DNA of 64,000 nt from Fertoeibacter niger. GTDB lineage: Bacteria; Pseudomonadota; Alphaproteobacteria; Rhodobacterales; Rhodobacteraceae. This document shows, piece by piece, positions 1-64,000 of the stretch. Within the stretch, counting starts at the first letter, position 1. The number at the start of each line of letters is the position of its first letter. The stretch is from NCBI RefSeq assembly GCF_009380135.2, contig NZ_WHUT02000006.1:186001-250000 (forward strand), in the 5' to 3' direction. The position numbers were made by a program, and so were the translations under genes. The notes under the pieces were generated by a model that was not told where the DNA came from, made no database searches, and saw nothing but the letters and a program-made list of their open reading frames with translations.

Positions 1-1
1 A

Positions 2-142
2 CAGTTGCTGTTCGGCCTGCTGTTCGGCGGCGGGTGGGATTGGGTGGCGGACATCTCGGGCTTTGCCGCCGGGTTCCTGCTGTCGTTCGTGGTCAGCCCC
101 GGCGGCTGGGCGCGGGTGAAGCAGAAGATCCGTCAACGCTGA
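2..142 (+). CDS. Rhomboid-family intramembrane protease, C-terminal fragment
   Basis: Only the last 46 codons are in the window, and the gene begins upstream of base 1. The fragment reads as a small-residue-rich transmembrane helix (LLFGLLFGGGWDWVADISG) followed by a second hydrophobic stretch (FAAGFLLSFVVSPGGW) and a short basic tail. This resembles the last helices of bacterial rhomboid proteases, with the H-x-x-G/D-x-x-G type ending seen here as D-I-S-G-F-A-A-G. The catalytic Ser/His helices are not visible, so the family call rests on the tail alone. The end overlaps the convergent murJ stop by 10 bases. Confidence 0.5.
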   Translation, partial: QLLFGLLFGGGWDWVADISGFAAGFLLSFVVSPGGWARVKQKIRQR

Positions 143-1677
143 CGGCGCAGCACGGATTTCAGATCGTGCAGCCGGAAGGCGCCGATCAGATGGCCGATGC
201 CGAAATAGCTGATGATGCCAAGGCTCACCAACGCCAGCAGCGCCAGATAGCGCCATGACGGCAGCGCCAGCGGCACGGCCAGCGCCAGTGCCCCGCCCCA
301 CAGGATCAGCCCCATCGCCCCCGAGGCAATCATGATGCGCGGCAGACGTTGCAGAAAACGCTGATCCAGCAGCGCCGCCTCGCCCATGGCGCGTGACCCG
401 CGCCACAATTGCCACACCATGACCCAGCCGGAAACGGTGGTGGCCAAGGCGGCGGCCATGAAGCCGATCAGCGGCATCAGCCCCACGGCAAACACCAGAT
501 TGACCACCATGCAGACCAGCGCGTAGTGGAACGGGCGGCGGGTATCTTCGCGGGCGTAATACAGCGGCTGCAAGACCTTGTGCAGCACGAAGGCGGGCAG
601 GCCAAGGCCGTAAGCCGCCAGCGCCAGCGCGGTGTTGAACGTGTCCAGCGGGCCGAACTCGCCTCGCTGGAACAGCACGGCCGTCAGCGGCAGGGCAATG
701 ACCACCAGCGCCACGGCGGCGGGCAGCGTCAGCATCAGGGCAAACTCGGCCCCCCGGTTGAAACTGTCGCGGCTGCCCAGCGGATCATTGGCCCGCAGGC
801 GGCGCGACAGGTCGGGCAGCAGCACGGTGCCGATGGCGATGCCCACGACCCCCAGCGGCAGTTGATAGAGGCGGTCGGCGTAGGACAGCCAGGCCACCGC
901 GCCTTCGGTGAAACTGGCGACCTGCCTCCCCACCAGCAGGTTGATCTGCACCACCCCGCCCGCCAGAACCGCCGGGCCCGCAATCACCGCCAGACGCCGC
1001 AACTCGGGCGTCAGGCGCGGCCAGCGCAGCGCCAGCCGGAACCCCGCCCGATGCGCCGAATACCATGTGAAGGCCAGTTGCGCGATGCCGGTCAGCGGCA
1101 CCGTCCAGGCCAGCGTCAGCCCCATGTCCCAACCCGCGCGGGCGGCCATCAGCATGGCGGCAATGAACATCAGGTTCATCAACACGGGCACGAAACTGGC
1201 CTCGGTAAATCGGCCAAAGGCGTTCAGCACACCCGACAGCAGCGCCACCAAGGATATGAACAGGATATAGGAGAACGAGATGCGCCCGAACATCACCGCC
1301 ATGTCGAACCGCGCGTCGCCCACAAATCCGCTGGCCATGGCCCAGACCAGCCAGGGCATCGCCAACGTGCCCAGAACGGTGAACACCACCAGCACCCCCG
1401 CCAGCCCGGCAAAGGCATCGGCGGCAAAACCCTGCGCATCCTCGCCGCCTTGCAGCTTTTTCGAGAACATCGGCACGAAGGCCATGTTGAACGCGCCTTC
1501 GGCAAAGAACCGGCGGAACATGTTGGGCAAGGAAAACGCGATCAGGAATGCCTCGGCCACCGGCCCGGCGCCCAGATAGGCCGCCATCATCACGTCGCGG
1601 ACAAAGCCCACCACGCGGCTGCCCAATGTCCAGCCGCCGACGGTCAGAAACCCCTTCATCAGGCGCACAGGTTTCAC
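133..1677 (-). CDS. murJ: MurJ (MviN) lipid II flippase
   Basis: 514-residue polytopic membrane protein with about 14 hydrophobic segments, the usual size for MurJ. It would flip lipid II across the inner membrane for peptidoglycan synthesis. The N-terminus carries the family signature (WTLGSRVVGFVRDVMMAAYLG) and arginines lining the first helices. I take the GTG at 1677, which overlaps the glnD stop in a GTGA arrangement, because residues before the next ATG (1659) match the family N-terminus (x-P-V-R-L-x-K-G). The gene is translationally coupled behind glnD, and its 3' end overlaps the convergent rhomboid gene. Confidence 0.95.
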   Translation of the reverse strand: MKPVRLMKGFLTVGGWTLGSRVVGFVRDVMMAAYLGAGPVAEAFLIAFSLPNMFRRFFAEGAFNMAFVPMFSKKLQGGEDAQGFAADAFAGLAGVLVVFTVLGTLAMPWLVWAMASGFVGDARFDMAVMFGRISFSYILFISLVALLSGVLNAFGRFTEASFVPVLMNLMFIAAMLMAARAGWDMGLTLAWTVPLTGIAQLAFTWYSAHRAGFRLALRWPRLTPELRRLAVIAGPAVLAGGVVQINLLVGRQVASFTEGAVAWLSYADRLYQLPLGVVGIAIGTVLLPDLSRRLRANDPLGSRDSFNRGAEFALMLTLPAAVALVVIALPLTAVLFQRGEFGPLDTFNTALALAAYGLGLPAFVLHKVLQPLYYAREDTRRPFHYALVCMVVNLVFAVGLMPLIGFMAAALATTVSGWVMVWQLWRGSRAMGEAALLDQRFLQRLPRIMIASGAMGLILWGGALALAVPLALPSWRYLALLALVSLGIISYFGIGHLIGAFRLHDLKSVLRRQR

Positions 1678-4415
1678 GTTCCGGCCCTTGCAGCGCCTTC
1701 GGCGATCGCTTGGCGCAGCTTGCGGTCCAGCGTGTCCTGTTTCGATTTGGTGTGCAGTTTCAGCCCGAACATGTCCTTCACATAGAACGTGTCCACCACC
1801 TGCGCGCCATAGGTCGCGATCACCGCCGAGGCGATATAGATGTTGTTGGCCGCCAGTGTGCGCGTCAGGTCATACAGCAGCCCGGGCCGGTCGCGGGTAT
1901 CCACCTCGATGATGGTGTAGATTTCGGACCCCTCGTTGTCGAAGGCGATATGGGTGGGAAAGCGGAATTCGCTGTCGCGTTTTTTCACCTTGTCGCGATC
2001 GCGCAGCGCCTCGCGCGCCACCACCTCGCCGCGCAGGGTCTTGTCGATCATGTTGCGCAGACGGGGCAGGCGGGTCAGATCATAGGGCGTGCCGTCGCTG
2101 TCCTGCACCCAGAACACCGCCGTCGCATAGCCGTCTTTCGAGGTGTAGGTGCGCGCGTCCACCACATTGGCCCCCACCAGCGCCAGAGCCCCGGCAAGAC
2201 GCGAGAATATGCCGGGGTGGTCGGCCAGCGCGAAACAGGCGCGAGTCGCGTCGCGGTCGGTGTCTGGGTCTAGGTCGATGCGAATTTCGGCATCGCCCAG
2301 ACCTTTGAGCAGCCGGGCAAACACCGCATGGGTGCCGGTGGGCAGGCCACGCCAATAAGGCGGATAGTGCCGGGCCAGTTCGGCGCGGATATCGCGCATT
2401 TCCCAGCCGGTCAGCGCCTCGCGCAGCGCGCGTTTCGCCTCGTCCGACTGGTTTTCGCGGTTCAGCGATTCCAGCCCGCCATCCAGCGCGGTGAAGGTGT
2501 CGCGGTAAAGCTGGCGCAAAAGCTGCGCCTTCCAGTTGTTCCAGGTGCCCGGCCCCACGCCGCGGATGTCGCAGACCGTCAGCACCGTCAGCAAATCCAG
2601 CCGCTTCTTGGTTTTTACGGCCTTGGCAAAATCGCGCAGGGTGCGGGGGTCGCCTATATCGCGCTTCTGCGCCATGTCCGACATCAACAGATGATAGCGC
2701 ACCAGCCATTCGACGGTTTCGGATTCCTCGGCCGTCAGCCCCAGCCGCGGGGCAACGCGCCGCGCGATCTGCGCGCCCAAGATCGAATGATCCTCGGGCC
2801 TGCCCTTGCCGATGTCATGCAGCAACAGGGCCACATACAGAACCTTGCGGTTCACCCCCTCTTTCAGGATGCGGCTGGCGATCGGCAATTCTTCGACCAG
2901 CTCGCCACGTTCAATCTGCGCCAGAGTGCTGATGCACTGGATGATATGCTCGTCCACCGTATAGTGGTGATAGACGTTGAACTGCATCATCGCGACGATG
3001 GGTTCAAACTCGGGGATGAAGGCCCCCAGCACGCCCAGTTCGTTCATCCGTCGCAGCGCGCGTTCGGGGTTGCCGTGGCGCAGCATCAGGTCAAGGAAAA
3101 TGCGCGTCGCCTCGCGGTTGGCCTGCATGTCCTCGTCGATCAGGTGCAGATGCCCGGCAATCAGGCGCATGGCATTGGGGTGCAGCAACAGGCCGGTGCG
3201 CAGCGCCTCCTCGAAAATCCGCAGAAGGTTCAGCTTGTCGGCCAGAAAACCCGCAGGGTCGGCCACGTCGATGCGGCCCTGCATCAGGCTGTAGCCGGGT
3301 TTCAGCGGTTTGCGGCGGCGGAAGAACCCGATCAGCGCGGGTTCCGATTTCGCATGCCGCGCTTCCAGCTGGGTCAGGAAGATGCGCGTCAACTCTCCCA
3401 CCCGGGTGGCCTGGCGGAAGTAATCCTGCATGAAGATTTCGACCGCCCGCCGCCCGCCGGTGTCGCGGTAGCCCAGCCGTGCCGCCACATCCACCTGAAG
3501 GTCAAAAGTCAGCTGATCCCATGCGCGGCCGGTGGTGTAATGCAGATGGCAGCGCACCGCCCACAGAAAGTCCTCGGCCCGGGTGAAGGTGTCGTATTCC
3601 TCGCGCGTGAACAGGCCTGCGGCCACCAGCCCCTCGGCGCTGGGCACGCGGTTCAGGTATTTGCCGATCCAGTAGAGCGTCTGCAGGTCGCGCAGCCCGC
3701 CTTTGCCCTCTTTCACATTGGGTTCCAGCACATAGCGCTGGCCACCCTGCCGCTTGTGCCGGGCGGCGCGTTCGGCCAGCTTGGCCTCGATGAATTCGGG
3801 GCCGGAGTTGCGGAACAGGTCGGTCCACAGCCTGTCGCCCAGTTCGGTCGCCAGCCGTGCATGACCGGCCAGAAAGCGATGCTCCAGCAGCGCGGTGCGG
3901 ATGGTGATGTCATCGCGGGCCAGACGCACGCAGTCTTTCACCGTGCGGCTGGAATGGCCCACTTTCAGCTTCAGATCCCACAGCATGTAAAGCATGGATT
4001 CGATGACCGATTCCGCCCATGGCGTGACTTTCCACGGGGTCAGGAACAAAAGGTCCACGTCCGAATGCGGGGCCATTTCGGCGCGGCCATAGCCGCCCAC
4101 AGCCAGAACGGCGATGCGCTCGGATTCGGTGGGGTTGGGCAGCGGGTGCAGATGTTGCATCGCCACCGCCAATGCGGTTGTCACCAGACCGTCGGTCAGC
4201 AGCGCCTGCCCCCGGATCAGCGCGCGCGCCGCACCCTTCTGGGCGCGGAACGCCGCTTCCAGCCGGGCGTTGCCCTCGGCCTTGGCCTGCGCCAGATGGC
4301 GCACCGCTATCGCGCGCGCCGCTTTGGCATCCACGTTGCCATCGCCCGCTAGTTCAGCGGCGATGGCATCGGCCAGTGCAGCGGGCGTGATTATGGTGTC
4401 GCCGGGCAGGATCAT
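1674..4415 (-). CDS. glnD: GlnD, bifunctional PII uridylyltransferase / uridylyl-removing enzyme
   Basis: 913 residues. It modifies and demodifies PII (GlnB/GlnK) in response to glutamine, at the top of the nitrogen cascade. Order of domains: nucleotidyltransferase with GGYGRAEM at 107-114 and the DVD metal ligands at 119-121; the GlnD PII-UTase linker; an HD domain around residue 510 (LLLHDIGKG and a later EDHS); two C-terminal ACT domains (one containing FSRLAGALALVGANVVDA, the last RPGLLYDLTRTLA). The ATG at 4415 is preferred. An in-frame opening to 4595 would run back through the neighbouring gene's end and adds a low-complexity sequence unlike the family. It overlaps murJ by 4 bases. Confidence 0.95.
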   Translation of the reverse strand: MILPGDTIITPAALADAIAAELAGDGNVDAKAARAIAVRHLAQAKAEGNARLEAAFRAQKGAARALIRGQALLTDGLVTTALAVAMQHLHPLPNPTESERIAVLAVGGYGRAEMAPHSDVDLLFLTPWKVTPWAESVIESMLYMLWDLKLKVGHSSRTVKDCVRLARDDITIRTALLEHRFLAGHARLATELGDRLWTDLFRNSGPEFIEAKLAERAARHKRQGGQRYVLEPNVKEGKGGLRDLQTLYWIGKYLNRVPSAEGLVAAGLFTREEYDTFTRAEDFLWAVRCHLHYTTGRAWDQLTFDLQVDVAARLGYRDTGGRRAVEIFMQDYFRQATRVGELTRIFLTQLEARHAKSEPALIGFFRRRKPLKPGYSLMQGRIDVADPAGFLADKLNLLRIFEEALRTGLLLHPNAMRLIAGHLHLIDEDMQANREATRIFLDLMLRHGNPERALRRMNELGVLGAFIPEFEPIVAMMQFNVYHHYTVDEHIIQCISTLAQIERGELVEELPIASRILKEGVNRKVLYVALLLHDIGKGRPEDHSILGAQIARRVAPRLGLTAEESETVEWLVRYHLLMSDMAQKRDIGDPRTLRDFAKAVKTKKRLDLLTVLTVCDIRGVGPGTWNNWKAQLLRQLYRDTFTALDGGLESLNRENQSDEAKRALREALTGWEMRDIRAELARHYPPYWRGLPTGTHAVFARLLKGLGDAEIRIDLDPDTDRDATRACFALADHPGIFSRLAGALALVGANVVDARTYTSKDGYATAVFWVQDSDGTPYDLTRLPRLRNMIDKTLRGEVVAREALRDRDKVKKRDSEFRFPTHIAFDNEGSEIYTIIEVDTRDRPGLLYDLTRTLAANNIYIASAVIATYGAQVVDTFYVKDMFGLKLHTKSKQDTLDRKLRQAIAEGAARAGT

Positions 4416-4458
4416 GCCTTCGGCGCTGTCGGATGTGGGAAAGCCGCTGAGGGCCGGC

Positions 4459-5640
4459 TCAGAAGCCGGCACCCGCAAAGCTGGTTGGCGCGTTGTCAAC
4501 GATGACCACCTGATTGTTGCGGATCTGCGCCACGGCCAGACCCCGTTCGTTGGTGCCATCACCACGCAGGCGGAAGATGCCGCCGACGCCGACAAAGCCC
4601 GACCCCGTGGTCAGCGCCGATCCGGTCAGGGCGTTGGTCCTGCCCTGTTTCACCAGTGCGCCGATGGCCGCGATCCCGTCATAGGCCAGCCCCGAAATGG
4701 GTGTCGCGGGCTCGGCAAAGGCGGCCTGATAGCGGCCCTGATACTGGTTGTAGCGGCCCGGGTCAGGCATGGCGAACCACGCCCCCTGCACGCCCGGCAG
4801 CGCGGCCGTTGCGGGCGGAATGTCCCAGCGGGTCAGGCCGATGAAGCGGGTCTCCGCCCCCAGACCGTTTTCGCGCAACAGCTGCGTCAGCAACGGCAGC
4901 GCGCCGTCGGTGGTCGCGGTCAGAAACAGCGCCTGCGCCCCGTTGGCCCGCGCCGCCGAGGCGATGCCGGGCACCGCCGCGACGATGCCGTTCTGCGAGA
5001 ATTCGTAGGCGGCGGTGCCTGCAACGCTGCCACCTGCCCGCGCCACACCCTGCTGGATGGCGTTGCGGCCCACAGTGCCTGCCGGGGTGCTGTCATGCAC
5101 CACCATGATGCGGCTGGTGCCCTGCCGCACGGCATAGGCCGCCAGACGGTCGGCGGTGTTCTGGAACGTCGGCCCCAGCACAAAGACATTGCCACCCGCG
5201 ATGTCGCTGTTGTTCGAGAAACTCAGCACGTTCACGCCCCGGTTGGCGACAGCCACGCCTGCGGCATTCGCCTCTTGCGCATAGACCGGGCCAAGGATGA
5301 TCTTGGCGCCCTCGTCTACCGCCTTGGTCGCCATGGCGGCGGCCTGCCCGGGGTTGCCCGCGGTGGAGTAGACCCGCAGGTCGATTCGCACATCGCCCAG
5401 ATCGGAAATCGCCAGCCGGGCGGCGTTCTGCAGGCTGCGCGACAGCAACTCGTCACTGGCCTGGCCAGAGCCTGAAGGCACCAGCAGCGCCACCGGCACG
5501 GGGGCCGTGGTGTCGATGGCAGGGCCGCCCCCGCCGCCGCCGGTCAGGGCGATAGGCTCGCAGGCGGCAAGGGCCAGCGTGGAAAGCACCATGGCAGCGC
5601 GGCCCAGCGACTTGCGGGCGATCCTCAAAACAGACAACAT
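4459..5640 (-). CDS. LpoA-like lipoprotein, penicillin-binding-protein activator family (Peripla_BP_6 fold)
   Basis: 393 residues with a lipoprotein signal peptide ending in a lipobox (L-A-L-A-A-C, lipidated Cys about 27) and a Gly/Pro linker. The body resembles a type I periplasmic-binding fold (VALLVPSGSG near the start, then IILGPVYAQEANA and a later FIGLTRWD). Such proteins in Rhodobacterales are annotated as LpoA-like activators or as branched-chain amino-acid binding proteins. The arrangement favours LpoA: in E. coli lpoA (yraM) is also divergent from rsmI (yraL) and next to yraN, and all three partners are here. No transporter genes adjoin it. PBP activation itself is inferred. Confidence 0.8.
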   Translation of the reverse strand: MLSVLRIARKSLGRAAMVLSTLALAACEPIALTGGGGGGPAIDTTAPVPVALLVPSGSGQASDELLSRSLQNAARLAISDLGDVRIDLRVYSTAGNPGQAAAMATKAVDEGAKIILGPVYAQEANAAGVAVANRGVNVLSFSNNSDIAGGNVFVLGPTFQNTADRLAAYAVRQGTSRIMVVHDSTPAGTVGRNAIQQGVARAGGSVAGTAAYEFSQNGIVAAVPGIASAARANGAQALFLTATTDGALPLLTQLLRENGLGAETRFIGLTRWDIPPATAALPGVQGAWFAMPDPGRYNQYQGRYQAAFAEPATPISGLAYDGIAAIGALVKQGRTNALTGSALTTGSGFVGVGGIFRLRGDGTNERGLAVAQIRNNQVVIVDNAPTSFAGAGF

Positions 5641-5725
5641 GCAGACTTCCTCATCCCGGGGGCATCGGTCAGCCAGAGCCTATGCGTTTCACCCGGTGAA
5701 GGCAACTTTCGTGGAAGGCGCAGAC

Positions 5726-6694
5726 ATGAGCATCGGCGAAACGGGGCCCGGGCTGACCGGCGAAGAGCCTTCAGAACCCGCAGCGGAGCCCGCCGCCGTG
5801 GCGGTTCATCCGCAGGATGGTGCCCGCAGTTATGGCCAGCGCCCCCTGCCGCCGGGCCTGCACTTCATCGCGACGCCCATTGGTGCCGCGCGCGACATCA
5901 CCTTGCGCGCACTGGATATTCTGGCCACGGCCGACCTGCTGGCCGCCGAGGATACCCGCAGCCTGCGGCATCTGATGGAGATCCACGGCGTGCCCCTGCG
6001 CGGCCGCCCGCTGCTGGCCTATCACGACCACAATGGCGATGCGATGCGCCCCCGCCTGCTGGGCGCGCTGGCGGCGGGGCAAAGCGTGGCCTATGCGTCG
6101 GAGGCGGGCACGCCGCTGGTGGCCGACCCCGGCTATCAGCTGTCGCGCGCGGCGATTGCGGCAGGGCACAAGGTGCTGGCGGCACCCGGGCCTTCGGCGC
6201 TGCTGGCTGCGCTGACTGTGGCGGGCCTGCCCACCGACCGCTTTCTCTTTGCGGGTTTTCCCCCGGCCGCCGCAGGCGCGCGGGCGCGCTTCTTTGCCGA
6301 ACTGGTAGACGTGCCCGCAACGCTGGTATTTTATGAATCGCCCAAACGCATTGGCAAAACATTAAGGGAACTTGTGCAAGTCTTCGGAGGACGAGAAGCG
6401 GTTGTCTGCCGCGAACTGACAAAGCGATTCGAAGAGGTGACACGCGGGCGGCTGGATGCGCTTGCAACGGCCTTTGCAGACCGGGTTGTGAAGGGCGAAG
6501 TCGTCCTGCTGATCGACCGGGGGCAAGGGGTGGTGCCCGATGTGGATGCGGTGGAGGCGGCACTGGTGCAGGCTTTGACCAAGGCATCGGTGAAAGATGC
6601 AGCGGCGGATGTGGCGGCGCGCTTGGGTCTTCCAAGGCGGGATCTGTACCAGATGGCGCTGAAACTGGCAGCGAAAGATGAGGCGGGCGGATGA
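5726..6694 (+). CDS. rsmI: RsmI, 16S rRNA (cytidine-1402-2'-O)-methyltransferase
   Basis: 322 residues of the tetrapyrrole-methylase fold that 2'-O-methylates C1402 in the decoding centre using SAM. Visible signatures: FIATPIGAARDITLRAL near the N-terminus, LLAAEDTRSLRHLM, the glycine-rich SEAGTPLVADPGYQL loop and APGPSALLAAL. The ATG at 5726 is chosen because it follows GGAAGG by 7 bases. The open frame continues upstream to 5507, but that part is antisense to the lipoprotein gene. A roughly 45-residue Pro/Glu/Ala-rich extension precedes the conserved domain. It overlaps yraN by 4 bases (ATGA). Confidence 0.95.
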   Translation: MSIGETGPGLTGEEPSEPAAEPAAVAVHPQDGARSYGQRPLPPGLHFIATPIGAARDITLRALDILATADLLAAEDTRSLRHLMEIHGVPLRGRPLLAYHDHNGDAMRPRLLGALAAGQSVAYASEAGTPLVADPGYQLSRAAIAAGHKVLAAPGPSALLAALTVAGLPTDRFLFAGFPPAAAGARARFFAELVDVPATLVFYESPKRIGKTLRELVQVFGGREAVVCRELTKRFEEVTRGRLDALATAFADRVVKGEVVLLIDRGQGVVPDVDAVEAALVQALTKASVKDAAADVAARLGLPRRDLYQMALKLAAKDEAGG

Positions 6695-7044
6695 GCGGGT
6701 TGGTATCCTACAGGGCGGGTCTGGCCGCCGAAGATGCGGTTGCACGGCTTTACGCGCGGTCTGGCAGGGCCATTGCCGCAGCGCGCTGGCGTGGAACAGC
6801 GGGTGAGATTGATCTGATCGCCCGCGACGGTGCCGAGGTGATTTTCATCGAGGTGAAACACAGCGTCACCCATGCGGCAGCGGCCGAACGGCTGTCACGG
6901 CGGCAGATGGACCGGATTTATGGCACAGCCTCGGAGTTTCTGGCCGGTGAACCGGCGGGGCAGAACACCGAGGCGCGGTTTGATGTGGCGCTGGTGGATG
7001 CCCGGGGCCAGATCGAAATCATCGAGAACGCCTTTGCGGCCTGA
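6691..7044 (+). CDS. YraN family (UPF0102) endonuclease-like protein
   Basis: 117 residues with the UPF0102 pattern: A-E-D-x-V-A-R-L-Y near the start, RWRGTAGEIDLIARDG, then FIEVKHS. The E-I-D-L and E-V-K residues match the PD-(D/E)XK nuclease core, but no activity is firmly established for the family. The start ATG overlaps the rsmI stop, so the pair is translationally coupled. The rsmI/yraN/lpoA neighbourhood is conserved with E. coli. A perfect 7-bp hairpin begins at its stop codon. Confidence 0.9.
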   Translation: MSGLVSYRAGLAAEDAVARLYARSGRAIAAARWRGTAGEIDLIARDGAEVIFIEVKHSVTHAAAAERLSRRQMDRIYGTASEFLAGEPAGQNTEARFDVALVDARGQIEIIENAFAA

Positions 7045-7061
7045 CGCTTTTTGCAAGCGTC
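7043..7061 (+). terminator. Stem-loop after yraN
   Basis: Perfect 7-bp arms GACGCTT and AAGCGTC with a TTTGC loop, beginning within the yraN stop codon. No T-tract follows, so it may be a weak terminator or an mRNA 3'-end stabiliser. Confidence 0.4.
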
Positions 7062-7126
7062 GCCTTGGGGTGATTGCAACCCTGTCAGGCTTCGGCCATT
7101 GAAGGGCATCATGACGGGAGATGCCC

Positions 7127-8071
7127 ATGGGCCTGAAAGTTGCCTTGCAGATGGATCCGATCGGATCCGTGAACATCGACGCCGACAGCACGTTCCGCAT
7201 CGCGCTGGAGGCTGAAGCGCGCGGCCATGAGCTGTTTTTCTACACGCCCGACAAGCTTGCCTACAGCGAGGGACGGGTGACGGCCCGGGGCTGGCCGATC
7301 ACGCTGCGGCGCGAGAAGGGCAATCATGTGGCCTATGGTGCCGAGACCGAGGTGGATCTGGCAAGCTACGATGTTGTCTGGCTGCGGCAGGATCCGCCTT
7401 TCGACATGGGCTATATCACCACGACGCATATTCTGGAGATGATCCATCCGCGGACTTTGGTGGTGAATGATCCGTTCTGGGTGCGCAACTCGCCCGAAAA
7501 GCTGCTGGTGCTGCGCTTTCCTGATCTGATCCCGCCCACCACCATCGCGCGGGATCTGGCCACGATCCGGGCGTTCAAGGAAAAGCATGGCGATGTGATC
7601 CTGAAGCCGCTTTACGGCAACGGCGGAGCGGGTGTGTTCCGCCTGGGGCCGGATGACCGCAATCTGGCCTCGCTGCATGAATTGTTCAGCGGCATCAACC
7701 GCGAGCCGCTGATCGTGCAGAAGTTCTTGCCCGATGTGGCAAAGGGCGACAAGCGGGTGATCCTGGTGGATGGCGAGCCGATTGGTGCGATCAACCGGGT
7801 GCCGCAGGCGGGGGAGACGCGGTCGAACATGCATGTCGGCGGGCGGCCCGAAAAGATCGGGCTTAGCGCGCGCGATCTGGAAATCTGTGCCGCCATCGGC
7901 CCGGTGCTGCGCGAAAAGGGCCAGATTTTTGTGGGCATCGACGTGATCGGCGACTACCTGACCGAGATCAACGTGACCTCGCCCACCGGTTTGCAGGAGC
8001 TGGAGCGGTTTGACGGGACGAATGGCGCGGCGCTGATCTGGGAAGTGATCGAGCGCAAGCGAGGCGTCTAG
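7127..8071 (+). CDS. gshB: Glutathione synthetase
   Basis: 314 residues, ATP-grasp enzyme joining gamma-glutamylcysteine and glycine. The N-terminus ([14 protein letters not shown], then [17 protein letters not shown]) and the ATP-grasp segments ([53 protein letters not shown]) match GshB. An ATG lies at 7121, but the GGGAG ribosome site abuts it. The ATG at 7127 leaves a 6-base spacing and matches the family N-terminus (M-x-L-K-V-A-x-Q-M-D-P-I), so I use it. It is probably cotranscribed with rsmI-yraN. Confidence 0.95.
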
Positions 8072-8105
8072 CCCTCATGCGCCATTCCGGGTGATGTCGT
8101 GCGCG

Positions 8106-9620
8106 TCAGCTTTTCGTGCCGATGGCGAGGCGGTAGCTGACCGCCTCGGCCACATGCGGCTGGCGGACATCTGCGGCACCGTCTAGATCGGCAATCGTGC
8201 GGGCCACGCGCAGCACCCGGTGATAGCCGCGCGCCGACAGGCCGAAACGTTCGGCCACGCGCAAGAGCAGCGCGCGGCCTTCGGCGTCGGGGGCGGCCAC
8301 CTCTTCCAGCAGCGCGCCTTCGGCCTCGGCGTTCACGCGCACTTCGGGATGGGCGGCATAGCGGCGGTCCTGCCGGGTGCGGGCGGCGGCGACTCGGGCG
8401 GCCACAAGGGCGGACGGATCGCCCGAGGGCGGCAGGTCTAGGTCGGTATAGGCCACCGGCGGCACTTCGATGCGCAGGTCGAAGCGGTCCATCAGCGGGC
8501 CCGAGATGCGGCCCAGATAATCCTCGCCGCACAGCGGCACCTTTGCGCAGGCCCGCGCCGCATCGGCCAGATAGCCGCACTTGCAGGGGTTGGCCGCCGC
8601 CACCAGCAGGAACCGGCAGGGATAGCGCACATGGGCATTGGCGCGCGACACCACCACTTCGCCGGATTCGATTGGCTGGCGCAGGGTTTCCAGCACGGCG
8701 CGAGGGAATTCGGGGAATTCATCCATGAAGAGCACGCCGTTGTGGGCCAGTGAAATCTCGCCGGGTTTGGCCCCGCGCCCCCCGCCAACGATGGCGGCCA
8801 TGGAGGCCGTGTGATGCGGCTCGCGGAAGGGGCGCGCGCGCGAAATGCCGCCTTCGGTCAACAGCCCGGCAAGTGAATGGATCATCGAGGTTTCCAGCGC
8901 CTCGATGGCCGACAAAGGCGGCAGGATGCCCGGAAGCCGCGCGGCCAGCATGGATTTGCCCGAGCCGGGGCTGCCCACCATCAGCACATGGTGCCGGCCT
9001 GCCGCCGCAATCTCCAGCGCGCGTTTGGCGCGTTCCTGGCCCTTCACGTCGCGCAGGTCGCGGCCCATGGGCAGGGGTTGCACCTCGCCCGCCTCGGCCG
9101 GGGTCAGGGGCGACTGGCCGGTGTAGTGGCGCACCACCTCGTCCAGCGAATTGGCGGCCAGCACCTGCGTGGCCCCGACCCAGGCCGCCTCGGCCCCGCA
9201 GGCCTTGGGGCAAAGCAGCGAGCGGTCATCCTCGGCAGCTGCCATGGCGGCGGGCAGGGCACCGATCACCCCGATCAGCCGGCCATCCAGCGACAGTTCG
9301 CCCAGCGCCACTGTGCGGTCCACCTCATCCTTGGGGATGATCTCCAGCGCCGCCAGCAGCGCCAGCGCGATGGGCAGGTCGAAATGCGAGCCTTCCTTGG
9401 GCAGGTCGGCGGGTGACAGGTTCACCGTGATGCGTTTCGACGGCAGCGCGATGGACATCGACGCCAGTGCCGCGCGCACCCGCTCGCGGGCCTCGGACAC
9501 CGCCTTGTCGGGCAGGCCCACGATGGCAAAGGCCGGAAGGCCCGCCGCGATGGCGCATTGCACCTCGACAATGCGGGCCTCTACGCCTTCGAAGGCCACT
9601 GTGAAGGCCCGCGCGACCAT
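8106..9620 (-). CDS. comM: ComM / YifB, Mg-chelatase-like AAA+ helicase
   Basis: 504 residues. N-terminal ChlI-type domain (about 1-160, with ADLPKEGSHFDLPIALALL), then an AAA+ Mg-chelatase domain with Walker A GSPGSGKSMLA and Walker B VLFMDEFPEF, a Cys cluster (CNPCKCGYL and a later C-x5-C), and a C-terminal domain (ARGYHRVLRVARTIADL). In naturally competent bacteria ComM drives branch migration of incoming DNA. In Rhodobacter capsulatus the competence genes are tied to CtrA and gene-transfer-agent uptake. A GAGAGG ribosome site precedes the ATG, and a CtrA-like GTTAACC lies just upstream. Confidence 0.93.
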   Translation of the reverse strand: MVARAFTVAFEGVEARIVEVQCAIAAGLPAFAIVGLPDKAVSEARERVRAALASMSIALPSKRITVNLSPADLPKEGSHFDLPIALALLAALEIIPKDEVDRTVALGELSLDGRLIGVIGALPAAMAAAEDDRSLLCPKACGAEAAWVGATQVLAANSLDEVVRHYTGQSPLTPAEAGEVQPLPMGRDLRDVKGQERAKRALEIAAAGRHHVLMVGSPGSGKSMLAARLPGILPPLSAIEALETSMIHSLAGLLTEGGISRARPFREPHHTASMAAIVGGGRGAKPGEISLAHNGVLFMDEFPEFPRAVLETLRQPIESGEVVVSRANAHVRYPCRFLLVAAANPCKCGYLADAARACAKVPLCGEDYLGRISGPLMDRFDLRIEVPPVAYTDLDLPPSGDPSALVAARVAAARTRQDRRYAAHPEVRVNAEAEGALLEEVAAPDAEGRALLLRVAERFGLSARGYHRVLRVARTIADLDGAADVRQPHVAEAVSYRLAIGTKS

Positions 9621-9635
9621 ATTCTGCCTCTCGCC

Positions 9636-9651
9636 GTTCAGACTGGTTAAC
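9636..9651 (-). promoter_or_regulatory. CtrA-like site upstream of comM
   Basis: On the minus strand a GTTAACC half-site is followed after a short spacer by TGAAC, 16-31 bases upstream of the comM ATG. This resembles the alphaproteobacterial CtrA motif TTAA-N7-TTAAC, with a 6-base spacer and 4 of 5 matches in the second half. The same bases also form a GCCGTT/AACGGC inverted repeat. The match is suggestive only. Confidence 0.3.
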
Positions 9652-9668
9652 GGCTAGGGCGGATAGGT

Positions 9669-10538
9669 TTAGGAAGTGTAAATGGCCATGAATTTGGGCC
9701 AGGCTTCGGGGTCGGCCACGGTCTTGTCGCGGCAGAACGGGTTGCAAAAACCGAAGATGCGGCCATCCAAGGCCATGAAATCACTGACCGGCTTGCCGGA
9801 ATAGGGGCAGGCGGTGTTTTCCGAAGGGCCAGCGTCCACCGCCCGCGCGGCCAGCGGCACCGGTCCGGGCCAAGGTCGCTGCGGGTAATCGCGACGGTAG
9901 AATTCCTGATCGGCGCCATCCACCAGCCCCATCGCGCGCCAGCGGCGAAAGGACGGGTGGGCAAGATGCGCCGCCACATAGGCCTGCGCGGCGGGGCCGA
10001 CCGGCAGGTTGTAGGCGGTGATGCGGGCGGCGACGGGGGCAAAGAACGCATCGGCGGCAGAATATGGCCCGCAAAGCCAATCACCCGTCGCCCCGGTCTC
10101 GGCCCGCGCCCAGGCCCAGATATGTTCCAGCCGCGCCAGATCGGCCAGCACCTCGGGCGGCGGGTTGCAGCCCTGATAGCTGACGCGCAGGTTCATCGGG
10201 CAATGGCTGCGCAGCGCGCTGAAACCGGCATGCATCTCGGCTGCCAGCACGCGGGCCACGGCACGGGCCGGGCCCGGGGGCCAGATGCCGGCGTCGGGGT
10301 GGCGCGAGGCCAGTTCCTCGGCAATCGCCAGACTTTCGGGCACCACCTGCCCCTCGGGCGTGCGCATCACCGGCACGGTGCGGGCGGGGGCGAATTTTGC
10401 CAGAAGCTGAGGCAATTCATCGGTGTAAAGCCGCGCCGTGTGGCTGCGCACGGGAATGCCGAAGGCATCAAACAGCAGCCAGCCGCGCAGCGACCAACTG
10501 GAATAGCCACGGTCGCCGATGGCGAGATCATAGGTCAT
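9669..10538 (-). CDS. Glutathione S-transferase-like protein with a Cys-containing C-terminal tail
   Basis: 289 residues, longer than a typical GST (about 200-230). The N-terminal thioredoxin-like domain (DRGYSSWSLRGWLLF, then RTVPVMRTPEGQVVPESLAI with the conserved V-P and E-S) is followed by an all-helical GST C domain. The last ~50 residues add a segment with Cys244 and the pair C-N-P-F-C (265, 269), resembling a treble-clef or YHS-like metal site. The substrate is unknown. It is convergent with the phosphatase gene and downstream of comM on the same strand. Confidence 0.85.
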   Translation of the reverse strand: MTYDLAIGDRGYSSWSLRGWLLFDAFGIPVRSHTARLYTDELPQLLAKFAPARTVPVMRTPEGQVVPESLAIAEELASRHPDAGIWPPGPARAVARVLAAEMHAGFSALRSHCPMNLRVSYQGCNPPPEVLADLARLEHIWAWARAETGATGDWLCGPYSAADAFFAPVAARITAYNLPVGPAAQAYVAAHLAHPSFRRWRAMGLVDGADQEFYRRDYPQRPWPGPVPLAARAVDAGPSENTACPYSGKPVSDFMALDGRIFGFCNPFCRDKTVADPEAWPKFMAIYTS

Positions 10539-10617
10539 TGGGGCCTCCTGTTGCCGGTTTGCGTGACCCTAGGCTGCGCTGCGGCACAAGCAAAACGCAG
10601 ATTTGTGCGCGCAGGCA

Positions 10618-11196
10618 TCACGCGATGTGATTGATGCGGCTGGCCTGCCAGCCCTCGGGCGTCACGGCTATTTCGGTCAGCGACAGGTTGTCGATGCGCT
10701 GGGCAAAGGCCTGCTGCACGCTTTGGCCCAGCGCACGCTGCACGCAGGCCAGAATGGCCCCGAAATGGCAGACCACCACCAGATCGCCCCCCGCATGTGC
10801 CAACGCAAGCCGGTCCAGCGCACCATGCACCCGGGATGCCATGGCGTTCCAGCTTTCGCCGCCGGGCGCGGCCACATCGCCCGAGCTGTCCCAGAAGGCG
10901 CGGATATGCGCCGGATCATCCGCCTCCACCTCGGCATGGCTGCGCAGCTCCCACGCGCCGAAATGGATCTCGCGCAAGGCGGCGTCATGCGACAGGCGGG
11001 GACGGTGGCCTTGCAGCGCGTCTGCCGTGGCCACAGCGCGGCGCAGGTCAGATGATACCACCGCCGCCGCCGGGGGCAGCAGCGCGGCCAGCCGTGCCAG
11101 CGCAGGACGATCCGACAGATCGGCGGGCAGGTCTGACCAGCCCACCATCCCGCGCGCATGGGTGGGCCCGTGCCGCACCAGCCACAGCCGGGTCAC
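10618..11196 (-). CDS. Histidine phosphatase family protein, possibly alpha-ribazole phosphatase (CobC-like)
   Basis: 192 residues of the phosphoglycerate-mutase-like superfamily, with the catalytic R-H-G-P-T motif at the N-terminus (LWLVRHGPT), an E in the middle (REIHFGAWE) and the second His in VVCHFGAI. The GTG at 11196 forms a GTGA overlap with the stop of cobU. The frame is open further upstream but there runs antisense-like inside cobU. Coupling to cobU makes a role in nucleotide-loop assembly (dephosphorylating alpha-ribazole phosphate) plausible, although the superfamily has many functions. Confidence 0.85.
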   Translation of the reverse strand: MTRLWLVRHGPTHARGMVGWSDLPADLSDRPALARLAALLPPAAAVVSSDLRRAVATADALQGHRPRLSHDAALREIHFGAWELRSHAEVEADDPAHIRAFWDSSGDVAAPGGESWNAMASRVHGALDRLALAHAGGDLVVVCHFGAILACVQRALGQSVQQAFAQRIDNLSLTEIAVTPEGWQASRINHIA

Positions 11197-11735
11197 AGCG
11201 CCCCCGGCGGCAGCGCGCCCTTCAGCACCAGTGGCAGGCCCGCCATCACCGCCACCACCAGCCCCGCCTGCCCGGCAAGCTGCTGGTTCAGCCGCCCCTG
11301 CACATCGCGGAACCGGCGGGCCAAGGCGTTTTCCGGCACGATGGACCACCCCACCTCGTTGCTGACCACCACCACCGGGGCGGCGCAGCCGGCCAGCGCC
11401 GCCAGCAGCCCAGCCCCCTCGGCCACCAGATCGGCATCAGCCAGCATGCGGTTGGTCAGCCACAATGTCGCGCAATCCAGCAGCACCACCGCGCCCGCAG
11501 GCACCTGCACCAAAGCGCCCGCCAGATCATGCGGGGCCTCGCGTGTGTCCCAGCCGCCGCCCCTGTCTGACCGGTGCGCAGCGATTCGGTCGCGCATCTC
11601 GTCATCCCAGGCCTCGGCGGTGGCGATATAGATCCGCGGGCGGCCGGTGGCGGAAACCAGCCGCTCTGCCAGCCCCGATTTGCCCGAACGCGCGCCACCT
11701 AACACAAGTGTGAGCGGCGGCAAGGCAATCGACAC
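11193..11735 (-). CDS. cobU: CobU/CobP, adenosylcobinamide kinase / guanylyltransferase
   Basis: 180 residues. Bifunctional enzyme of cobalamin nucleotide-loop assembly (phosphorylates adenosylcobinamide, then adds GMP). Walker A GGARSGKS lies near the N-terminus, followed by YIATAEAWDDEMRDRIAAH with the guanylylated His, VLLDCATLWLTN, and VVVSNEVGWSIVPE. I choose the GTG at 11735 (first residues SIALPPLTLVLGG), which leaves room for a divergent promoter to rpoHII. The frame extends to 11816 but would then overlap the rpoH start. Confidence 0.92.
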   Translation of the reverse strand: MSIALPPLTLVLGGARSGKSGLAERLVSATGRPRIYIATAEAWDDEMRDRIAAHRSDRGGGWDTREAPHDLAGALVQVPAGAVVLLDCATLWLTNRMLADADLVAEGAGLLAALAGCAAPVVVVSNEVGWSIVPENALARRFRDVQGRLNQQLAGQAGLVVAVMAGLPLVLKGALPPGAL

Positions 11736-11744
11736 GGTTTCTTG

Positions 11745-11779
11745 TGATCCGGTCAGGAACTGGCCTCGTAAGGTAAGTA
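11745..11779 (+). promoter_or_regulatory. Possible RpoE-type promoter of rpoHII
   Basis: TGATCC at 11745-11750 is followed 18 bases later by TAAGG (11769-11773), with a second TAAGTA at 11774. The spacing and hexamers resemble Rhodobacter sigma-E promoters (TGATCC -35), and rpoHII is a known RpoE target in R. sphaeroides. The assignment is by eye only, and which TAAG element is the -10 is unclear. Confidence 0.4.
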
Positions 11780-11809
11780 TAACGGCAAGCAAGCCGACAG
11801 GGGGTTGCA

Positions 11810-12688
11810 ATGGCACTGGACGGATACACCGATCAAACCATGTCCCGCAAGGCGATGAAGGCGGAACTGCTGGATGCGGAAACCGAATTGCGGCTGGCCT
11901 ATGCCTGGCGCGACCAGCGGGATGAAGCCGCGCTGCACCGCCTTATCACCGCCTATATGCGGCTGGCGATCTCCATGGCGTCGAAATTCCGCCGCTATGG
12001 CGCACCGATGAACGACCTGATCCAGGAGGCCAGCCTTGGCCTGATGAAAGCCGCCGACAAGTTCGACCCCGATCGTGGCGTGCGGTTTTCGACCTATGCG
12101 GTGTGGTGGATCAAGGCCAGCATCCAGGACTATGTGATGCGCAACTGGTCGATGGTGCGCACGGGCAGCACCAGCAGCCAGAAGGCGCTGTTCTTCAACA
12201 TGCGCCGCGTGCAGGCGAGGCTGGAGCGTGAGGCCTCGCAACGCGGCGAAACCCTGGACGGCCACCAGCTGCGCCAGATGATCGCCACCGATGTCGGCGT
12301 CCCGCTGGCCGATGTGGAGATGATGGAAGGCCGCCTGTCCGGGTCGGATTTCTCGCTGAACGCCACGCAATCATCGGATGACGAGGGCCGCGAGTGGATC
12401 GACGCGCTGGAAGATGACAGCGCCCAGGCCGCCGAAGTGGTCGAAGGCACACATGACGCAGCCCGCCTGCGCGACTGGCTGGTGACGGCCATGCAGGCCC
12501 TCAGCCCGCGCGAGCGCTTCATCGTGACCGAACGCAAGCTGCGCGATGCGCCCCGCACGCTTGAATCCCTGGGCGAGGAGCTTGACCTGTCGAAAGAACG
12601 GGTGCGCCAGCTTGAGGCCGCAGCCTTCGGCAAGATGCGGCGCAGCCTTGAGGCCCAGTCGCGCGAGGTTCACCACTTTCTGCTGTGA
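11810..12688 (+). CDS. rpoH: RpoHII, sigma-32-type RNA polymerase sigma factor
   Basis: 292 residues with sigma-70 regions 2 (MRLAISMASKFRRYG, DLIQEASLGLMKAADKFDP, TYAVWWIKASIQDYVMRNW) and 4 (LSPRERFIVTERKL, LSKERVRQLEAAAFGKMR). The box typical of RpoH proteins (Q-K-A-L-F-F-N region) is present. The N-terminus (ALDGYTD, then AELLDAETE) matches the RpoHII branch of Rhodobacteraceae rather than RpoHI. In R. sphaeroides RpoHII serves photo-oxidative and heat stress under RpoE control. The next gene's GTG overlaps its stop. Confidence 0.92.
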   Translation: MALDGYTDQTMSRKAMKAELLDAETELRLAYAWRDQRDEAALHRLITAYMRLAISMASKFRRYGAPMNDLIQEASLGLMKAADKFDPDRGVRFSTYAVWWIKASIQDYVMRNWSMVRTGSTSSQKALFFNMRRVQARLEREASQRGETLDGHQLRQMIATDVGVPLADVEMMEGRLSGSDFSLNATQSSDDEGREWIDALEDDSAQAAEVVEGTHDAARLRDWLVTAMQALSPRERFIVTERKLRDAPRTLESLGEELDLSKERVRQLEAAAFGKMRRSLEAQSREVHHFLL

Positions 12689-13524
12689 CAGTCGCTGCGC
12701 GCCTCTGGCTTGTCGGTAGCCTCTGGCTGGGGGTCGGGTTGCTGGCGCTGCCGGCAGCCGCGCGTGAGATCACGCCGGATGATCTGGCGCAGCTCCCCGC
12801 CGCAGATGTGACTGTGCTGGGCGAGGTGCATGACAACCCGCTTCACCACGCGCATCAGGCCTATGCCGTGGCGGCCATGCGGCCCCGGGCCTTGGTGTTT
12901 GAAATGCTGACCCCCGATCAGGCGGCGCGGGTGACGCCGCAAAACCGGGGCGACATGGCCGCACTGGGGGCGGCGCTGGGCTGGGCCGACAGCGGCTGGC
13001 CCGATTTTTCGCTTTACCACCCCATATTTACCGCCGCCCCTTCCGCGCAGGTCTTTGGCGGCGATCTGCCCCGGCAGGCCGTGCGTGACGCCATGACGCA
13101 AGGGGCGGCCGCCGTGTTCGGCCCCGATGCGGCGCGCTACGGTCTGGCCGCCCCGCTGGCCGCCGCCGATCAGGCCGCGCGCGAGGCGGAACAGGATGAG
13201 GCCCATTGCAACGCCTTGCCCGCCGATCTGCTGGCAGGGATGGTGCAGGCGCAACGGCTGCGCGATGCGGCGCTGGCGCGCGCCGTGGTGCTGGCCATGG
13301 CGGAAACCGGCGGGCCGGTGGCGGTGATCACCGGCACCGGCCATGCGCGCCGCGATCAGGGCGTGCCCGCGGCACTGGCACTGGCCGCGCCGAACCTGTC
13401 GGTTCTGTCCATTGGCCAGACCGAGGCCGACCCCGGCCCCGATGCGCCCTTTGACCTGTGGCTTGTCACCCCGCCGGTGGATCGCGGCGATCCCTGCGCG
13501 GCCTTCGGGATACAGAGATCCTGA
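12685..13524 (+). CDS. ChaN-family haem-binding / Tiki-like exported protein
   Basis: 279 residues with an N-terminal signal peptide (hydrophobic to about residue 26, ending A-A-A-R). The ChaN/Tiki pattern is clear: VTVLGEVHDNPLHHAHQA near residue 45 and GPVAVITGTGHARRDQGVPAAL near the end, with conserved E, H and G-x-G-H-A-R. No lipobox Cys is seen, so it is probably periplasmic and not lipidated. The GTG start overlaps the rpoHII stop (GTGA), so it would be expressed with the stress sigma factor. Its role (haem handling or peptidase-like) is unproven. Confidence 0.85.
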   Translation: MTVAARLWLVGSLWLGVGLLALPAAAREITPDDLAQLPAADVTVLGEVHDNPLHHAHQAYAVAAMRPRALVFEMLTPDQAARVTPQNRGDMAALGAALGWADSGWPDFSLYHPIFTAAPSAQVFGGDLPRQAVRDAMTQGAAAVFGPDAARYGLAAPLAAADQAAREAEQDEAHCNALPADLLAGMVQAQRLRDAALARAVVLAMAETGGPVAVITGTGHARRDQGVPAALALAAPNLSVLSIGQTEADPGPDAPFDLWLVTPPVDRGDPCAAFGIQRS

Positions 13525-13544
13525 AGCGTCAGGCCTGTCCCGAC

Positions 13545-13575
13545 GGTGCGCAAGCGGGAAAGACCGTTGCGCACC
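13545..13575 (+). terminator. Stem-loop downstream of the ChaN-like gene
   Basis: Perfect 9-bp arms GGTGCGCAA and TTGCGCACC with a 13-base loop, starting 20 bases after the stop codon. No T-tract is present. Confidence 0.45.
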
Positions 13576-13640
13576 CTCTGGCGCATTGCCATTCGCGCGT
13601 CAGACCTGCCGGGTCATTGCGGGTCCGGACCTCGTGACAC

Positions 13641-13694
13641 TCTCTTTCCAGATGCAAATATCCCGCGGGGGCCGGGGGGCGTGAAGCCCCCCGG
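13641..13694 (-). repeat. Dispersed intergenic repeat (hairpin plus GGATATTT), copy 1
   Basis: Read on the minus strand: perfect 9-bp arms CCGGGGGGC/GCCCCCCGG, then GCGGGATATTT, then CATCTGGAAAGAGAG. Closely matches the copy at 39921-39982. It lies between the ChaN-like gene and coaBC and points against both. Confidence 0.75.
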
Positions 13695-13772
13695 TCGTCG
13701 GCCATACCCACAGGGATTGAGTTCCGCCCCGCCCGCCCCTACACCTGAACCCGTGCCCGTGCGGAGAGACCG

Positions 13773-15005
13773 ATGCTTCACGCCAAGCGTATCCTCTTGA
13801 TCATCGGCGGCGGCATCGCCGCCTACAAGGCGCTGGATCTGATCCGCCGCCTGCGCGAACGGGGTGCGGCAGTCACGCCGGTGCTGACCCGGGCGGGAAC
13901 CGAATTTGTCACGCCGCTGTCGGTTTCGGCGCTGGCGGGTGCCAAGGTGCACCAGGATCTGTTCGATCTGACGGATGAGGCCGAGATGGGGCATATCCAG
14001 CTGTCGCGCAGCGCCGATCTGATCGTGGTGGCCCCGGCCACCGCCGACCTGATGGCCAAGATGGCGCAGGGCCGCGCCGATGATCTGGCCTCGACCCTGC
14101 TGCTGGCCACCGACACCCGCGTCTTGCTGGCCCCTGCGATGAACGTGCGGATGTGGACCCACCCCGCCACGCAGCGCAATCTGGCGCAGGTGCAGGCCGA
14201 CGGCGCGCTGATCGTCGGGCCGAACGCGGGCGACATGGCCTGCGGCGAATATGGGCCCGGCCGGATGGCGGAGCCGCTGGAGATTGTGGCAGCCGTGGCG
14301 GCGGCGCTGGGCAACGGCCCCTTGCAGGGCAAACATGTGCTCGTCACCTCTGGCCCAACCCATGAACCCATTGATCCGGTGCGCTATATTGCCAACCGCT
14401 CTTCCGGTGCGCAGGGCACCGCGCTGGCAACGGCGCTGGCCGCGCTGGGCGCGCGGGTGACGTTTGTAACCGGCCCGGCCTTGGTTCCGCCGCCCGGCGG
14501 GGTGGCGGTGGTGCGGGTGGAAACGGCGGCAGAGATGCTGGCGGCGGTGCAGACGGCGCTGCCCGCCGATGCGGCGGTCTTTGCGGCGGCGGTGGCCGAC
14601 TGGCGCGTAGCCAATGCCGCAGGACAAAAGATGAAAAAGGATGGCACCGGCCAGCCCCCCGCCTTGGCGTTTGCCGAGAATGCCGACATTCTTGCGGCAA
14701 TCGCTGGGATGACCGAGGGGCGCCCACAACTGGTTGTGGGCTTCGCCGCCGAAACGCAGGATGTTGTGGAACATGCCACGGCGAAACGCCTGCGCAAGGG
14801 CTGTGACTGGATCGTGGCCAATGATGTGTCGCCCGCCACCGGCATCATGGGCGGCAGCGAGAATGCCGTCACGGTGATTGACGCGGCGGGTGCGGAAAGC
14901 TGGCCGCGCATGGCCAAGGACTTGGTGGCGCGGCGGCTGGCGGCGCGTATCGCTGCTGCCCTGGGCGCCATGGCTGATGTCGAGGCCTCCGGCGGGGATA
15001 TTTAG
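13773..15005 (+). CDS. coaBC: CoaBC, phosphopantothenoylcysteine synthetase / decarboxylase
   Basis: 410 residues, the full bifunctional coenzyme A enzyme. The N-terminal flavin decarboxylase domain has GGGIAAYKALDLIRRL and the PAMNVRMWTHPA active-site segment. The CTP-dependent synthetase domain has VLVTSGPTHEPIDPVRYI, NRSSGAQG and AAVADWRV. The decarboxylase Cys is in GDMACGEYGPGRMAEP. The last residues (S-G-G-D-I) and the TAG stop are encoded by a copy of the dispersed GGGGATATTT repeat, so the natural C-terminus appears to have been replaced or extended. Confidence 0.95.
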   Translation: MLHAKRILLIIGGGIAAYKALDLIRRLRERGAAVTPVLTRAGTEFVTPLSVSALAGAKVHQDLFDLTDEAEMGHIQLSRSADLIVVAPATADLMAKMAQGRADDLASTLLLATDTRVLLAPAMNVRMWTHPATQRNLAQVQADGALIVGPNAGDMACGEYGPGRMAEPLEIVAAVAAALGNGPLQGKHVLVTSGPTHEPIDPVRYIANRSSGAQGTALATALAALGARVTFVTGPALVPPPGGVAVVRVETAAEMLAAVQTALPADAAVFAAAVADWRVANAAGQKMKKDGTGQPPALAFAENADILAAIAGMTEGRPQLVVGFAAETQDVVEHATAKRLRKGCDWIVANDVSPATGIMGGSENAVTVIDAAGAESWPRMAKDLVARRLAARIAAALGAMADVEASGGDI

Positions 15006-15017
15006 AGACAGAAAATG
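14988..15017 (+). repeat. Dispersed repeat, copy 2, supplying the coaBC stop codon
   Basis: TCCGGCGGGGATATTT followed by AGAGACAGAAAATG. The bases GATATTTAG encode the final Asp-Ile and stop of CoaBC. The GAAAATG end also creates a spurious upstream ATG for dut. Confidence 0.75.
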
Positions 15018-15032
15018 CAGCAGGGCGTGGCG

Positions 15033-15500
15033 ATGAACCCGGTGGTGCGGGTGGTGTGGGAAGAGTGGGCAGACCGTGATCTGCCTTTGCCCGCCTATGC
15101 GACCCCGGGGGCGGCAGGGGCGGATGTGCGGGCGAATTTCCCCTTGGCAGACAGGGATTTGGGCATGGTGCTTGCCCCGATGCAGCGGGCGATCGTGCCG
15201 ACCGGGCTGCGCGTGGCGATCCCGGCGGGGTATGAGGTGCAGATCAGGCCGCGCTCGGGTCTGGCGCTGAAACACGGCATCAGCCTGCCGAACACGCCGG
15301 GCACCATCGACAGCGACTATCGCGGGCCGCTTGGCGTCTTGCTGATCAATCTGGGGACGGAGCCCTTTGCCATCGCGCATGGCGACCGGATTGCGCAGCT
15401 GGTGGTGGCACCGGTGGTGCAGGCGGGGTTTGCGGCCGTCGATGTTCTGGAGGATACGGCGCGCGGTGCTGGGGGCTTTGGCTCCACCGGGAGGGGTTGA
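15033..15500 (+). CDS. dut: dUTP diphosphatase (dUTPase)
   Basis: 155 residues, trimeric dUTPase hydrolysing dUTP to dUMP and PPi. The five motifs are present: [10 protein letters not shown] (1), [11 protein letters not shown] (2), [17 protein letters not shown] (3), [10 protein letters not shown] (4) and R-G-x-G-G-F-G-S-T-G at the end (5). I prefer the ATG at 15033, behind AGGGCG, since the ATG at 15015 lies within the dispersed repeat. It sits 10 to 28 bases after coaBC and shares one base with the next gene (TGATG). Confidence 0.95.
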
Positions 15501-16534
15501 TGATTCTGGTGCTTGCCATGATGGCGGCGCTCTGGTTTACGGGGCGTTACCTTGCCGCGCCGGTGCGGCTTCGTCTGGGCATGATCGGCGGATTATGGCT
15601 GGCGGTGGTGGGCCTGCATCTGGCGCTGGCCGAGGGGCATCCCTTGCGGCTGGCGACCGGCGGATCGGCGCAGGTCTGGCTGGCTTTGGCGGTGGCTGTG
15701 GCGCTGGTGCTGGGCTACCGCGCGGCGCTGGCGCGGCTGCGCGGACAGGTGACGGAGCTTGCGCCAGTTTCAGGCGGCGCTTTCCGCCCTGCGGAGCTGG
15801 ACCGCTACGCCCGGCATATCCTGCTGCGTGAAATCGGTGGCCCGGGGCAGCGAAAGCTGAAGGATTCCAAGGTGTTGGTTATCGGAGCGGGGGGGCTTGG
15901 GTCGCCCGCGCTGCTGTATCTGGCGGCGGCGGGAGTGGGGACAATCGGGGTAATTGACGATGATTCGGTGGAAAATTCCAACCTCCAGCGCCAGATCGTC
16001 CATACCGATGCCCGCATCGGCCTGCCCAAGGTGGCGAGTGCCGAAGTGGCGATGCGGGCGCTGAACCCGTTCATCACGGTGCGGCCCTATCACCGGCGAC
16101 TGACGGGCGAAATTGCCGCCGATCTGTTTGCCGACTACGATCTGATTCTGGACGGGACCGACAGTTTCGACACGCGCTACATGGTGAACAGGGTGGCGGC
16201 CGAACTGGGCAAGCCCTTGATAGCAGCGGCAATAACACAGTGGGAGGGCCAGATCAGCCTGTATGACCCGGCGCGGGGCGGCCCCTGTTTCGAATGCGTC
16301 TTTCCCACCCGCCCTGCACCGGGGCTGGTGCCCACCTGTGCCGAGGCCGGGGTGGCGGCCCCTTTGCCGGGCATCATCGGTGCCATGATGGCGATGGAAG
16401 CGGTGAAGCACATCACTGGCGCGGGGCAGGGGTTGCGCGGGCGGCTGATGATTTTTGACGCGCTTTATGGCGAGAGCCGGGTGATCGGGGTGAAGCGGCG
16501 CGAGGGTTGTGCGGTGTGCGGCGCAAGGGCCTGA
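15500..16534 (+). CDS. HesA/MoeB/ThiF-family adenylyltransferase with an N-terminal membrane region
   Basis: 344 residues. Residues ~85-344 are a complete E1-like domain: Y-A-R-H-I-L-L-R-E, ATP loop VIGAGGLGSPALLYLAAAG, D-D-D-S-V-E-x-S-N-L-Q-R-Q-I, and two CxxC pairs (CFEC, CAVC) for zinc. PTCAEAGVAAPLPG matches MoeB. It would adenylate the C-terminal Gly-Gly of a sulfur carrier such as MoaD or ThiS. The first ~80 residues are unusual: three hydrophobic stretches predict membrane anchoring, absent from E. coli MoeB. No moaD/thiS gene adjoins it. The ATG at 15500 overlaps the dut stop by one base. Confidence 0.88.
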   Translation: MILVLAMMAALWFTGRYLAAPVRLRLGMIGGLWLAVVGLHLALAEGHPLRLATGGSAQVWLALAVAVALVLGYRAALARLRGQVTELAPVSGGAFRPAELDRYARHILLREIGGPGQRKLKDSKVLVIGAGGLGSPALLYLAAAGVGTIGVIDDDSVENSNLQRQIVHTDARIGLPKVASAEVAMRALNPFITVRPYHRRLTGEIAADLFADYDLILDGTDSFDTRYMVNRVAAELGKPLIAAAITQWEGQISLYDPARGGPCFECVFPTRPAPGLVPTCAEAGVAAPLPGIIGAMMAMEAVKHITGAGQGLRGRLMIFDALYGESRVIGVKRREGCAVCGARA

Positions 16535-16900
16535 GAACGCTGGGTTAACAGGCCCGGGTTTGGGGTTCTTGCCGATGCACGGGCGATGCACGGCGGGTAG
16601 GATACCCGTCTGGATGAGTGGCATCGGCTGCGCGCTTTACGCATGTTGGCGAATCAGCGGACGGGTGGGCGTGGCGCGGAGGGCCGGAGTGGCCAAGGCA
16701 CCTGGCCGCAGGGGGGTTATCCGCAGTCGTCAGGCGCCGGGCGGGGCCATTGGTGCAGATTTTTGCAGCAATGCGTCACGCGTTATAAATTGCTTCATAC
16801 CTCGCGGTTATCGCTGATTCATCCGCCCTGTGGCGGGTGCTTGCATCGGGCAGGGGGCGCGGCCATAGTCATGCATCAACTTCGTGACAGGAAGCTCATC
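16535..16900. other. 366-base intergenic region before the amino-acid ABC genes
   Basis: No convincing gene. Starts with a TTAACA-containing GC-rich stretch and becomes locally AT-rich at 16755-16800. A TATAAA at 16784 with TTGCAG at 16763 (15-base spacer) is a weak promoter candidate for the binding-protein gene, leaving a roughly 110-base leader. I saw no tRNA or riboswitch fold. Confidence 0.4.
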
Positions 16901-17689
16901 ATGAAAATCGCTGCTGCCCTGCTGGGACTTTTCTCTGCTTTTGCCTCAACCGCGACCTTGGCGCAGGATTTGCCTGACCTTGCGGGGCGCGCGGTGGTGG
17001 TTGTGACGGAAAACGCCTATCCGCCTTTGCAGTTCGTCGATGCGGCGGGGGCTGCCGTGGGCTGGGAATATGACGCGATGGCCGAGATGGCGAAACGGCT
17101 GAACATGGCTGTCAGCTATCAGAACATCAGCTGGGACGCGATGATTCCCGCCGTGTCGGAAGGCCAGTTCGACATGGGCATGACCGGCATCACCATCCGC
17201 GACGACCGAAAGGAACAGGTTGATTTCTCTGACCCCTATATGCGGTCGGAAATGGTCATGCTGGTGCGCGGCGACGAGACGCGCTTTGCCGATGCCGCCA
17301 GCTTTGCCGCCGATGCGGATCTGCTGATGGCGGCGCAGCCCGGCACCACGCCGTTTTATGTGGGCGTCTATGAGGTGCTGGACGGGAATGAGGCGAACCC
17401 CCGGATCAAGCTGTTTGAAACCTTTGGCGCAGGTGTGCAGGCGCTGCGCGCGGGCGATGTCGATCTGGTGTTGACCGATGGCACGGCGGGCAACGGCTAT
17501 GTCGCGGCTTCGGATGGCGCGCTGAAGATCGTGGGGCAGACGCTGGGGGCCGAGGATTTCGGTTTCATTTTCCCCAAGGGGTCTGATCTGGTCGGGCCGG
17601 TGAATGCCGCTATTGCAGCGATGAAGGCGGATGGCACGATTGCGGCGCTCGACAAGAAATGGTTCCTCGATTTCAAGATCGGCGGCTGA
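16901..17689 (+). CDS. Amino-acid ABC transporter, periplasmic binding protein
   Basis: 262 residues with a Sec signal peptide (to about residue 22, ending T-L-A-Q) and the SBP_bac_3 fold: [62 protein letters not shown]. These match polar/basic amino-acid binding proteins. The ATG at 16901 has an ACAGGAAG ribosome site and starts a proper signal peptide. The open frame continues to 16643 without one. The permease follows 31 bases later, and no ATPase gene is adjacent, so it may share one encoded elsewhere. Substrate unknown. Confidence 0.9.
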
Positions 17690-17720
17690 CCCGGCGGAAC
17701 GGATGGCCAAAGCCTGAACG

Positions 17721-18518
17721 ATGCCGCGCAAGCCAGCGGAACAGCACGACTTTCCCTATTGGCTGATCCTGCTGGCCGGGATCGGAGTGTATCTGTTCTG
17801 GCGCGTGGCCAGCGACGGGCTTTATGCGCAGGTGCTGGCCACGCTGGCCAAGGGCATCGGGATTACCGTGTTCGTCACGCTGGTGGCTTTTGCGCTGGCC
17901 TCGGCCCTGGGGCTGGCACTGGCGCTGATGGCGCTGTCGCGGTTCATGCTGCTGCGGCAGGTGGCACGGTTTTATGTCGAGGTGGTGCGCGGCATCCCGA
18001 TCATCGTGCTGCTGTTGTATGTGGCCTTCGTGCTGGCACCGGGGCTGGTCATGGCATGGAACTGGGTGACAGGGCCCTTGGGATGGGAGCCGTGGCGCAC
18101 GCGGGATTTCTCGCTGCTGTGGCGGGCGGTCATCGCGCTGACCATCGCCTATTCGTCATTCCTGGCCGAGATTTTCCGGGCGGGGTTGCAGGCGGTGGAC
18201 GAGGGCCAGATCGAGGCGGCCGAGGCGCTGGGCCTGACCCGCTGGCACCGTTTCCGCCATATCGTGTTTCCGCAGGCGTTTCGCATCATCCTGCCGTCTT
18301 ATGGCAATGATTTCGTGGCAATGGTGAAGGATTCGTCGCTGGTCTCGGTGCTGGGTGTGACGGATATCACCCAACTGGGCAAGGTGACGGCGGCGGGCAA
18401 TTTCCGCTATTTCGAGACCTATAACGTGGTCGCCTTGATTTACCTGACGATGACCATCAGCCTGTCGCTGGTGTTGCGGCGGGTGGAGGCGCGTTTGGGC
18501 GGCCATCAGCGCAGGTAG
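17721..18518 (+). CDS. Amino-acid ABC transporter permease (HisM/GlnP family)
   Basis: 265 residues with about five membrane helices and the permease signature EAAEALGLTRWHRFRHIVFPQAFRIILP that contacts the ATPase (E-A-A-x-A-L-G). Residues R-G-I-P-I-I-V-L-L after the second helix are typical of the His/Glu/Gln permease group. It forms an operon with the binding protein and ends just before a dispersed-repeat fragment. A second permease and an ATPase are not present, so it would act as a homodimer with an unlinked ATPase. Confidence 0.92.
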   Translation: MPRKPAEQHDFPYWLILLAGIGVYLFWRVASDGLYAQVLATLAKGIGITVFVTLVAFALASALGLALALMALSRFMLLRQVARFYVEVVRGIPIIVLLLYVAFVLAPGLVMAWNWVTGPLGWEPWRTRDFSLLWRAVIALTIAYSSFLAEIFRAGLQAVDEGQIEAAEALGLTRWHRFRHIVFPQAFRIILPSYGNDFVAMVKDSSLVSVLGVTDITQLGKVTAAGNFRYFETYNVVALIYLTMTISLSLVLRRVEARLGGHQRR

Positions 18519-18530
18519 GGCACGGCGCAC

Positions 18531-18560
18531 GGATATTTGGGCCGGGGCAAGACGGCAGGT
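18531..18560 (+). repeat. Dispersed repeat fragment, copy 3
   Basis: GGATATTTGGGCCGG and a short GC-rich tail 13 bases after the permease stop. The GGATATTTGGGCC core is shared with the inverted pair at 31064-31124. Confidence 0.45.
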
Positions 18561-18611
18561 GTGGACCTTGGCGCAGGGCATGCCTAGGTTTCCGGGCAAA
18601 GGAGACTTGCC

Positions 18612-20630
18612 ATGACCAATGCCCTGCTTGCCGAATGGACAACGCCTTTCGCCCTGCCGCCGTTCGGCGCGATTGCCGATGATGATTTCGCCCCGGCCTT
18701 TGATGCGGCGCTGGCCGAGGCGCGTGCGAATATCGCGGCGATCGCCGACAGCCCGGATGCGCCGACCTTTGCCAACACCATTGCGGCGATGGAACTGGCC
18801 GAAGGGCTGCTGGACCGGGTGGCGGGGGTGTTCTTCAACCTGGCCGGGGCCGACAGCACGGACGCGCGCGAGGCCTTGCAGCGCGATCTGGCACCGAAAC
18901 TGTCGGCCTTTTCATCGGAGGTGACGAACAACCGCGCGCTGTTCACCCGGATCGGTGCGCTGTGGCAGGCGCGCGATGCGCTGGGGCTGGATGCAGAGCA
19001 GATGCGGGTGCTGACGCTTTACCGGCAGATGTTCGTGCGGGCGGGGGCCGAGCTGGAGGGCGAGGCCGCCGCGCGAATGACGGCGGTGAAGGGGCGGCTG
19101 GCGGTGCTGGGCACGCAGTTCAGCCAGAACCTGTTGGCGGACGAGCGGGAGTGGTTTCACCCGCTGGCCGAGGCCAATCTGGAAGGGCTGCCGGATTTCG
19201 TGCTGGAATCGGCGAAAGCGGCGGCAGAGGAGCGGGGGCTAGGGGGCCATGTGCTGACGCTGAACCGCTCGCTGATCGTGCCGTTCTTGCAGTTTTCGGC
19301 GCGGCGCGACCTGCGGCAACTGGCCTATGAGGCCTGGGTGGCACGCGGGGCCAATGGCAATGCCAGCGACAACCGCGCGATTGCCGCAGAGATACTGGCG
19401 CTGCGGGCCGAGCGGGCGGCGCTGCTGGGTTACGCCAGCTTTGCCGATTACAAGCTGGAACCCGAGATGGCCAAGACCCCGGGCGCGGTGCGCGATCTTC
19501 TGATGCGGGTCTGGGTGCCGGCCAAGGCCAGGGCGCTGGCGGATGCGGCGGTGCTGGAAGGCATGATGCATGCCGATGGCGTGAACGGCAATCTGGAGCC
19601 CTGGGACTGGCGCTATTACTCGGAACGGCGCCGCAAGGCGGAGCATGATCTGGATGAGGCGGCGCTGAAGCCCTATCTGAGCCTTGAGGCGATGCTTGGC
19701 GCGCAGTTCGACTGTGCCAACCGCCTGTTCGGGCTGGAGTTTCGCGCGCTGGATGTGCCGCTTTACCACCCTGATGCGCGGGCCTGGGAGGTGACGCGCG
19801 GCGGCGCGCATGTGGCGGTGTTCATTGGCGACTATTTCGCGCGCGCATCGAAACGGTCGGGCGCCTGGTGTTCGGCCATGCGCAGCCAGCGCAAGCTGGG
19901 CGGCGAAGTGCGGCCCGTTGTGGTGAATGTGTGCAATTTTGCCAAGGGTTCGCCTGCGCTGCTGTCTTATGACGATGCGCGCACGCTGTTTCACGAATTC
20001 GGCCATGCGCTGCACCAGATGCTGTCGGATGTGACGCATGGGTTCATTTCCGGCACCTCTGTGGCGCGGGATTTTGTGGAACTGCCAAGCCAGTTGTATG
20101 AGCATTGGCTGGAGGTGCCGGAGGTGCTGGCGAAACACGCGCGGCACTGGCAGACCGGCGAGCCGATGCCGCTGGCCATGCTGGAGCGGTTGCTGGCGGC
20201 GGGCACCTATGACCAGGGGTTCGGCACGGTGGAGTTTGTATCCTCGGCATTGGTGGATCTGGCGTTTCATGAAGGTGCCGCGCCCGCCGATCCGATGACC
20301 ATGCAGGCCGAGGTGCTTGACGCCCTGGGGATGCCGCGCGCGATCAGGATGCGGCATGCAACGCCACATTTTGCGCATATCTTTTCTGGCGATGGCTATT
20401 CCTCGGGCTATTACAGTTACATGTGGTCGGAGGTGATGGACGCCGATGCGTTCGCGGCCTTTGAGGAGGCGGGCGACCCGTTTGACCCGGAGGTGGCGGC
20501 GCGGCTGGAGCGGTTTATCCTGTCGGCAGGCGGAAGCCAGGAGGCGGAGGCGCTCTATACCCAGTTCCGGGGGCGGATGCCGGGGGTGGAGGCGCTGCTG
20601 AAGGGGCGCGGGTTGCTGGACGCGGCCTGA
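18612..20630 (+). CDS. M3-family oligopeptidase (Dcp / oligopeptidase A type)
   Basis: 672 residues, the usual length of cytosolic M3 metallopeptidases that degrade short peptides. The zinc motif H-E-F-G-H is at 461-465 in LFHEFGHALHQML, with the third ligand Glu about 25 residues later (VELPSQLYEHW). The C-terminal YSSGYYSYMWSEVMDADAF substrate-binding Tyr/Gly segment is intact. No signal peptide. The gene stands alone, preceded by GGAGAC, with a long repeat element directly after its stop. Confidence 0.93.
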   Translation: MTNALLAEWTTPFALPPFGAIADDDFAPAFDAALAEARANIAAIADSPDAPTFANTIAAMELAEGLLDRVAGVFFNLAGADSTDAREALQRDLAPKLSAFSSEVTNNRALFTRIGALWQARDALGLDAEQMRVLTLYRQMFVRAGAELEGEAAARMTAVKGRLAVLGTQFSQNLLADEREWFHPLAEANLEGLPDFVLESAKAAAEERGLGGHVLTLNRSLIVPFLQFSARRDLRQLAYEAWVARGANGNASDNRAIAAEILALRAERAALLGYASFADYKLEPEMAKTPGAVRDLLMRVWVPAKARALADAAVLEGMMHADGVNGNLEPWDWRYYSERRRKAEHDLDEAALKPYLSLEAMLGAQFDCANRLFGLEFRALDVPLYHPDARAWEVTRGGAHVAVFIGDYFARASKRSGAWCSAMRSQRKLGGEVRPVVVNVCNFAKGSPALLSYDDARTLFHEFGHALHQMLSDVTHGFISGTSVARDFVELPSQLYEHWLEVPEVLAKHARHWQTGEPMPLAMLERLLAAGTYDQGFGTVEFVSSALVDLAFHEGAAPADPMTMQAEVLDALGMPRAIRMRHATPHFAHIFSGDGYSSGYYSYMWSEVMDADAFAAFEEAGDPFDPEVAARLERFILSAGGSQEAEALYTQFRGRMPGVEALLKGRGLLDAA

Positions 20631-20635
20631 GGAAT

Positions 20636-20710
20636 GAACGCGCCGGGAAGGGTTTCACACCCTCCCCGGACCCCTCCCGTGGGATATTTTCAGACAGAAA
20701 ATGAGAAAGG
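20636..20710 (+). repeat. Dispersed repeat, long form, copy 4
   Basis: About 72 bases: TGAACGCGCCGGG, a hairpin (CCGGGAAGGGT / ACCCTCCCCGG around TTCAC), then CCCGTGGGATATTTT and CAGACAGAAAATGAG. Nearly identical to 26095-26169. Lies between the convergent M3 peptidase and regulator genes and probably acts as a bidirectional 3'-end structure. Confidence 0.8.
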
Positions 20711-21670
20711 TCAGCGCAGGCTGGACGGGGGCACGCCAAATTGCCGCCGGAAGGCGCGTGAGAGGGTGGCGGCGGAGGTGAAGCCGCAGCGCAGGGCGAT
20801 GTCAGCCAGCGGGTGCCTTGTGTCGGTAACCATGCGGCGGGCGGCGGCGAGGCGCAGCGAGAGGGCATAGGCGCCGGGTGTCTGGCCCAGGTTTGTGCGG
20901 AACAGGCCTTCGAGGTGGCGGGGGGATAGGCCGAGGGCGCGGGCGGTTTGCGCCACGGGTTCGGGTGTGTCGAGGCGCGATTCCATCCGGGCGATGGCGG
21001 CGGCCACGCGCGGATCAAGCCGGGGGTCGCGCGGCGGGGTGATCTGCGGCTCGGCCCCGTCGCGGGCGGTGGTGATGAAGCTGGCCGCGACCTGCATGGC
21101 CAGCGCCGCGCCGTGGCGGGCGCGGATCAGGTGCAGCATCAGGTCGGCGGCGGGGGCGGCCCCGCCTGCGGTGAAGCGGGGGCCCGAGATCACGAAACGG
21201 TCGGGCAAGACATCGACGGCGGGGTGGGCGCTGGCCAGATCCTCCAGATCCTCCCAATGCACGGTGGCCTTGTGGCCATCGAGCAGGCCCGCGCGGGCCA
21301 GCACCCAAGGCCCGGCATCAATGCCGCCGATGGCGCGAAAGCGCGGCGCGATGCGGCGCAGGTCGCGGATCAGGGGGCGGGTGGCGACCTCGGCCTGGCG
21401 GAAGCCTGCGATGACGATCAGGGCATCGGCCCCTTCGGCCTGGGTGAGGCCGCCGGTGGAGGGCAGTTCGATACCGCAGGTGAGGGGCACGGCGCGGCCA
21501 TCGGGAGAGACGACGCGCCAGCGGTAGGCGTCGCTGCCGATGTGACGGTTGGCGGAACGCAAAGGGTCAAGCGTGCTGGCAACCTCCAGGATCGAGGCTT
21601 GCGGCAGGACCAGCAGGGCGATGGTCAGGGGGGCTGTGCTGGCGGTGAAAATTGTTGCGCTTTGTGCCAT
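20711..21670 (-). CDS. GlxA-family AraC-type regulator, CdhR-like
   Basis: 319 residues. N-terminal DJ-1/PfpI (GATase1-like) domain (about 10-185, with GGIDAGPWVLARAGLLDG) followed by an AraC-type double helix-turn-helix (ETPEPVAQTARALGLSPRHLEGLF and LADIALRCGFTSAATLSRAFRRQFG). Regulators of this architecture next to carnitine genes include CdhR of Pseudomonas, which activates carnitine dehydrogenase genes. Start: the ATG at 21670. An in-frame extension to 22162 would run across the divergent gene. It shares a 73-base intergenic region with palindromes with the BKACE gene. Confidence 0.9.
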   Translation of the reverse strand: MAQSATIFTASTAPLTIALLVLPQASILEVASTLDPLRSANRHIGSDAYRWRVVSPDGRAVPLTCGIELPSTGGLTQAEGADALIVIAGFRQAEVATRPLIRDLRRIAPRFRAIGGIDAGPWVLARAGLLDGHKATVHWEDLEDLASAHPAVDVLPDRFVISGPRFTAGGAAPAADLMLHLIRARHGAALAMQVAASFITTARDGAEPQITPPRDPRLDPRVAAAIARMESRLDTPEPVAQTARALGLSPRHLEGLFRTNLGQTPGAYALSLRLAAARRMVTDTRHPLADIALRCGFTSAATLSRAFRRQFGVPPSSLR

Positions 21671-21675
21671 GTTTC

Positions 21676-21703
21676 TTGCGTAAATCGCAAAGCGCGGCTT
21701 TGC
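21676..21703. promoter_or_regulatory. Overlapping palindromes between cdhR-like and BKACE genes
   Basis: Two inverted repeats overlap: TTGCG-TAAAT-CGCAA (21676-21690) and GCAAAGC-GCG-GCTTTGC (21687-21703), both perfect. Their place midway in the divergent promoter region suggests an operator for the neighbouring regulator. Confidence 0.45.
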
Positions 21704-21743
21704 AAGCGCGCTAGAGTGGCTGCAACAGACCCCGGAGGATGCC

Positions 21744-22652
21744 ATGCCGCTGACCATGAACCGCGAAGTTTTCATCACCTGCGCCGTGACCGGATCAGGG
21801 GGCACGCAGGACCGTTCGCCCCATGTGCCGCGCAGCCCGGCGCAGATTGCGGATTCAGCGATTGCGGCGGCCAAGGCGGGCGCGGCGGTGGTGCATTGCC
21901 ATGTGCGCGACCCCGAAACGGGCAAGCCTTCGCGCGATCTGGCGCTGTACCGCGAGGTGACGGAGCGGATCCGCGACAGCGCCACCGATGTGGTCTTGAA
22001 CCTGACGGCGGGGATGGGCGGCGATCTGCTGTTTGACGGCACCGAAAACATGGGGCGCATGGCAGCGCGTTCCGACATGGCGGGTGCTGCGGAGCGGGTG
22101 GCGCATGTGGTGGAGTGCCGGCCCGAGATCTGCACGCTGGATTGTGGCACGATGAATTTCAACGAGGCCGATTATGTGATGGTCAACACCCCCGGCATGC
22201 TGCGCGACATGGGCGCGCGGATGCGCGACAGCGGCGTGCGGATCGAGATCGAGGCCTTTGACACCGGGCATCTGTGGTTTGCCAAGGAACTGGTGAAGGA
22301 GGGTGTGATCCCTGCGCCGGTGCTGGTGCAATTGTGCATGGGCGTGCCGTGGGGCGCGCCGGACGACCTGAACACCTTCATGGCGATGGTGAACAATGTG
22401 CCACAAGACTGGCACTGGTCGGCCTTTGCGCTGGGGCGGCACCAGATGCCCTATGTCGCGGCTTCTGTGCTGGCGGGGGGGAATGTGCGGGTGGGGTTGG
22501 AGGACAACCTGTGGCTTGACAAAGGCGTGCTTGCGACAAACGCGCAACTGGTGGAACGTGCGGCTACGATCATCGAAAACCTGGGCGCGCGGGTGATTAC
22601 TCCGGCCGAGGTGAGGGCGAAACTCAACCTGATGAAAAGGCCGCCATTATGA
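21744..22652 (+). CDS. BKACE-family beta-keto acid cleavage enzyme, probable 3-dehydrocarnitine:acetyl-CoA cleavage
   Basis: 302 residues of the Kce/BKACE TIM-barrel family, which condenses a beta-keto acid with acetyl-CoA and releases acetoacetate plus a new CoA ester. The zinc motif H-C-H-V-R-D-P is near residue 50 and the C-terminal E-D-N-L-W segment is present. Family members vary in substrate. Location just ahead of carnitine dehydrogenase argues for 3-dehydrocarnitine as substrate, giving betainyl-CoA. The ATG at 21744 has a GGAGG 5 bases upstream. Ends in an ATGA overlap with the lipocalin gene. Confidence 0.9.
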   Translation: MPLTMNREVFITCAVTGSGGTQDRSPHVPRSPAQIADSAIAAAKAGAAVVHCHVRDPETGKPSRDLALYREVTERIRDSATDVVLNLTAGMGGDLLFDGTENMGRMAARSDMAGAAERVAHVVECRPEICTLDCGTMNFNEADYVMVNTPGMLRDMGARMRDSGVRIEIEAFDTGHLWFAKELVKEGVIPAPVLVQLCMGVPWGAPDDLNTFMAMVNNVPQDWHWSAFALGRHQMPYVAASVLAGGNVRVGLEDNLWLDKGVLATNAQLVERAATIIENLGARVITPAEVRAKLNLMKRPPL

Positions 22653-23170
22653 CACGCATATTTCTGCTGGCCCTGCTGGGGCTGACTGCCTGCACCACCT
22701 ATCACCCCTCGCTGCGCTATTTCACATCGCCATTTTATGCCCGCGACATTGCCGTGTTGCGGCTGGAGGGGCGCTGGTATGAAGTGGCGAGTTTCCCCCT
22801 GGCCGCGCAGGCCGGTTGCAGACACACCACCGCCGATTTCAACAGCCTGCCCGATGGTCGCGTGGCGCTGCGCATCAGTTGCCGCGATACGGCGACCGGG
22901 GCCACGCGGCAGATCGATGGCGTGGCAACGGTGGCGGGCCCGGCGGAACTGACGCTGAAACAGGCGGGTGTGCCGTTGGCCACGCAACTGGCGCTGCTGG
23001 ATGTCAGCCGCGACGGGCGCATGGCGCTGATCGGGGTGAAGGGCCGCACGGGTGGCTGGATGCTGCACCGGTCCCGCGCGGCCTCGCCGCAGGATTACGA
23101 CCGGGCACGCGAGATTTTTGGCCGCAGCGGCTATGACGTGGCGGCATTGCAACGGACAAACCAGAGGTAG
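22649..23170 (+). CDS. Lipocalin-family lipoprotein (Blc-like)
   Basis: 173 residues. A short lipoprotein signal ends in the lipobox L-G-L-T-A-C (Cys about 15). The lipocalin G-x-W-Y-E-V-A motif follows (L-E-G-R-W-Y-E-V-A-S-F-P), then a beta-rich body with C-R-H-T-T and ISCRDTATG. Bacterial lipocalins of this kind bind hydrophobic or lipid ligands at the outer membrane. Its start overlaps the BKACE stop by 4 bases and the carnitine dehydrogenase gene begins 3 bases after its end, so it is embedded in the catabolic operon. Ligand unknown. Confidence 0.85.
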   Translation: MTRIFLLALLGLTACTTYHPSLRYFTSPFYARDIAVLRLEGRWYEVASFPLAAQAGCRHTTADFNSLPDGRVALRISCRDTATGATRQIDGVATVAGPAELTLKQAGVPLATQLALLDVSRDGRMALIGVKGRTGGWMLHRSRAASPQDYDRAREIFGRSGYDVAALQRTNQR

Positions 23171-23172
23171 AC

Positions 23173-24630
23173 ATGGCGCGCAAGGCGGCAATCATTGGCG
23201 GCGGGGTGATCGGGGGCGGCTGGGCCGCGCGGTTCCTGCTGAACGGCTGGAACGTTTCGGTGTTCGATCCCGACCCCGAGGCCGAACGCAAGATCGGCGA
23301 GGTTCTGGCCAATGCCCGCGCCGCCCTGCCCGCGCTGTCTGACCTTCCCATGCAATCCGAGGGTGTGCTGAGTTTTGCGGCAAGCATTACCGAAGCGGTG
23401 GAGGGCGCGGATTACATTCAGGAATCCGTGTCAGAGCGGCTGGACCTGAAGCACCGGGTCTTTGCACAAATTCAGCAATCGTCGCATGGGGTGCCGATCG
23501 GTTCCTCAACCAGCGGCTTCAAGCCCAGCGAGTTGCAGGAAGGCGCCGCCGACCCTTCGGTGATCTTTGTCGCGCATCCGTTCAACCCGGTCTATCTGCT
23601 GCCCTTGGCCGAGGTGGTGCCATCGGCGCGCTCTGACATGGCGCTGATTGAGCGCGTGAAGGAGGTGCTGCGCGAGATCGGCATGTTCCCCCTGCATGTC
23701 AGGAAGGAAATCGACGCCCATATCGCCGACCGCTTCCTTGAGGCCGTCTGGCGTGAGGCGCTGTGGCTGGTGAAGGACGGCGTGGCCACGACCGAGGAGA
23801 TTGACGAGGCGATCCGCATGGGCTTTGGCCTGCGCTGGGGGCAGATGGGGCTGTTCGAGACCTACCGCGTGGCGGGGGGCGAGGCGGGCATGAAGCATTT
23901 CATGGCGCAGTTCGGCCCCTGTCTGACCTGGCCCTGGACGAAACTGATGGATGTGCCCGAATTCAACGACGAGCTGGTCGATCTGATCGCCGGGCAGTCG
24001 GATGCGCAGTCGGGCCACCACACGATCCGCGAGCTGGAACGCATCCGCGACAGCAACCTGATCGGTTTCCTGCGCGCGCTGAAAGACCGCAACTGGGGCG
24101 CGGGCAAGGTTCTGCGCGACCATGACGCGCGGCGCGCGGTGGCGCTGGCCGCCGAGGTGCCGCAGGGTGCCCCGATGGTCATGGCCCGCATGCAGGTGCT
24201 GCCGGGCTGGATCGACTATAACGGCCATATGACCGAAAGCCGGTATTTGTTCGCTTCATCCGAAACGGTGGATGCTTTCCTGCGTTTCATTGGCGCGGAT
24301 GTTGAATATGTGAAAACCGGCTTCAGCTATTACACCGCCGAAACCCATATCATGCACCTTGGCGAGGCGCGGGTGGGTGATGCGCTGACCGGCAGCATCC
24401 AGGTGCTGGCGGCGGATGAAAAGCGCATCCACCTGTTCGTGCGTATCGAGAAGGCGGGCGAGGTGCTGGCCACGCTGGAACAGATGTTGCTGCATGTGGA
24501 CATGGCGGCGGGCAAAACCTGCGCCGCGCCGCAGATGATCCTTGACCGCGTGTTGCCACTGGCCGCAGCGCATGATGCATTGCCGCGCCCCGATGCGGCA
24601 GGCCGCCACGTCGGGCAAAGGAAAGCGTGA
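23173..24630 (+). CDS. L-carnitine 3-dehydrogenase fused to betainyl-CoA thioesterase
   Basis: 485 residues. Residues 1-~315 are a 3-hydroxyacyl-CoA-dehydrogenase-type NAD enzyme: Rossmann GGGVIGGGWAARFLLNGW, DYIQESVSERLDLK, GSSTSGFKPSEL, VAHPFNPVYLLPLAEVVPS. Together with the context this fits carnitine dehydrogenase (carnitine to 3-dehydrocarnitine). Residues ~335-470 are a hotdog thioesterase (VLPGWIDYNGHMTESRYLF, GEARVGDALTG). Such fusions are known in alphaproteobacteria, the thioesterase releasing glycine betaine from betainyl-CoA. With BKACE upstream the route is complete. TGATG overlap with the next gene. Confidence 0.92.
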   Translation: MARKAAIIGGGVIGGGWAARFLLNGWNVSVFDPDPEAERKIGEVLANARAALPALSDLPMQSEGVLSFAASITEAVEGADYIQESVSERLDLKHRVFAQIQQSSHGVPIGSSTSGFKPSELQEGAADPSVIFVAHPFNPVYLLPLAEVVPSARSDMALIERVKEVLREIGMFPLHVRKEIDAHIADRFLEAVWREALWLVKDGVATTEEIDEAIRMGFGLRWGQMGLFETYRVAGGEAGMKHFMAQFGPCLTWPWTKLMDVPEFNDELVDLIAGQSDAQSGHHTIRELERIRDSNLIGFLRALKDRNWGAGKVLRDHDARRAVALAAEVPQGAPMVMARMQVLPGWIDYNGHMTESRYLFASSETVDAFLRFIGADVEYVKTGFSYYTAETHIMHLGEARVGDALTGSIQVLAADEKRIHLFVRIEKAGEVLATLEQMLLHVDMAAGKTCAAPQMILDRVLPLAAAHDALPRPDAAGRHVGQRKA

Positions 24631-25790
24631 TGCATTACGGGCTGACCTCTGAACAGGAAATGATCGTCTCGACGGTGCGCAGCTTTGTCGAGAACGAGAT
24701 CTATCCCCTTGAAAAGCAGATCGAAGATCTGGGGTTTGTGCCGCATGAAATCGGTGCCGAGATCAAGCGCAAGACGCTGGACCTGGGGTTTTACGCCTGC
24801 AACTTCCCAGAAAGCGTGGGCGGCCCGGGGCTGAGCCATCTGGAATTCGCGCTGGTTGAAAGGGAACTGGGCCGTGGTTCCATGGCGCTGACGCATTTCT
24901 TCGGGCGCCCGCAGAACATCCTGATGGCCTGCACCGGCGAACAGGTGGAGCGCTATCTGCTGCCCGCTGTGCGTGGGCAGCGGATGGACGCGCTGGCGAT
25001 GACCGAACCCGATGCCGGATCGGACATCCGCGGCATGAAGACCACTGCGCGGCGCGATGGCGGCGACTGGGTGCTGAACGGCACCAAACACTTCATCTCC
25101 GGCGCGGAACATGCTGATTTCGTGATCGTTTTCGCGGCGACGGGGGAAGAGGCGACCTCTGCCGGGCCCAAGAAAAAGATCACCACCTTTCTGGTGGATC
25201 GCGGCACGCCGGGGTTCACCATCCGCGACGGCTACAAATCGGTCAGCCATCGCGGCTACAAGAACATGATCCTCGAATTCGACAACTGCCGCCTGCCCGA
25301 TGCGCAGGTGCTGGGGCAGGTGGATGGCGGGTTTGCGGTGATGAACGAATGGCTCTATGCCACCCGCATCACCGTGGCCACGATGAGCGTGGGCCGCGCG
25401 CGCCGGGTGTTCGACCTGATGCTGGACTATGCGGCAGCACGCAAGCAATTCGACCAGCCGATCGGGCGGTTTCAGGGAGTTGGCTTTCAACTTGCGGATT
25501 CGATTACGGAAATCGACGCGGCGGATCATCTGACGCTGGCCTCGGCCTGGCGGCTGGATCAGGGCCTTCCCGCCAACCGCGAAATTGCCTCGGCCAAGCT
25601 TTACGCCACCGAGATGCTGGCCCGTGTGACCGACAGGGCGATCCAGATACATGGCGGGATGGGGCTGATGGACGATCTGCCGCTGGAACGTTTCTGGCGC
25701 GACGCGCGGGTTGAACGGATCTGGGACGGCACCTCCGAGATCCAGCGCCACATCATCAGCCGCGATCTTCTGCGGCCCCTGGGGGCCTGA
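24630..25790 (+). CDS. Acyl-CoA dehydrogenase, candidate gamma-butyrobetainyl-CoA dehydrogenase
   Basis: 386 residues of the FAD acyl-CoA dehydrogenase family: MTEPDAGSDIRGMKTTA, VLNGTKHFISG, R-K-Q-F-D-Q-P-I-G-R-F-Q, IQIHGGMGLMDDLPLERFWRDAR and the C-terminal D-G-T-S-E-I-Q. In this cluster the likely reaction is gamma-butyrobetainyl-CoA to crotonobetainyl-CoA, which the CaiD-like enzyme would then hydrate. The specificity is inferred from context. The ATG at 24630 shares one base with the previous stop and has AAAGGAAAG upstream. The SelW-like gene follows after 3 bases. Confidence 0.9.
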   Translation: MHYGLTSEQEMIVSTVRSFVENEIYPLEKQIEDLGFVPHEIGAEIKRKTLDLGFYACNFPESVGGPGLSHLEFALVERELGRGSMALTHFFGRPQNILMACTGEQVERYLLPAVRGQRMDALAMTEPDAGSDIRGMKTTARRDGGDWVLNGTKHFISGAEHADFVIVFAATGEEATSAGPKKKITTFLVDRGTPGFTIRDGYKSVSHRGYKNMILEFDNCRLPDAQVLGQVDGGFAVMNEWLYATRITVATMSVGRARRVFDLMLDYAAARKQFDQPIGRFQGVGFQLADSITEIDAADHLTLASAWRLDQGLPANREIASAKLYATEMLARVTDRAIQIHGGMGLMDDLPLERFWRDARVERIWDGTSEIQRHIISRDLLRPLGA

Positions 25791-25793
25791 GCG

Positions 25794-26096
25794 ATGGGCA
25801 GGCCCGGCGTCGAGATCACCTATTGCACGCAATGCAACTGGCTGTTGCGATCGGGCTGGATGGCACAAGAACTGCTGTCAACTTTCGGCGCTGATCTGGG
25901 CTCGGTCGGGCTGGTGCCGGGGACGGGTGGTGTTTTCACCATCACACTGGATGGCGTGGTGATCTGGGACCGGCGGCTTGACGGCGGATTTCCCGATGTG
26001 AAGGCGCTTAAGCAACGGGTCCGCGACGCCGCCTGGCCGGGGCGGGACCTGGGGCATGTGGATCGGGTCGGACCGGCTGAGGGTGGTGCGGGTTGA
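25794..26096 (+). CDS. SelT/SelW/SelH-like (Rdx family) CxxC protein
   Basis: 100 residues. Thioredoxin-like Rdx fold with C-T-Q-C at residues 11-14 directly after the first strand (V-E-I-T-Y-C-T-Q-C-N-W), and a second strand GGVFTITLDGVVIWDR. Selenoprotein W relatives have Sec in the second position, but here it is a plain Cys codon. Function in bacteria is unknown, probably thiol redox. It is the last gene of the first carnitine segment, and its TGA stop is the first triplet of a dispersed repeat. Confidence 0.85.
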   Translation: MGRPGVEITYCTQCNWLLRSGWMAQELLSTFGADLGSVGLVPGTGGVFTITLDGVVIWDRRLDGGFPDVKALKQRVRDAAWPGRDLGHVDRVGPAEGGAG

Positions 26097-26169
26097 ACGC
26101 GCCGGGGAGGGTTTCACACCCTCCCCGGACCCCTCCCGTGGGATATTTCTGGACAGAAAATGGGAAAAG
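26095..26169 (+). repeat. Dispersed repeat, long form, copy 5
   Basis: Same 72-base element as 20636-20710 with only a few differences: TGAACGCGCCGGG, hairpin CCGGGGAGGGT / ACCCTCCCCGG, GTGGGATATTT, then GGACAGAAAATGGGAAA. Confidence 0.8.
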
Positions 26170-26312
26170 ATGGTGGCAAGCAACGCTTCGTTAACCCCGA
26201 GTCGCCATGATGGTCTGGCGGTACAGGCGGGGACGCCGATGACCGCGCCAGGAAATGGCACCTTGCTCCCGCATTGGGGGCAGGGTGTTCTGCGAGGGGC
26301 ATGCGGCCTGCT
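26170..26312. other. Spacer between two facing repeats
   Basis: 143 bases lacking a credible gene. Contains a GTTAACC at 26189 and otherwise GC-rich sequence. With the flanking repeats, the whole 300-base gap separates the SelW-like gene from the acyl-CoA synthetase gene. Confidence 0.4.
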
Positions 26313-26384
26313 CTCTTTCATTTTCTGCCCGAAAATATCCACGGGGGTCCGGGGGCAGTCAGCCCCCGGCGCCTGGCCGAAGGC
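26313..26384 (-). repeat. Dispersed repeat, copy 6
   Basis: On the minus strand: hairpin around GCCGGGGGC/GCCCCCGG, then GTGGATATTTTC and GGGCAGAAAATGAAAG. Inverted with respect to copy 5, so copies 5 and 6 face each other. Confidence 0.75.
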
Positions 26385-26396
26385 GCAGGTGCTGCC

Positions 26397-28412
26397 ATGA
26401 CGCGCGACCTGTCGCGTCTGCTGCGCCCGCGATCGATTGCCGTTCTGGGCTCTGGCTGGGCGCAGAACGTGGTGGAGCAATGCGCCCGCATGGGCTTTGA
26501 CGGCCCGGTCTGGCCGGTGCACCCGACGCGGAACCAGATCGGCGGGGTGGCGGCCTTCCGGTCGCTTGCCGATCTGCCGGGGGTGCCCGATGCCACGTTC
26601 ATCGGGGTGAACCGGCATGCCACGCTGGAGGTGGTGGCGGAACTGGCGGCGATGGGCGCGGGCGGCGCCACCTGCTTTGCCAGCGGATGGGAGGAGGCAG
26701 GCGAGGCCGATTTGCAAGTCGCGCTGGTGGCCGCGGCGGGCAACATGCCGGTGCTGGGGCCGAACTGCTACGGTGTGATCAATTATCTGGACGGGGCGTT
26801 GTTGTGGCCCGACCAGCATGGCGGGCGGCGGGTGGAGCGGGGGGTGGCGCTGCTCAGCCAGTCCTCGAACATCGTGATCAACATGACCATGCAGGCGCGC
26901 GGTCTGCCGGTGGCCTATGTCGCCTGTCTGGGCAATGCGGCGCAGGTGGGGTTGGCGGAATTGGCGGGCGCGCTGCTGGCGGATGACCGCGTCACGGCGT
27001 TGGGGCTGTATGTTGAAGGGATCGACGATGCGCCTGGTTTCGCTGCTCTGGCCGAGGCGGCGCGCGCGGCGGGCAAGGGCATCGTCTGCATCAAATCCGG
27101 CAAGACGGAACTGGCGCAGGTGGCCGCCGCCTCGCATACCGCATCTCTGGCCGGGGGCGGGGCGGCGTCGAGTGCTTTTCTGCGGCAGGCGGGCGTGGCC
27201 GAGGTGAACAGCCCTTCAGAATTGCTGGAGACGCTGAAGCTGTTTCATGTGCTGGCCGGGGCGGCGGGTGGCCCGCGGCTGGGCGGGCGGCTGTGTTCGC
27301 TGTCCTGTTCTGGAGGTGAGGCGGGGCTGGTGGCCGATCTGGCCGCGCCCTTCGGGCTGGAGTTTCCGCCGCCGTCGGATGCGCAGCGGGAACGGTTGGG
27401 TGCTATACTCGGGCCGATTGTCACCATCGCCAACCCGCTGGATTACCACACTTTCATCTGGGGCGACGGGCCGCGCACCACGGATGTGTTTTCTACCATG
27501 CTGGCGGGTTATGACGCGGGGCTGTTCATCATTGACCCGCCGCGCAGCGACCGCTGCGATCCGTCTTCCTATGGCCCCGCTCTGGAAGCGATCCGGGCTG
27601 CGGCCGCGGCGACCGGCAAGCCCGCCATCCCGCTGGCCTCGTTGCCCGAGAATTTTGACGAGGGCATGGCGGGGGAAATGCTGGCGCAGGGCATGGCCCC
27701 GCTGATGGGCCTGCAAGAGGGGCTGGCGGCGGTGAAGGCGGCGCAGACCGCGCCGGGGCGGCCGGGCTGGCGGCCTGTGCCCGCGCAAGCCACTGGCGGG
27801 ACGCGGTTATTGTCAGAGGCTGAGGGCAAGGCGCTGTTGGCGCGCGCGGGTATCGCCGTGCCGCGCGGAATTGCTGCGCCGACCCTCGCCCAACTGGCGG
27901 AGCGGGCCGGGCCATTGGTGCCGCCGCTTGCACTGAAGGGCCTCGGTTTTGCCCACAAGACCGAGTCGGGCGCGGTGCGTCTGGGCCTGGCCAGCCTGGA
28001 GGGGCAGGCCGAAATGCCGGGGGCCACGGGCTATCTGGCCGAGGAAATGGTTGCGGGCGCCGTGGCCGAGGTGATCATCGGCGCGCGGCGTGACCCGGTC
28101 TATGGTGTCACACTGACGCTGGGCATGGGCGGGGTGACGGCGGAACTTCTGGCCGACACGGTGACCCTGGTGGCCCCGGTGGGGGCGGATGAGGTGACAG
28201 CGGCGTTGCGGCGGCTGCGGCTGTGGCCCTTGCTGGATGGCTACCGGGGCCGCCCCAAGGCCGATGTGGCGGCAATGGTGACGGCTGTGCTGGCGGTGCA
28301 GGGCCTGATGCTGGCGCGGCCCGCGCTGGCCGAAATTGAAATCAACCCGTTGATATTGCGCGCTGATGGGGCGGTCGCGGTGGATGCGCTGGTGAGGGAG
28401 GAATTGCCGTGA
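26397..28412 (+). CDS. NDP-forming acyl-CoA synthetase, candidate gamma-butyrobetaine/carnitine-CoA ligase
   Basis: 671 residues with the three-part ADP-forming synthetase layout: CoA-binding domain (LRPRSIAVLGSG, PVHPTRNQIGG, VLGPNCYGVIN), succinyl-CoA-ligase-like domain (VALLSQSSNIV, and the likely phospho-His loop ASHTASLAGG), and a C-terminal ATP-grasp domain (LKGLGFAHKTESGAVRLGL, EIEINPLIL). The ATG at 26397 is used because the frame further upstream is repeat sequence. Acting with the acyl-CoA dehydrogenase and CaiD-like proteins it would activate a betaine acid to its CoA ester. GTGA overlap with the hydratase gene. Confidence 0.88.
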   Translation: MTRDLSRLLRPRSIAVLGSGWAQNVVEQCARMGFDGPVWPVHPTRNQIGGVAAFRSLADLPGVPDATFIGVNRHATLEVVAELAAMGAGGATCFASGWEEAGEADLQVALVAAAGNMPVLGPNCYGVINYLDGALLWPDQHGGRRVERGVALLSQSSNIVINMTMQARGLPVAYVACLGNAAQVGLAELAGALLADDRVTALGLYVEGIDDAPGFAALAEAARAAGKGIVCIKSGKTELAQVAAASHTASLAGGGAASSAFLRQAGVAEVNSPSELLETLKLFHVLAGAAGGPRLGGRLCSLSCSGGEAGLVADLAAPFGLEFPPPSDAQRERLGAILGPIVTIANPLDYHTFIWGDGPRTTDVFSTMLAGYDAGLFIIDPPRSDRCDPSSYGPALEAIRAAAAATGKPAIPLASLPENFDEGMAGEMLAQGMAPLMGLQEGLAAVKAAQTAPGRPGWRPVPAQATGGTRLLSEAEGKALLARAGIAVPRGIAAPTLAQLAERAGPLVPPLALKGLGFAHKTESGAVRLGLASLEGQAEMPGATGYLAEEMVAGAVAEVIIGARRDPVYGVTLTLGMGGVTAELLADTVTLVAPVGADEVTAALRRLRLWPLLDGYRGRPKADVAAMVTAVLAVQGLMLARPALAEIEINPLILRADGAVAVDALVREELP

Positions 28413-29209
28413 CGATGACCATGCAGACCGAGGGCCCGGTGCGGACACGCCGCGAAGGTGCCATTCTGGAGGTGACGCTGGACCGGCCCAAGGCCAATGC
28501 CATCGACCTTGCGACCAGCCGGATCATGGGGCTGACCTTCCGCGCCTTTCGTGACGATGACAGCCTGCGCGTCTGCATCCTGCGGGCGGAGGGTGAGAAA
28601 TTCTTTTGCCCCGGCTGGGATCTGAAGGCGGCGGCGGGTGGCGATGCTGTGGACGGCGATTATGGCGTGGGCGGATTTGGCGGCTTGCAGGAATTGCCGA
28701 ACCTGAACAAGCCGGTGATTGCCGCCGTGAACGGCATCTGCTGTGGCGGCGGGCTGGAACTGGCGCTGTCTTGCGACCTGATCCTGGCGTCGGAAAATGC
28801 CACTTTCGCGCTGCCGGAGATAAGGTCGGGCACGGTGGCCGATGCCGCCAGCATCAAGCTGCCGAAACGCATCCCCTATCATGTGGCGATGGACCTGTTG
28901 CTGACCGGGCGCTGGTTTGACGCGGAAGAGGCGCTGCGCTGGGGGCTTTTGAAAGAGATCACCATGCCCGCCGATCTGCTGCCAAAGGCCTGGGCGCTGG
29001 CGCGGCTGCTCGAATCCGGCCCGCCGCTGGTCTATGCCGCGATCAAGGAGGTGGTGCGCGAGGCCGAGGACATGCGGTTTCAGGACGCGCTGAACCGGAT
29101 CACCAAGCGGCAACTGGCCACGGTGGACCGGCTTTACGCCTCGGAAGACCAGCTGGAAGGTGCGCGCGCTTTTGCGGAAAAGCGCGATCCGGTCTGGAAA
29201 GGGCGCTGA
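28409..29209 (+). CDS. CaiD-like carnitinyl-CoA dehydratase / crotonobetainyl-CoA hydratase (crotonase family)
   Basis: 266 residues. The crotonase core (LDRPKANAID, KPVIAAVNGICCGGGLELAL, EIRSGTVADAASIKLP) and, more tellingly, G-E-K-F-F-x-x-G-W-D-L-K-A-A-A and the C-terminal A-F-A-E-K-R-D-P-V-W-K-G-R closely match E. coli CaiD as I remember it. It would interconvert crotonobetainyl-CoA and L-carnitinyl-CoA. The initiation codon is a GTG overlapping the synthetase stop. A 122-base gap with a small palindrome separates it from the GMC gene. Confidence 0.9.
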   Translation: MTMTMQTEGPVRTRREGAILEVTLDRPKANAIDLATSRIMGLTFRAFRDDDSLRVCILRAEGEKFFCPGWDLKAAAGGDAVDGDYGVGGFGGLQELPNLNKPVIAAVNGICCGGGLELALSCDLILASENATFALPEIRSGTVADAASIKLPKRIPYHVAMDLLLTGRWFDAEEALRWGLLKEITMPADLLPKAWALARLLESGPPLVYAAIKEVVREAEDMRFQDALNRITKRQLATVDRLYASEDQLEGARAFAEKRDPVWKGR

Positions 29210-29253
29210 GCGCGCTTCTGCGCCGATGATGACGCTGCGCGATCATCTGTTAT

Positions 29254-29268
29254 CGACATTCCTTGTCG
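29254..29268. promoter_or_regulatory. Small palindrome upstream of the GMC gene
   Basis: Perfect arms CGACA-TTCCT-TGTCG, 64 bases before the GMC start. A possible operator. The arms are short and could be chance. Confidence 0.25.
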
Positions 29269-29331
29269 CAATCCGCAGCGCCCGCCCCGTTGCCCCGGCT
29301 AGTTTGGCCCAAGCAGCAAAGGGGCAGCGCG

Positions 29332-30954
29332 GTGCAGATCGAGACGCCGGATTACATCATCGTGGGGTCAGGTTCGGCGGGCTCGGTGCTGGCCGAGCGG
29401 CTGACGGCCAGCGGGCGGCACCGCGTTGTGGTGCTGGAGGCGGGCGGGTCTGACCGGCGGTTCTATGTCCATCTGCCGCTGGGCTATGGCAAGCTGTTCT
29501 ACGACCCCGCGGTGAACTGGGGCTACCGGACAGAGCCTGACCCCGGGCTGGCCGGGCAGCGCGATTACTGGCCGCGCGGGAAAATCCTTGGCGGGTCATC
29601 CTCGATCAACGCCATGGTCTATATTCGCGGCCAGGCGGCGGATTACGACGATTGGGCGGCGGCGGGCAACCCGGGCTGGGGCTGGGGCGATGTGCTGCCC
29701 GCCTTCCGCGCGATGGAGGATACCGAGGCTGGCGCAGATGAATGGCGCGGCACGGGCGGGCCGCTGTTCGTGTCGGCCAACCGGCGCGGGCTGCACCCGC
29801 TGGTGCGCAACTATCTGGATGCCTGTGCGGCGGCGGGCCTGCCGGAAACGCCGGATTTCAACGGCGCGCGGCAAGAGGGGGCGGGCGTCTATCAGTTGAC
29901 GGTGAAGGACGGGCGTCGCAATTCGGCGGCGCGGGCGTTCCTGCGCCCAGCGATGAAGCGGCCCAATCTGGCGGTGGTGACGGGCGCACATGTGACGCGG
30001 GTGCTGATCGAACAGGGCCGCGCGGTGGGGGTGGAATACCGCCATGGCGGGCAGACAAGGACGCTGCGCGCACGGGGCGAGGTGATCCTGTCGGGCGGGG
30101 CGATCAACTCTCCGCAATTGCTGCAACTGTCAGGCGTGGGACCGGGCGCGTTGCTGCAAGGGCTGGGCATTCCGGTGCTGCAGCACAACCCCAATGTGGG
30201 CGGCAACCTCAGCGACCATCAGGGGTTGAACTATACCTGGCGAATGAACGTGCCCACCTACAACACCATCCTGCGGCCCTGGTGGGGCAAGGCGCTGGTG
30301 GGGCTGCAATATGTGCTGACGCGGGGCGGGCCGCTGGCCAAGTCGATCAACCACGCGGGCGGCTTCTTCCGCACCTCGCCCGACCTCGCGCGGCCCAACA
30401 TGCAGCTTTACATGCAGGCGTTTTCCACGCTGGTCCCGCGCGAGGGCGAACGCCCGCTGCTGACGCCCGACCCGTTTCCGGGCCTGTCGCTGGGCCTGTC
30501 GAACTGTCGGCCCACCAGCCGGGGGCATATCCATATCGCGTCGTCCGACCCGTTTGCGCATCCGGTGATCACGGCCAATGCCTATTCGACCAACCACGAT
30601 GTGGAAGAGATGCTGGCGGCGGTGAAATATCTGCGGCATCTGGCGGCCCAACCCGCCCTTGCATCCGTCATCGCCGAGGAACTGCGCCCCGGGCCGGATT
30701 GCGTGACGGATGACCAGATGGTCGATGACCTGCGCCGACGCTCGGGCACAGTCTATCACCCGTCCTGCACCTGCCGCATGGGGCCGGATCCGGCGACATC
30801 GGTGGTGGATGCGGGCCTCAGGGTGCATGGCGTGGCGGGGCTGCGGGTGATCGATGCCTCCAGCTTCCCCAATCTGATCGCGGGCAACACCAATGCGCCC
30901 GCGATGATGCTGGGCTGGAAGGGCGCAGAACGGGTGCTGGCCGACGCAAGCTGA
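29332..30954 (+). CDS. GMC-family oxidoreductase, choline dehydrogenase-like
   Basis: 540 residues: N-terminal FAD loop YIIVGSGSAGSVLAERL, LEAGGSDRRF, GMC signature 1 (PRGKILGGSSSINAMVYIRG), signature 2 (SGGAINSPQLLQLSGVG), and the C-terminal catalytic His (TVYHPSCTCRMGPDP) with Asn in GNTNAPAMM. It is closest in appearance to BetA (choline to betaine aldehyde), and the convergent choline sulfatase supports that, but AlkJ-type alcohol dehydrogenases look similar. The GTG at 29332 is chosen, 7 bases after AGGGG, because the earlier frame lacks a ribosome site. No betaine aldehyde dehydrogenase gene is in the window. Confidence 0.85.
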   Translation: MQIETPDYIIVGSGSAGSVLAERLTASGRHRVVVLEAGGSDRRFYVHLPLGYGKLFYDPAVNWGYRTEPDPGLAGQRDYWPRGKILGGSSSINAMVYIRGQAADYDDWAAAGNPGWGWGDVLPAFRAMEDTEAGADEWRGTGGPLFVSANRRGLHPLVRNYLDACAAAGLPETPDFNGARQEGAGVYQLTVKDGRRNSAARAFLRPAMKRPNLAVVTGAHVTRVLIEQGRAVGVEYRHGGQTRTLRARGEVILSGGAINSPQLLQLSGVGPGALLQGLGIPVLQHNPNVGGNLSDHQGLNYTWRMNVPTYNTILRPWWGKALVGLQYVLTRGGPLAKSINHAGGFFRTSPDLARPNMQLYMQAFSTLVPREGERPLLTPDPFPGLSLGLSNCRPTSRGHIHIASSDPFAHPVITANAYSTNHDVEEMLAAVKYLRHLAAQPALASVIAEELRPGPDCVTDDQMVDDLRRRSGTVYHPSCTCRMGPDPATSVVDAGLRVHGVAGLRVIDASSFPNLIAGNTNAPAMMLGWKGAERVLADAS

Positions 30955-30971
30955 GGCGGGGGAGCCGCGCT

Positions 30972-30990
30972 CGCGGGCATCGAGCCCGCG
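30972..30990 (+). terminator. Stem-loop after the GMC gene
   Basis: Perfect 7-bp arms CGCGGGC and GCCCGCG with an ATCGA loop, 17 bases after the stop codon. No T-tract. Confidence 0.4.
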
Positions 30991-31063
30991 CGCGCGGCGT
31001 TGCCACCCGCTGCGGCAGCCGGTCGCGTTACGGAAGCGGCCCGAGGGGGCAAGGGGTGCAGTT

Positions 31064-31124
31064 GGATATTTGCACCAGTGAGAACATGCACAGGGATCGC
31101 CCGTTCTTACTGGCCCAAATATCC
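31064..31124. repeat. Inverted pair of GGATATTT-type repeats between convergent genes
   Basis: Left arm 31064-31085 and right arm 31103-31124 are 22 bases each, complementary with 3 mismatches, around a 17-base loop. Each arm starts (read outward to inward) GGATATTTG and ends GAAC. The right side continues into CTCGCCGAAGGC, shared with the copy at 52117. Placed between convergent GMC and betC genes, it can serve both as 3'-end structure. Confidence 0.65.
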
Positions 31125-31182
31125 TCGCCGAAGGCCTCCGACCGCTGGTCAGGGCACAGCGTTGCTATGGTCTTGCGGGGGA

Positions 31183-32685
31183 TCATTCCCCCCGCGGATA
31201 GCGCTTGTTTTCCTCCAGCACGTTCAGATCCATGTGGTTGCGCATATAGCGTTCGGATGCGGCGCGCAGGGGCTGGTGATCCCAGGGGTAGTAGCCGCCC
31301 ATGCGCAGCGCCTTATAGACCACCCAGCGGCGGGCCTGGCTTTCGCGCACGGCAGCGTCAAAGCGCGGCAGATCCCAACGGGCGGCAAGAGCGCGGAGTT
31401 GTGCAAGCGTATCACGGGCTGCGGGGCTTTCGGCCAGATTGTCCCGTTCGCCGGGGTCGGTGGCAAGGTTGTAAAGCTGGTCGGGGTCGGCGGGGCAGTG
31501 GATGTATTTCCAGTCGCCCATGCGCAGGGCGACCATCGGGGTGATGGTGCCCTCGGCGGCATATTCCATCGGGACCGGGGCGCGCTCTGCCCCTGCGGCC
31601 ACGGGCAGCAGCGAGGTGCCGTCGGTCCATGGCATCACCTCGGCCATGGAGATGCCGGCCAGATCGCAAAGCGTGGGTGTAAGGTCGATGGTCGAGACGG
31701 GGGTGGTGATGCGGCCCGCCGCGATGCCGGGGGCGGCGATCATCAGGGGCACGCGGGCGGAGCCTTCGAAGAAGTTCATCTTGAACCAGAGGCCACGTTC
31801 GCCCAGCATTTCGCCGTGGTCCGAAACGAAGACCACGATCGCCTCTTGCCGCGTCGCCTCCAGCGTGGCGAGGATTTCGCCGATTTTCGCATCGACGTAG
31901 GAGATGTTGGCGAAGTAGCCCTGGCGGGCGCGGCGGATATGGTCCTCGGTGATCTCGAACGCGCCGGCATCGCAGGCATCCAGCAGGCGGCGCGAATGCG
32001 CGTCCTGATCGGCATAGGCGATGGGCGCCGGTGCATCCAGCATCGGGTGATCGTTGTAGAGATCCCAGTATTTGCGGCGGGCCACGAAAGGATCATGCGG
32101 GTGGGTGAAGCTGGCGGTGAGGCACCAGGGGCGCGGATCGGTGCCGCGCGACAGGTCATAGAGTTTCTGCACCGCCTGATGGCAGACATCATCGTCATAT
32201 TCCAGCTGGTTGGTGATTTCCGCCACGCCCGCGCCCGTGACCGATCCGAGGTTGTGATACCACCAGTCGATGCGTTCGCCCGGTTTGCGGTAATCGGGCG
32301 TCCAGCCGAAATCGGCGGGGTAGATGTCGGTGGTCAGCCGTTCCTCGAACCCGTGCAGCTGGTCGGGGCCCACGAAATGCATCTTGCCGCTGAGCGTGGT
32401 CTGATAGCCCGCGCGGCGCAGGTGGTGGGTGAAGCAGGGAATGTCCGAGGCGAATTCGGCGGCATTGTCATAAACCCGCGTGCGGTGCGGCAACTGGCCT
32501 GACATGAAGGACGCCCGGGCGGGCGCGCAGAGCGGGCTGGCGGTATAGGCATTGGCGAAACGGGCGGAACGCGCGGCAAGCCGTTTCAGATTGGGCGCAT
32601 GCAGCCATTCGGCCGGGCCGTCGGGAAACAGCGTGCCGTTCAGCTGATCGACCATCAGGATCAGTATGTTGGGGGGCTGTGACAT
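31183..32685 (-). CDS. betC: Choline sulfatase
   Basis: 500 residues of the alkaline-phosphatase-like sulfatase superfamily. It hydrolyses choline-O-sulfate to choline and sulfate. The formylglycine motif C-A-P-A-R begins at Cys53 (SPLCAPARASFMSGQLPHRT). Metal ligands are in ILILMVDQLNG and VFVSDHGEMLGERGLWFK. The choline-sulfatase C-terminal tail (SQARRWVVYKAL, RNHMDLNVLEENKRYP) is present and separates BetC from other sulfatases. It is divergent from the CocE-like gene and convergent with the choline-dehydrogenase-like GMC gene, linking choline-O-sulfate to betaine. Confidence 0.95.
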   Translation of the reverse strand: MSQPPNILILMVDQLNGTLFPDGPAEWLHAPNLKRLAARSARFANAYTASPLCAPARASFMSGQLPHRTRVYDNAAEFASDIPCFTHHLRRAGYQTTLSGKMHFVGPDQLHGFEERLTTDIYPADFGWTPDYRKPGERIDWWYHNLGSVTGAGVAEITNQLEYDDDVCHQAVQKLYDLSRGTDPRPWCLTASFTHPHDPFVARRKYWDLYNDHPMLDAPAPIAYADQDAHSRRLLDACDAGAFEITEDHIRRARQGYFANISYVDAKIGEILATLEATRQEAIVVFVSDHGEMLGERGLWFKMNFFEGSARVPLMIAAPGIAAGRITTPVSTIDLTPTLCDLAGISMAEVMPWTDGTSLLPVAAGAERAPVPMEYAAEGTITPMVALRMGDWKYIHCPADPDQLYNLATDPGERDNLAESPAARDTLAQLRALAARWDLPRFDAAVRESQARRWVVYKALRMGGYYPWDHQPLRAASERYMRNHMDLNVLEENKRYPRGE

Positions 32686-32795
32686 CGGGTCTGTCCTTTC
32701 CTGTTTCCGGCTGGCAGGGTGCAGGGTGACGCGGGGCTGCGCAAGCCGCTGTTCCGCCGCCGACCGATTTCAGCCACCCGCGCCATGAGGCCAGA

Positions 32796-34787
32796 ATGAA
32801 AACCGTCACCGAATTTCCGCACCCGATCACCGACGACCCCGACATGATCATCACGCTGGCCGATGGCTGCCGCCTGTCGGCGCGGGTCTGGATGCCGGTG
32901 GATGCCGCCGCCAATCCGGTGCCTGCGGTGCTGGAATACATCCCCTATCGCAAGCGCGACGGCACGCTGCCGCGCGATGAAATCATGCATGCCTATGTGG
33001 CGGGGCATGGCTATGCCTGCGTCAGGGTGGACATGCGCGGCAATGGCGACAGCGACGGGCTGATGGAGGATGAGTATACCGCGCAGGAACTGGCCGATGC
33101 AGTGGAGGTGATCGGCTGGCTGGCGGCACAGCCCTGGTGCAGCGGCGCCGTGGGGATGATGGGCAAAAGCTGGGGCGGGTTCAACTGTTTGCAGACCGCC
33201 TGGCTGCAACCCCCGGCGCTGAAGGCGGTGATTTCCGTCTGTTCCACCATCGACCGTTTTGCCGATGACATCCATTTCAAGGGCGGGTGTCTGCTGAACG
33301 AGAATCTGGGCTGGGGGGCGGTGATGCTGTCCTATTCGTCACGCCCTGCCGATCCGGCGCTGCGGGGCGACTGGCGCGCGAACTGGCTTGCGCGGCTGGA
33401 GGCGCAGCCGTTTCTGGCACCCCGCTGGGCCGGGCATCAGGCGCGCGATGCATATTGGCGGCACGGGTCGGTGGGCGAGGATTACAGCCGCTTGCAGGTG
33501 CCGGTACTGAGTATCGGCGGCTGGGCCGACAATTACATGAACACCGTGGCGCATCTGGTGGAAAACGCGCCGCTGGCCAAGGGCATCGTGGGGCCCTGGG
33601 TGCACCAATACCCGCATACCGCCGTGCCGGGCCCGCAGATCGGCTTTCTGCAAGAGGCGCTGCGCTGGTGGGACCGCTGGCTGAAGGGCATCGCCAACGG
33701 GGCCGAGGATGACCCGGCTATGCGCGCCTACATGCTGCATTCCGCCCCGCCTGATGCCAGCGCACCGCATCGCGCCGGGCATTGGCTTGCCGAACCCGTC
33801 TGGCCCAGCCCGCGCGTGACCCAACAGGTTCTGGCGCTGACGCAGGGGGGCGAGTTGGGCGGTGACGGGGTGCTGCATGCCCGCGTGAACACGCCGCAGC
33901 ATCTGGGGCTGCACACGGGAGAGTTTTTCCCGATGGGGCTGAATGGCGAAATGCCGGGCGATCAGGCCCCGGATGATGTGCTGTCGGTCTGTTTCGATAC
34001 CGCCCCGCTGGAGACCCCGCTTGATCTGCTGGGCGCGGCGCGGCTGGTGCTGCGGCTGAGCGCGGACCAGCCGCGCGCCTTTCTGGCGGCGCGGCTGTGC
34101 GACGTGGCGCCTGACGGATCGTCGGTGCGGATTGCCCACGGCATGCTGAACCTGTGCCACCGCGACAGCATGGCCGAACCCGCCCTGCTGCCGGTGGGGC
34201 AAGAGGTGGCGGCGGTGCTGGTGCTGGACCAGATGGCGTATCGGCTGGCCCCGGGGCACCGGCTGCGCATCGCGCTGTCCACAACCTATTGGCCGTTCCT
34301 GTGGCCCAGCCCGGTTGCGGCCACGGTGACGTTGCACGCCGCCACCCTGCATCTGCCGGTGCATCAGGGCAGCGAAACGGAATGGGTGGCACCACCACCC
34401 GAAGGCGCGGCACCCTGGCGGCACAAGGTGCTGCGCGAGGGCCATGCGGCGCGGCGCGTGGAGCATGACCTGATCGCGGGCACGGTGGCCCTGGTGGTCG
34501 AGGATGAAGGCGGCGACACGGAAAACCTGGCGCATGGCCTGATCACCGGCGACACGATGGCCGAACGCTGGCAGGTGCATCCCGATGATCCGCTGGCGGC
34601 ACGGGCCGAGATCCGGTGGGAACAGCGGCTGTCGCGGGGCGATTGGGCGGTGCGCACACTGGCCACCGCCGCGATGTGGTCGGATGCCACGCACCTGCAC
34701 ATGGAGGCCCGGCTGGAGGCATTTGAGGGTGACAATGTCGTTTTTGCCCGCAACTATGCCGAAAAGGTTCCGCGCGACTTCATCTGA
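32796..34787 (+). CDS. CocE/NonD-family serine hydrolase (X-Pro dipeptidyl-peptidase S15 type)
   Basis: 663 residues, no signal peptide. The alpha/beta-hydrolase domain has the nucleophile in G-K-S-W-G-G (GMMGKSWGGFNCLQTAW), the acid in LSIGGWADNYMN and the His in GPWVHQYPH. A C-terminal jelly-roll domain (residues ~350-560) with LRIALSTTYWPFLWPSP completes the CocE/S15 layout. A ~100-residue C-terminal extension follows. Family members cleave esters or amides, such as cocaine esterase and glutaryl acylases. It precedes an ABC importer by 98 bases, suggesting that it processes the imported compound. Substrate unknown. Confidence 0.9.
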   Translation: MKTVTEFPHPITDDPDMIITLADGCRLSARVWMPVDAAANPVPAVLEYIPYRKRDGTLPRDEIMHAYVAGHGYACVRVDMRGNGDSDGLMEDEYTAQELADAVEVIGWLAAQPWCSGAVGMMGKSWGGFNCLQTAWLQPPALKAVISVCSTIDRFADDIHFKGGCLLNENLGWGAVMLSYSSRPADPALRGDWRANWLARLEAQPFLAPRWAGHQARDAYWRHGSVGEDYSRLQVPVLSIGGWADNYMNTVAHLVENAPLAKGIVGPWVHQYPHTAVPGPQIGFLQEALRWWDRWLKGIANGAEDDPAMRAYMLHSAPPDASAPHRAGHWLAEPVWPSPRVTQQVLALTQGGELGGDGVLHARVNTPQHLGLHTGEFFPMGLNGEMPGDQAPDDVLSVCFDTAPLETPLDLLGAARLVLRLSADQPRAFLAARLCDVAPDGSSVRIAHGMLNLCHRDSMAEPALLPVGQEVAAVLVLDQMAYRLAPGHRLRIALSTTYWPFLWPSPVAATVTLHAATLHLPVHQGSETEWVAPPPEGAAPWRHKVLREGHAARRVEHDLIAGTVALVVEDEGGDTENLAHGLITGDTMAERWQVHPDDPLAARAEIRWEQRLSRGDWAVRTLATAAMWSDATHLHMEARLEAFEGDNVVFARNYAEKVPRDFI

Positions 34788-34843
34788 ACAATGTTTCGAT
34801 GGCTGGGCAGGAATTCGTTGCCCGAAACCGGATTCGCGGGTTA

Positions 34844-34859
34844 TTGATTCTTCAATCAA
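34844..34859. promoter_or_regulatory. TTGATT-N4-AATCAA palindrome upstream of the ABC importer
   Basis: Perfect 6-bp arms around CTTC, 26 bases before the binding-protein ATG, in an AT-rich patch. It looks like an operator. Half-site spacing is 2 bases longer than an FNR box. Confidence 0.4.
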
Positions 34860-34885
34860 CAAAAATGATCCTCAGGGAGACTGCT

Positions 34886-36472
34886 ATGAACGACGAACTG
34901 AAGTATCTTCTGTCGCGCGCCGCTCAGGGCAAATACAGCCGTCGCGCCTTCATGGGCAAAGCTGCGGCCTTTGGCATGACGGCCGCGATGGCCAACACGC
35001 TGCTGGCGACCGCCGTGCGCGCCGAAGGCCCGGTGAAGGGTGGCACGCTGCTGATGGGTCTGGGTGGCGGCGAATCCACCAACAGCCTTGATCCGGCGCT
35101 GGCGGCCAGCCAGGTGCCCTTCCACGTTCTGCGCACCAGTGGCGAGCCGCTGGTTGACGTGACCGCCGATGGTCAGCTGGACATGCGGCTGGCGGAAAGC
35201 GTCGAAAGCTCGGCCGATGCAAAGACCTGGATGTTCAAGATCCGTCAGGGCGCAGAATTCCACAACGGCAAGACCGTGACACCGGATGACGTGCTGGCCA
35301 CCCTGCTGCGCCACAGCGATGAAAAGGCGCAATCGGGCGCGCTGGGCATCATGCAGGGCATCGAATCGATGAAGGTTGATGGCGACATGGTGGTTGTCAC
35401 CCTGTCCACCGCCAATGCCGACCTGCCCTATCTGATGGCCGATTACCACCTGATGATCCAGCCCGAGGGTGGCGTGGCCAACCCGGCGGATGGCATCGGG
35501 GCCGGTGCCTACAAGATCATCGTGAACGAGCCCGGCGTGCGCCACACGTTTGAAAAGCACGCGAATTACTGGGATTCGTCGCGCGGCCATTATTACGGGG
35601 TGGAATTTCTGGTCATCAACGACGCCACCGCGCGCATGGCTGCGATCCAGTCGGGCCAGGTGCATATCGCCAACCGGGTGGAGCCCAAGGTGGCCGGCCT
35701 TCTGGCACGCGCGCCGGGGCTGACGGTGAAGAACGTGTCGGGCCGTGGCCACTACGTGTTCATCATGCATGCCAATACCGCGCCCTTCGACAACAAGGAT
35801 CTGCGGCTGGCGCTGAAATACGCCATCGACCGGCAGGAGATGGTGGACAAGATCCTGCAAGGCTACGGCTCCATCGGCAACGATATCCCGATCAACGCGG
35901 CCTATCCGCTGTTTGACGAAAGCCTGCCGCAGCGCGCCTTCGATCTGGAAAAGGCGGCCGAGCATTACAAGGCCTCGGGGCATGACGGCAGCCCGATCAT
36001 CCTGCGCGTGTCGGATGTGGCCTTCCCGGGCGCCATCGACGCGGCGGCCCTATTCCAGCAATCGGCTGCCAAGGCCGGGATTCCGCTGGAAATCAAGCGC
36101 GAGCCGGGTGACGGTTACTGGTCAGAAGTCTGGAACAAGCAGCCGTTCTGCGCCTCATACTGGGGCGGGCGTCCGGTGCAGGACCAGATGTATTCCACCG
36201 CCTACCAGTCCACCGCCGACTGGAACGACACGCGGTTCTTCAACCCCAAGTTCGACGAGACGCTGCTGGCCGCGCGTGGCGAACTGGACCAGACCAAACG
36301 CAAGGCGATGTATGCCGAAATGGCCGCCATCCTGCATGACGAAGGCGGGTTGATCTGCCCGATGTTCAACGACTTCATTGAAGCGGTGGGCGACAAGGTG
36401 CAGGGCTGGGAAACCGATGGCGTGCAAGAAGTGATGAACGGCCTTGCGCCGCACAAGACCTGGCTCGCGTAA
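34886..36472 (+). CDS. ABC transporter substrate-binding protein, peptide/opine family (SBP_bac_5), Tat signal
   Basis: 528 residues. The N-terminus carries a twin-arginine signal (YSRRAFMGKAAAFGMTAAMA, cleaved near VRAEG), then the SBP_bac_5 fold: GGTLLMGLGGG, TWMFKIRQGAEFHNGKTVTPDDV, and LRLALKYAIDRQEMVDKIL. The family binds di/oligopeptides, opines, nickel or sugars, so the ligand is not decided. The ATG at 34886 with CAGGGAGA upstream is used. It heads an operon with two permeases and a fused ATPase, behind the CocE-like hydrolase. Confidence 0.92.
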   Translation: MNDELKYLLSRAAQGKYSRRAFMGKAAAFGMTAAMANTLLATAVRAEGPVKGGTLLMGLGGGESTNSLDPALAASQVPFHVLRTSGEPLVDVTADGQLDMRLAESVESSADAKTWMFKIRQGAEFHNGKTVTPDDVLATLLRHSDEKAQSGALGIMQGIESMKVDGDMVVVTLSTANADLPYLMADYHLMIQPEGGVANPADGIGAGAYKIIVNEPGVRHTFEKHANYWDSSRGHYYGVEFLVINDATARMAAIQSGQVHIANRVEPKVAGLLARAPGLTVKNVSGRGHYVFIMHANTAPFDNKDLRLALKYAIDRQEMVDKILQGYGSIGNDIPINAAYPLFDESLPQRAFDLEKAAEHYKASGHDGSPIILRVSDVAFPGAIDAAALFQQSAAKAGIPLEIKREPGDGYWSEVWNKQPFCASYWGGRPVQDQMYSTAYQSTADWNDTRFFNPKFDETLLAARGELDQTKRKAMYAEMAAILHDEGGLICPMFNDFIEAVGDKVQGWETDGVQEVMNGLAPHKTWLA

Positions 36473-36488
36473 CGCGGGCGGCGGGCGC

Positions 36489-37445
36489 ATGCACCCGATC
36501 CTGAAACTTCTGGTCCAGCGCATTGCGCTGGGCCTGCTCTTGCTGCTTGCGGCCTCGGTGCTGATCTTTGTCGGCACCACGGTTCTGCCGGGCGATGTGG
36601 CGCAGAACATATTGGGGCAGGGTGCGACCCCGCAGGCGCTGGAAAACCTGCGCCAGCAACTCGGCATGAACGACCCCGCCCATGTGCGGTATTTCAACTG
36701 GCTGGGCGGCGTGTTGCAGGGCGATCTGGGCACGGCGCTGACCAACGGGCAGGATATTGCCACCTCTATGGGGCAGCGGCTGGGCAATACGCTGTTTCTG
36801 GCCTTCTGGGCCGCCGTGGTGTCGGTGCCGCTGGCCATCGGGCTGGGGCTGATTGCGGTGCGCTACCGCAACCGCTGGCCCGACAAGGTGATTTCCACGA
36901 TCACGCTGGCCACCGTTTCAGTGCCCGAATTCCTGCTGGGCTATATCGCCATCTTCATCCTGTCGGTGCAGTTCCGCGCGCTGCCCTCGCTGGCGATGAT
37001 CAATGAAAGCATGAGCCTGGGCGAGCAGCTTTACGCCATATCGCTGCCGGTGCTGGTGCTGGTGCTGACCGTGCTGGGCCATATGATGCGCATGACGCGG
37101 GCCGCGATCCTGAACGTGATGCAATCGGCCTATATCGAGACGGCGGAGTTGAAGGGGCTGGCCCCGTTCACCATCATCTACCGCCACGCCTTTCCCAATG
37201 CCATCGCACCGGTGGTCAATGTGGTGATGCTGAACCTTGCCTATCTGGTGGTGGGGGTGGTCGTGGTCGAGGTGGTCTTTGTCTATCCCGGCATGGGGCA
37301 ATATCTGGTGGACCATGTGGCCAAACGCGATGTGCCGGTGGTGCAGGCCTGCGGGCTGGTGTTCGCCGCCGTCTATATCGGCATGAACATCATCGCCGAT
37401 GTGGTGTCCATTCTCGCCAACCCGCGCCTCAGGCATCCGAAATGA
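36489..37445 (+). CDS. ABC transporter permease, DppB/OppB type
   Basis: 318 residues with six predicted helices and the DppB layout: first helix LLLLLAASVLIFVGTTVLPGD, the P-G-D-x-A motif, and the EAA-type loop ETAELKGLAPFTIIYRHAFPNAIAPVVNV. The start ATG at 36489 lies 16 bases after the binding-protein stop. Pairs with the next permease. Confidence 0.93.
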   Translation: MHPILKLLVQRIALGLLLLLAASVLIFVGTTVLPGDVAQNILGQGATPQALENLRQQLGMNDPAHVRYFNWLGGVLQGDLGTALTNGQDIATSMGQRLGNTLFLAFWAAVVSVPLAIGLGLIAVRYRNRWPDKVISTITLATVSVPEFLLGYIAIFILSVQFRALPSLAMINESMSLGEQLYAISLPVLVLVLTVLGHMMRMTRAAILNVMQSAYIETAELKGLAPFTIIYRHAFPNAIAPVVNVVMLNLAYLVVGVVVVEVVFVYPGMGQYLVDHVAKRDVPVVQACGLVFAAVYIGMNIIADVVSILANPRLRHPK

Positions 37446-37452
37446 GGGCCGC

Positions 37453-38268
37453 ATGAGAATTCCGATTGCCGCCCTGATCGGGCTGATTTTCACCGGGGCC
37501 TACTTTCTGGCCGCCATCTTCGCCGGGTTGCTCGCGCCCTATGGCATGGCCGAAATCGTCGGCGATGTGTGGGAACCCGCATCGGCCGAACATTGGCTGG
37601 GCACTGACAGCATCGGCCGCGACCTGCTGTCGCGCATGATCTGGGGCGGGCAGACCACGATTTTCGTGGCCACCGCCGCCACGATCCTGTCATTCACACT
37701 GGGCTCTATCCTTGGGTTCATCGCCGCTGTGCGCGGGGGCTGGGTGGACCAGCTTTTGTCGCGGGGCGTCGATCTGATGATGTCGATCCCCTCGCTCATT
37801 TCCGCGCTGGTGGTGCTGTCGGTGATGCCGGTGACACTGCCGGTGTTGATCCTGGTGATGGGCCTCCTGGATGCGACGCGCGTGTTCCGCCTGTCGCGCG
37901 CCGTGGCGGTGGATATCGCGGTGATGGATTATGTCGAGGCGGCGCGCCTGCGCGGTGAAAAGCAGACATGGATCATCTTCCGCGAGATCCTGCCCAACGC
38001 GCTTTCCCCGCTGGTGGCCGAAATGGGGCTGCGTTTCATCTTTTCGGTGCTGTTCATTTCCACCCTGTCGTTCCTGGGGCTGGGCGTGCAGCCGCCTCTG
38101 GCCGACTGGGGCGGCATCGTGAAGGAAAACAAGGAGGGGATCGTTTACGGCATCCCCGCCGCGCTGATCCCGGCGGTGGCCATCGCCACGCTGGCCATCT
38201 CGGTCAACCTTGTGGCCGACTGGGTGCTGAACCGCACCACAAGCCTGAAAGGGGGCCGCGGTGGCTGA
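37453..38268 (+). CDS. ABC transporter permease, DppC/OppC type
   Basis: 271 residues, DppC-like: L-A-P-Y near the end of the first helix, HWLGTDSIGRDLLSRMIWGG (the DppC signature), and EAARLRGEKQTWIIFREILPNALSPLVAE as the ATPase-contact loop. Starts at the ATG 37453 and overlaps the ATPase GTG start by 8 bases. N-terminal part is short compared with E. coli DppC. Confidence 0.93.
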   Translation: MRIPIAALIGLIFTGAYFLAAIFAGLLAPYGMAEIVGDVWEPASAEHWLGTDSIGRDLLSRMIWGGQTTIFVATAATILSFTLGSILGFIAAVRGGWVDQLLSRGVDLMMSIPSLISALVVLSVMPVTLPVLILVMGLLDATRVFRLSRAVAVDIAVMDYVEAARLRGEKQTWIIFREILPNALSPLVAEMGLRFIFSVLFISTLSFLGLGVQPPLADWGGIVKENKEGIVYGIPAALIPAVAIATLAISVNLVADWVLNRTTSLKGGRGG

Positions 38269-39895
38269 CAATCTCTTGACGATCACGGGCCTGAAGATCG
38301 AGGCAACCGCCTATCCGCCCGGCGAGCCGCCGAAGGAGATCACGCTGGTGCATGGCGTCTCGCTGGAGCTGGAAAAGGGCAAGGTGCTGGGGCTGATCGG
38401 CGAATCCGGGGCGGGGAAATCCACCATCGGCTTGTCGTCCATGGCTTACGGGCGTGGCGGGGTGCGGCTGACGGCGGGCACCGTGACACTCAACGGGCGT
38501 GACATAAGGCTGGCGGCACCCGGCGCGCTGCGCGCCTTGCGCGGGCGCGAGGTGACGTATGTGGCGCAATCCGCCGCTGCCGCCTTCAACCCGGCCAAGC
38601 GGTTGATGGAACAGGTGATCGAGACCAGCCTGGCCCATGGCCTGATGGGCAAGGCCGAAGCCGAGGCGCGGGCGGTGATGCTGTTTGGCAAGCTGGGACT
38701 GCCCAACCCCGAAACCATCGGTCGGCGCTATCCGCATCAGGTGTCGGGCGGGCAGTTGCAGCGGGTGATGACGGCCATGGCGCTGTGCCCGAAACCCGAC
38801 CTCGTGGTGTTTGACGAACCCACCACCGCGCTGGATGTGACGACGCAGATCGAGGTTCTGGCCGCGATAAAGGAGGCGATCCGCGATACCGGGGTGGCCG
38901 CGCTTTACATCACCCATGACCTTGCGGTTGTGGCACAGGTGGCCGATCACATCATGGTGCTGCGGCAGGGCCGGATGGTGGAATATGGCACCACGGCCCA
39001 GATCATCGAGACCCCGCAAGAGGCCTACACGCAGGCGCTGGTGTCGGTCCGCTCTATCGACCATGTGGAAAAGCCCGAGGCGCCTTCCGTGCTGTCGGTT
39101 GCCCATGTGACCGCGCGCTACCGGGGCACCACATTCGACGTGCTGAAAAACGTGACGGTCGATCTGCCCGCGGGGCAGACGTTGGCCGTGGTGGGCGAAA
39201 GCGGGTCGGGCAAATCCACCCTCGCGCGGGTGATCACCGGGTTGCTGCCCGCCGCGCAAGGCAAGATCACCTTTGCGGGGCGCAGCCTGTCACCCGCACT
39301 GGCGCAGCGCACCAAGGATGACCTGCGCGAATTGCAGATGATCTACCAGATGGCCGATGTGGCGATGAACCCGCGCCAGACGGTCGGCACGATCATCGGG
39401 CGGCCGCTGGAGTTCTATTTCGGTCTGACGGGTGCTGCCAAGCGCCAGCGCGTGCAGGAACTCCTCGACCAGATCGAGATGGGCAAGGGCTATATCGACC
39501 GATACCCGGCCGAACTTTCGGGCGGGCAGAAACAGCGGGTCTGCATCGCCCGTGCGCTGGCGGCAAAGCCGAAGCTCATCATCTGCGACGAGGTGACATC
39601 GGCGCTGGACCCTCTGGTGGCCGATGGCATCCTGAAGCTGCTTCTGGCCCTGCAAGCGCAGGAAAACGTGGCCTATCTGTTCATCACGCATGATCTGGCT
39701 ACCGTGCGCGCCATCGCCGACCGGATCGCGGTGATGTATCGCGGCGAGGTGGTGCGCTATGGCACGAAAACCGACGTGCTTTCCCCGCCGTTCGACGATT
39801 ACACCGACCTGCTGCTGTCCTCGGTGCCGGAAATGGAACTGGGCTGGCTGGAGCAGGTGATCGCCAGCCGCAGGATGGTCGCAGCGGGGAACTGA
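38261..39895 (+). CDS. ABC transporter ATP-binding protein with two fused ATPase domains (DppD-DppF type)
   Basis: 544 residues, both ATPase subunits of the importer in one chain. Domain 1: Walker A GESGAGKST, signature V-S-G-G-Q-L-Q-R, Walker B VVFDEPTTALD, H-loop ITHD. Domain 2: Walker A GESGSGKST, signature L-S-G-G-Q-K-Q-R, Walker B IICDEVTSALD, ITHD. The Walker B loop of domain 2 has D-E-V-T where D-E-P-T/V-S is commoner. All catalytic residues are present in both halves. GTG start within the permease end. Confidence 0.95.
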   Translation: MADNLLTITGLKIEATAYPPGEPPKEITLVHGVSLELEKGKVLGLIGESGAGKSTIGLSSMAYGRGGVRLTAGTVTLNGRDIRLAAPGALRALRGREVTYVAQSAAAAFNPAKRLMEQVIETSLAHGLMGKAEAEARAVMLFGKLGLPNPETIGRRYPHQVSGGQLQRVMTAMALCPKPDLVVFDEPTTALDVTTQIEVLAAIKEAIRDTGVAALYITHDLAVVAQVADHIMVLRQGRMVEYGTTAQIIETPQEAYTQALVSVRSIDHVEKPEAPSVLSVAHVTARYRGTTFDVLKNVTVDLPAGQTLAVVGESGSGKSTLARVITGLLPAAQGKITFAGRSLSPALAQRTKDDLRELQMIYQMADVAMNPRQTVGTIIGRPLEFYFGLTGAAKRQRVQELLDQIEMGKGYIDRYPAELSGGQKQRVCIARALAAKPKLIICDEVTSALDPLVADGILKLLLALQAQENVAYLFITHDLATVRAIADRIAVMYRGEVVRYGTKTDVLSPPFDDYTDLLLSSVPEMELGWLEQVIASRRMVAAGN

Positions 39896-39920
39896 AGGGG
39901 CCGGCAAGCGCCTTCTTTCC

Positions 39921-39982
39921 ACTCTTTCCAGATGAAAATATCCACGGGGGGTCCGGGGGGCAGTCAGCCCCCCGGCGCTGGC
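39921..39982 (-). repeat. Dispersed repeat, copy 8
   Basis: Minus strand: perfect 9-bp hairpin CCGGGGGGC/GCCCCCCGG (39953-39961, 39967-39975), then GTGGATATTTTCATCTGG and AAAGAGTGG. Sits between the convergent ABC ATPase and hydrolase genes, immediately after the hydrolase stop. Confidence 0.8.
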
Positions 39983-39985
39983 AAG

Positions 39986-40897
39986 TCACACGACCGGCCA
40001 GCGCCCTTCCGCCAGCCCCGCCAGTGCCCCGGTTATCCGCGAAAAACTGTCGCGCGCCCTTGCCACCGAGTGCCGGGCGCGCAGATAGCCATGCACCAGC
40101 CCCGGCTCGCAGATCCATGCTGCCCGGCCCCCGGCGGCCAGAATGGCATCACGGTAGTCGCGCCCGTCATCGGCCAAAGGGTCGCATTCCGCGCTGATGA
40201 TCACCGTGGGGGGCAGGGCGGTGAAATCACGCGCCGCCAGTGCTGCGGCGGTCACATCATCGGCAGGCTCCGGCCCGTCATGGCGCAGGGCGGCGTAATA
40301 CAGCACATCGTCGCGGGTCAGCATGGGGGCCGCTGCATGCGTCAGATAGCTGCCGCGGTTGCGGTCGCCGCCCAGCCCCGGATAGATCAGCACCATCCCC
40401 GCCACGCGGCCCCGCAGCGCATGGGCGACCGATGCCGCCAGTGCCCCGCCCGCCGAATCGCCTGCCAGCAGCAAAGGCCCCTCGACGGCCCGCGCCACGG
40501 CCAGAGCATCGTCATAGGCGGCGGGGTGGCGGTGTTCGGGCACCAGACGGTAATCGGCGCTGATCACATGCAGGCCGGTCGCGGCGCAGATCTCGGCGCA
40601 GACATCGTCATGGCTGTCGAGCCCGCCCACTACGAAACCGCCGCCATGCAGATAGACCAGCGTGGCCGCGGGCGGGCCAAAGGTGTAGTTGCGCACCGGC
40701 ACACCCGCCCGTCGCCCGTCCTGCACGGCCACACCGGGCGGATGACCGCGGTGAAAAGCCCGGCACATCCTGTCATAGACCCGGCGCTGATCGTCCACCG
40801 ACAGGCCCACGGCGTCGGGCGGGTAACAGGCTTCGGTCGCGCGGATGAAAGGCCAGGTCTCGGCGTCGATAAGGGTTTGGTAATCGGGGTCGGTCAT
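39986..40897 (-). CDS. Alpha/beta hydrolase, hormone-sensitive-lipase (HSL) family
   Basis: 303 residues. The H-G-G-G-F oxyanion motif (LVYLHGGGFVVGGLDSH), nucleophile elbow G-D-S-A-G-G (LLLAGDSAGGALAASVA), acid in SAECDPLADDG and His in EPGLVHGYL. These define the bacterial HSL/acetyl-hydrolase group acting on short-chain esters. Start is the ATG at 40897. The open frame upstream to 41071 lacks family similarity. Convergent with the peptide-type ABC importer, with which it may or may not be functionally linked. Confidence 0.92.
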   Translation of the reverse strand: MTDPDYQTLIDAETWPFIRATEACYPPDAVGLSVDDQRRVYDRMCRAFHRGHPPGVAVQDGRRAGVPVRNYTFGPPAATLVYLHGGGFVVGGLDSHDDVCAEICAATGLHVISADYRLVPEHRHPAAYDDALAVARAVEGPLLLAGDSAGGALAASVAHALRGRVAGMVLIYPGLGGDRNRGSYLTHAAAPMLTRDDVLYYAALRHDGPEPADDVTAAALAARDFTALPPTVIISAECDPLADDGRDYRDAILAAGGRAAWICEPGLVHGYLRARHSVARARDSFSRITGALAGLAEGRWPVV

Positions 40898-41044
40898 GCT
40901 GCGGGTATCCTTGGCTTTCCTCCAGACTGCGCTGTTTCGATTCCGGCGGCAATGGGGGCGGCGCACCGCAAAATTGCCTGAATTCCACGATAACCTCGCC
41001 CATAACGCGAGCAGTTTCGTCCCAAGCACTGACAGGAGGCCAAC

Positions 41045-41509
41045 ATGCAGGTTTTTCGTCACTCCGACCACGAGGCTACGGTTGTGGGTTGGGATATCCG
41101 CGTGCTGCTGCTGGCGCGCGACGGTGGTGGGGCCAGCAACCCCGTGGCGCGTGCGCTGGCAGGGCTGGGTGGTCTGGTCGAGGGTGAGGCGGAGCTTTAC
41201 ACGGCACTGGCGGCGATGATTGATGATCCGCTGGGCTACGGCCTGTTCGTGATGGAATGCGATGGTTACGGGGGGGCGGAGGCCGGGCAGCTGGCCGTTT
41301 CACGGCTGACTGCTGCCGGGTTGCGCCTGCCTGTGCTGCTGATCAGCCGTGACTGCCGCGAGCAACGTTTTCCCGCGGACCGTTCCGCCCCGGTGCTGCT
41401 GCGGGCGCCCTTGTCGGCGGTGTCGCTGCGCGTCGGGTTTGAACATGCGTTGCGTGACCGGCTGTTGGCGCGGGTCTGGCAACAGGGCCACCCCCGGACC
41501 ACGGCCTGA
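41045..41509 (+). CDS. Unknown protein with a degenerate response-regulator receiver-like fold
   Basis: 154 residues, no close family recognised. The hydrophobic strand spacing imitates a receiver domain: strand 1 RVLLLARD (19-26), strand 3 GLFVMECDGYGG (66-77), strand 4 LPVLLISRDC (95-104), strand 5 APVLLRAPLS (115-124). The usual D-D pair after strand 1 is replaced by R-D, the phospho-Asp position reads C-D, and the conserved Lys of strand 5 is Arg120. A near-ideal AGGAGG ribosome site precedes the ATG by 6 bases, suggesting strong translation. It stands alone, divergent from the HSL hydrolase. Confidence 0.7.
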   Translation: MQVFRHSDHEATVVGWDIRVLLLARDGGGASNPVARALAGLGGLVEGEAELYTALAAMIDDPLGYGLFVMECDGYGGAEAGQLAVSRLTAAGLRLPVLLISRDCREQRFPADRSAPVLLRAPLSAVSLRVGFEHALRDRLLARVWQQGHPRTTA

Positions 41510-41604
41510 CAGAGACCGGCTGGCATCAGGCCCCAACCGGTGGTCTTTGGTGGCAACCAGAAGATGCGGCGGCAGCCTGATGGGCCGGCCGCCAGAATGG
41601 CAAA

Positions 41605-41630
41605 CGGGGCAGACCAAAGGATCTGCCCCG
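41605..41630. terminator. Stem-loop between the pseudo-receiver gene and the cold-shock gene
   Basis: Perfect 9-bp arms CGGGGCAGA and TCTGCCCCG with an 8-base loop between two convergent genes, probably terminating both. No long T-run on either strand. Confidence 0.55.
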
Positions 41631-41664
41631 CTGCAATGTCCTTGCGGCCCGGAGGCCGGCGCAA

Positions 41665-41871
41665 TCAGGCGATCGACAGGTTGGTCGCCGATTCGCGGCC
41701 GTCACGGCCTGCTTCGATGTCGAAGGTCACAGCCTGACCGTCAGCCAGCGAACGGATACCAGCGCGTTCCAGCGCGGTGATGTGAACGAACACGTCCTTC
41801 TTGCCGCCTTCCGGTGCAATAAAGCCGAAACCCTTGGTGGCGTTGAACCATTTCACGGTGCCTTTGGCCAT
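41665..41871 (-). CDS. Cold-shock protein (CspA family)
   Basis: 68 residues, single cold-shock OB-fold. RNP1 K-G-F-G-F-I and RNP2 V-F-V-H-I are intact ([32 protein letters not shown]). It binds single-stranded nucleic acid as an RNA chaperone. The ATG at 41871 follows AGAGGAG. The in-frame extension to 42024 is likely untranslated leader, which cold-shock genes often have. Which paralogue this is cannot be told. Confidence 0.95.
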
Positions 41872-42048
41872 CGTGATGTCTCCTCTAAGAATCCCGCCCG
41901 CGGAACTGCGGCGGCGTGGCTCAGTCAGGGCAAGATCGAAAGACTGTGGCCTTGGAAGGGAGACAGTGGTCGATAGTGATAACGTCGCGGCTTTGTGCTT
42001 ATGCCTTATCTGGCCGAAAATCAAGGGTTATCGGCAGGCTGCTGGGCG
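41872..42048. other. Leader and promoter region of the cold-shock gene
   Basis: 177 bases upstream of the csp start. Moderately AT-rich at 41975-42035, with a TTGATT (minus strand, near 42020) that could be a -35 element. No gene seen besides the csp leader. Confidence 0.35.
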
Positions 42049-42126
42049 TCAGAAAACGTCGATGACGTAAAGGATGATGATGATCGGGATCGGGATGCCG
42101 ATGGCCCAGGCCAGAATACCCTTCAT
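42049..42126 (-). CDS. 25-residue single-helix membrane peptide
   Basis: Small open frame encoding a peptide with one transmembrane helix: begins M-K-G-I-L-A-W-A-I-G, then a run of Pro/Ile (PIPIIIILYVI) and ends D-V-F. An AAAGGAC ribosome site lies about 6 bases before the ATG. I recall similarly short W-A-x-G-I-P-I-type peptides as unannotated or hypothetical in Rhodobacteraceae, but cannot verify this. It is on the same strand as, and between, the RTX-like gene and csp. Confidence 0.6.
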   Translation of the reverse strand: MKGILAWAIGIPIPIIIILYVIDVF

Positions 42127-42166
42127 TGTGTGTCCTTTCGCGGTTGATCTTGAAAGGCAACGCGCG

Positions 42167-42193
42167 CCGCCGCGGTCGGTTCCACCGCGGCGG
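42167..42193 (-). terminator. Stem-loop after the RTX-like gene
   Basis: Perfect 10-bp arms CCGCCGCGGT and ACCGCGGCGG with a 7-base loop, downstream of the RTX-like stop and ahead of the 25-residue peptide. Followed by GC-rich sequence, so not a canonical T-run terminator. Confidence 0.5.
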
Positions 42194-42239
42194 AAGAATC
42201 ACGCGCGCACAGCACTGATGAGTGGTGCGCTGCTGCACT

Positions 42240-44819
42240 TCACGCGAACAGGAAATCCGACGGGTCGAAATCCGAGATCAATGCGTCATTCACCACGATC
42301 AACTGGTTGCCCGCCCGGATCGTCACCGAGCCGCTGTTCTGGGTGAAAACCAGGTCGTCGATGTCACTCAGGCCGAAGGCGGCCGAGAAGCGGATGACGT
42401 CGCCACCCTGCTGAAAATCAAGGATCCGGTCAACCGCCGTGCTGGACACGGGATTGAAGATGAACGTGTCATCGCCCAGTCCGCCGATCAATGTCTCGTT
42501 CAGCCGGTTCGACAGGATGTTGTCATCGTTATCCGTGCCACGGATCACTGAAACCGTGCCCCAGCCCTGAATGCGCAGACCGCCCGTCAGGTCGAGTTGC
42601 GCGCCACTCGCGAATCTGACGGACTCGATCCGGCTGCCCACGACAAAATGTTCGTCCAGCACGATCTCGCTCTGCGCGTTGCCATTCGCATCGACCACCG
42701 CGAGGATCAGATCCGCGCTGTCGGCGCCCGAGCGCAACATGCGCAACTGGTTGTTCGGGACCGATGCGTCAAACAGGATGCGGTCAATTCCGCCATCGTC
42801 ACGGATCACATCGTTGCCCGACGTGGCCGACAACCGATAAGTGTCATTGCCCGTGCCGCCCAGCAGCGTTTCGCTGTATGCATTGGAAACAAGAACGTCA
42901 TTCAGGTCGGTGCCACGGACGGTAGGTGCATTTCCCCACCCCTGCACCGTCAACCCACCTGTAAGGTTCAGTTGCGCACCGTTCGAAAACAGCACGCTCT
43001 CGATGCGGCTGCCGGGGACAAAATGTTCGTCCAGCCGTATTTCTGAAAGCGCGGTGCCGTTGGCATCGACAACTGCCAACCACAAATCCGCAAAGTCGCT
43101 GCCCGAGCGCATCATGCGCAACGTTCCCTGCGTGACTGATGCGTCGAACTGGATGCGGTCTGAACCGCCGCTGTCAAAGATCACATCATTGCCGGACGTG
43201 GCAGCAAGCCTGTAGGTATCGTTGCCCGTGCCACCCAGCAGCGTTTCACTCAGCGCATTGGAAATCAGCACGTCATTCAGGTCGGTGCCGCGCAGGGTGG
43301 TGATGCCACCCCAGGCGCGCACGGTCAGCCCACCCGTCAGATCGAGCTGGTTGCCGTTGAAAAACACGATTCTTTCCAGATTGCTGCTGTGCACGAAGTG
43401 CTCGTCCAGCCGCACTTCGGTCAGCGCGTTGCCATTGCCATCGACAACCGCCAAGAACAAATCTGCAAAATCATTGCCCGAGCGCATCATGCGCAACCTG
43501 CCGGGTGCCACCGAGGAATCGAAGCGGATCGTGTCAAAGCCTGCGCTGTCAAAGATCACGTCATCGCCGGAGGAAGCCGACAGGCTGTAGGTATCATTGC
43601 CCGTGCCGCCCAGTAGCGTCTCGGCCAAGATGTTGGAAATCAGCGTATCGCCCAGATCAGTGCCGCGCACCGTCGCGTTGCTGCCCCATCCCTGCACCGT
43701 AAGCCCCTGTGTGAGGTTCAGAAGGGCGCCGTCGGAAAACCGCAGGCTTTCAATGGCCGTGCCAAGCGAGAAATGTTCATCCAGCCGTATTTCGGTCAGT
43801 GCGTTGCCATTGGCATCGACCACCGCAAGAACAAGATCGGCCAGGTCGTTGCCCCAGCGCATCATGCGCAGCGTGGCAGGCGTAACCGAGGAATCGAAGC
43901 GCAGGCTGTCGTTGCCGCTCTCATCATAGATAACATCATTTCCGGATGTGGCCGACAGCAGGTAAGCGTCATCTCCGGTGCCGCCGAGAAGCAACTCACT
44001 GTTCGCGTTCGACACGATCAGGTCGTTCAGATCGGTGCCGCGCACGGTTGCGGCATTGCCCCAGCCCTGGATGCGCAGCCCGCCGGTGAGGCTGATCTGG
44101 TTGCCGTTCGAGAAAATCGCGGTTTCAAACCGTGTGCCGGGATTGAAATGTTCATCCAGCAAAATCTGGCTGATGGCGTTGCCGTCGGCATCCACCACAG
44201 CAAGCACCAGATCAGAAAAATCGAGCCCTGACCGAACCATGCGCAGCGATGCCCGCGGCACCGAAGAATCAAAACGCAGCACATCGGTCCCGCCCTCATC
44301 ATAAAGGGTGTCGTTGCCGCTGGTTGCGTTGAGCAGATATGTGTCGTTGCCGATGCCGCCCAGCAGGGTCTCACTGACTGCCCTCGACGTGATGGTATCG
44401 TTGAAATCGGTGCCGCGCACCGTCGTGACCCCGGCCCAGCCCTGGATTGCCAGCCCGCCGCGCAGGTCAAGGCGGGAACCGTTATCGAACAGGATCGATT
44501 CGATCATTCTGCCAAATTCATAGTGTTCATTCAGGATGATCTCGGTCAGGCTGTTGCCGAATTCGTCAACCACGGCGATGATCAGGTCTGACAGATCGAT
44601 GCCAGAACGCATAATGCGGATCGAGGCGCGCGAAACCGTGCTGTCAAAGCGGATCTGGTCTGTGCCGCCGGTATCGTTGACCACATCCAATCCGCTGAAC
44701 TGGCTGAAAAGATAGGTATCGTTGCCCAGAAAACCGTTCAGCGTGTCATCGGTCGGCGTTTCGCCAACTTCGCCACCGACAAGAATATTGTCGCCGTCGT
44801 CACCCTGTATCACAGCCAT
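42240..44819 (-). CDS. RTX-like calcium-binding tandem-repeat protein, probably type I secreted
   Basis: 859 residues built of a degenerate first unit (6-135), five units of exactly 125 residues (136-760) and a 99-residue end. Each unit has a haemolysin-type G-G-T-G-N-D-T-Y turn, then L-R-M-M-R-S-G, D-L-x-L-A-V-V-D-A-N-G-N-A and L-D-E-H-F-x-x-G (HCBP-related pattern), ending GGLTVQGWG and V-R-G-T-D-L-N-D. No signal peptide. The C-terminus (DFDPSDFLFA) looks like a type I secretion tail. The ATG at 44819 has GAGGAG 7 bases upstream. No type I exporter genes are adjacent. Confidence 0.85.
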   Translation of the reverse strand: MAVIQGDDGDNILVGGEVGETPTDDTLNGFLGNDTYLFSQFSGLDVVNDTGGTDQIRFDSTVSRASIRIMRSGIDLSDLIIAVVDEFGNSLTEIILNEHYEFGRMIESILFDNGSRLDLRGGLAIQGWAGVTTVRGTDFNDTITSRAVSETLLGGIGNDTYLLNATSGNDTLYDEGGTDVLRFDSSVPRASLRMVRSGLDFSDLVLAVVDADGNAISQILLDEHFNPGTRFETAIFSNGNQISLTGGLRIQGWGNAATVRGTDLNDLIVSNANSELLLGGTGDDAYLLSATSGNDVIYDESGNDSLRFDSSVTPATLRMMRWGNDLADLVLAVVDANGNALTEIRLDEHFSLGTAIESLRFSDGALLNLTQGLTVQGWGSNATVRGTDLGDTLISNILAETLLGGTGNDTYSLSASSGDDVIFDSAGFDTIRFDSSVAPGRLRMMRSGNDFADLFLAVVDGNGNALTEVRLDEHFVHSSNLERIVFFNGNQLDLTGGLTVRAWGGITTLRGTDLNDVLISNALSETLLGGTGNDTYRLAATSGNDVIFDSGGSDRIQFDASVTQGTLRMMRSGSDFADLWLAVVDANGTALSEIRLDEHFVPGSRIESVLFSNGAQLNLTGGLTVQGWGNAPTVRGTDLNDVLVSNAYSETLLGGTGNDTYRLSATSGNDVIRDDGGIDRILFDASVPNNQLRMLRSGADSADLILAVVDANGNAQSEIVLDEHFVVGSRIESVRFASGAQLDLTGGLRIQGWGTVSVIRGTDNDDNILSNRLNETLIGGLGDDTFIFNPVSSTAVDRILDFQQGGDVIRFSAAFGLSDIDDLVFTQNSGSVTIRAGNQLIVVNDALISDFDPSDFLFA
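42540..44414 (-). repeat. Five tandem 375-bp units inside the RTX-like gene
   Basis: Five consecutive in-frame units of exactly 375 bp (residues 136-260, 261-385, 386-510, 511-635, 636-760). No length change between units, while sequence has diverged at scattered positions. A sixth, longer and more diverged unit (about 390 bp) precedes them at 44415-44804. Confidence 0.85.
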
Positions 44820-44882
44820 AAAATCACTCCTCAAATTGCACGAGCCACAGGCATACGCTGGCCTGAAATTGGCGCAACGTCA

Positions 44883-44895
44883 GGTATTCAATACC
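44883..44895. promoter_or_regulatory. GGTATT-C-AATACC palindrome upstream of the RTX-like gene
   Basis: Perfect 6-bp arms with a one-base centre, 64 bases upstream of the RTX-like ATG and downstream of the ettA stem-loop. Candidate operator or promoter element. Confidence 0.35.
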
Positions 44896-44907
44896 ATGGC
44901 AGGATGA

Positions 44908-44932
44908 CGCTGGCACAAAATATGCGCCAGCG
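44908..44932 (-). terminator. Stem-loop after ettA
   Basis: 10-bp arms (CGCTGGCACA and TGCGCCAGCG, one mismatch) around AAATA, 13 bases beyond the ettA stop. Confidence 0.45.
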
Positions 44933-44944
44933 CCACCGGGCAGG

Positions 44945-46600
<1,656 letters not shown>

Positions 46601-46653
46601 GCGAATTCTCCATGCGGTCGGGTGCGGATGAGGGGCGGACATGCGGTTTGCGG

Positions 46654-46683
46654 GCCCTTGTAGCGATAACGCTGGACAAGGGC
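46654..46683. promoter_or_regulatory. Stem-loop in the divergent ettA/nadD region
   Basis: GCCCTTGT pairs with ACAAGGGC, and inside it AGCG-ATAA-CGCT pairs with a two-G bulge, giving up to 12 bp. Lies 54 bases before ettA and 44 before nadD. Could be a leader structure or an operator. Confidence 0.35.
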
Positions 46684-46726
46684 AACGTGGGGGTGATTTG
46701 TCGTCCCGGACTTTTCAGGGGGAAAA

Positions 46727-47335
46727 ATGCAGGGTTGGCCCATCGCGCGGCGCGGCATGGTGATCGGCCTGCTGGGCGGGTCGTTCGATCCCGCGCATGC
46801 GGGCCACGCGCATATCACCCGCGAGGCGCTGAAGCGTTTCGGGCTGGATCAGGTCTGGTGGCTGGTCAGCCCCGGCAACCCGCTGAAAGCCGCAGGCCCG
46901 GCACCGCTGGCCGACCGGATGGCGCAGGCTGGCCGCGTGATGCAGCACCCGCGGGTCAGGATCACCGATCTGGAGGCGCGGATAGGCACGCGGTTCACCG
47001 CCGCCACGCTGAAGGGTTTGCAGGCGCGCTATCCGGGGGTGCGGTTCGTCTGGCTGATGGGGGCCGACAATCTGGCGCAGTTTCACCGCTGGGACCGTTG
47101 GGACTGGATCATGGCCCATGTGCCCATCGGCGTGCTGGCGCGGCCCGGGTCGGGTGTGCGGGGCCGGATGAGCCGAGCAGCCGAGCGGTTTCGTGGTTCG
47201 CAGGTGACAGGAAGTGCAGCGCAGATGCTGGGGCGGCGTAGCGCCCCGGCCTGGTGTTTCGTGGATGTGCCGATGGTTGATCTGTCATCCTCGGCCATCC
47301 GCGCGCGGGGCGAATGGCGCAAGGGCGGGCGCTAG
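46727..47335 (+). CDS. nadD: Nicotinate-nucleotide adenylyltransferase
   Basis: 202 residues. It adenylates nicotinate mononucleotide in NAD synthesis. Nucleotidyltransferase motifs [17 protein letters not shown] (with G-x-F-D-P and H-x-G-H), [28 protein letters not shown] and the C-terminal [11 protein letters not shown] (I-S-S-T-x-I-R type) are all present. The ATG at 46727 follows AGGGGGA. The stop codon lies in the loop of a strong terminator. Confidence 0.95.
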
Positions 47336-47352
47336 GCCCGCCCGATTTTTTT
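47323..47352 (+). terminator. Intrinsic terminator overlapping the nadD stop
   Basis: Perfect 8-bp arms GGGCGGGC (47323-47330) and GCCCGCCC (47336-47343), loop GCTAG containing the nadD TAG, then GATTTTTTT. The most canonical Rho-independent terminator in the window. Confidence 0.85.
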
Positions 47353-47371
47353 CAGGCGACCCGCTTTGTCT

Positions 47372-47860
47372 TCAGTCGAGATGCGCGGTCTCGCTGAGCA
47401 ACAGCGCCAGTTCATCGCGCAGGTCGCGCAACCCGGTCACGTCAGAGGGTGCGACGGGGCTTGCGATGGCGTCGTCGAACGCGTCAAGCACCGTTTTCTC
47501 GCCGCTGCGCACATTGTCCATCACATCCTCGTCGATCTCGTCAAACCAGGACCGGACAGTGACGACCGCCTTGTTCACCGTGCCCATGATCGAGCCTTCG
47601 GCATCCACTGAAACACCGTATCCGGCCAGCATGCGCGCAATATGGCCCGCGTGGCGTTCGTGCATGGCGCGGAACCGCTCGGCCACCGGGCGGAACGAAG
47701 GTTCGGCCTTTTCGACCATTTTCTCATAGCCGGCCAGCGCATCGACCGTGCGGGTGTGCAGGGTGTGCAGCGCGTCGGCACCCTGCTGCGGGGGCATCGC
47801 TTCGGGTTCGTCGGTCGGCAGGGTAGTGGTCATCATCGCGGCTGTCTGGGGGGCAAGCAT
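47372..47860 (-). CDS. DUF2383 / PA2169-family four-helix-bundle protein
   Basis: 162 residues, mostly helical and charged, ferritin-like in pattern: ALHTLHTRTVDALAGYEKMV, FRAMHERHAGHIARML with spaced His/Glu, and SWFDEIDEDVMDNVRSGEKT. PA2169-type proteins have no firm function (often stress-linked). The ATG at 47860 follows GGAAAGG by 8 bases. Internal ATG pairs at 47836 lack a ribosome site. Divergent from the PBP4-type gene and convergent with nadD. Confidence 0.75.
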   Translation of the reverse strand: MLAPQTAAMMTTTLPTDEPEAMPPQQGADALHTLHTRTVDALAGYEKMVEKAEPSFRPVAERFRAMHERHAGHIARMLAGYGVSVDAEGSIMGTVNKAVVTVRSWFDEIDEDVMDNVRSGEKTVLDAFDDAIASPVAPSDVTGLRDLRDELALLLSETAHLD

Positions 47861-47985
47861 GATGGGGGCCTTTCCGTGAGGGAGCTTGTGAGTTGATATG
47901 CACAGGCAACACCGCCGGGTCACAAAGGTTCCACAGTCTGCGCCATGATATTGCCAGACAGGCCGCTTGCTGGCAGATGTGGGCC

Positions 47986-49479
47986 ATGGGATTGGACAGG
48001 CCTCTTTTTTCCCGCCGGCGGATGCTGGCCCTGCTGTTGGCGGGCGCTGCGGTGCCTGCCCGGGCCGATGCACCGAAAACCTCGCTGCGCCCCCGGCGGC
48101 GGGGCGAAACCGCGCCGCCGCCGTTGCCAGACACGCGCGCGGCGGGCACGCTGGTGGCGGCGGCCAAGCTGGGCGGGGCGGTGGGTTTCGTGCTGGCCGA
48201 TGCAAAGACCGGCTTGGTGATCGAGGCGGAAGGCGGCGATCTGCCGCTGCCCCCGGCCAGCGTGGCCAAGGCGATGACGGCGCTTTATGCGCTGGAAAAG
48301 CTGGGGGCGGGGCACCGTTTTGGCACGCGGCTGCTGGGCACGGGGCCGGTGGTGGACGGCGTGTTGCAGGGCGATCTGGTGCTGGTGGGATCAGGCGACC
48401 CCACACTGAGCACCGATCATCTGGGCGACATGGCGCGCACATTGGCCGCGCGCGGGGTGAAACGGATCAGCGGGCGCTATCTGGCCTATACCGGGGCCTT
48501 GCCCGGTGTTGCGGCCATCGACCGCGACCAGCCCGACCATGTGGGCTACAATCCGGCGATTTCAGGCCTGAACCTGAATTTCAACCGGGTGCATTTCGAA
48601 TGGCGGCAGGGCGGCGGCGGCTATGCTGTGACGATGGATGCGCGGGCCGAACGGTTCGTGCCCGCCGTCACCATGGCGCGCATGCAGGTGGCCCAGCGTG
48701 ACCTGCCGGTCTACACCTATGCGGCGGGGCAGGGGGGCGACAACTGGACGGTCGCCGTCACGGCTTTGGGCAAGGGTGGCAGCCGGTGGCTGCCGGTGCG
48801 CCAGCCCGACATCTACACGCCCGAGGTGTTTCAGACCCTGGCGCGGGCGCAGGGCATAACGCTGCCTGCCGCCGAGGTTGTGCGCGACCTGCCAGCGGGC
48901 ACGGCGCTGGCCGAACATGTCAGCGAGGATCTGGCGGTGATCCTGCGCGACATGCTGAAGTTTTCGACCAACATCACCGCCGAGGTGGTGGGTCTGGCGG
49001 CATCAGGCGCGCCGACGCTGGAGGCTTCGGGCCGTGCGATGAGCGATTGGGCAGCGGCGCGGTTTGGCATCACGGCGCGGTTTGTCGATCATTCGGGGCT
49101 GGGTGGGGCCAGCCGGATTTCGGCGGCGGACATGGCGGCGGCGCTGGTCCGCGCGCGGGGCACCACCAGCGCCGCGATGCTGGCGGGCCTTTTGCGCGAG
49201 GTCGGCATGCGCGATGCGACTGGGGCTGTGGCCGAGGGGCATCCGACGCGGGTGCTGGCCAAATCCGGCACGCTGAATTTCGTGTCGGGGCTGGCCGGTT
49301 ACATCGTGCCGTCTGAAGGCCGCGAACTGGTGTTTGCGATCTTTTGCGCTGATGTGGCGCGGCGCGACCGGCTGACATTGGCGGAACGCGAACTGCCCGA
49401 GGGTGGCCAGGCCTGGACGAAACGCGCGCGCCGTTTGCAGGGGCAGTTGCTGCACCGCTGGGGAACGGCTTTCGTCTGA
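47986..49479 (+). CDS. dacB: D-alanyl-D-alanine carboxypeptidase/endopeptidase, PBP4 (DacB, S13) family
   Basis: 497 residues with a twin-arginine-like signal (FSRRRMLALLLAGAAVPARA). S13 active-site motifs: S-x-x-K in PASVAKAMTAL (Ser92, Lys95), S-T-N in LKFSTNITAEVVG, and K-S-G in VLAKSGTLNFVSG. The domain inserted between the first two motifs is of PBP4 size. It would trim or cut peptidoglycan crosslinks in the periplasm. The ATG at 47986 is preferred over the earlier frame to 47893, which is not signal-like. Confidence 0.92.
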   Translation: MGLDRPLFSRRRMLALLLAGAAVPARADAPKTSLRPRRRGETAPPPLPDTRAAGTLVAAAKLGGAVGFVLADAKTGLVIEAEGGDLPLPPASVAKAMTALYALEKLGAGHRFGTRLLGTGPVVDGVLQGDLVLVGSGDPTLSTDHLGDMARTLAARGVKRISGRYLAYTGALPGVAAIDRDQPDHVGYNPAISGLNLNFNRVHFEWRQGGGGYAVTMDARAERFVPAVTMARMQVAQRDLPVYTYAAGQGGDNWTVAVTALGKGGSRWLPVRQPDIYTPEVFQTLARAQGITLPAAEVVRDLPAGTALAEHVSEDLAVILRDMLKFSTNITAEVVGLAASGAPTLEASGRAMSDWAAARFGITARFVDHSGLGGASRISAADMAAALVRARGTTSAAMLAGLLREVGMRDATGAVAEGHPTRVLAKSGTLNFVSGLAGYIVPSEGRELVFAIFCADVARRDRLTLAERELPEGGQAWTKRARRLQGQLLHRWGTAFV

Positions 49480-49489
49480 GGTGGTTCCG

Positions 49490-49912
49490 TCAGGCCCGCA
49501 TGTGCCGCGCCCGCGCACCGCGTTCGATGGCGGCGGCGTGCAGGCGGTCGATGTTCAACTCATCGCGGATTTCCTCCAGCAGCCGCAGTTCGGGCTGATA
49601 GAGTTGGCCATCCGCCGCCGCCACGTCGCAGGCCAGCGCATAGGCGGTTTCCCACAGCCGTTCGGGCAGGGCCGCGCGGATCAGGCCGAACAGGGCATCA
49701 AGGCCGTCTTCCTCTTCGAACAGGTCGAAAACGGTCTGCGCGATGCGGCGGATGCGGTCGGGATCATAGTCGCCGAAGATCGGCATGTGGTTGACCGTGC
49801 GCTGGATCGCCACCAGTTCCGACGTGCGGATATGCACATCCGACGCCGAAACCGCGATCATGATGGCCACCAGCGCATCCTGCGGGGTCATGGAGGGCAG
49901 CGTTTCGGGCAT
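49490..49912 (-). CDS. TerB-like (tellurite-resistance TerB fold) protein
   Basis: 140 residues, all-helical. DALVAIMIAVSASDVHIRTSEL and YALACDVAAADGQLYQPELRLL are the paired acidic TerB-type repeats (A-x-S-D-V-x-x-x-E and A-A-A-D-G-x-x-x-x-E) that may bind metal. No ter operon is nearby, so tellurite resistance should not be assumed. The second of two adjacent ATGs (49912) has a better spacing from GAAGGAG. Convergent with dacB. Confidence 0.8.
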   Translation of the reverse strand: MPETLPSMTPQDALVAIMIAVSASDVHIRTSELVAIQRTVNHMPIFGDYDPDRIRRIAQTVFDLFEEEDGLDALFGLIRAALPERLWETAYALACDVAAADGQLYQPELRLLEEIRDELNIDRLHAAAIERGARARHMRA

Positions 49913-50027
49913 CATCGGCTCCTTCGGGCGGGCAGTGTTGCGGCGCAGAATATTGACGGGGGGGGCCTCGGGCAATAGGAGACGGGTGCGGTGACACGGG
50001 GTTGCCGCAAAGTTGAGGGATGTGCCG

Positions 50028-51608
50028 ATGTCGGCCCTGCGTGATGCTGCGATGAATTCGAAAGCCTGGCCCTTTGAAGAGGCCCGCCGCATCCTCAAAC
50101 GCTATGACGGCAAGATGCCCGCCAAAGGCTATGTGCTGTTTGAAACCGGCTATGGCCCGTCAGGCCTGCCGCATATCGGCACCTTCGGCGAGGTGGCGCG
50201 CACCACGATGATCCGCCGGGCGTTTCAGACGATTTCGGATATTCCCACCCGGCTGATCTGTTTTTCCGATGACATGGACGGGATGCGCAAGATCCCCGAC
50301 AATGTGCCGCAACCCGAGATGCTGGCGCTGCACAAGCAGAAACCGCTGACGGCGGTGCCCGACCCGTTCGGCGAGTTCGAGAGTTTCGGCCATCATAACA
50401 ACGCGATGCTGCGGCGTTTCCTCGATACGTTCGGGTTTGAGTATGAGTTCATCTCGGCCACCGATTTCTACAAAGAGGGCCGGTTTGACGAAATACTGCT
50501 GCGCGCGGCGGAACGCTATGACGCGCTGATGGCGGTGATGCTGGCAAGCCTGCGGGACGAGCGGCAGCAGACCTATTCGATCTTTCTGCCGATCTCGCCC
50601 CAGTCGGGCCGGGTTCTGTATGTGCCGTTGAAGAATGTGGATGCCAAGGCGGGCACCGTCACCTTTGACGACGAGGATGGCACGGAAACCACGCTGCCAG
50701 TGACGGGCGGCAATGTGAAGCTGCAATGGAAGCCCGATTTCGGTGCCCGCTGGGCGGCGCTGGACGTGGATTTCGAAATGTATGGCAAGGATCATTCGAC
50801 CAACACGCCGATCTACGATTCGATCTGCGAGATTCTGGGCGGGCGCAAGCCCGAGCATTTCAGCTATGAATTGTTCCTGGACGAGAATGGCGAGAAAATC
50901 TCGAAGTCCAAAGGCAACGGGCTGACTATTGACGAATGGCTGACCTATGCCAGCACAGAATCCCTGTCGTATTTCATGTTCCTGAAGCCCAAGACGGCAA
51001 AGCGGATGCATTTCGACGTGATCCCCAAGGCGGTGGATGAATATCACCAGCAGTTGCGCGCCTATGCCACGCAGGATGTTGCGGCGCAGGTGAACAACCC
51101 GGTCTGGCACATCCACAACGGCAATCCGCCGGAATCGAAAATGGTGGTTCCGTTTGCGATGCTGCTGAACCTTGCGTCTGTGGCAAGTGCCAAGGACAAG
51201 GCGGGCCTTTGGGGGTTCATCCAGCGCTATGCGCCGGGGGCCAGCCCCGAAACCCACCCCGATCTGGATGCGGCGGCGGGTTTTGCGCTGCGGTATTTCG
51301 ATGATTTCGTGGCACCGAAGCGCGTGTTCCGCCTGCCCACAGATGCCGAGCGTGCCGCGATGGAAGACCTGCGCGGGCGGCTGGCCGCGTGGGACGGGGG
51401 GCTTGATGCCGATGCCTTGCAGACCATGGTGTTTGCCGTGGGCAAGGACTACGGGTTCGAGCCGCTGCGCGACTGGTTCAAGGCGCTTTACGAAGTGCTG
51501 CTTGGCGCATCGGAAGGCCCGCGTTTTGGTGGGTTCGTGGCACTTTACGGCGTGGATGAAACCATTGCGCTGATCGACAAGGGGCTGTCGGGCACGCTGG
51601 TGGCGTGA
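50028..51608 (+). CDS. lysS: Lysyl-tRNA synthetase, class I
   Basis: 526 residues of the archaeal/alphaproteobacterial class I type, not the usual class II LysRS. Signature motifs: H-I-G at 49-51 in [13 protein letters not shown] and S-K-S-K-G-N at 292-297 ([17 protein letters not shown]). [19 protein letters not shown] is typical of the family. The ATG at 50028 lies 7 bases after GAGGGA. An in-frame TTG at 50013 is less likely. Confidence 0.95.
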
Positions 51609-51671
51609 CGCTTGATTTCACCCGACGTTGATCTACCCTTTGTTTTGGGGGACGTTGACGGAGGGTCGAAC

Positions 51672-52088
51672 ATGCGGCTTACGGCTTACGGATGTCTACT
51701 CGCGGCGCTGATGGCCATGCCCATCGGTGCCGTGGCGCAGGAAACGCGCAACCCGGGGATCGAGGCGACCATTCTGGGCCAGTTCGATGCCTTCAAGGCC
51801 CAGGACTTCGGCAGGGCGTTCACCTATGCCTCGCCGACCATCAAGGGCATGTTCGGCACGGCGGAACGGTTCGGCATGATGGTGCAGAACGGCTATCCCA
51901 TGGTGGCGCAACCCTCATCAGTGCGGTTGCTGGAACTGCGCAGTGTGGCAGGCGGGCTGTGGCAGCGGGTCATGGTGACGGATCAGGGCGGCCGCACGCA
52001 TATTCTGGATTACCAGATGGTTGAGACGCCGGAAGGCTGGCAGATCAACGCCGTGCAACTGCTGCCCGACGCGGGTGTAGGGGCCTGA
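51672..52088 (+). CDS. DUF4864 exported protein
   Basis: 138 residues with a Sec signal peptide (MRLTAYGCLLAALMAM, ending G-A-V-A-Q). The mature part has the DUF4864 pattern of a small NTF2-like alpha+beta domain (ILGQFDAFKAQDFGRAFTYA, SPTIKGMFGTAERFGMMVQ, GWQINAVQLLPD). No function is known. Starts 63 bases after lysS. Confidence 0.85.
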   Translation: MRLTAYGCLLAALMAMPIGAVAQETRNPGIEATILGQFDAFKAQDFGRAFTYASPTIKGMFGTAERFGMMVQNGYPMVAQPSSVRLLELRSVAGGLWQRVMVTDQGGRTHILDYQMVETPEGWQINAVQLLPDAGVGA

Positions 52089-52346
52089 TCGGGTCGCGTC
52101 CCTTGCCTGCGCGCTCATCCTGGCCAGCGTATCCCCGCCGAAGGCTTTTGCCGACTGCGGCCGGCTCCTGATGTGGCACGGCTGATCCCCGGCGGGCGGT
52201 GCTGTGCGCCGCACGCCACCGTTGCGCAAAGGCTCTCCGCAGCGCGCGGCGGGGTCAGTCGGCGTTAACCCCGCATTGGTAATTCTGCGGTCCGTGCGGC
52301 GGGCTTGTCCTGCCTGTGGTTGGCGGAAACGAGCGGGGATTTCACG
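52089..52346. other. Intergenic region with repeat fragment and possible CtrA site
   Basis: 258 bases without a gene. A partial repeat (CTGGCCAGCGTATCCCCG, then CCGAAGGC) lies at 52119-52146. TTAA at 52265 with a TTGGT seven bases on resembles the CtrA TTAA-N7-TTAAC motif and sits 80 bases before the beta-helix gene. Confidence 0.4.
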
Positions 52347-54635
52347 ATGAACAAGGCGATTACCGACGGGCTGGTGCTGATGCCGCCGCCGTTTTCGGCG
52401 GGGCTGAACCTGTGGTCGCGCGAGGATGGCACGCCCGGATCGGCCAGCTATGCGGGCCAGCCCAATGCGGCCTTCGTGCCGGCGGATCAGGATTTCGCAG
52501 GCTGCATGGAATTGCAGAAAACCGTGGGAACACAAAGCCTGCGCGCCTTTGCCCAGACGCCGCTGAGGCCCGGGATGTATCTGCGCGTCACCGCCCGGGT
52601 CAAGGCAATCGCGGGCAGCCTGCCCTCGGTGCGCATTGCGGGTTGGGCCGGGCGATCGAATGGCAGCAATGTCAGCGGCGTGCCGCAAACTGGCCCGGCC
52701 AAGGCACTGACCAGCTATGGCGAGGTGGTGACGGTGACGGCGATCATCGGATCGGGCGACCGGCAGGGCGTGGACATGGTCTGGGGAACTGCCGCCGTTT
52801 ATGGCCACTTCGGTCTGGATCTGACGGGGCCGACGGGCGGCGTCGTGCGCATCGACGACATCGTGATCGAGGATGTGACCGATGTATTCCACCGCAACAT
52901 GATGGACTGGGTGGATGTGCGCGACTATGGCGCGCTGGGTGACGGTGTGACCGATGATGCGGCGGCCTTTGCGGCAGCGGATGCCGCGGCCGACGGCCGG
53001 CGCGTGCTGGTTTCGGCGGGCCAGTATTATCTGGGCGAAAGCGTGACGATCAATTCGCGTGTTTCGTTCGAGGGCACGCTGACCATGCCCGCCAACGCGC
53101 GCCTCGCCTGCACGCGGAACTATGATCTGGATACCTATGCCTCTGCCTTTGGCGGGGAGCTGGCGGGGTTTCGCCGCGCGCTTCAGGTCCTGTTCTACTT
53201 CTCGGACCATGTGACGCTGGATCTCAGCGGGCGGCGGGTTGATCTGCCGGCGCCGGTTGACGTGGCAGATGTGGCGGGGCTTGCATCCTTTGCACAGCGC
53301 CGCGTGCTGACCAACGGGCAGTTGAATGTGGTGGCGGGCAGCGCCTGGAACACCAGCACCACAACCTCGGTGGCGACCTATGCCCCGGCGCAGCCCTATC
53401 GCCTGACGGGGGTGACAAATGTGGCCAATGTGCCGGTCGGCGCGCGGGTCAGCGGCACCGGCGTTGGGCGCGAGGTTTATGTGCTGTCAAAGAACGTGGG
53501 CGCGGGCACATTGGACCTGAGCCAGCCCCTGTGGGCCGCGGCGGGCACCCGCACATTCACCTTTCATCGCTACAAATACGTTCTGGATTTCAGCGGGTTT
53601 TCCAGCCTGCAGAAGTTCGAGGTCACGGATATCGAGTTTCAGTGCAACGGCGAGGCCAGCGCCATCATGCTGGCCCCGTCGGGAAACACCTTTCGTCTGG
53701 CGGATTCGGTGGTGAACAAGCCGAAGGACCGGGGCATCACCTCGATCGGGGCGGGCTGTCAGGGGATGTTTGTCGATCAATGCCAGTTCCTGTCAAATGA
53801 ACAGCCGCTGCGCGCACAGGACCGCACGACCATCGCGCTGAACGTCAACAGCAATGACGCCAAGATCCGTGACAACCGCATCGTCCGTTTTGCGCATTTC
53901 GCGGTGATGAATGGCACGGGCCACATGTTCATCGGCAACCATTTCTTTCAGGGCGACGAGGAAACCGCAGGCGTGCGCCGCGCCGGGCTGATCTTTACCC
54001 AGCCCAATGTGAAAACACTGGTCACAAGCAACTACATCGACAACTGCTTTATCGAATGGTCGAACGAACATGACCAGGCACCCGATTTCAGCAACGAGTT
54101 TTCCTTTGGCGGCATGACGGTGGATGGCAACATTTTTACCGTCAACGATGCCGGGTCGTTCTTTCGATGGTTCGTGGTGACGCCACGCGGCCCGGGGCAT
54201 TACATCAACGGGCTGAGTGTGACGGGCAACACGTTCCGCACGGTGAATGCCAATGTTGACCGGGTAGAGGCAGTGGATACGACCCATGCGGATCTGGATT
54301 ATGCCCGCTTTCGCAACGTGGTGTTCTCGGCCAACACCTTCAACGGCATCAGCCAGATCACGGCCAGCCCCCTGACCATAGAACATGCCCAAGGCACCCC
54401 CGCCGATACCTGGGTGGTGGACGGGGCTGCCTATCTGCCGTTCGGCGGACGGGCGCGCAATGTTCAGGCCGTGGTGGCAGAGGGGGCGATCACCAATGTC
54501 AACAACGTGCAGCAGGTGCCAGTGCCCTATGTGCAGCTTGAACAGGGCAGCGGCGGGCGGTTCGTGCATCTGCGCTGGCCGGCGGCCGTGAAGGGGCGGG
54601 TGCATGTGACCCTGCGCTGCGACGCGCCGGTATAA
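52347..54635 (+). CDS. Right-handed beta-helix protein with Pectate_lyase_3-like domain, possible GTA/phage-type fibre
   Basis: 762 residues with no signal peptide. N-terminal ~190 residues form a beta-sandwich-like region (LVLMPPPFSAGLNLWSRE, VRIAGWAGRSNGSN). Next is the Pectate_lyase_3 / GH28-related entry motif (WVDVRDYGALGDGVTDDAAAF, ~191-211) and a long parallel beta-helix (repeated G-N-x-F, N-x-I-x-N units to ~690). The N-terminus M-N-K-A-I-T-D-G-L is one I associate with Rhodobacteraceae proteins of this type. The leaderless beta-helix layout fits a phage- or gene-transfer-agent-type fibre better than a secreted lyase. Catalytic residues are not evident. Confidence 0.75.
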   Translation: MNKAITDGLVLMPPPFSAGLNLWSREDGTPGSASYAGQPNAAFVPADQDFAGCMELQKTVGTQSLRAFAQTPLRPGMYLRVTARVKAIAGSLPSVRIAGWAGRSNGSNVSGVPQTGPAKALTSYGEVVTVTAIIGSGDRQGVDMVWGTAAVYGHFGLDLTGPTGGVVRIDDIVIEDVTDVFHRNMMDWVDVRDYGALGDGVTDDAAAFAAADAAADGRRVLVSAGQYYLGESVTINSRVSFEGTLTMPANARLACTRNYDLDTYASAFGGELAGFRRALQVLFYFSDHVTLDLSGRRVDLPAPVDVADVAGLASFAQRRVLTNGQLNVVAGSAWNTSTTTSVATYAPAQPYRLTGVTNVANVPVGARVSGTGVGREVYVLSKNVGAGTLDLSQPLWAAAGTRTFTFHRYKYVLDFSGFSSLQKFEVTDIEFQCNGEASAIMLAPSGNTFRLADSVVNKPKDRGITSIGAGCQGMFVDQCQFLSNEQPLRAQDRTTIALNVNSNDAKIRDNRIVRFAHFAVMNGTGHMFIGNHFFQGDEETAGVRRAGLIFTQPNVKTLVTSNYIDNCFIEWSNEHDQAPDFSNEFSFGGMTVDGNIFTVNDAGSFFRWFVVTPRGPGHYINGLSVTGNTFRTVNANVDRVEAVDTTHADLDYARFRNVVFSANTFNGISQITASPLTIEHAQGTPADTWVVDGAAYLPFGGRARNVQAVVAEGAITNVNNVQQVPVPYVQLEQGSGGRFVHLRWPAAVKGRVHVTLRCDAPV

Positions 54636-54643
54636 GCGGGCTG

Positions 54644-54663
54644 GGGGGCGAAGGCCCCCTTTT
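54644..54663 (+). terminator. Intrinsic terminator after the beta-helix gene
   Basis: GGGGGC / GCCCCC arms around GAAG followed by TTTT, 9 bases past the stop. Its end meets the convergent PNPOx-like gene. Confidence 0.7.
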
Positions 54664-55154
54664 CATAGGTGCAGGTCTTCTGCCGTCAGCCGGTGCGCCC
54701 GGCCGAAGCCGCCGTTCAGCAATGCCGACAGCGGTTCCAGCCGCACCAGCGCGAAATCGGCAAAGTCGATGTAGAGCGCCGATTTGGGATGTGTGGTCAG
54801 CCAATGGTCGCGCAGGACGGCATGTTCGGTGCTGTCGCGGGCAATGAAACGGGCGGTGACGCGGATCATCAGGCGCGGATGTGTCAGCGGGTCGCCCTTT
54901 GGCCCCGGCTCGCCCACCATCAGGGCAGCCACCGGATTTGCAGCCAGGGCCGCGTGATGGGGGGCAAGGGCCGAAATCAGCGTCAAGGGTGTGCCGACCG
55001 GTGTCAGGCCAAGGGCGATGCGGCTGATGCCGGGGGTGCCGGTTTCAGGGTCGGTCACGGCAAGCGCGCCATGGCGTGCGGTTGCCAGCAGGCCCTGCGC
55101 CATGGTGCGGGCGGCGTCATCGGCAGGGGCGACGGGATCGGGGTTTTGCGGCAT
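54663..55154 (-). CDS. Pyridoxamine 5'-phosphate oxidase-like (HugZ-type) flavin-binding protein
   Basis: 163 residues with the split-barrel flavin fold: GALAVTDPETGTPGISRIALG (first strands), PLTLISALAPHHAALAANP, VAALMVGEPGPKGDPLTHPRL, and the C-terminal ALYIDFADFALVRLEPLSA. This resembles heme-utilisation HugZ N-terminal domains and generic PNPOx-like proteins. No heme-uptake genes are near. The ATG at 55154 is used, since the upstream frame is low-complexity. Confidence 0.85.
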   Translation of the reverse strand: MPQNPDPVAPADDAARTMAQGLLATARHGALAVTDPETGTPGISRIALGLTPVGTPLTLISALAPHHAALAANPVAALMVGEPGPKGDPLTHPRLMIRVTARFIARDSTEHAVLRDHWLTTHPKSALYIDFADFALVRLEPLSALLNGGFGRAHRLTAEDLHL

Positions 55155-55543
55155 GGGGCCTCGCGGAGCAGGACAGGGGCGCGGGCGTCGGGCTGGCTGT
55201 GCCTTGGTTAGCGACGCCACGGGCGGATTGCAAGCGGGGCGAATCAGCCGTTTTTGAGCGGTTGATAGTGGTTCAGGCATCAAAGTGCGGTGTTCGCCCG
55301 GGTGCGATGGCCAAGGCCCGGTGTTGTGAAGCGGCAGGGCGTTGAAAAACAAGGTCTAAGGCGGCACAAATTCGCCGTAATTTACAAATTTCCGAACGCT
55401 ATGGTCAAGAAATTTACAGAAAATCATAAGACTTAAAGGGGGTTACATAAAAATTGACAACTTGCTAATGTGTCCTTGGGGATGGTTGACGCACAATTGC
55501 CGATGCCACAGGGCGGGCGCTGGCCCGCGACGGAGGAGCACAG
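55155..55543. other. 389-base promoter region upstream of acs
   Basis: No gene. Strikingly AT-rich from 55370 to 55470 in an otherwise GC-rich window, with several TTTAC and AAATTT tracts and a TTGACA at 55454 for which I find no good -10 partner. Likely contains the acs promoter and activator sites. Confidence 0.5.
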
Positions 55544-57502
55544 ATGTCAGACCATGGGCAGGCGGTTTACACCGCCTCGAAAGATTTCATCGCAGCCGCA
55601 CATGTCGATGCCGCCGCCTATGACCGGATGTATGCGGCATCGGTCGCCGACCCCGAGGCCTTCTGGGCCGAGCAGGGCAAGCGAATTGACTGGATCACCC
55701 CCTACACCCTTGTGAAGAACACCGATTTCACATTGGGCCAGGTGTCGATCAAATGGTTCGAGGATGGCGTGCTGAATGTGGCCGCCAATTGCGTTGACCG
55801 GCATCTGGCCACACGCGCGAACCAGACCGCGATCATCTGGGAGCCTGACCACCCCGCCACGCCTGCGCGCCACATCACCTATGCGCAATTGCATGACGGC
55901 GTCTGCCGCATGGCCAATGTGCTGAAGGCGCAGGGTGTGAAAAAGGGCGACCGGGTGGTGATGTATCTGCCGATGATCCCCGAGGCCGCCTTTGCCATGC
56001 TGGCCTGCGCACGGATCGGGGCGATTCACTCCATCGTTTTCGCGGGGTTCTCGCCTGATGCGCTGGCAAACCGGATCAACGATTCGGCGGCGAAAGTGGT
56101 GATCACAGCAGATTTCGCGCCGCGCGGCGGCAAGAAGACCGGGCTGAAGGCCAATACCGACGCCGCCCTGCTGCATTGCAGCGACCGGGTGAAATGCCTT
56201 GTTGTCAAGCATACCGGCGACCAGACGACCTGGATCGACGGCCGCGATATCGATTTGAAGGCCGAAATGGCCGCCGCCAGCGCCGACTGCCCGGCCGAGC
56301 CGATGGGTGCCGAAGACCCGCTGTTCATCCTTTACACCTCTGGTTCCACCGGCAAGCCCAAGGGCGTGGTGCATACTTCGGGCGGCTATCTGGTCTATGC
56401 GGCGATGACGCATCAGATCACCTTCGACTATCAGGAAGGCGACGTCTTCTGGTGCACGGCCGATGTCGGCTGGGTGACGGGGCACAGCTATATCATCTAC
56501 GGGCCGCTGGCGAACGGGGCCACGACGGTGATGTTTGAGGGTGTGCCCACCTTCCCCGACGCATCCCGCTTCTGGCAGGTGTGCGACAAGCACAAGGTCA
56601 CGCAGTTCTACACCGCGCCCACGGCGATCCGCAGCCTGATGGGCATGGGCAAGGAATGGGTCGAAAAATGCGATCTCAGCTCATTGCGCCTGCTGGGTTC
56701 GGTGGGCGAGCCCATCAACCCCGAGGCCTGGCACTGGTATAACGAGACGGTGGGCAAGGGCCGCTGCCCGATTGTCGATACCTTCTGGCAGACCGAAACC
56801 GGCGGGCATCTGATCACGCCGCTGCCGGGGGCCATTCCGCAGAAACCGGGCTCGGCGACGAAGCCGTTCTTTGGGGTGAAGCCCATCGTGCTGGATCCGG
56901 CGACGGCGCAGATCCAGCAAGCGACCGAGACTGACGGCGTGCTGTGCATCGCTGACAGCTGGCCGGGGCAGATGCGCACCCTGTGGGGCGACCACGCGCG
57001 GTTCGAGGAGGCCTATTTCAGCCAGTATCCCGGCTATTACTTTACCGGTGACGGCTGCCGCCGCGATGCTGATGGCTATTACTGGATCACCGGGCGGGTG
57101 GATGACGTGATCAACGTCTCGGGGCACCGGATGGGCACGGCCGAGGTCGAAAGTGCGCTGGTCGCACATGCGCAGGTGGCCGAGGCGGCGGTGGTGGGCT
57201 ATCCGCATGACATCAAGGGGCAGGGCATCTATGCCTATGTCACGCTGATGAACGGGGTCGAACCCACCGATGCCTTGCGCAAGGAGCTGGAGGGCTGGGT
57301 GCGCACCGAGATCGGCCCGATTGCCAAGCCCGATCTGATCCAATGGGCCCCCGGCCTGCCGAAAACCCGTTCGGGCAAGATCATGCGCCGCATCCTGCGC
57401 AAGATCGCCGAGAATGATTTCGGCGCATTGGGCGACACATCCACGCTGGCCGATCCGTCAGTGGTGGATGACCTGATCGCCAACCGGATGAACCGGGGCT
57501 GA
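55544..57502 (+). CDS. acs: Acetyl-CoA synthetase (AMP-forming)
   Basis: 652 residues. Converts acetate, ATP and CoA to acetyl-CoA, AMP and PPi. Adenylation motifs: [36 protein letters not shown], and [11 protein letters not shown] with Lys612 as the usual acetylation-regulated residue. [16 protein letters not shown]-type (here [16 protein letters not shown]) is characteristic of Acs. A GGAGGAG precedes the ATG. It heads a run with adk and a symporter that looks like an acetate-use module. Confidence 0.96.
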
Positions 57503-57523
57503 ACGGTGCAGGGTGTCATCGCC

Positions 57524-58186
57524 ATGCCCGCTGTCGTGATCCTGCTGGGGCCGCCGGGTGCCGGAAAGGGCACACAGGCGCGCATTCTGGAACAGGACTT
57601 CGGCCTTGTGCAACTGTCCACGGGCGATCTGTTGCGCGCGGCGGTGGCGGCGGGCAGCCCGGCAGGGCTGGCGGCCAAAGCGGTGATGGAAGCAGGCGGG
57701 CTGGTCAGCGACGATATCGTTCTGGCCATCCTGCGTGACCGGATGCGTGATGCCGACACGGCGCGCGGCGTGGTCCTTGACGGCTTTCCGCGCACCACGG
57801 CGCAGGCGGCGGCGCTGGATGATCTGCTGGCCGCCACAGGCCAGCGTGTCACAGCGGCCATTAGCCTGGAGGTTGAGGATGCCGCGATGGTCGCCCGCAT
57901 CACCGGGCGCTTTACCTGCGCGGCTTGCGGCGAGGGCTATCACGACAGCTTCAAGCCGCTGCTGCATGCGGGCCGCTGCGACACCTGCGGCAGCACGGAT
58001 TTCAAGCGGCGGGCCGATGACAATGCCGAAACGGTGCAGGCCCGGCTGGCGGCCTATCACGCCCAGACCGCGCCGCTGATCACGCATTATCAGGCCCAGG
58101 GGGTTCTGCAACGGATCGACGCGATGGGCGCCATCGCGGACATCCGCAAAAGTTTGGCCGACATCGTAAAATCCGCGTCGGCCTGA
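57524..58186 (+). CDS. adk: Adenylate kinase, zinc-finger LID type
   Basis: 220 residues. P-loop LLGPPGAGKGTQAR, NMP-binding LVQLSTGDLLRAAV, D-G-F-P-R-T, and a LID with two Cys pairs (CAACGEGY and CDTCGS) for structural zinc. The ATG at 57524 fits the family N-terminus better than the GTG at 57506. Placement 21 bases after acs suggests disposal of the AMP made by Acs. Rhodobacterales usually also have adk in the ribosomal-protein operon, so this may be a second copy. Confidence 0.93.
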   Translation: MPAVVILLGPPGAGKGTQARILEQDFGLVQLSTGDLLRAAVAAGSPAGLAAKAVMEAGGLVSDDIVLAILRDRMRDADTARGVVLDGFPRTTAQAAALDDLLAATGQRVTAAISLEVEDAAMVARITGRFTCAACGEGYHDSFKPLLHAGRCDTCGSTDFKRRADDNAETVQARLAAYHAQTAPLITHYQAQGVLQRIDAMGAIADIRKSLADIVKSASA

Positions 58187-58194
58187 AAAGGGGG

Positions 58195-58221
58195 CCACCA
58201 TCCCCGGAACGGGGGCGGTGG
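58195..58221 (+). terminator. Stem-loop between adk and the DUF4212 gene
   Basis: CCACC/GGTGG outer and CCCCG/CGGGG inner arms around GAA, separated by a two-base internal loop. Nine bases after the adk stop. It could be an attenuator or processing site within the module. Confidence 0.4.
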
Positions 58222-58249
58222 AGGGTTATAACAACAGGGAGAAGACTTC

Positions 58250-58507
58250 ATGGCGGACAGAACATCGTCCAACGCCTACTGGGCTGCAAACGTTCGGATC
58301 ATCCTGACTTCACTGGCGATCTGGTTCATCTGCTCGTTCGGGCTGGGCATCATCCTGCGACCGGCGCTCAAGGGCATGTCGGTTGGCGGGGCCGACCTCG
58401 GGTTCTGGTTCGCCCAGAACGGTTCAATCTATGTGTTTCTCGTGCTGATCTTCGTCTACGCGTGGCGGATGAACAAGCTCGACAAAGAACACGGCGTGGA
58501 AGAATAA
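58250..58507 (+). CDS. DUF4212 sodium:substrate symporter small subunit
   Basis: 85 residues, two transmembrane helices (IILTSLAIWFICSFGLGIIL and GSIYVFLVLIFVYAW) with the DUF4212 pattern Y-W-x-x-N-x-R near the N-terminus. These proteins accompany VC_2705-type sodium:solute symporters, as here, and are thought to be their small subunit. Its stop is 15 bases before the symporter ATG. Confidence 0.92.
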   Translation: MADRTSSNAYWAANVRIILTSLAIWFICSFGLGIILRPALKGMSVGGADLGFWFAQNGSIYVFLVLIFVYAWRMNKLDKEHGVEE

Positions 58508-58522
58508 GGGAGCGTCGGAGCA

Positions 58523-60484
58523 ATGGATCAATTCACACTCAACCTGCTTGTGGTCGGCGCGACATTCGCCCTCTACATCGGGATCGCGATCTGGGCCCGC
58601 GCGGGCACGACTGCGGAATTCTATGCGGCGGGACAGGGCGTTCACCCGGTTCTGAACGGGATGGCCACGGGCGCCGACTGGATGTCGGCGGCCTCGTTCA
58701 TTTCGATGGCAGGCATCATCGCGCTGGCCCCGGCCGGCGGGTATGAACAGTCGGCCTATCTGATGGGCTGGACCGGCGGCTATGTGCTGCTGGCGCTGCT
58801 GCTGGCCCCCTATCTGCGCAAGTTCGGCAAGTTCACTGTGCCGGAGTTCATCGGTGACCGCTTCTATTCCAAAGGCGCGCGTCTGGTGGCCGTTGTCTGC
58901 CTGATCGTCATCTCGGTCACATACGTTATCGGCCAGATGCGCGGCGTGGGCGTGACCTTCTCGCGCTTCCTCGAAGTGACGACGGATACCGGGCTGTATA
59001 TCGGCGCGGCCATCGTGTTCGCCTATGCGGTTCTGGGCGGCATGAAGGGCATCACCTACACCCAGGTGGCGCAGTATGTCGTGCTGATCATCGCCTACAC
59101 CATTCCGGCGATCTTCATCTCGCTGCAACTGACGGGTTCGTTCCTGCCGCAGCTTGGCCTGATCGGCAGCTATACCCCGGATGGCGTCGATTCCGGCGTG
59201 GCGATGCTGGCCAAGCTGGACCAGGTTGTGACCGAACTCGGCTTCAAGGCCTATACGTCTGAATCAGCCAACATGCTGAACATGGTTCTGTTCACCATGT
59301 CCCTGATGATCGGCACCGCGGGTCTGCCGCATGTCATCATCCGCTTCTTCACCGTGCCGAAAGTGGCTGACGCGCGTTCGTCGGCAGGCTGGGCGCTGGT
59401 GTTCATCGCGCTGCTTTACACCGTTGCCCCGGCTGTGGGTTCGATGGCGCGTCTGAACCTGACGACGACGATGTGGCCCGCTTCGGCCACCGGCAGCGCC
59501 TTTGACGGCCCCGCCATCACCCGTGCCGACATCGACAGCAACCCGGAACTCAGCTGGATCCGCACTTGGGAAAAGACCGGCCTGCTGGCCATGTCCGACC
59601 TGAACGGCGACGGCCAGATCCAGTATTTCGCCGAACCGGCGGCAACTGCCGCCGCCAACCGTGAACTGGCTGCTGCGAAAACTGCACTGGCTGGCGCTGC
59701 GGCGGGTTCCGACCTTACCGCGCTTGAAGCTGCCGTGGCCGATGCGACCGCCAAGCGGGATGCCGCGCTGGCTACCGACACCATCGGCGGCCAGACCCTG
59801 GCCGAACGTGGCTGGGTCGGCAACGAAGTGACCCGGATCGACAACGACATGATGGTTCTGGCGAACCCTGAAATCGCGGCCCTTCCGGGCTGGGTCGTCG
59901 CACTGGTTGCTGCGGGCGCACTTGCCGCCGCCCTGTCCACCGCTGCGGGCCTGCTCTTGGCCATTTCCTCGGCCATCAGCCACGACCTGATCAAGGGGAT
60001 GATCAACCCCGGCATCACCGAAAAGGGCGAGCTTCTGGCGGCACGTATCGCGATGGGCTTTGCCATCGTGGTGGCGACCTACCTTGGCCTCAACCCTCCG
60101 GGCTTTGCGGCGCAGGTTGTGGCGCTGGCCTTCGGTCTTGCGGCGGCGACGATCTTCCCTGTGCTGATGATGGGCATCTTCTCCAAGCGCATCAACAAGG
60201 AAGGCGCGATTGCCGGGATGCTGGTGGGCCTCGTGTTCACCTCGGTCTACATCTTCATCTACAAGGGCTGGTTCTTCGTCCCCGGCACCAACATGCTGCC
60301 CGACACGGCTGCCAACTATGTCTTCGGCATCTCGCCGCTGTCGATCGGTACTGTCGGCGCCATCGTGAACTTCGTGACGGCCTATGTCGTCTCGTCGGTC
60401 ACGGCGGCACCGCCGCAGGCTGTGCAGGATCTGGTCGAGTCCATCCGCGTGCCGCGCGGTGCGGGCAAAGCCCAGGCCCACTGA
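58523..60484 (+). CDS. Sodium:solute symporter (ActP/VC_2705-like) with an EF-hand-like insertion
   Basis: 653 residues, SSS family with about 13 helices. Na+-symporter motifs GADWMSAASFISMAG and AVLGGMKGITYTQVAQY are present. Compared with ActP (about 550 residues) there is an extra ~130 residues, roughly 325-450, between two helices. This includes D-L-N-G-D-G-Q-I at 359-366 (EF-hand loop pattern), then an Ala-rich helical stretch (373-418). Likely substrate is acetate or another short carboxylate, from the acs neighbour and family. Confidence 0.93.
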   Translation: MDQFTLNLLVVGATFALYIGIAIWARAGTTAEFYAAGQGVHPVLNGMATGADWMSAASFISMAGIIALAPAGGYEQSAYLMGWTGGYVLLALLLAPYLRKFGKFTVPEFIGDRFYSKGARLVAVVCLIVISVTYVIGQMRGVGVTFSRFLEVTTDTGLYIGAAIVFAYAVLGGMKGITYTQVAQYVVLIIAYTIPAIFISLQLTGSFLPQLGLIGSYTPDGVDSGVAMLAKLDQVVTELGFKAYTSESANMLNMVLFTMSLMIGTAGLPHVIIRFFTVPKVADARSSAGWALVFIALLYTVAPAVGSMARLNLTTTMWPASATGSAFDGPAITRADIDSNPELSWIRTWEKTGLLAMSDLNGDGQIQYFAEPAATAAANRELAAAKTALAGAAAGSDLTALEAAVADATAKRDAALATDTIGGQTLAERGWVGNEVTRIDNDMMVLANPEIAALPGWVVALVAAGALAAALSTAAGLLLAISSAISHDLIKGMINPGITEKGELLAARIAMGFAIVVATYLGLNPPGFAAQVVALAFGLAAATIFPVLMMGIFSKRINKEGAIAGMLVGLVFTSVYIFIYKGWFFVPGTNMLPDTAANYVFGISPLSIGTVGAIVNFVTAYVVSSVTAAPPQAVQDLVESIRVPRGAGKAQAH

Positions 60485-60497
60485 CACCAAAACCATT

Positions 60498-60525
60498 GCG
60501 CGCGCCCTGCCACCGGGGCGCGCGC
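60498..60525 (+). terminator. Strong stem-loop after the symporter gene
   Basis: Perfect 10-bp arms GCGCGCGCCC and GGGCGCGCGC with an 8-base loop, 13 bases after the stop, then ACCCCCTTTC. Confidence 0.6.
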
Positions 60526-60546
60526 ACCCCCTTTCAAGGAAACACC

Positions 60547-60585
60547 ATGACGCCCTTCCATACCACCGGGGTTCCGCAATGCTGA
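60547..60585 (+). CDS. 12-codon leader ORF with a strong ribosome site
   Basis: ATG at 60547 is preceded by AAGGAAA and encodes MTPFHTTGVPQC, ending in a TGA that overlaps the downstream ATG (60579). This is either a coupled leader peptide or evidence that the downstream start is mis-chosen. Confidence 0.35.
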   Translation: MTPFHTTGVPQC

Positions 60586-61100
60586 TGGACCTTCTCGCCA
60601 CGATCTGCGCGGGTGCCGGGCTGGCGGGCATCGTGTTGGCGCTGCGCTATTTCAGCCGCAACCGCCTGCCGAAATGGACATTGCCCGCCGCGATCGGCGC
60701 CGGCATGCTGATCTTTTCGGTCTGGAACGAATACAGCTGGTATCCCCGTGTCAGCGGCGCATTGCCCGACGAGGTCATCATCGTCTCCAGCCCGCAGGAC
60801 CGGGTGTTCTACCGTCCCTGGACCTATCTTTTCCCCGTCTCGTCGCGCTTCATGGCGCTGGACCGCACGGCCATGCTGACCTCGGCCGAAAACGCGGGTT
60901 TCCGCCGCGCCGATGCGCTGATCGTGCAACGCTGGGCCGGGGCGCAGCGCGTGCCGCTGGCGTTTGACTGCGCGGGCCACCGCCGCGCCGATCTGGTTGG
61001 CGATGCCAGTCTCGCGCCCGATGGCGCGTTGCAAGGTGCAGCCTGGCAGGCCGTTGGCACCGATGATGCCCTGCAACAGGCCGCTTGCCGGGAGGGGTGA
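60579..61100 (+). CDS. Unknown membrane-anchored protein
   Basis: 173 residues, no family recognised. N-terminal hydrophobic helices (LLATICAGAGLAGIVLALRYF and LPAAIGAGMLIFSVWNEYSW), then a soluble part of ~110 residues (ALPDEVIIVSSPQDRVFYRP, SSRFMALDRTAML) rich in Arg and Ala. The ATG at 60579 has no ribosome site of its own and overlaps the 12-codon ORF, so translation may be coupled. Lies between the symporter and the response regulator, with its stop 1 base before the latter's ATG. Confidence 0.7.
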   Translation: MLMDLLATICAGAGLAGIVLALRYFSRNRLPKWTLPAAIGAGMLIFSVWNEYSWYPRVSGALPDEVIIVSSPQDRVFYRPWTYLFPVSSRFMALDRTAMLTSAENAGFRRADALIVQRWAGAQRVPLAFDCAGHRRADLVGDASLAPDGALQGAAWQAVGTDDALQQAACREG

Positions 61101-61101
61101 C

Positions 61102-61476
61102 ATGCCGCCGCTGCACAGCGTTCTGGTGGTCGAGGATGAGGACAACATCGCCACCGCGCTGGAATACCTCGTCACCCGCGAAGGTTACGCCCATGACCGC
61201 GTGTCCAGCGGGGCCGATGCGCTGACGCGAATCCGCGCCACAAGGCCCGATCTGGTGCTGCTGGATGTGATGCTGCCCGAGGTGTCGGGCTATGACATCT
61301 GCGACGGCGTGCGCCGCGATCCGGCGCTGGCTGCGGTGAAAATCCTGATGATGACGGCACGGGGATCGGCCAGCGAACGCCGCCGGGGGCTTGCGCTGGG
61401 GGCCGATGGCTTCATCACCAAGCCGTTTGAATTGAACGCCCTGCGCGCCGAGGTGCGGCGGCTGCTGGGGCCTTGA
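61102..61476 (+). CDS. Single-domain response regulator
   Basis: 124 residues, a receiver domain only. Acidic pair E-D-E-D at 11-14, phospho-Asp55 in LVLLDVMLPEVSGYD, Thr in ILMMTARG, and Lys in F-I-T-K-P-F. No output domain and no histidine kinase gene adjoin it. A GGAGGGG ribosome site overlaps the previous stop. In other bacteria such proteins accompany ActP-type symporter genes with CbrA/CrbS-like kinases, which are not present here. Confidence 0.9.
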   Translation: MPPLHSVLVVEDEDNIATALEYLVTREGYAHDRVSSGADALTRIRATRPDLVLLDVMLPEVSGYDICDGVRRDPALAAVKILMMTARGSASERRRGLALGADGFITKPFELNALRAEVRRLLGP

Positions 61477-61482
61477 CCCCAC

Positions 61483-61540
61483 TCCTTCCATTTTCTGTCT
61501 CTAAATATCCCGGGGGTGCGGGGGCTGGCCCCCGCTTCCT
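61483..61540 (-). repeat. Dispersed repeat, copy 10, forming the 3' end of truA
   Basis: Minus strand: hairpin GCGGGGGC/GCCCCCGC (8 bp, 61518-61535), then CCCCCGGGATATTT and AGAGACAGAAAATGG. The hairpin and GATATTTAG are read as the last codons and stop of truA. Same core as copy 2. Confidence 0.75.
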
Positions 61541-62313
61541 TCGGTTGCCGCAAACGGATCATCCGCATAGCCCACCCCCGCCAGATACAGCCCCTGCGGC
61601 GGGCAGACCGGGCCGCAGGCGCTGCGCTCGCGGGCGGCCAGCGCCGCGCGCACCCGGTCGGGCTTCCATGCCCCCGCGCCCACCCGCTCCAGCGTGCCCA
61701 CAATGGACCGCACCTGATTGTGCAGGAAACTGCGCGCGCGCAGGCTGAACTGTATTTCCGGCCCGCCCATCCCTTCGACACGGCGGATGGAAATCTCGTC
61801 CAGCGTCTTCACCGGCGAGGCCGCCTGACACAAGGCCGCGCGGAAGGTGGTGAAATCATGCCGACCCACCAGAAAGGCCGCCCCCGCCTGCATCGCCGCC
61901 AGATCCAGATCATGCCCCACCTGCCAGACCAGTCCCCGGTCATGCGTCGCCGGGGCGCGGCGCATCGCAAGGCGGAACAGATAGCGCCGTTCCACCGCCG
62001 AAAACCGCGCGTGGAAATCATCGGCCACCCGCGCCACCGCCACCACCGCCACCGGCAGGGGCCGCAGATGCGCATTGATCGCCCCCGCCAGCCGGAACAC
62101 ATCCCATTCGCGCTGCATATCGCAATGCGCCACCTGCCCTGTGGCATGCACGCCCGCATCGGTGCGCCCCGCCGCCGCGATCGTCTGCGCCGCGCCAAGC
62201 CGGGCCAGGGCTGCCTCGATGGCCGCCTGCACCGAGGGCTGGCCATCGCGCTGGCGTTGCCAGCCGCAGAACGGTCCGCCGTCATACTCGATTTTCAGCG
62301 CATATCTGGGCAT
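61501..62313 (-). CDS. truA: TruA, tRNA pseudouridine(38-40) synthase
   Basis: 270 residues. Motifs: [15 protein letters not shown] near the N-terminus, catalytic Asp in [20 protein letters not shown], and [12 protein letters not shown]. Modifies positions 38-40 of tRNA anticodon stems. Start: ATG at 62313. The C-terminal tail after [10 protein letters not shown] ([12 protein letters not shown]) is translated repeat sequence, as for CoaBC. Confidence 0.95.
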
Positions 62314-62418
62314 GGCCCCGGTTAGCACCGCGCGCGCCCCGCGCCAAGCCCGCCGTTTCCCCCTACACAGCCCGCCCCCGGGTGCCTATCTTGACCGGAC
62401 AACAGGCAGGGGCAGGCA

Positions 62419-63834
62419 TTGGTCATCAGCACAATTACCGACGGCATCACGCGCGGCGTGGAAAGTGCTGTCGCCTCGGTCAATGAAACCCTGTTCGAGC
62501 CGGTGATCCGGATGGGCGTCACCGGGCTCAGCCGAGCGGGGAAGACGGTGTTCATCACCGGGCTGGTGGCCAATCTGCTGGACCGTGGCCGCATGCCGCA
62601 GCTTCGGGCCGAGGCGGATGGAAGGATCGAGGCGGTGTTTCTGCAACCGCAGCCCGATGACACCCTGCCGCGCTTTGATTATGAAACCCATCTGGCCGCG
62701 CTGACCGGCGACGACCCGCGCTGGCCGGCCTCCACCCGGTCAATCTCTGAACTGCGGCTGTCGTTCCGGGTGCGGCCTGCGGGGTTCTTTGCCGGGCTTT
62801 CCGGCCCGCGCACCGTGCATCTGGACATCATCGACTATCCCGGCGAATGGCTGCTGGATCTGGCGTTGCTGGAGAAATCCTATACCCAATGGTCCGAGGA
62901 TACGCTGACCCGGCTGCAAAAGCGCAGCGTGGCGCAGGATTACATGGCCACCGCCCGGGCCGAGGATGCGTCGCTGCCGCTGGACGAAGGCCGCGCGCAG
63001 GCGCTGGCCGCACGGTTCACCGGCTATCTGACCGCCGCACGGCACGCGGGCTGGTCAGATTGCACGCCGGGGCGGTTCCTGCTGCCGGGCGATCTGGCGG
63101 GCTCGCCCGTGCTGACCTTTGCCCCCCTGCCCAAACCCGCCAGCATCCCCCGCAACAGCCTGTGGCGTGAGATGGAGCGGCGGTATGAGGCCTATAAATC
63201 CCGCGTGGTGAAACCGTTTTTCCGCGATCATTTCGCCCGGATCGACCGGCAGGTGGTGCTGGTCGATGCCTTGGGCGCGATCCACGCCGGGCCGCAGGCG
63301 CTGGAGGATCTGCGCCGCACCATGGCCGACATATTGAAAACCTTCCGCCCGGGGCGCAACAATTTCCTGACCGAACTGCTGCTGGGGCACCGGGTGGAGC
63401 GCATCCTGTTTGCCGCCACCATGGCCGACCATCTGCACCACAGCCAGCATCCCCGCCTGACCGCGATCATGCAGGCCATGCTGCGCGAGGCGCGTGACCG
63501 GGCGGCCTTTGCGGGTGCCCTGACCACCGCCATGTCGCTGTCATCGGTGCGGGCCACGGTCGAGGAAACCGTGCAGCGCGGGGGTGAAACGGTCGAGGCG
63601 GTGCGCGGGCGGCTGCTGGCGACCGGCAAACAGGCGGCGATGTATCCGGGTGAATTGCCCGCCGACCCGGCCCGCCTGCTGTCGCCCGCGCGCGAAGGCG
63701 CAGACCGCTGGCTGGCCGAGGAATTTGCCCTGATGCAATTCGCCCCCGCCCGCATCAGCCTGAAACCCGGCGAAGGCCCGCCGCATATCAGGCTGGACCG
63801 CGCCGCAGAATTCCTGATCGGAGACCGGCTGTGA
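62419..63834 (+). CDS. YcjX-family P-loop protein
   Basis: 471 residues, DUF463/YcjX. P-loop G-L-S-R-A-G-K-T in MGVTGLSRAGKTVFITGLVA, HLDIIDYPGEWLLDL as a DxxG-like switch, and conserved PGRNNFLTELLLGHRVERILFAATMADHLH. Role is envelope stress-related in enterobacteria, mechanism unknown. The start appears to be TTG at 62419 with AGGGGCAGGC upstream, giving the family-like start V-I-S-T-I-T-D-G. It couples with the next gene by GTGA. Confidence 0.92.
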   Translation: MVISTITDGITRGVESAVASVNETLFEPVIRMGVTGLSRAGKTVFITGLVANLLDRGRMPQLRAEADGRIEAVFLQPQPDDTLPRFDYETHLAALTGDDPRWPASTRSISELRLSFRVRPAGFFAGLSGPRTVHLDIIDYPGEWLLDLALLEKSYTQWSEDTLTRLQKRSVAQDYMATARAEDASLPLDEGRAQALAARFTGYLTAARHAGWSDCTPGRFLLPGDLAGSPVLTFAPLPKPASIPRNSLWREMERRYEAYKSRVVKPFFRDHFARIDRQVVLVDALGAIHAGPQALEDLRRTMADILKTFRPGRNNFLTELLLGHRVERILFAATMADHLHHSQHPRLTAIMQAMLREARDRAAFAGALTTAMSLSSVRATVEETVQRGGETVEAVRGRLLATGKQAAMYPGELPADPARLLSPAREGADRWLAEEFALMQFAPARISLKPGEGPPHIRLDRAAEFLIGDRL

Positions 63835-64000
63835 CCGATGACAAAAACCCATCCGACGACCGGCCCCAGAAAAAACCCCTGCTGCTGGATTGGGAGGGTG
63901 AGTCCGACCCCGGCCTTGCCCTCCCGGTGCCCGAGGCGCTGACCCCCGAAGTCGAGGCGATGCAGATGGCGGCCAGAATCAGCACCCCGCGCGGGTCGTC
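63831..64000 (+). CDS. YcjF-like (TIGR01620, DUF697) protein, N-terminal part
   Basis: The first 56 codons only, running off the window end. GTG start overlaps the ycjX stop. The visible part is hydrophilic (TDDKNPSDDRPQKKPLLLDW) as in the N-termini of TIGR01620 membrane proteins that pair with YcjX. The call rests mainly on position. Confidence 0.6.
   Translation, partial: MTDDKNPSDDRPQKKPLLLDWEGESDPGLALPVPEALTPEVEAMQMAARISTPRGS

Follow-up and report, generated by a model that had tools for sequence, protein, structure and literature searches.

The window, a 64,000-nucleotide stretch of the Fertoeibacter niger genome, carries an AraC-family regulator and, divergent from it, a row of genes (Table 1) that includes all those named in a preliminary description of the locus, namely a BKACE, a carnitine dehydrogenase/thioesterase fusion, an acyl-CoA dehydrogenase (ACAD), an NDP-forming ligase, and a hydratase. 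All named genes are complete reading frames by Pfam and NCBIfam profile searches, and the set is not a product of chance, since the same genes are found together again in other families. The cluster probably extends to 39895, where a hydrolase and an ABC importer are encoded that are related to those closing a carnitine cluster of Sinorhizobium. The present analysis shows directly what the genes are, which key residues the ligase and hydratase have, and how the set recurs and co-occurs.

Table 1. Features of the F. niger cluster and its probable extension, in positions of the window.
Feature	Position	Strand	Basis
GlxA/GbdR/CdhR-type AraC-family regulator (DJ-1/PfpI + HTH_18), divergent from BKACE	20711..21670	-	Pfam/NCBIfam
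Divergent intergenic stretch, 73 bases, presumed promoter/operator	21671..21743	.	Sequence; function inferred
BKACE, presumed dehydrocarnitine cleavage enzyme	21744..22652	+	PF05853, 344 bits; substrate inferred
Lipocalin-like protein	22649..23170	+	PF08212; 4-base overlap with BKACE
Carnitine 3-dehydrogenase + 4HBT-type thioesterase fusion (betainyl-CoA thioesterase)	23173..24630	+	NF005716; PF02737+PF00725+PF13279
ACAD, presumed gamma-butyrobetainyl-CoA dehydrogenase	24627..25790	+	Profile matches, alignment
Rdx/SelT-SelW-SelH family protein, occasional passenger	25794..26096	+	PF10262, TIGR02174
NDP(ADP)-forming acyl-CoA ligase, presumed gamma-butyrobetaine/crotonobetaine:CoA ligase	26397..28412	+	CoA_binding_2, Succ_CoA_lig, ATP-grasp_5
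CaiD-like crotonobetainyl-CoA hydratase	28409..29209	+	NCBIfam; 52.6% to E. coli CaiD
GMC oxidoreductase resembling choline dehydrogenase, occasionally present nearby	29263..30954	+	NCBIfam betA, 487 bits, cut-off 732
Choline sulfatase BetC	31183..32685	-	TIGR03417, 865 bits, cut-off 433
CocE/NonD (Peptidase_S15/PepX_C) hydrolase, possibly acylcarnitine esterase	32796..34787	+	Profile match; substrate inferred
ABC importer, presumed carnitine/gamma-butyrobetaine uptake	34799..39895	+	Similarity to Sinorhizobium importer; substrate inferred
Importer SBP_bac_5 binding protein	34799-36472	+	
Importer permeases	about 36489-37445 and 37456-38268	+	
Importer fused ATPases	38261-39895	+	

Start-codon inspection suggests that the regulator begins at the ATG at 21670 and not at 22162 of the raw reading frame. 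Its best NCBIfam model is GbdR, at 191 bits and so under that model's cut-off of 480, and 47 members of a set of 80 related named loci, the best 80 of 572 and found using the ACAD alone, hold a homologue. BKACE is 71% identical to the BKACE of the Sinorhizobium sp. B11 carnitine cluster, and the dehydrogenase fusion exceeds the cut-off of the carnitine 3-dehydrogenase model NF005716 (759 bits, cut-off 592), with its thioesterase domain PF13279 at residues 342–459. The lipocalin and Rdx/SelTWH genes are extra genes inside the operon, the latter present in 4 of the best 80 loci. The GMC oxidoreductase, 51% identical to a GMC gene near the ACAD, ligase, and hydratase (hereafter the triad) of R. 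pomeroyi, recurs in 2 of these best 80, and BetC on the opposite strand may supply choline towards glycine betaine, the end product proposed below.

The CoA-binding, Succ_CoA_lig, and ATP-grasp_5 domains of the ligase place it among the NDP-forming enzymes of the ACD superfamily. In residue alignments built from complete frames of a set minimum length scoring above 200 bits, the phosphohistidine His247 of its swinging loop is kept in all 97 sequences. The ATP-grasp His520 is invariant in 34 of 34. The ACAD, 74% identical to that of the B11 cluster, has Asp at residue 367, where ACADs usually have the catalytic Glu, and this replacement is found in 94 of 98 aligned relatives; it scores 278 bits with the NCBIfam acryloyl-CoA reductase model versus 169 with CaiA, and it is only 29% identical to E. 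coli CaiA itself. The hydratase had been claimed to end like E. coli CaiD, and indeed the AFAEKRDPVWKGR end is common to both, with 52.6% identity over 253 residues and both crotonase glutamates, 117 and 137, retained. Its best NCBIfam model is crotonobetainyl-CoA hydratase, at 296.5 bits with the cut-off of 500 not reached, and hydratase, ACAD, and ligase all fall under every curated NCBIfam cut-off (for the hydratase, among the 25 of 72 families listed).

Among 196 sampled genomes of the host's order, which holds many marine bacteria, the ligase is present in 139, and every one of the 139 also carries carnitine dehydrogenase, which is found in 21 of the 57 genomes without the ligase (Fisher 7e-25); collapsed to genera, the co-occurrence is 66/0/12/10 (p = 1.4e-7). 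Across 190 genomes of the class, the dehydrogenase is present in 18 of 19 genomes with the ligase versus 9 of 171 (p = 1e-17), and the single ligase genome that lacks it has a ligase at 41%. These class-wide figures become 15 of 16 versus 9 of 171 when the host's own family is dropped, and 9 of 16 versus 6 of 171 (p = 7e-8) when, in addition, only dehydrogenase hits of at least 300 bits are counted. The recurrence comparison in other families counted matches of at least 60 bits and 40% coverage, and one locus comparison was confined to the 102 loci in which both the ACAD and the ligase were 90% complete or more.

The full triad recurs in 70 of the best 80 of the 572 loci, and 34 of these 70 also have dehydrogenase and BKACE, with the dehydrogenase upstream of the ACAD at 25 loci and downstream of it at the other 9. 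The triad lies within 10 kb of carnitine dehydrogenase in 45 of the order's 139 ligase genomes and apart from it in most, a count in which 6 genomes without a printed position were entered as apart. Triad and carnitine genes stand in one cluster on Rhizobium and Sinorhizobium plasmids, and carnitine dehydrogenase loci of Agrobacterium fabrum, Sinorhizobium garamanticum, and Ruegeria sp. TM1040 have no triad gene listed in the PLSDB gene tables, which are incomplete.

Positions 20711 to 29209 very likely constitute a cluster for the aerobic breakdown of quaternary amines, of the type seen in Sinorhizobium. The cluster would let the cell consume carnitine with glycine betaine as end product, and the precursor gamma-butyrobetaine is probably eaten through it as well, as a source of glycine betaine. 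A route from gamma-butyrobetaine or crotonobetaine through carnitine to glycine betaine, proposed in the preliminary description, is the best reading of the genes, with the plasmid clusters in its favour, and is well supported because all 139 ligase genomes of the order also carry carnitine dehydrogenase. Weighing against it are the sub-cut-off scores of the triad proteins, an ACAD nearer to acryloyl-CoA reductase than to CaiA and with Asp for the catalytic Glu, the separation of triad and dehydrogenase in most genomes of the order, the dehydrogenase loci with no listed triad gene, and the one class-wide ligase genome that lacks carnitine dehydrogenase.

With substrates that we infer for all enzymes of the cluster, the ABC importer would take up carnitine and gamma-butyrobetaine, and the ADP-forming ligase would couple gamma-butyrobetaine (or crotonobetaine) to CoA via its phosphohistidine. 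The ACAD would convert gamma-butyrobetainyl-CoA to crotonobetainyl-CoA, from which the hydratase would make carnitinyl-CoA, and carnitine may then be released either by the same ligase in reverse, which would save ATP, or by the thioesterase part of the fusion. Its dehydrogenase part would oxidize carnitine to dehydrocarnitine, which BKACE presumably cleaves with acetyl-CoA to betainyl-CoA and acetoacetate, and the fused thioesterase would liberate glycine betaine from betainyl-CoA. It is possible, and we offer it tentatively, that the ligase is dual, charging gamma-butyrobetaine with CoA and removing CoA from carnitinyl-CoA in reverse while remaking ATP, and treating betainyl-CoA likewise in clusters without the fused thioesterase, such as locus L120. 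If this is the case, one near-equilibrium ligase would replace both CaiC and CaiB, and carnitine formation would be nearly ATP-free. The assignment gives a testable role to a widespread enzyme currently under the vague annotation "acetate--CoA ligase family protein"; it also points to the importer and turns carnitinyl-CoA release into a direct assay.

The importer is 56–67% identical to that of the B11 cluster, and the CocE-like hydrolase is 60% identical across 209 residues to the terminal hydrolase of that cluster, whose first 223 residues lay within the locus. Among the 14 gene families present in at least 7 of the best 80 loci, no transporter emerged as a regular companion of the triad, with the exception of a mixed ABC-ATPase family (8 loci, both strands); the importer is therefore assigned from the Rhizobiaceae and from one Donghicola locus whose binding protein and permease match those of F. 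niger at 69% and 72%. The carnitine importer of R. pomeroyi is described as cntTUVW (PMC10130141). The hydrolase adjoins the importer in both F. niger and Sinorhizobium, and the ACAD resembles short-chain ACADs, as would be expected if the hydrolase freed carnitine and a short acid from short-chain acylcarnitines and the triad sent that acid to beta-oxidation. We consider this very unlikely, however, as the hydratase is CaiD-like, S. meliloti BcoAB offers a precedent for gamma-butyrobetaine, a hydrolase match of at least 400 bits occurs in none of the best 80 loci, and no thiolase was recognised among the 14 families so far as these could be identified, an SDR-like one (13 loci) being among the exceptions.

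The AlphaFold model of the ligase (mean pLDDT 90.4) finds its best structural match in DddX (7cm9, TM 0.86), the closest solved relative by both sequence and fold, although identity is only 24–25%. DddX is described as an ATP-dependent DMSP lyase that ligates the onium acid DMSP, with Glu432 as the probable base for DMSP-CoA cleavage (PMC8163506). Both would be ACD-superfamily ligases of an onium carboxylate, and His247 aligns with the DddX phosphohistidine His292. The cation-pi Trp391 of DddX faces the invariant Trp355 in the fragment alignment but His351 in the full-length one, and the ligase may perhaps retain this tryptophan. As a marker of carnitine-linked ligases, Trp355 was dropped because every one of the 97 aligned sequences has it, those of unlinked ligases included. 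If the ligase were itself a DMSP lyase, then the ACAD, whose best model is acryloyl-CoA reductase, and the hydratase could process acryloyl-CoA, and the carnitine genes would be mere neighbours. This is highly improbable, since the residue described as the DddX base faces Pro394 or variable neighbours and no Glu in the ligase (in a weakly aligned region), and co-occurrence with carnitine dehydrogenase is strict, also in plant and soil Rhizobium and Sinorhizobium.

A triad working reductively as in enteric bacteria, with carnitine as electron acceptor and gamma-butyrobetaine as product, would share the chemistry of CaiABCD and suit an ACAD nearest a reductase model, but it is barely credible given an ACAD so distant from CaiA, adjoining genes that continue oxidatively to betaine, no close CaiB in the genome, and profile searches of the cluster proteins that turned up neither a CaiT- nor a Fix-like gene. 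In the oxidative route that we prefer, the resemblance to E. coli caiTABCDE/fixABCX lies in the hydratase and in an ACAD whose presumed substrate pair is crotonobetainyl-CoA/gamma-butyrobetainyl-CoA, and the differences lie in ACAD identity and in a direction that would be aerobic and oxidative. The enteric comparison holds for CaiD and fails for CaiB and CaiC, whose genome-wide matches (two at 26% and 29%, and 11 general AMP ligases at 25–32%, respectively) all lie outside the cluster.

Carnitine catabolism in Pseudomonas aeruginosa is encoded by cdhR and cdhCAB, from which F. niger differs in the fusion of thioesterase to dehydrogenase and in the added gamma-butyrobetaine module. A gamma-butyrobetaine/L-carnitine pathway of S. 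meliloti was reportedly the subject of Bazire et al. 2019 (J Bacteriol 201:e00772-18). S. meliloti BcoAB is described as making gamma-butyrobetainyl-CoA with ATP and CoA (PMC8364193), and SM2011_c01638 as combining carnitine dehydrogenase and the betainyl-CoA step in one protein (PMC12482172). The fusion and, presumably, the gamma-butyrobetaine:CoA ligase, as these sources describe them, are likenesses to F. niger already known from S. meliloti, a root-nodule bacterium, and the pathway type is not new. The NDP-forming ligase together with the lack of CaiB had been taken for an unusual variant, a view that is not supported because the ligase is common in the order, where it is the partner normally met, and BcoAB and the dual fusion are published. 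No published NDP-forming ligase tied by name to crotonobetaine or gamma-butyrobetaine was found in a keyword-level literature search; from the cluster make-up in other Rhizobiaceae, we infer that BcoAB may belong to the same protein family as the F. niger ligase, neither the B11 cluster nor that of Rhizobium sp. NZLR1 listing a CoA ligase besides the NDP-forming one. The triad of NZLR1 has the same order as in F. niger, and on the B11 plasmid the regulator, BKACE, fusion, ACAD, NDP-forming ligase, and caiD are likewise ordered as in F. niger, with the related importer and hydrolase after the triad. F. niger departs from B11 in its inserted lipocalin, Rdx protein, GMC oxidoreductase, and choline sulfatase genes, in a repeat element between the Rdx gene and the ligase, in placing the hydrolase before the importer, and in identities of only 49% for the ligase and 54% for the dehydrogenase fusion.

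The window spans C30:186001-250000 in genome G000 (4.3 Mb), and ORF prediction and Pfam/NCBIfam searches recovered all of the genes that the preliminary description had listed for this cluster. To the right of the regulator, BKACE comes first, followed in order by a lipocalin-like protein, the fusion of carnitine dehydrogenase with a thioesterase, an acyl-CoA dehydrogenase (ACAD) and an Rdx protein. A 300-base interval that holds a repeat element separates these from the NDP-forming ligase, behind which lie the CaiD-like hydratase and then a GMC oxidoreductase. Between BKACE and the GMC gene, neighbors overlap by 4 bases or are separated by 2-53 bases, the Rdx-ligase gap being the sole exception. 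The 71-base element, REP-like and mostly intergenic, has one copy in this gap and another just left of the regulator gene (93% identity); inverted partial copies are also present, and other portions of the gap match 2 more distant stretches. An Rdx homolog follows ACAD in 4 of 80 compared loci, all labelled Shimia (L062, L073, L091, L097). Farther right, the RTX-repeat protein is encoded where GC content is about 59%, one of the lowest values in the window.

Features of the carnitine cluster and its surroundings
Feature	Position	Remark
71-base repeat, copy 1	20638-20708	
GlxA/GbdR-like regulator	20711-21670	divergent from BKACE; start corrected by start-codon check
Carnitine 3-dehydrogenase-thioesterase fusion	23173-24630	
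ACAD	24627-25790	
Rdx/SelT-SelW-SelH family gene	25794-26096	between ACAD and ligase
71-base repeat, copy 2	26097-26167	
Inverted partial repeat copies	26319-26354	
NDP-forming ligase	26397-28412	
CaiD-like hydratase	28409-29209	
Choline sulfatase BetC	31183-32685	far above its cut-off
Importer and hydrolase genes	32796-39895	
Matches to Rdx-ligase gap	39934-39982; 61485-61534	
RTX-repeat protein	42240-44834	minus strand; HCBP-related domain

The association of ACAD, ligase, and hydratase (the triad) with carnitine dehydrogenase extends well beyond this genome. In one set of 196 genomes of the order searched with the 4 proteins, matches were found to the ligase in 139 (E cut-off 1e-80), the dehydrogenase in 160 (1e-60), ACAD in 141 (1e-90), and the hydratase in 138 (1e-65). 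Carnitine dehydrogenase was present in all 139 ligase genomes, versus 21 of the 57 without ligase, and collapsing the sample to genera left 66 with both, none with ligase only, 12 with dehydrogenase only, and 10 with neither (p 1.4e-7). A class-wide sample of 190 genomes gave 18/19 ligase genomes with dehydrogenase versus 9/171 others, several of these dehydrogenases being 37-47% matches that leave the fused thioesterase unaligned; a strict set, requiring dehydrogenase matches of at least 300 bits and leaving out the 3 genomes of the organism's own family, gave 9/16 versus 6/171 (p 7e-8). Physical linkage is looser than this co-occurrence: of the 139 ligase genomes in the order, 45 have the dehydrogenase at most 10 kb from the ligase, a count that scores as unlinked 6 genomes without a printed dehydrogenase position.

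Named loci were picked by ACAD alone (the best 80 of 572) and come mostly from Rhodobacteraceae, on which basis the order is presumed to be Rhodobacterales. The full triad is found in 70 of these 80, some of the 10 incomplete loci stopping at a contig edge; dehydrogenase and BKACE accompany it in 34 of the 70, and a GlxA-type regulator in 18 of the 36 full-triad loci without dehydrogenase. L120, L130, and L131, from among 20 stretches examined in further families within the class, unite regulator, BKACE, dehydrogenase, and triad. In 13 of the 80 loci (L039:7266-8027 and 12 further loci within L031-L110), an SDR-like gene of ~253 residues is found in or near the interval separating BKACE from carnitine dehydrogenase.

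The ligase carries the 3 ACD domains by Pfam and is one of 2 PF13607 matches in the genome, the other being a 34-bit match in a 309-residue frame that is presumably the succinyl-CoA ligase alpha chain. Its closest solved relative by sequence is the ATP-dependent DMSP lyase DddX (192.7 bits), whose structure 7cm9 is also the top fold match (TM 0.86) to the AlphaFold model (mean pLDDT 90.4). In the DddX study (PMC8163506), His292 is the phosphohistidine, the sulfonium has Trp391 and Phe435 as its cation-pi partners, and the most probable lyase base is Glu432. Ligase His247 aligns with His292 and is kept in 97/97 relatives, while variable residues stand opposite Glu432. Trp355 is likewise invariant in 97/97, including ligases unlinked to carnitine genes, and a fragment alignment pairs it with Trp391, but as a counterpart of that residue it is a lead, not proof, because the full-length alignment puts His351 there. 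An onium-acid ligase without lyase activity would fit gamma-butyrobetaine as substrate. Three sister clusters (L134, L135, L128; ACAD 50-52%, ligase 38-41%) possibly handle a different onium acid by a parallel route; BKACE is 53-57% identical in L134 and L135, dehydrogenase 36% and hydratase 43-44% in L128 and L135, and L128 and L134 contain ABC-transporter-like genes.

The hydratase shares 52.6% identity with E. coli CaiD, and both crotonase glutamates are kept in 84/84 relatives. ACAD is 29% identical to CaiA and, at the usual catalytic glutamate position, 94 of 98 relatives have Asp and 4 have Glu. Judging from groupings across 102 loci, the window ACAD and ligase genes have different histories: the ligase clusters with L002 and L005, in which ACAD is only 60-62% identical to that of the window, and the window ACAD clusters with L032, L031, L035, and L033. 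Two ACAD types about 60% alike thus seem to replace one another at a single operon position, suggesting that both perform a common job.

The named genes of the cluster include no separate carnitinyl-CoA hydrolase. Carnitine may instead be released from carnitinyl-CoA by the fused thioesterase, or alternatively by the ligase working in reverse. In L120, regulator, BKACE, ACAD, ligase, and hydratase accompany a 325-residue dehydrogenase that lacks the thioesterase, and BLAST found no other frame matching that domain in the 18-kb locus; a thioesterase serving this route could be unlinked or unlike in sequence. A genome search returned no close relative of CaiB (matches of 26% and 29%), and the genome's AMP ligases are 25-32% identical to CaiC. 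Two MTTB-family methyltransferases in the genome could carry glycine betaine further. With BetC positioned between the importer and the carnitine genes, 2 feeds towards glycine betaine stand side by side.

The cluster very likely reaches 39895 and includes an uptake system, since relatives of the importer and hydrolase genes belong to carnitine clusters in Sinorhizobium and Rhizobium, and importer genes are also interleaved with BKACE and carnitine dehydrogenase on Agrobacterium fabrum pAt1D1487. On the Sinorhizobium sp. B11 plasmid the order is GlxA, BKACE, carnitine 3-dehydrogenase, ACAD, "acetate--CoA ligase family protein", caiD, a 4-gene ABC importer, and a CocE/NonD hydrolase, and Rhizobium sp. 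NZLR1 repeats it with a gap ahead of the hydrolase; in the window, by contrast, the hydrolase precedes the importer. Identities with the B11 cluster are 56% for the binding protein, 59% and 64% for the permeases, 67% for the ATPase, and 60% over 209 residues for the hydrolase; the importer presumably takes up carnitine or gamma-butyrobetaine. The incomplete PLSDB tables list no ligase, ACAD, or hydratase near the carnitine dehydrogenase of pAt1D1487, and no triad genes at the dehydrogenase loci of Sinorhizobium garamanticum and Ruegeria sp. TM1040.

Bazire 2019 reportedly described 5 enzymes covering 7 steps from gamma-butyrobetaine to betaine. In other papers, gamma-butyrobetainyl-CoA was made with S. 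meliloti BcoAB in the presence of ATP, Mg, and CoA (PMC8364193), and a dual function of SM2011_c01638 is credited to Bazire 2019 (PMC12482172). Strain HK4, a Rhizobium/Agrobacterium-like isolate described in PMC2131755, forms carnitine from gamma-butyrobetaine along a fatty-acid-like route. R. pomeroyi has been grown on carnitine, with CdhABC synthesis up during growth on such osmolytes (PMC12478193); its triad, genes SPO_RS21280, 21275 and 21265 in strain DSS-3, is on the megaplasmid and has a DJ-1/PfpI gene between the ligase and a "carnitinyl-CoA dehydratase". The proposed route from gamma-butyrobetaine or crotonobetaine through carnitine to betaine is supported, by the unbroken co-occurrence of ligase and dehydrogenase in the order and by the S. 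meliloti precedent. The suggestion that an NDP-forming ligase and a missing CaiB mark an unusual variant is not supported, as the ligase is common in the order (139/196 genomes) and, because of the S. meliloti, R. pomeroyi, and HK4 precedents, the window cluster is a member of an already described pathway.
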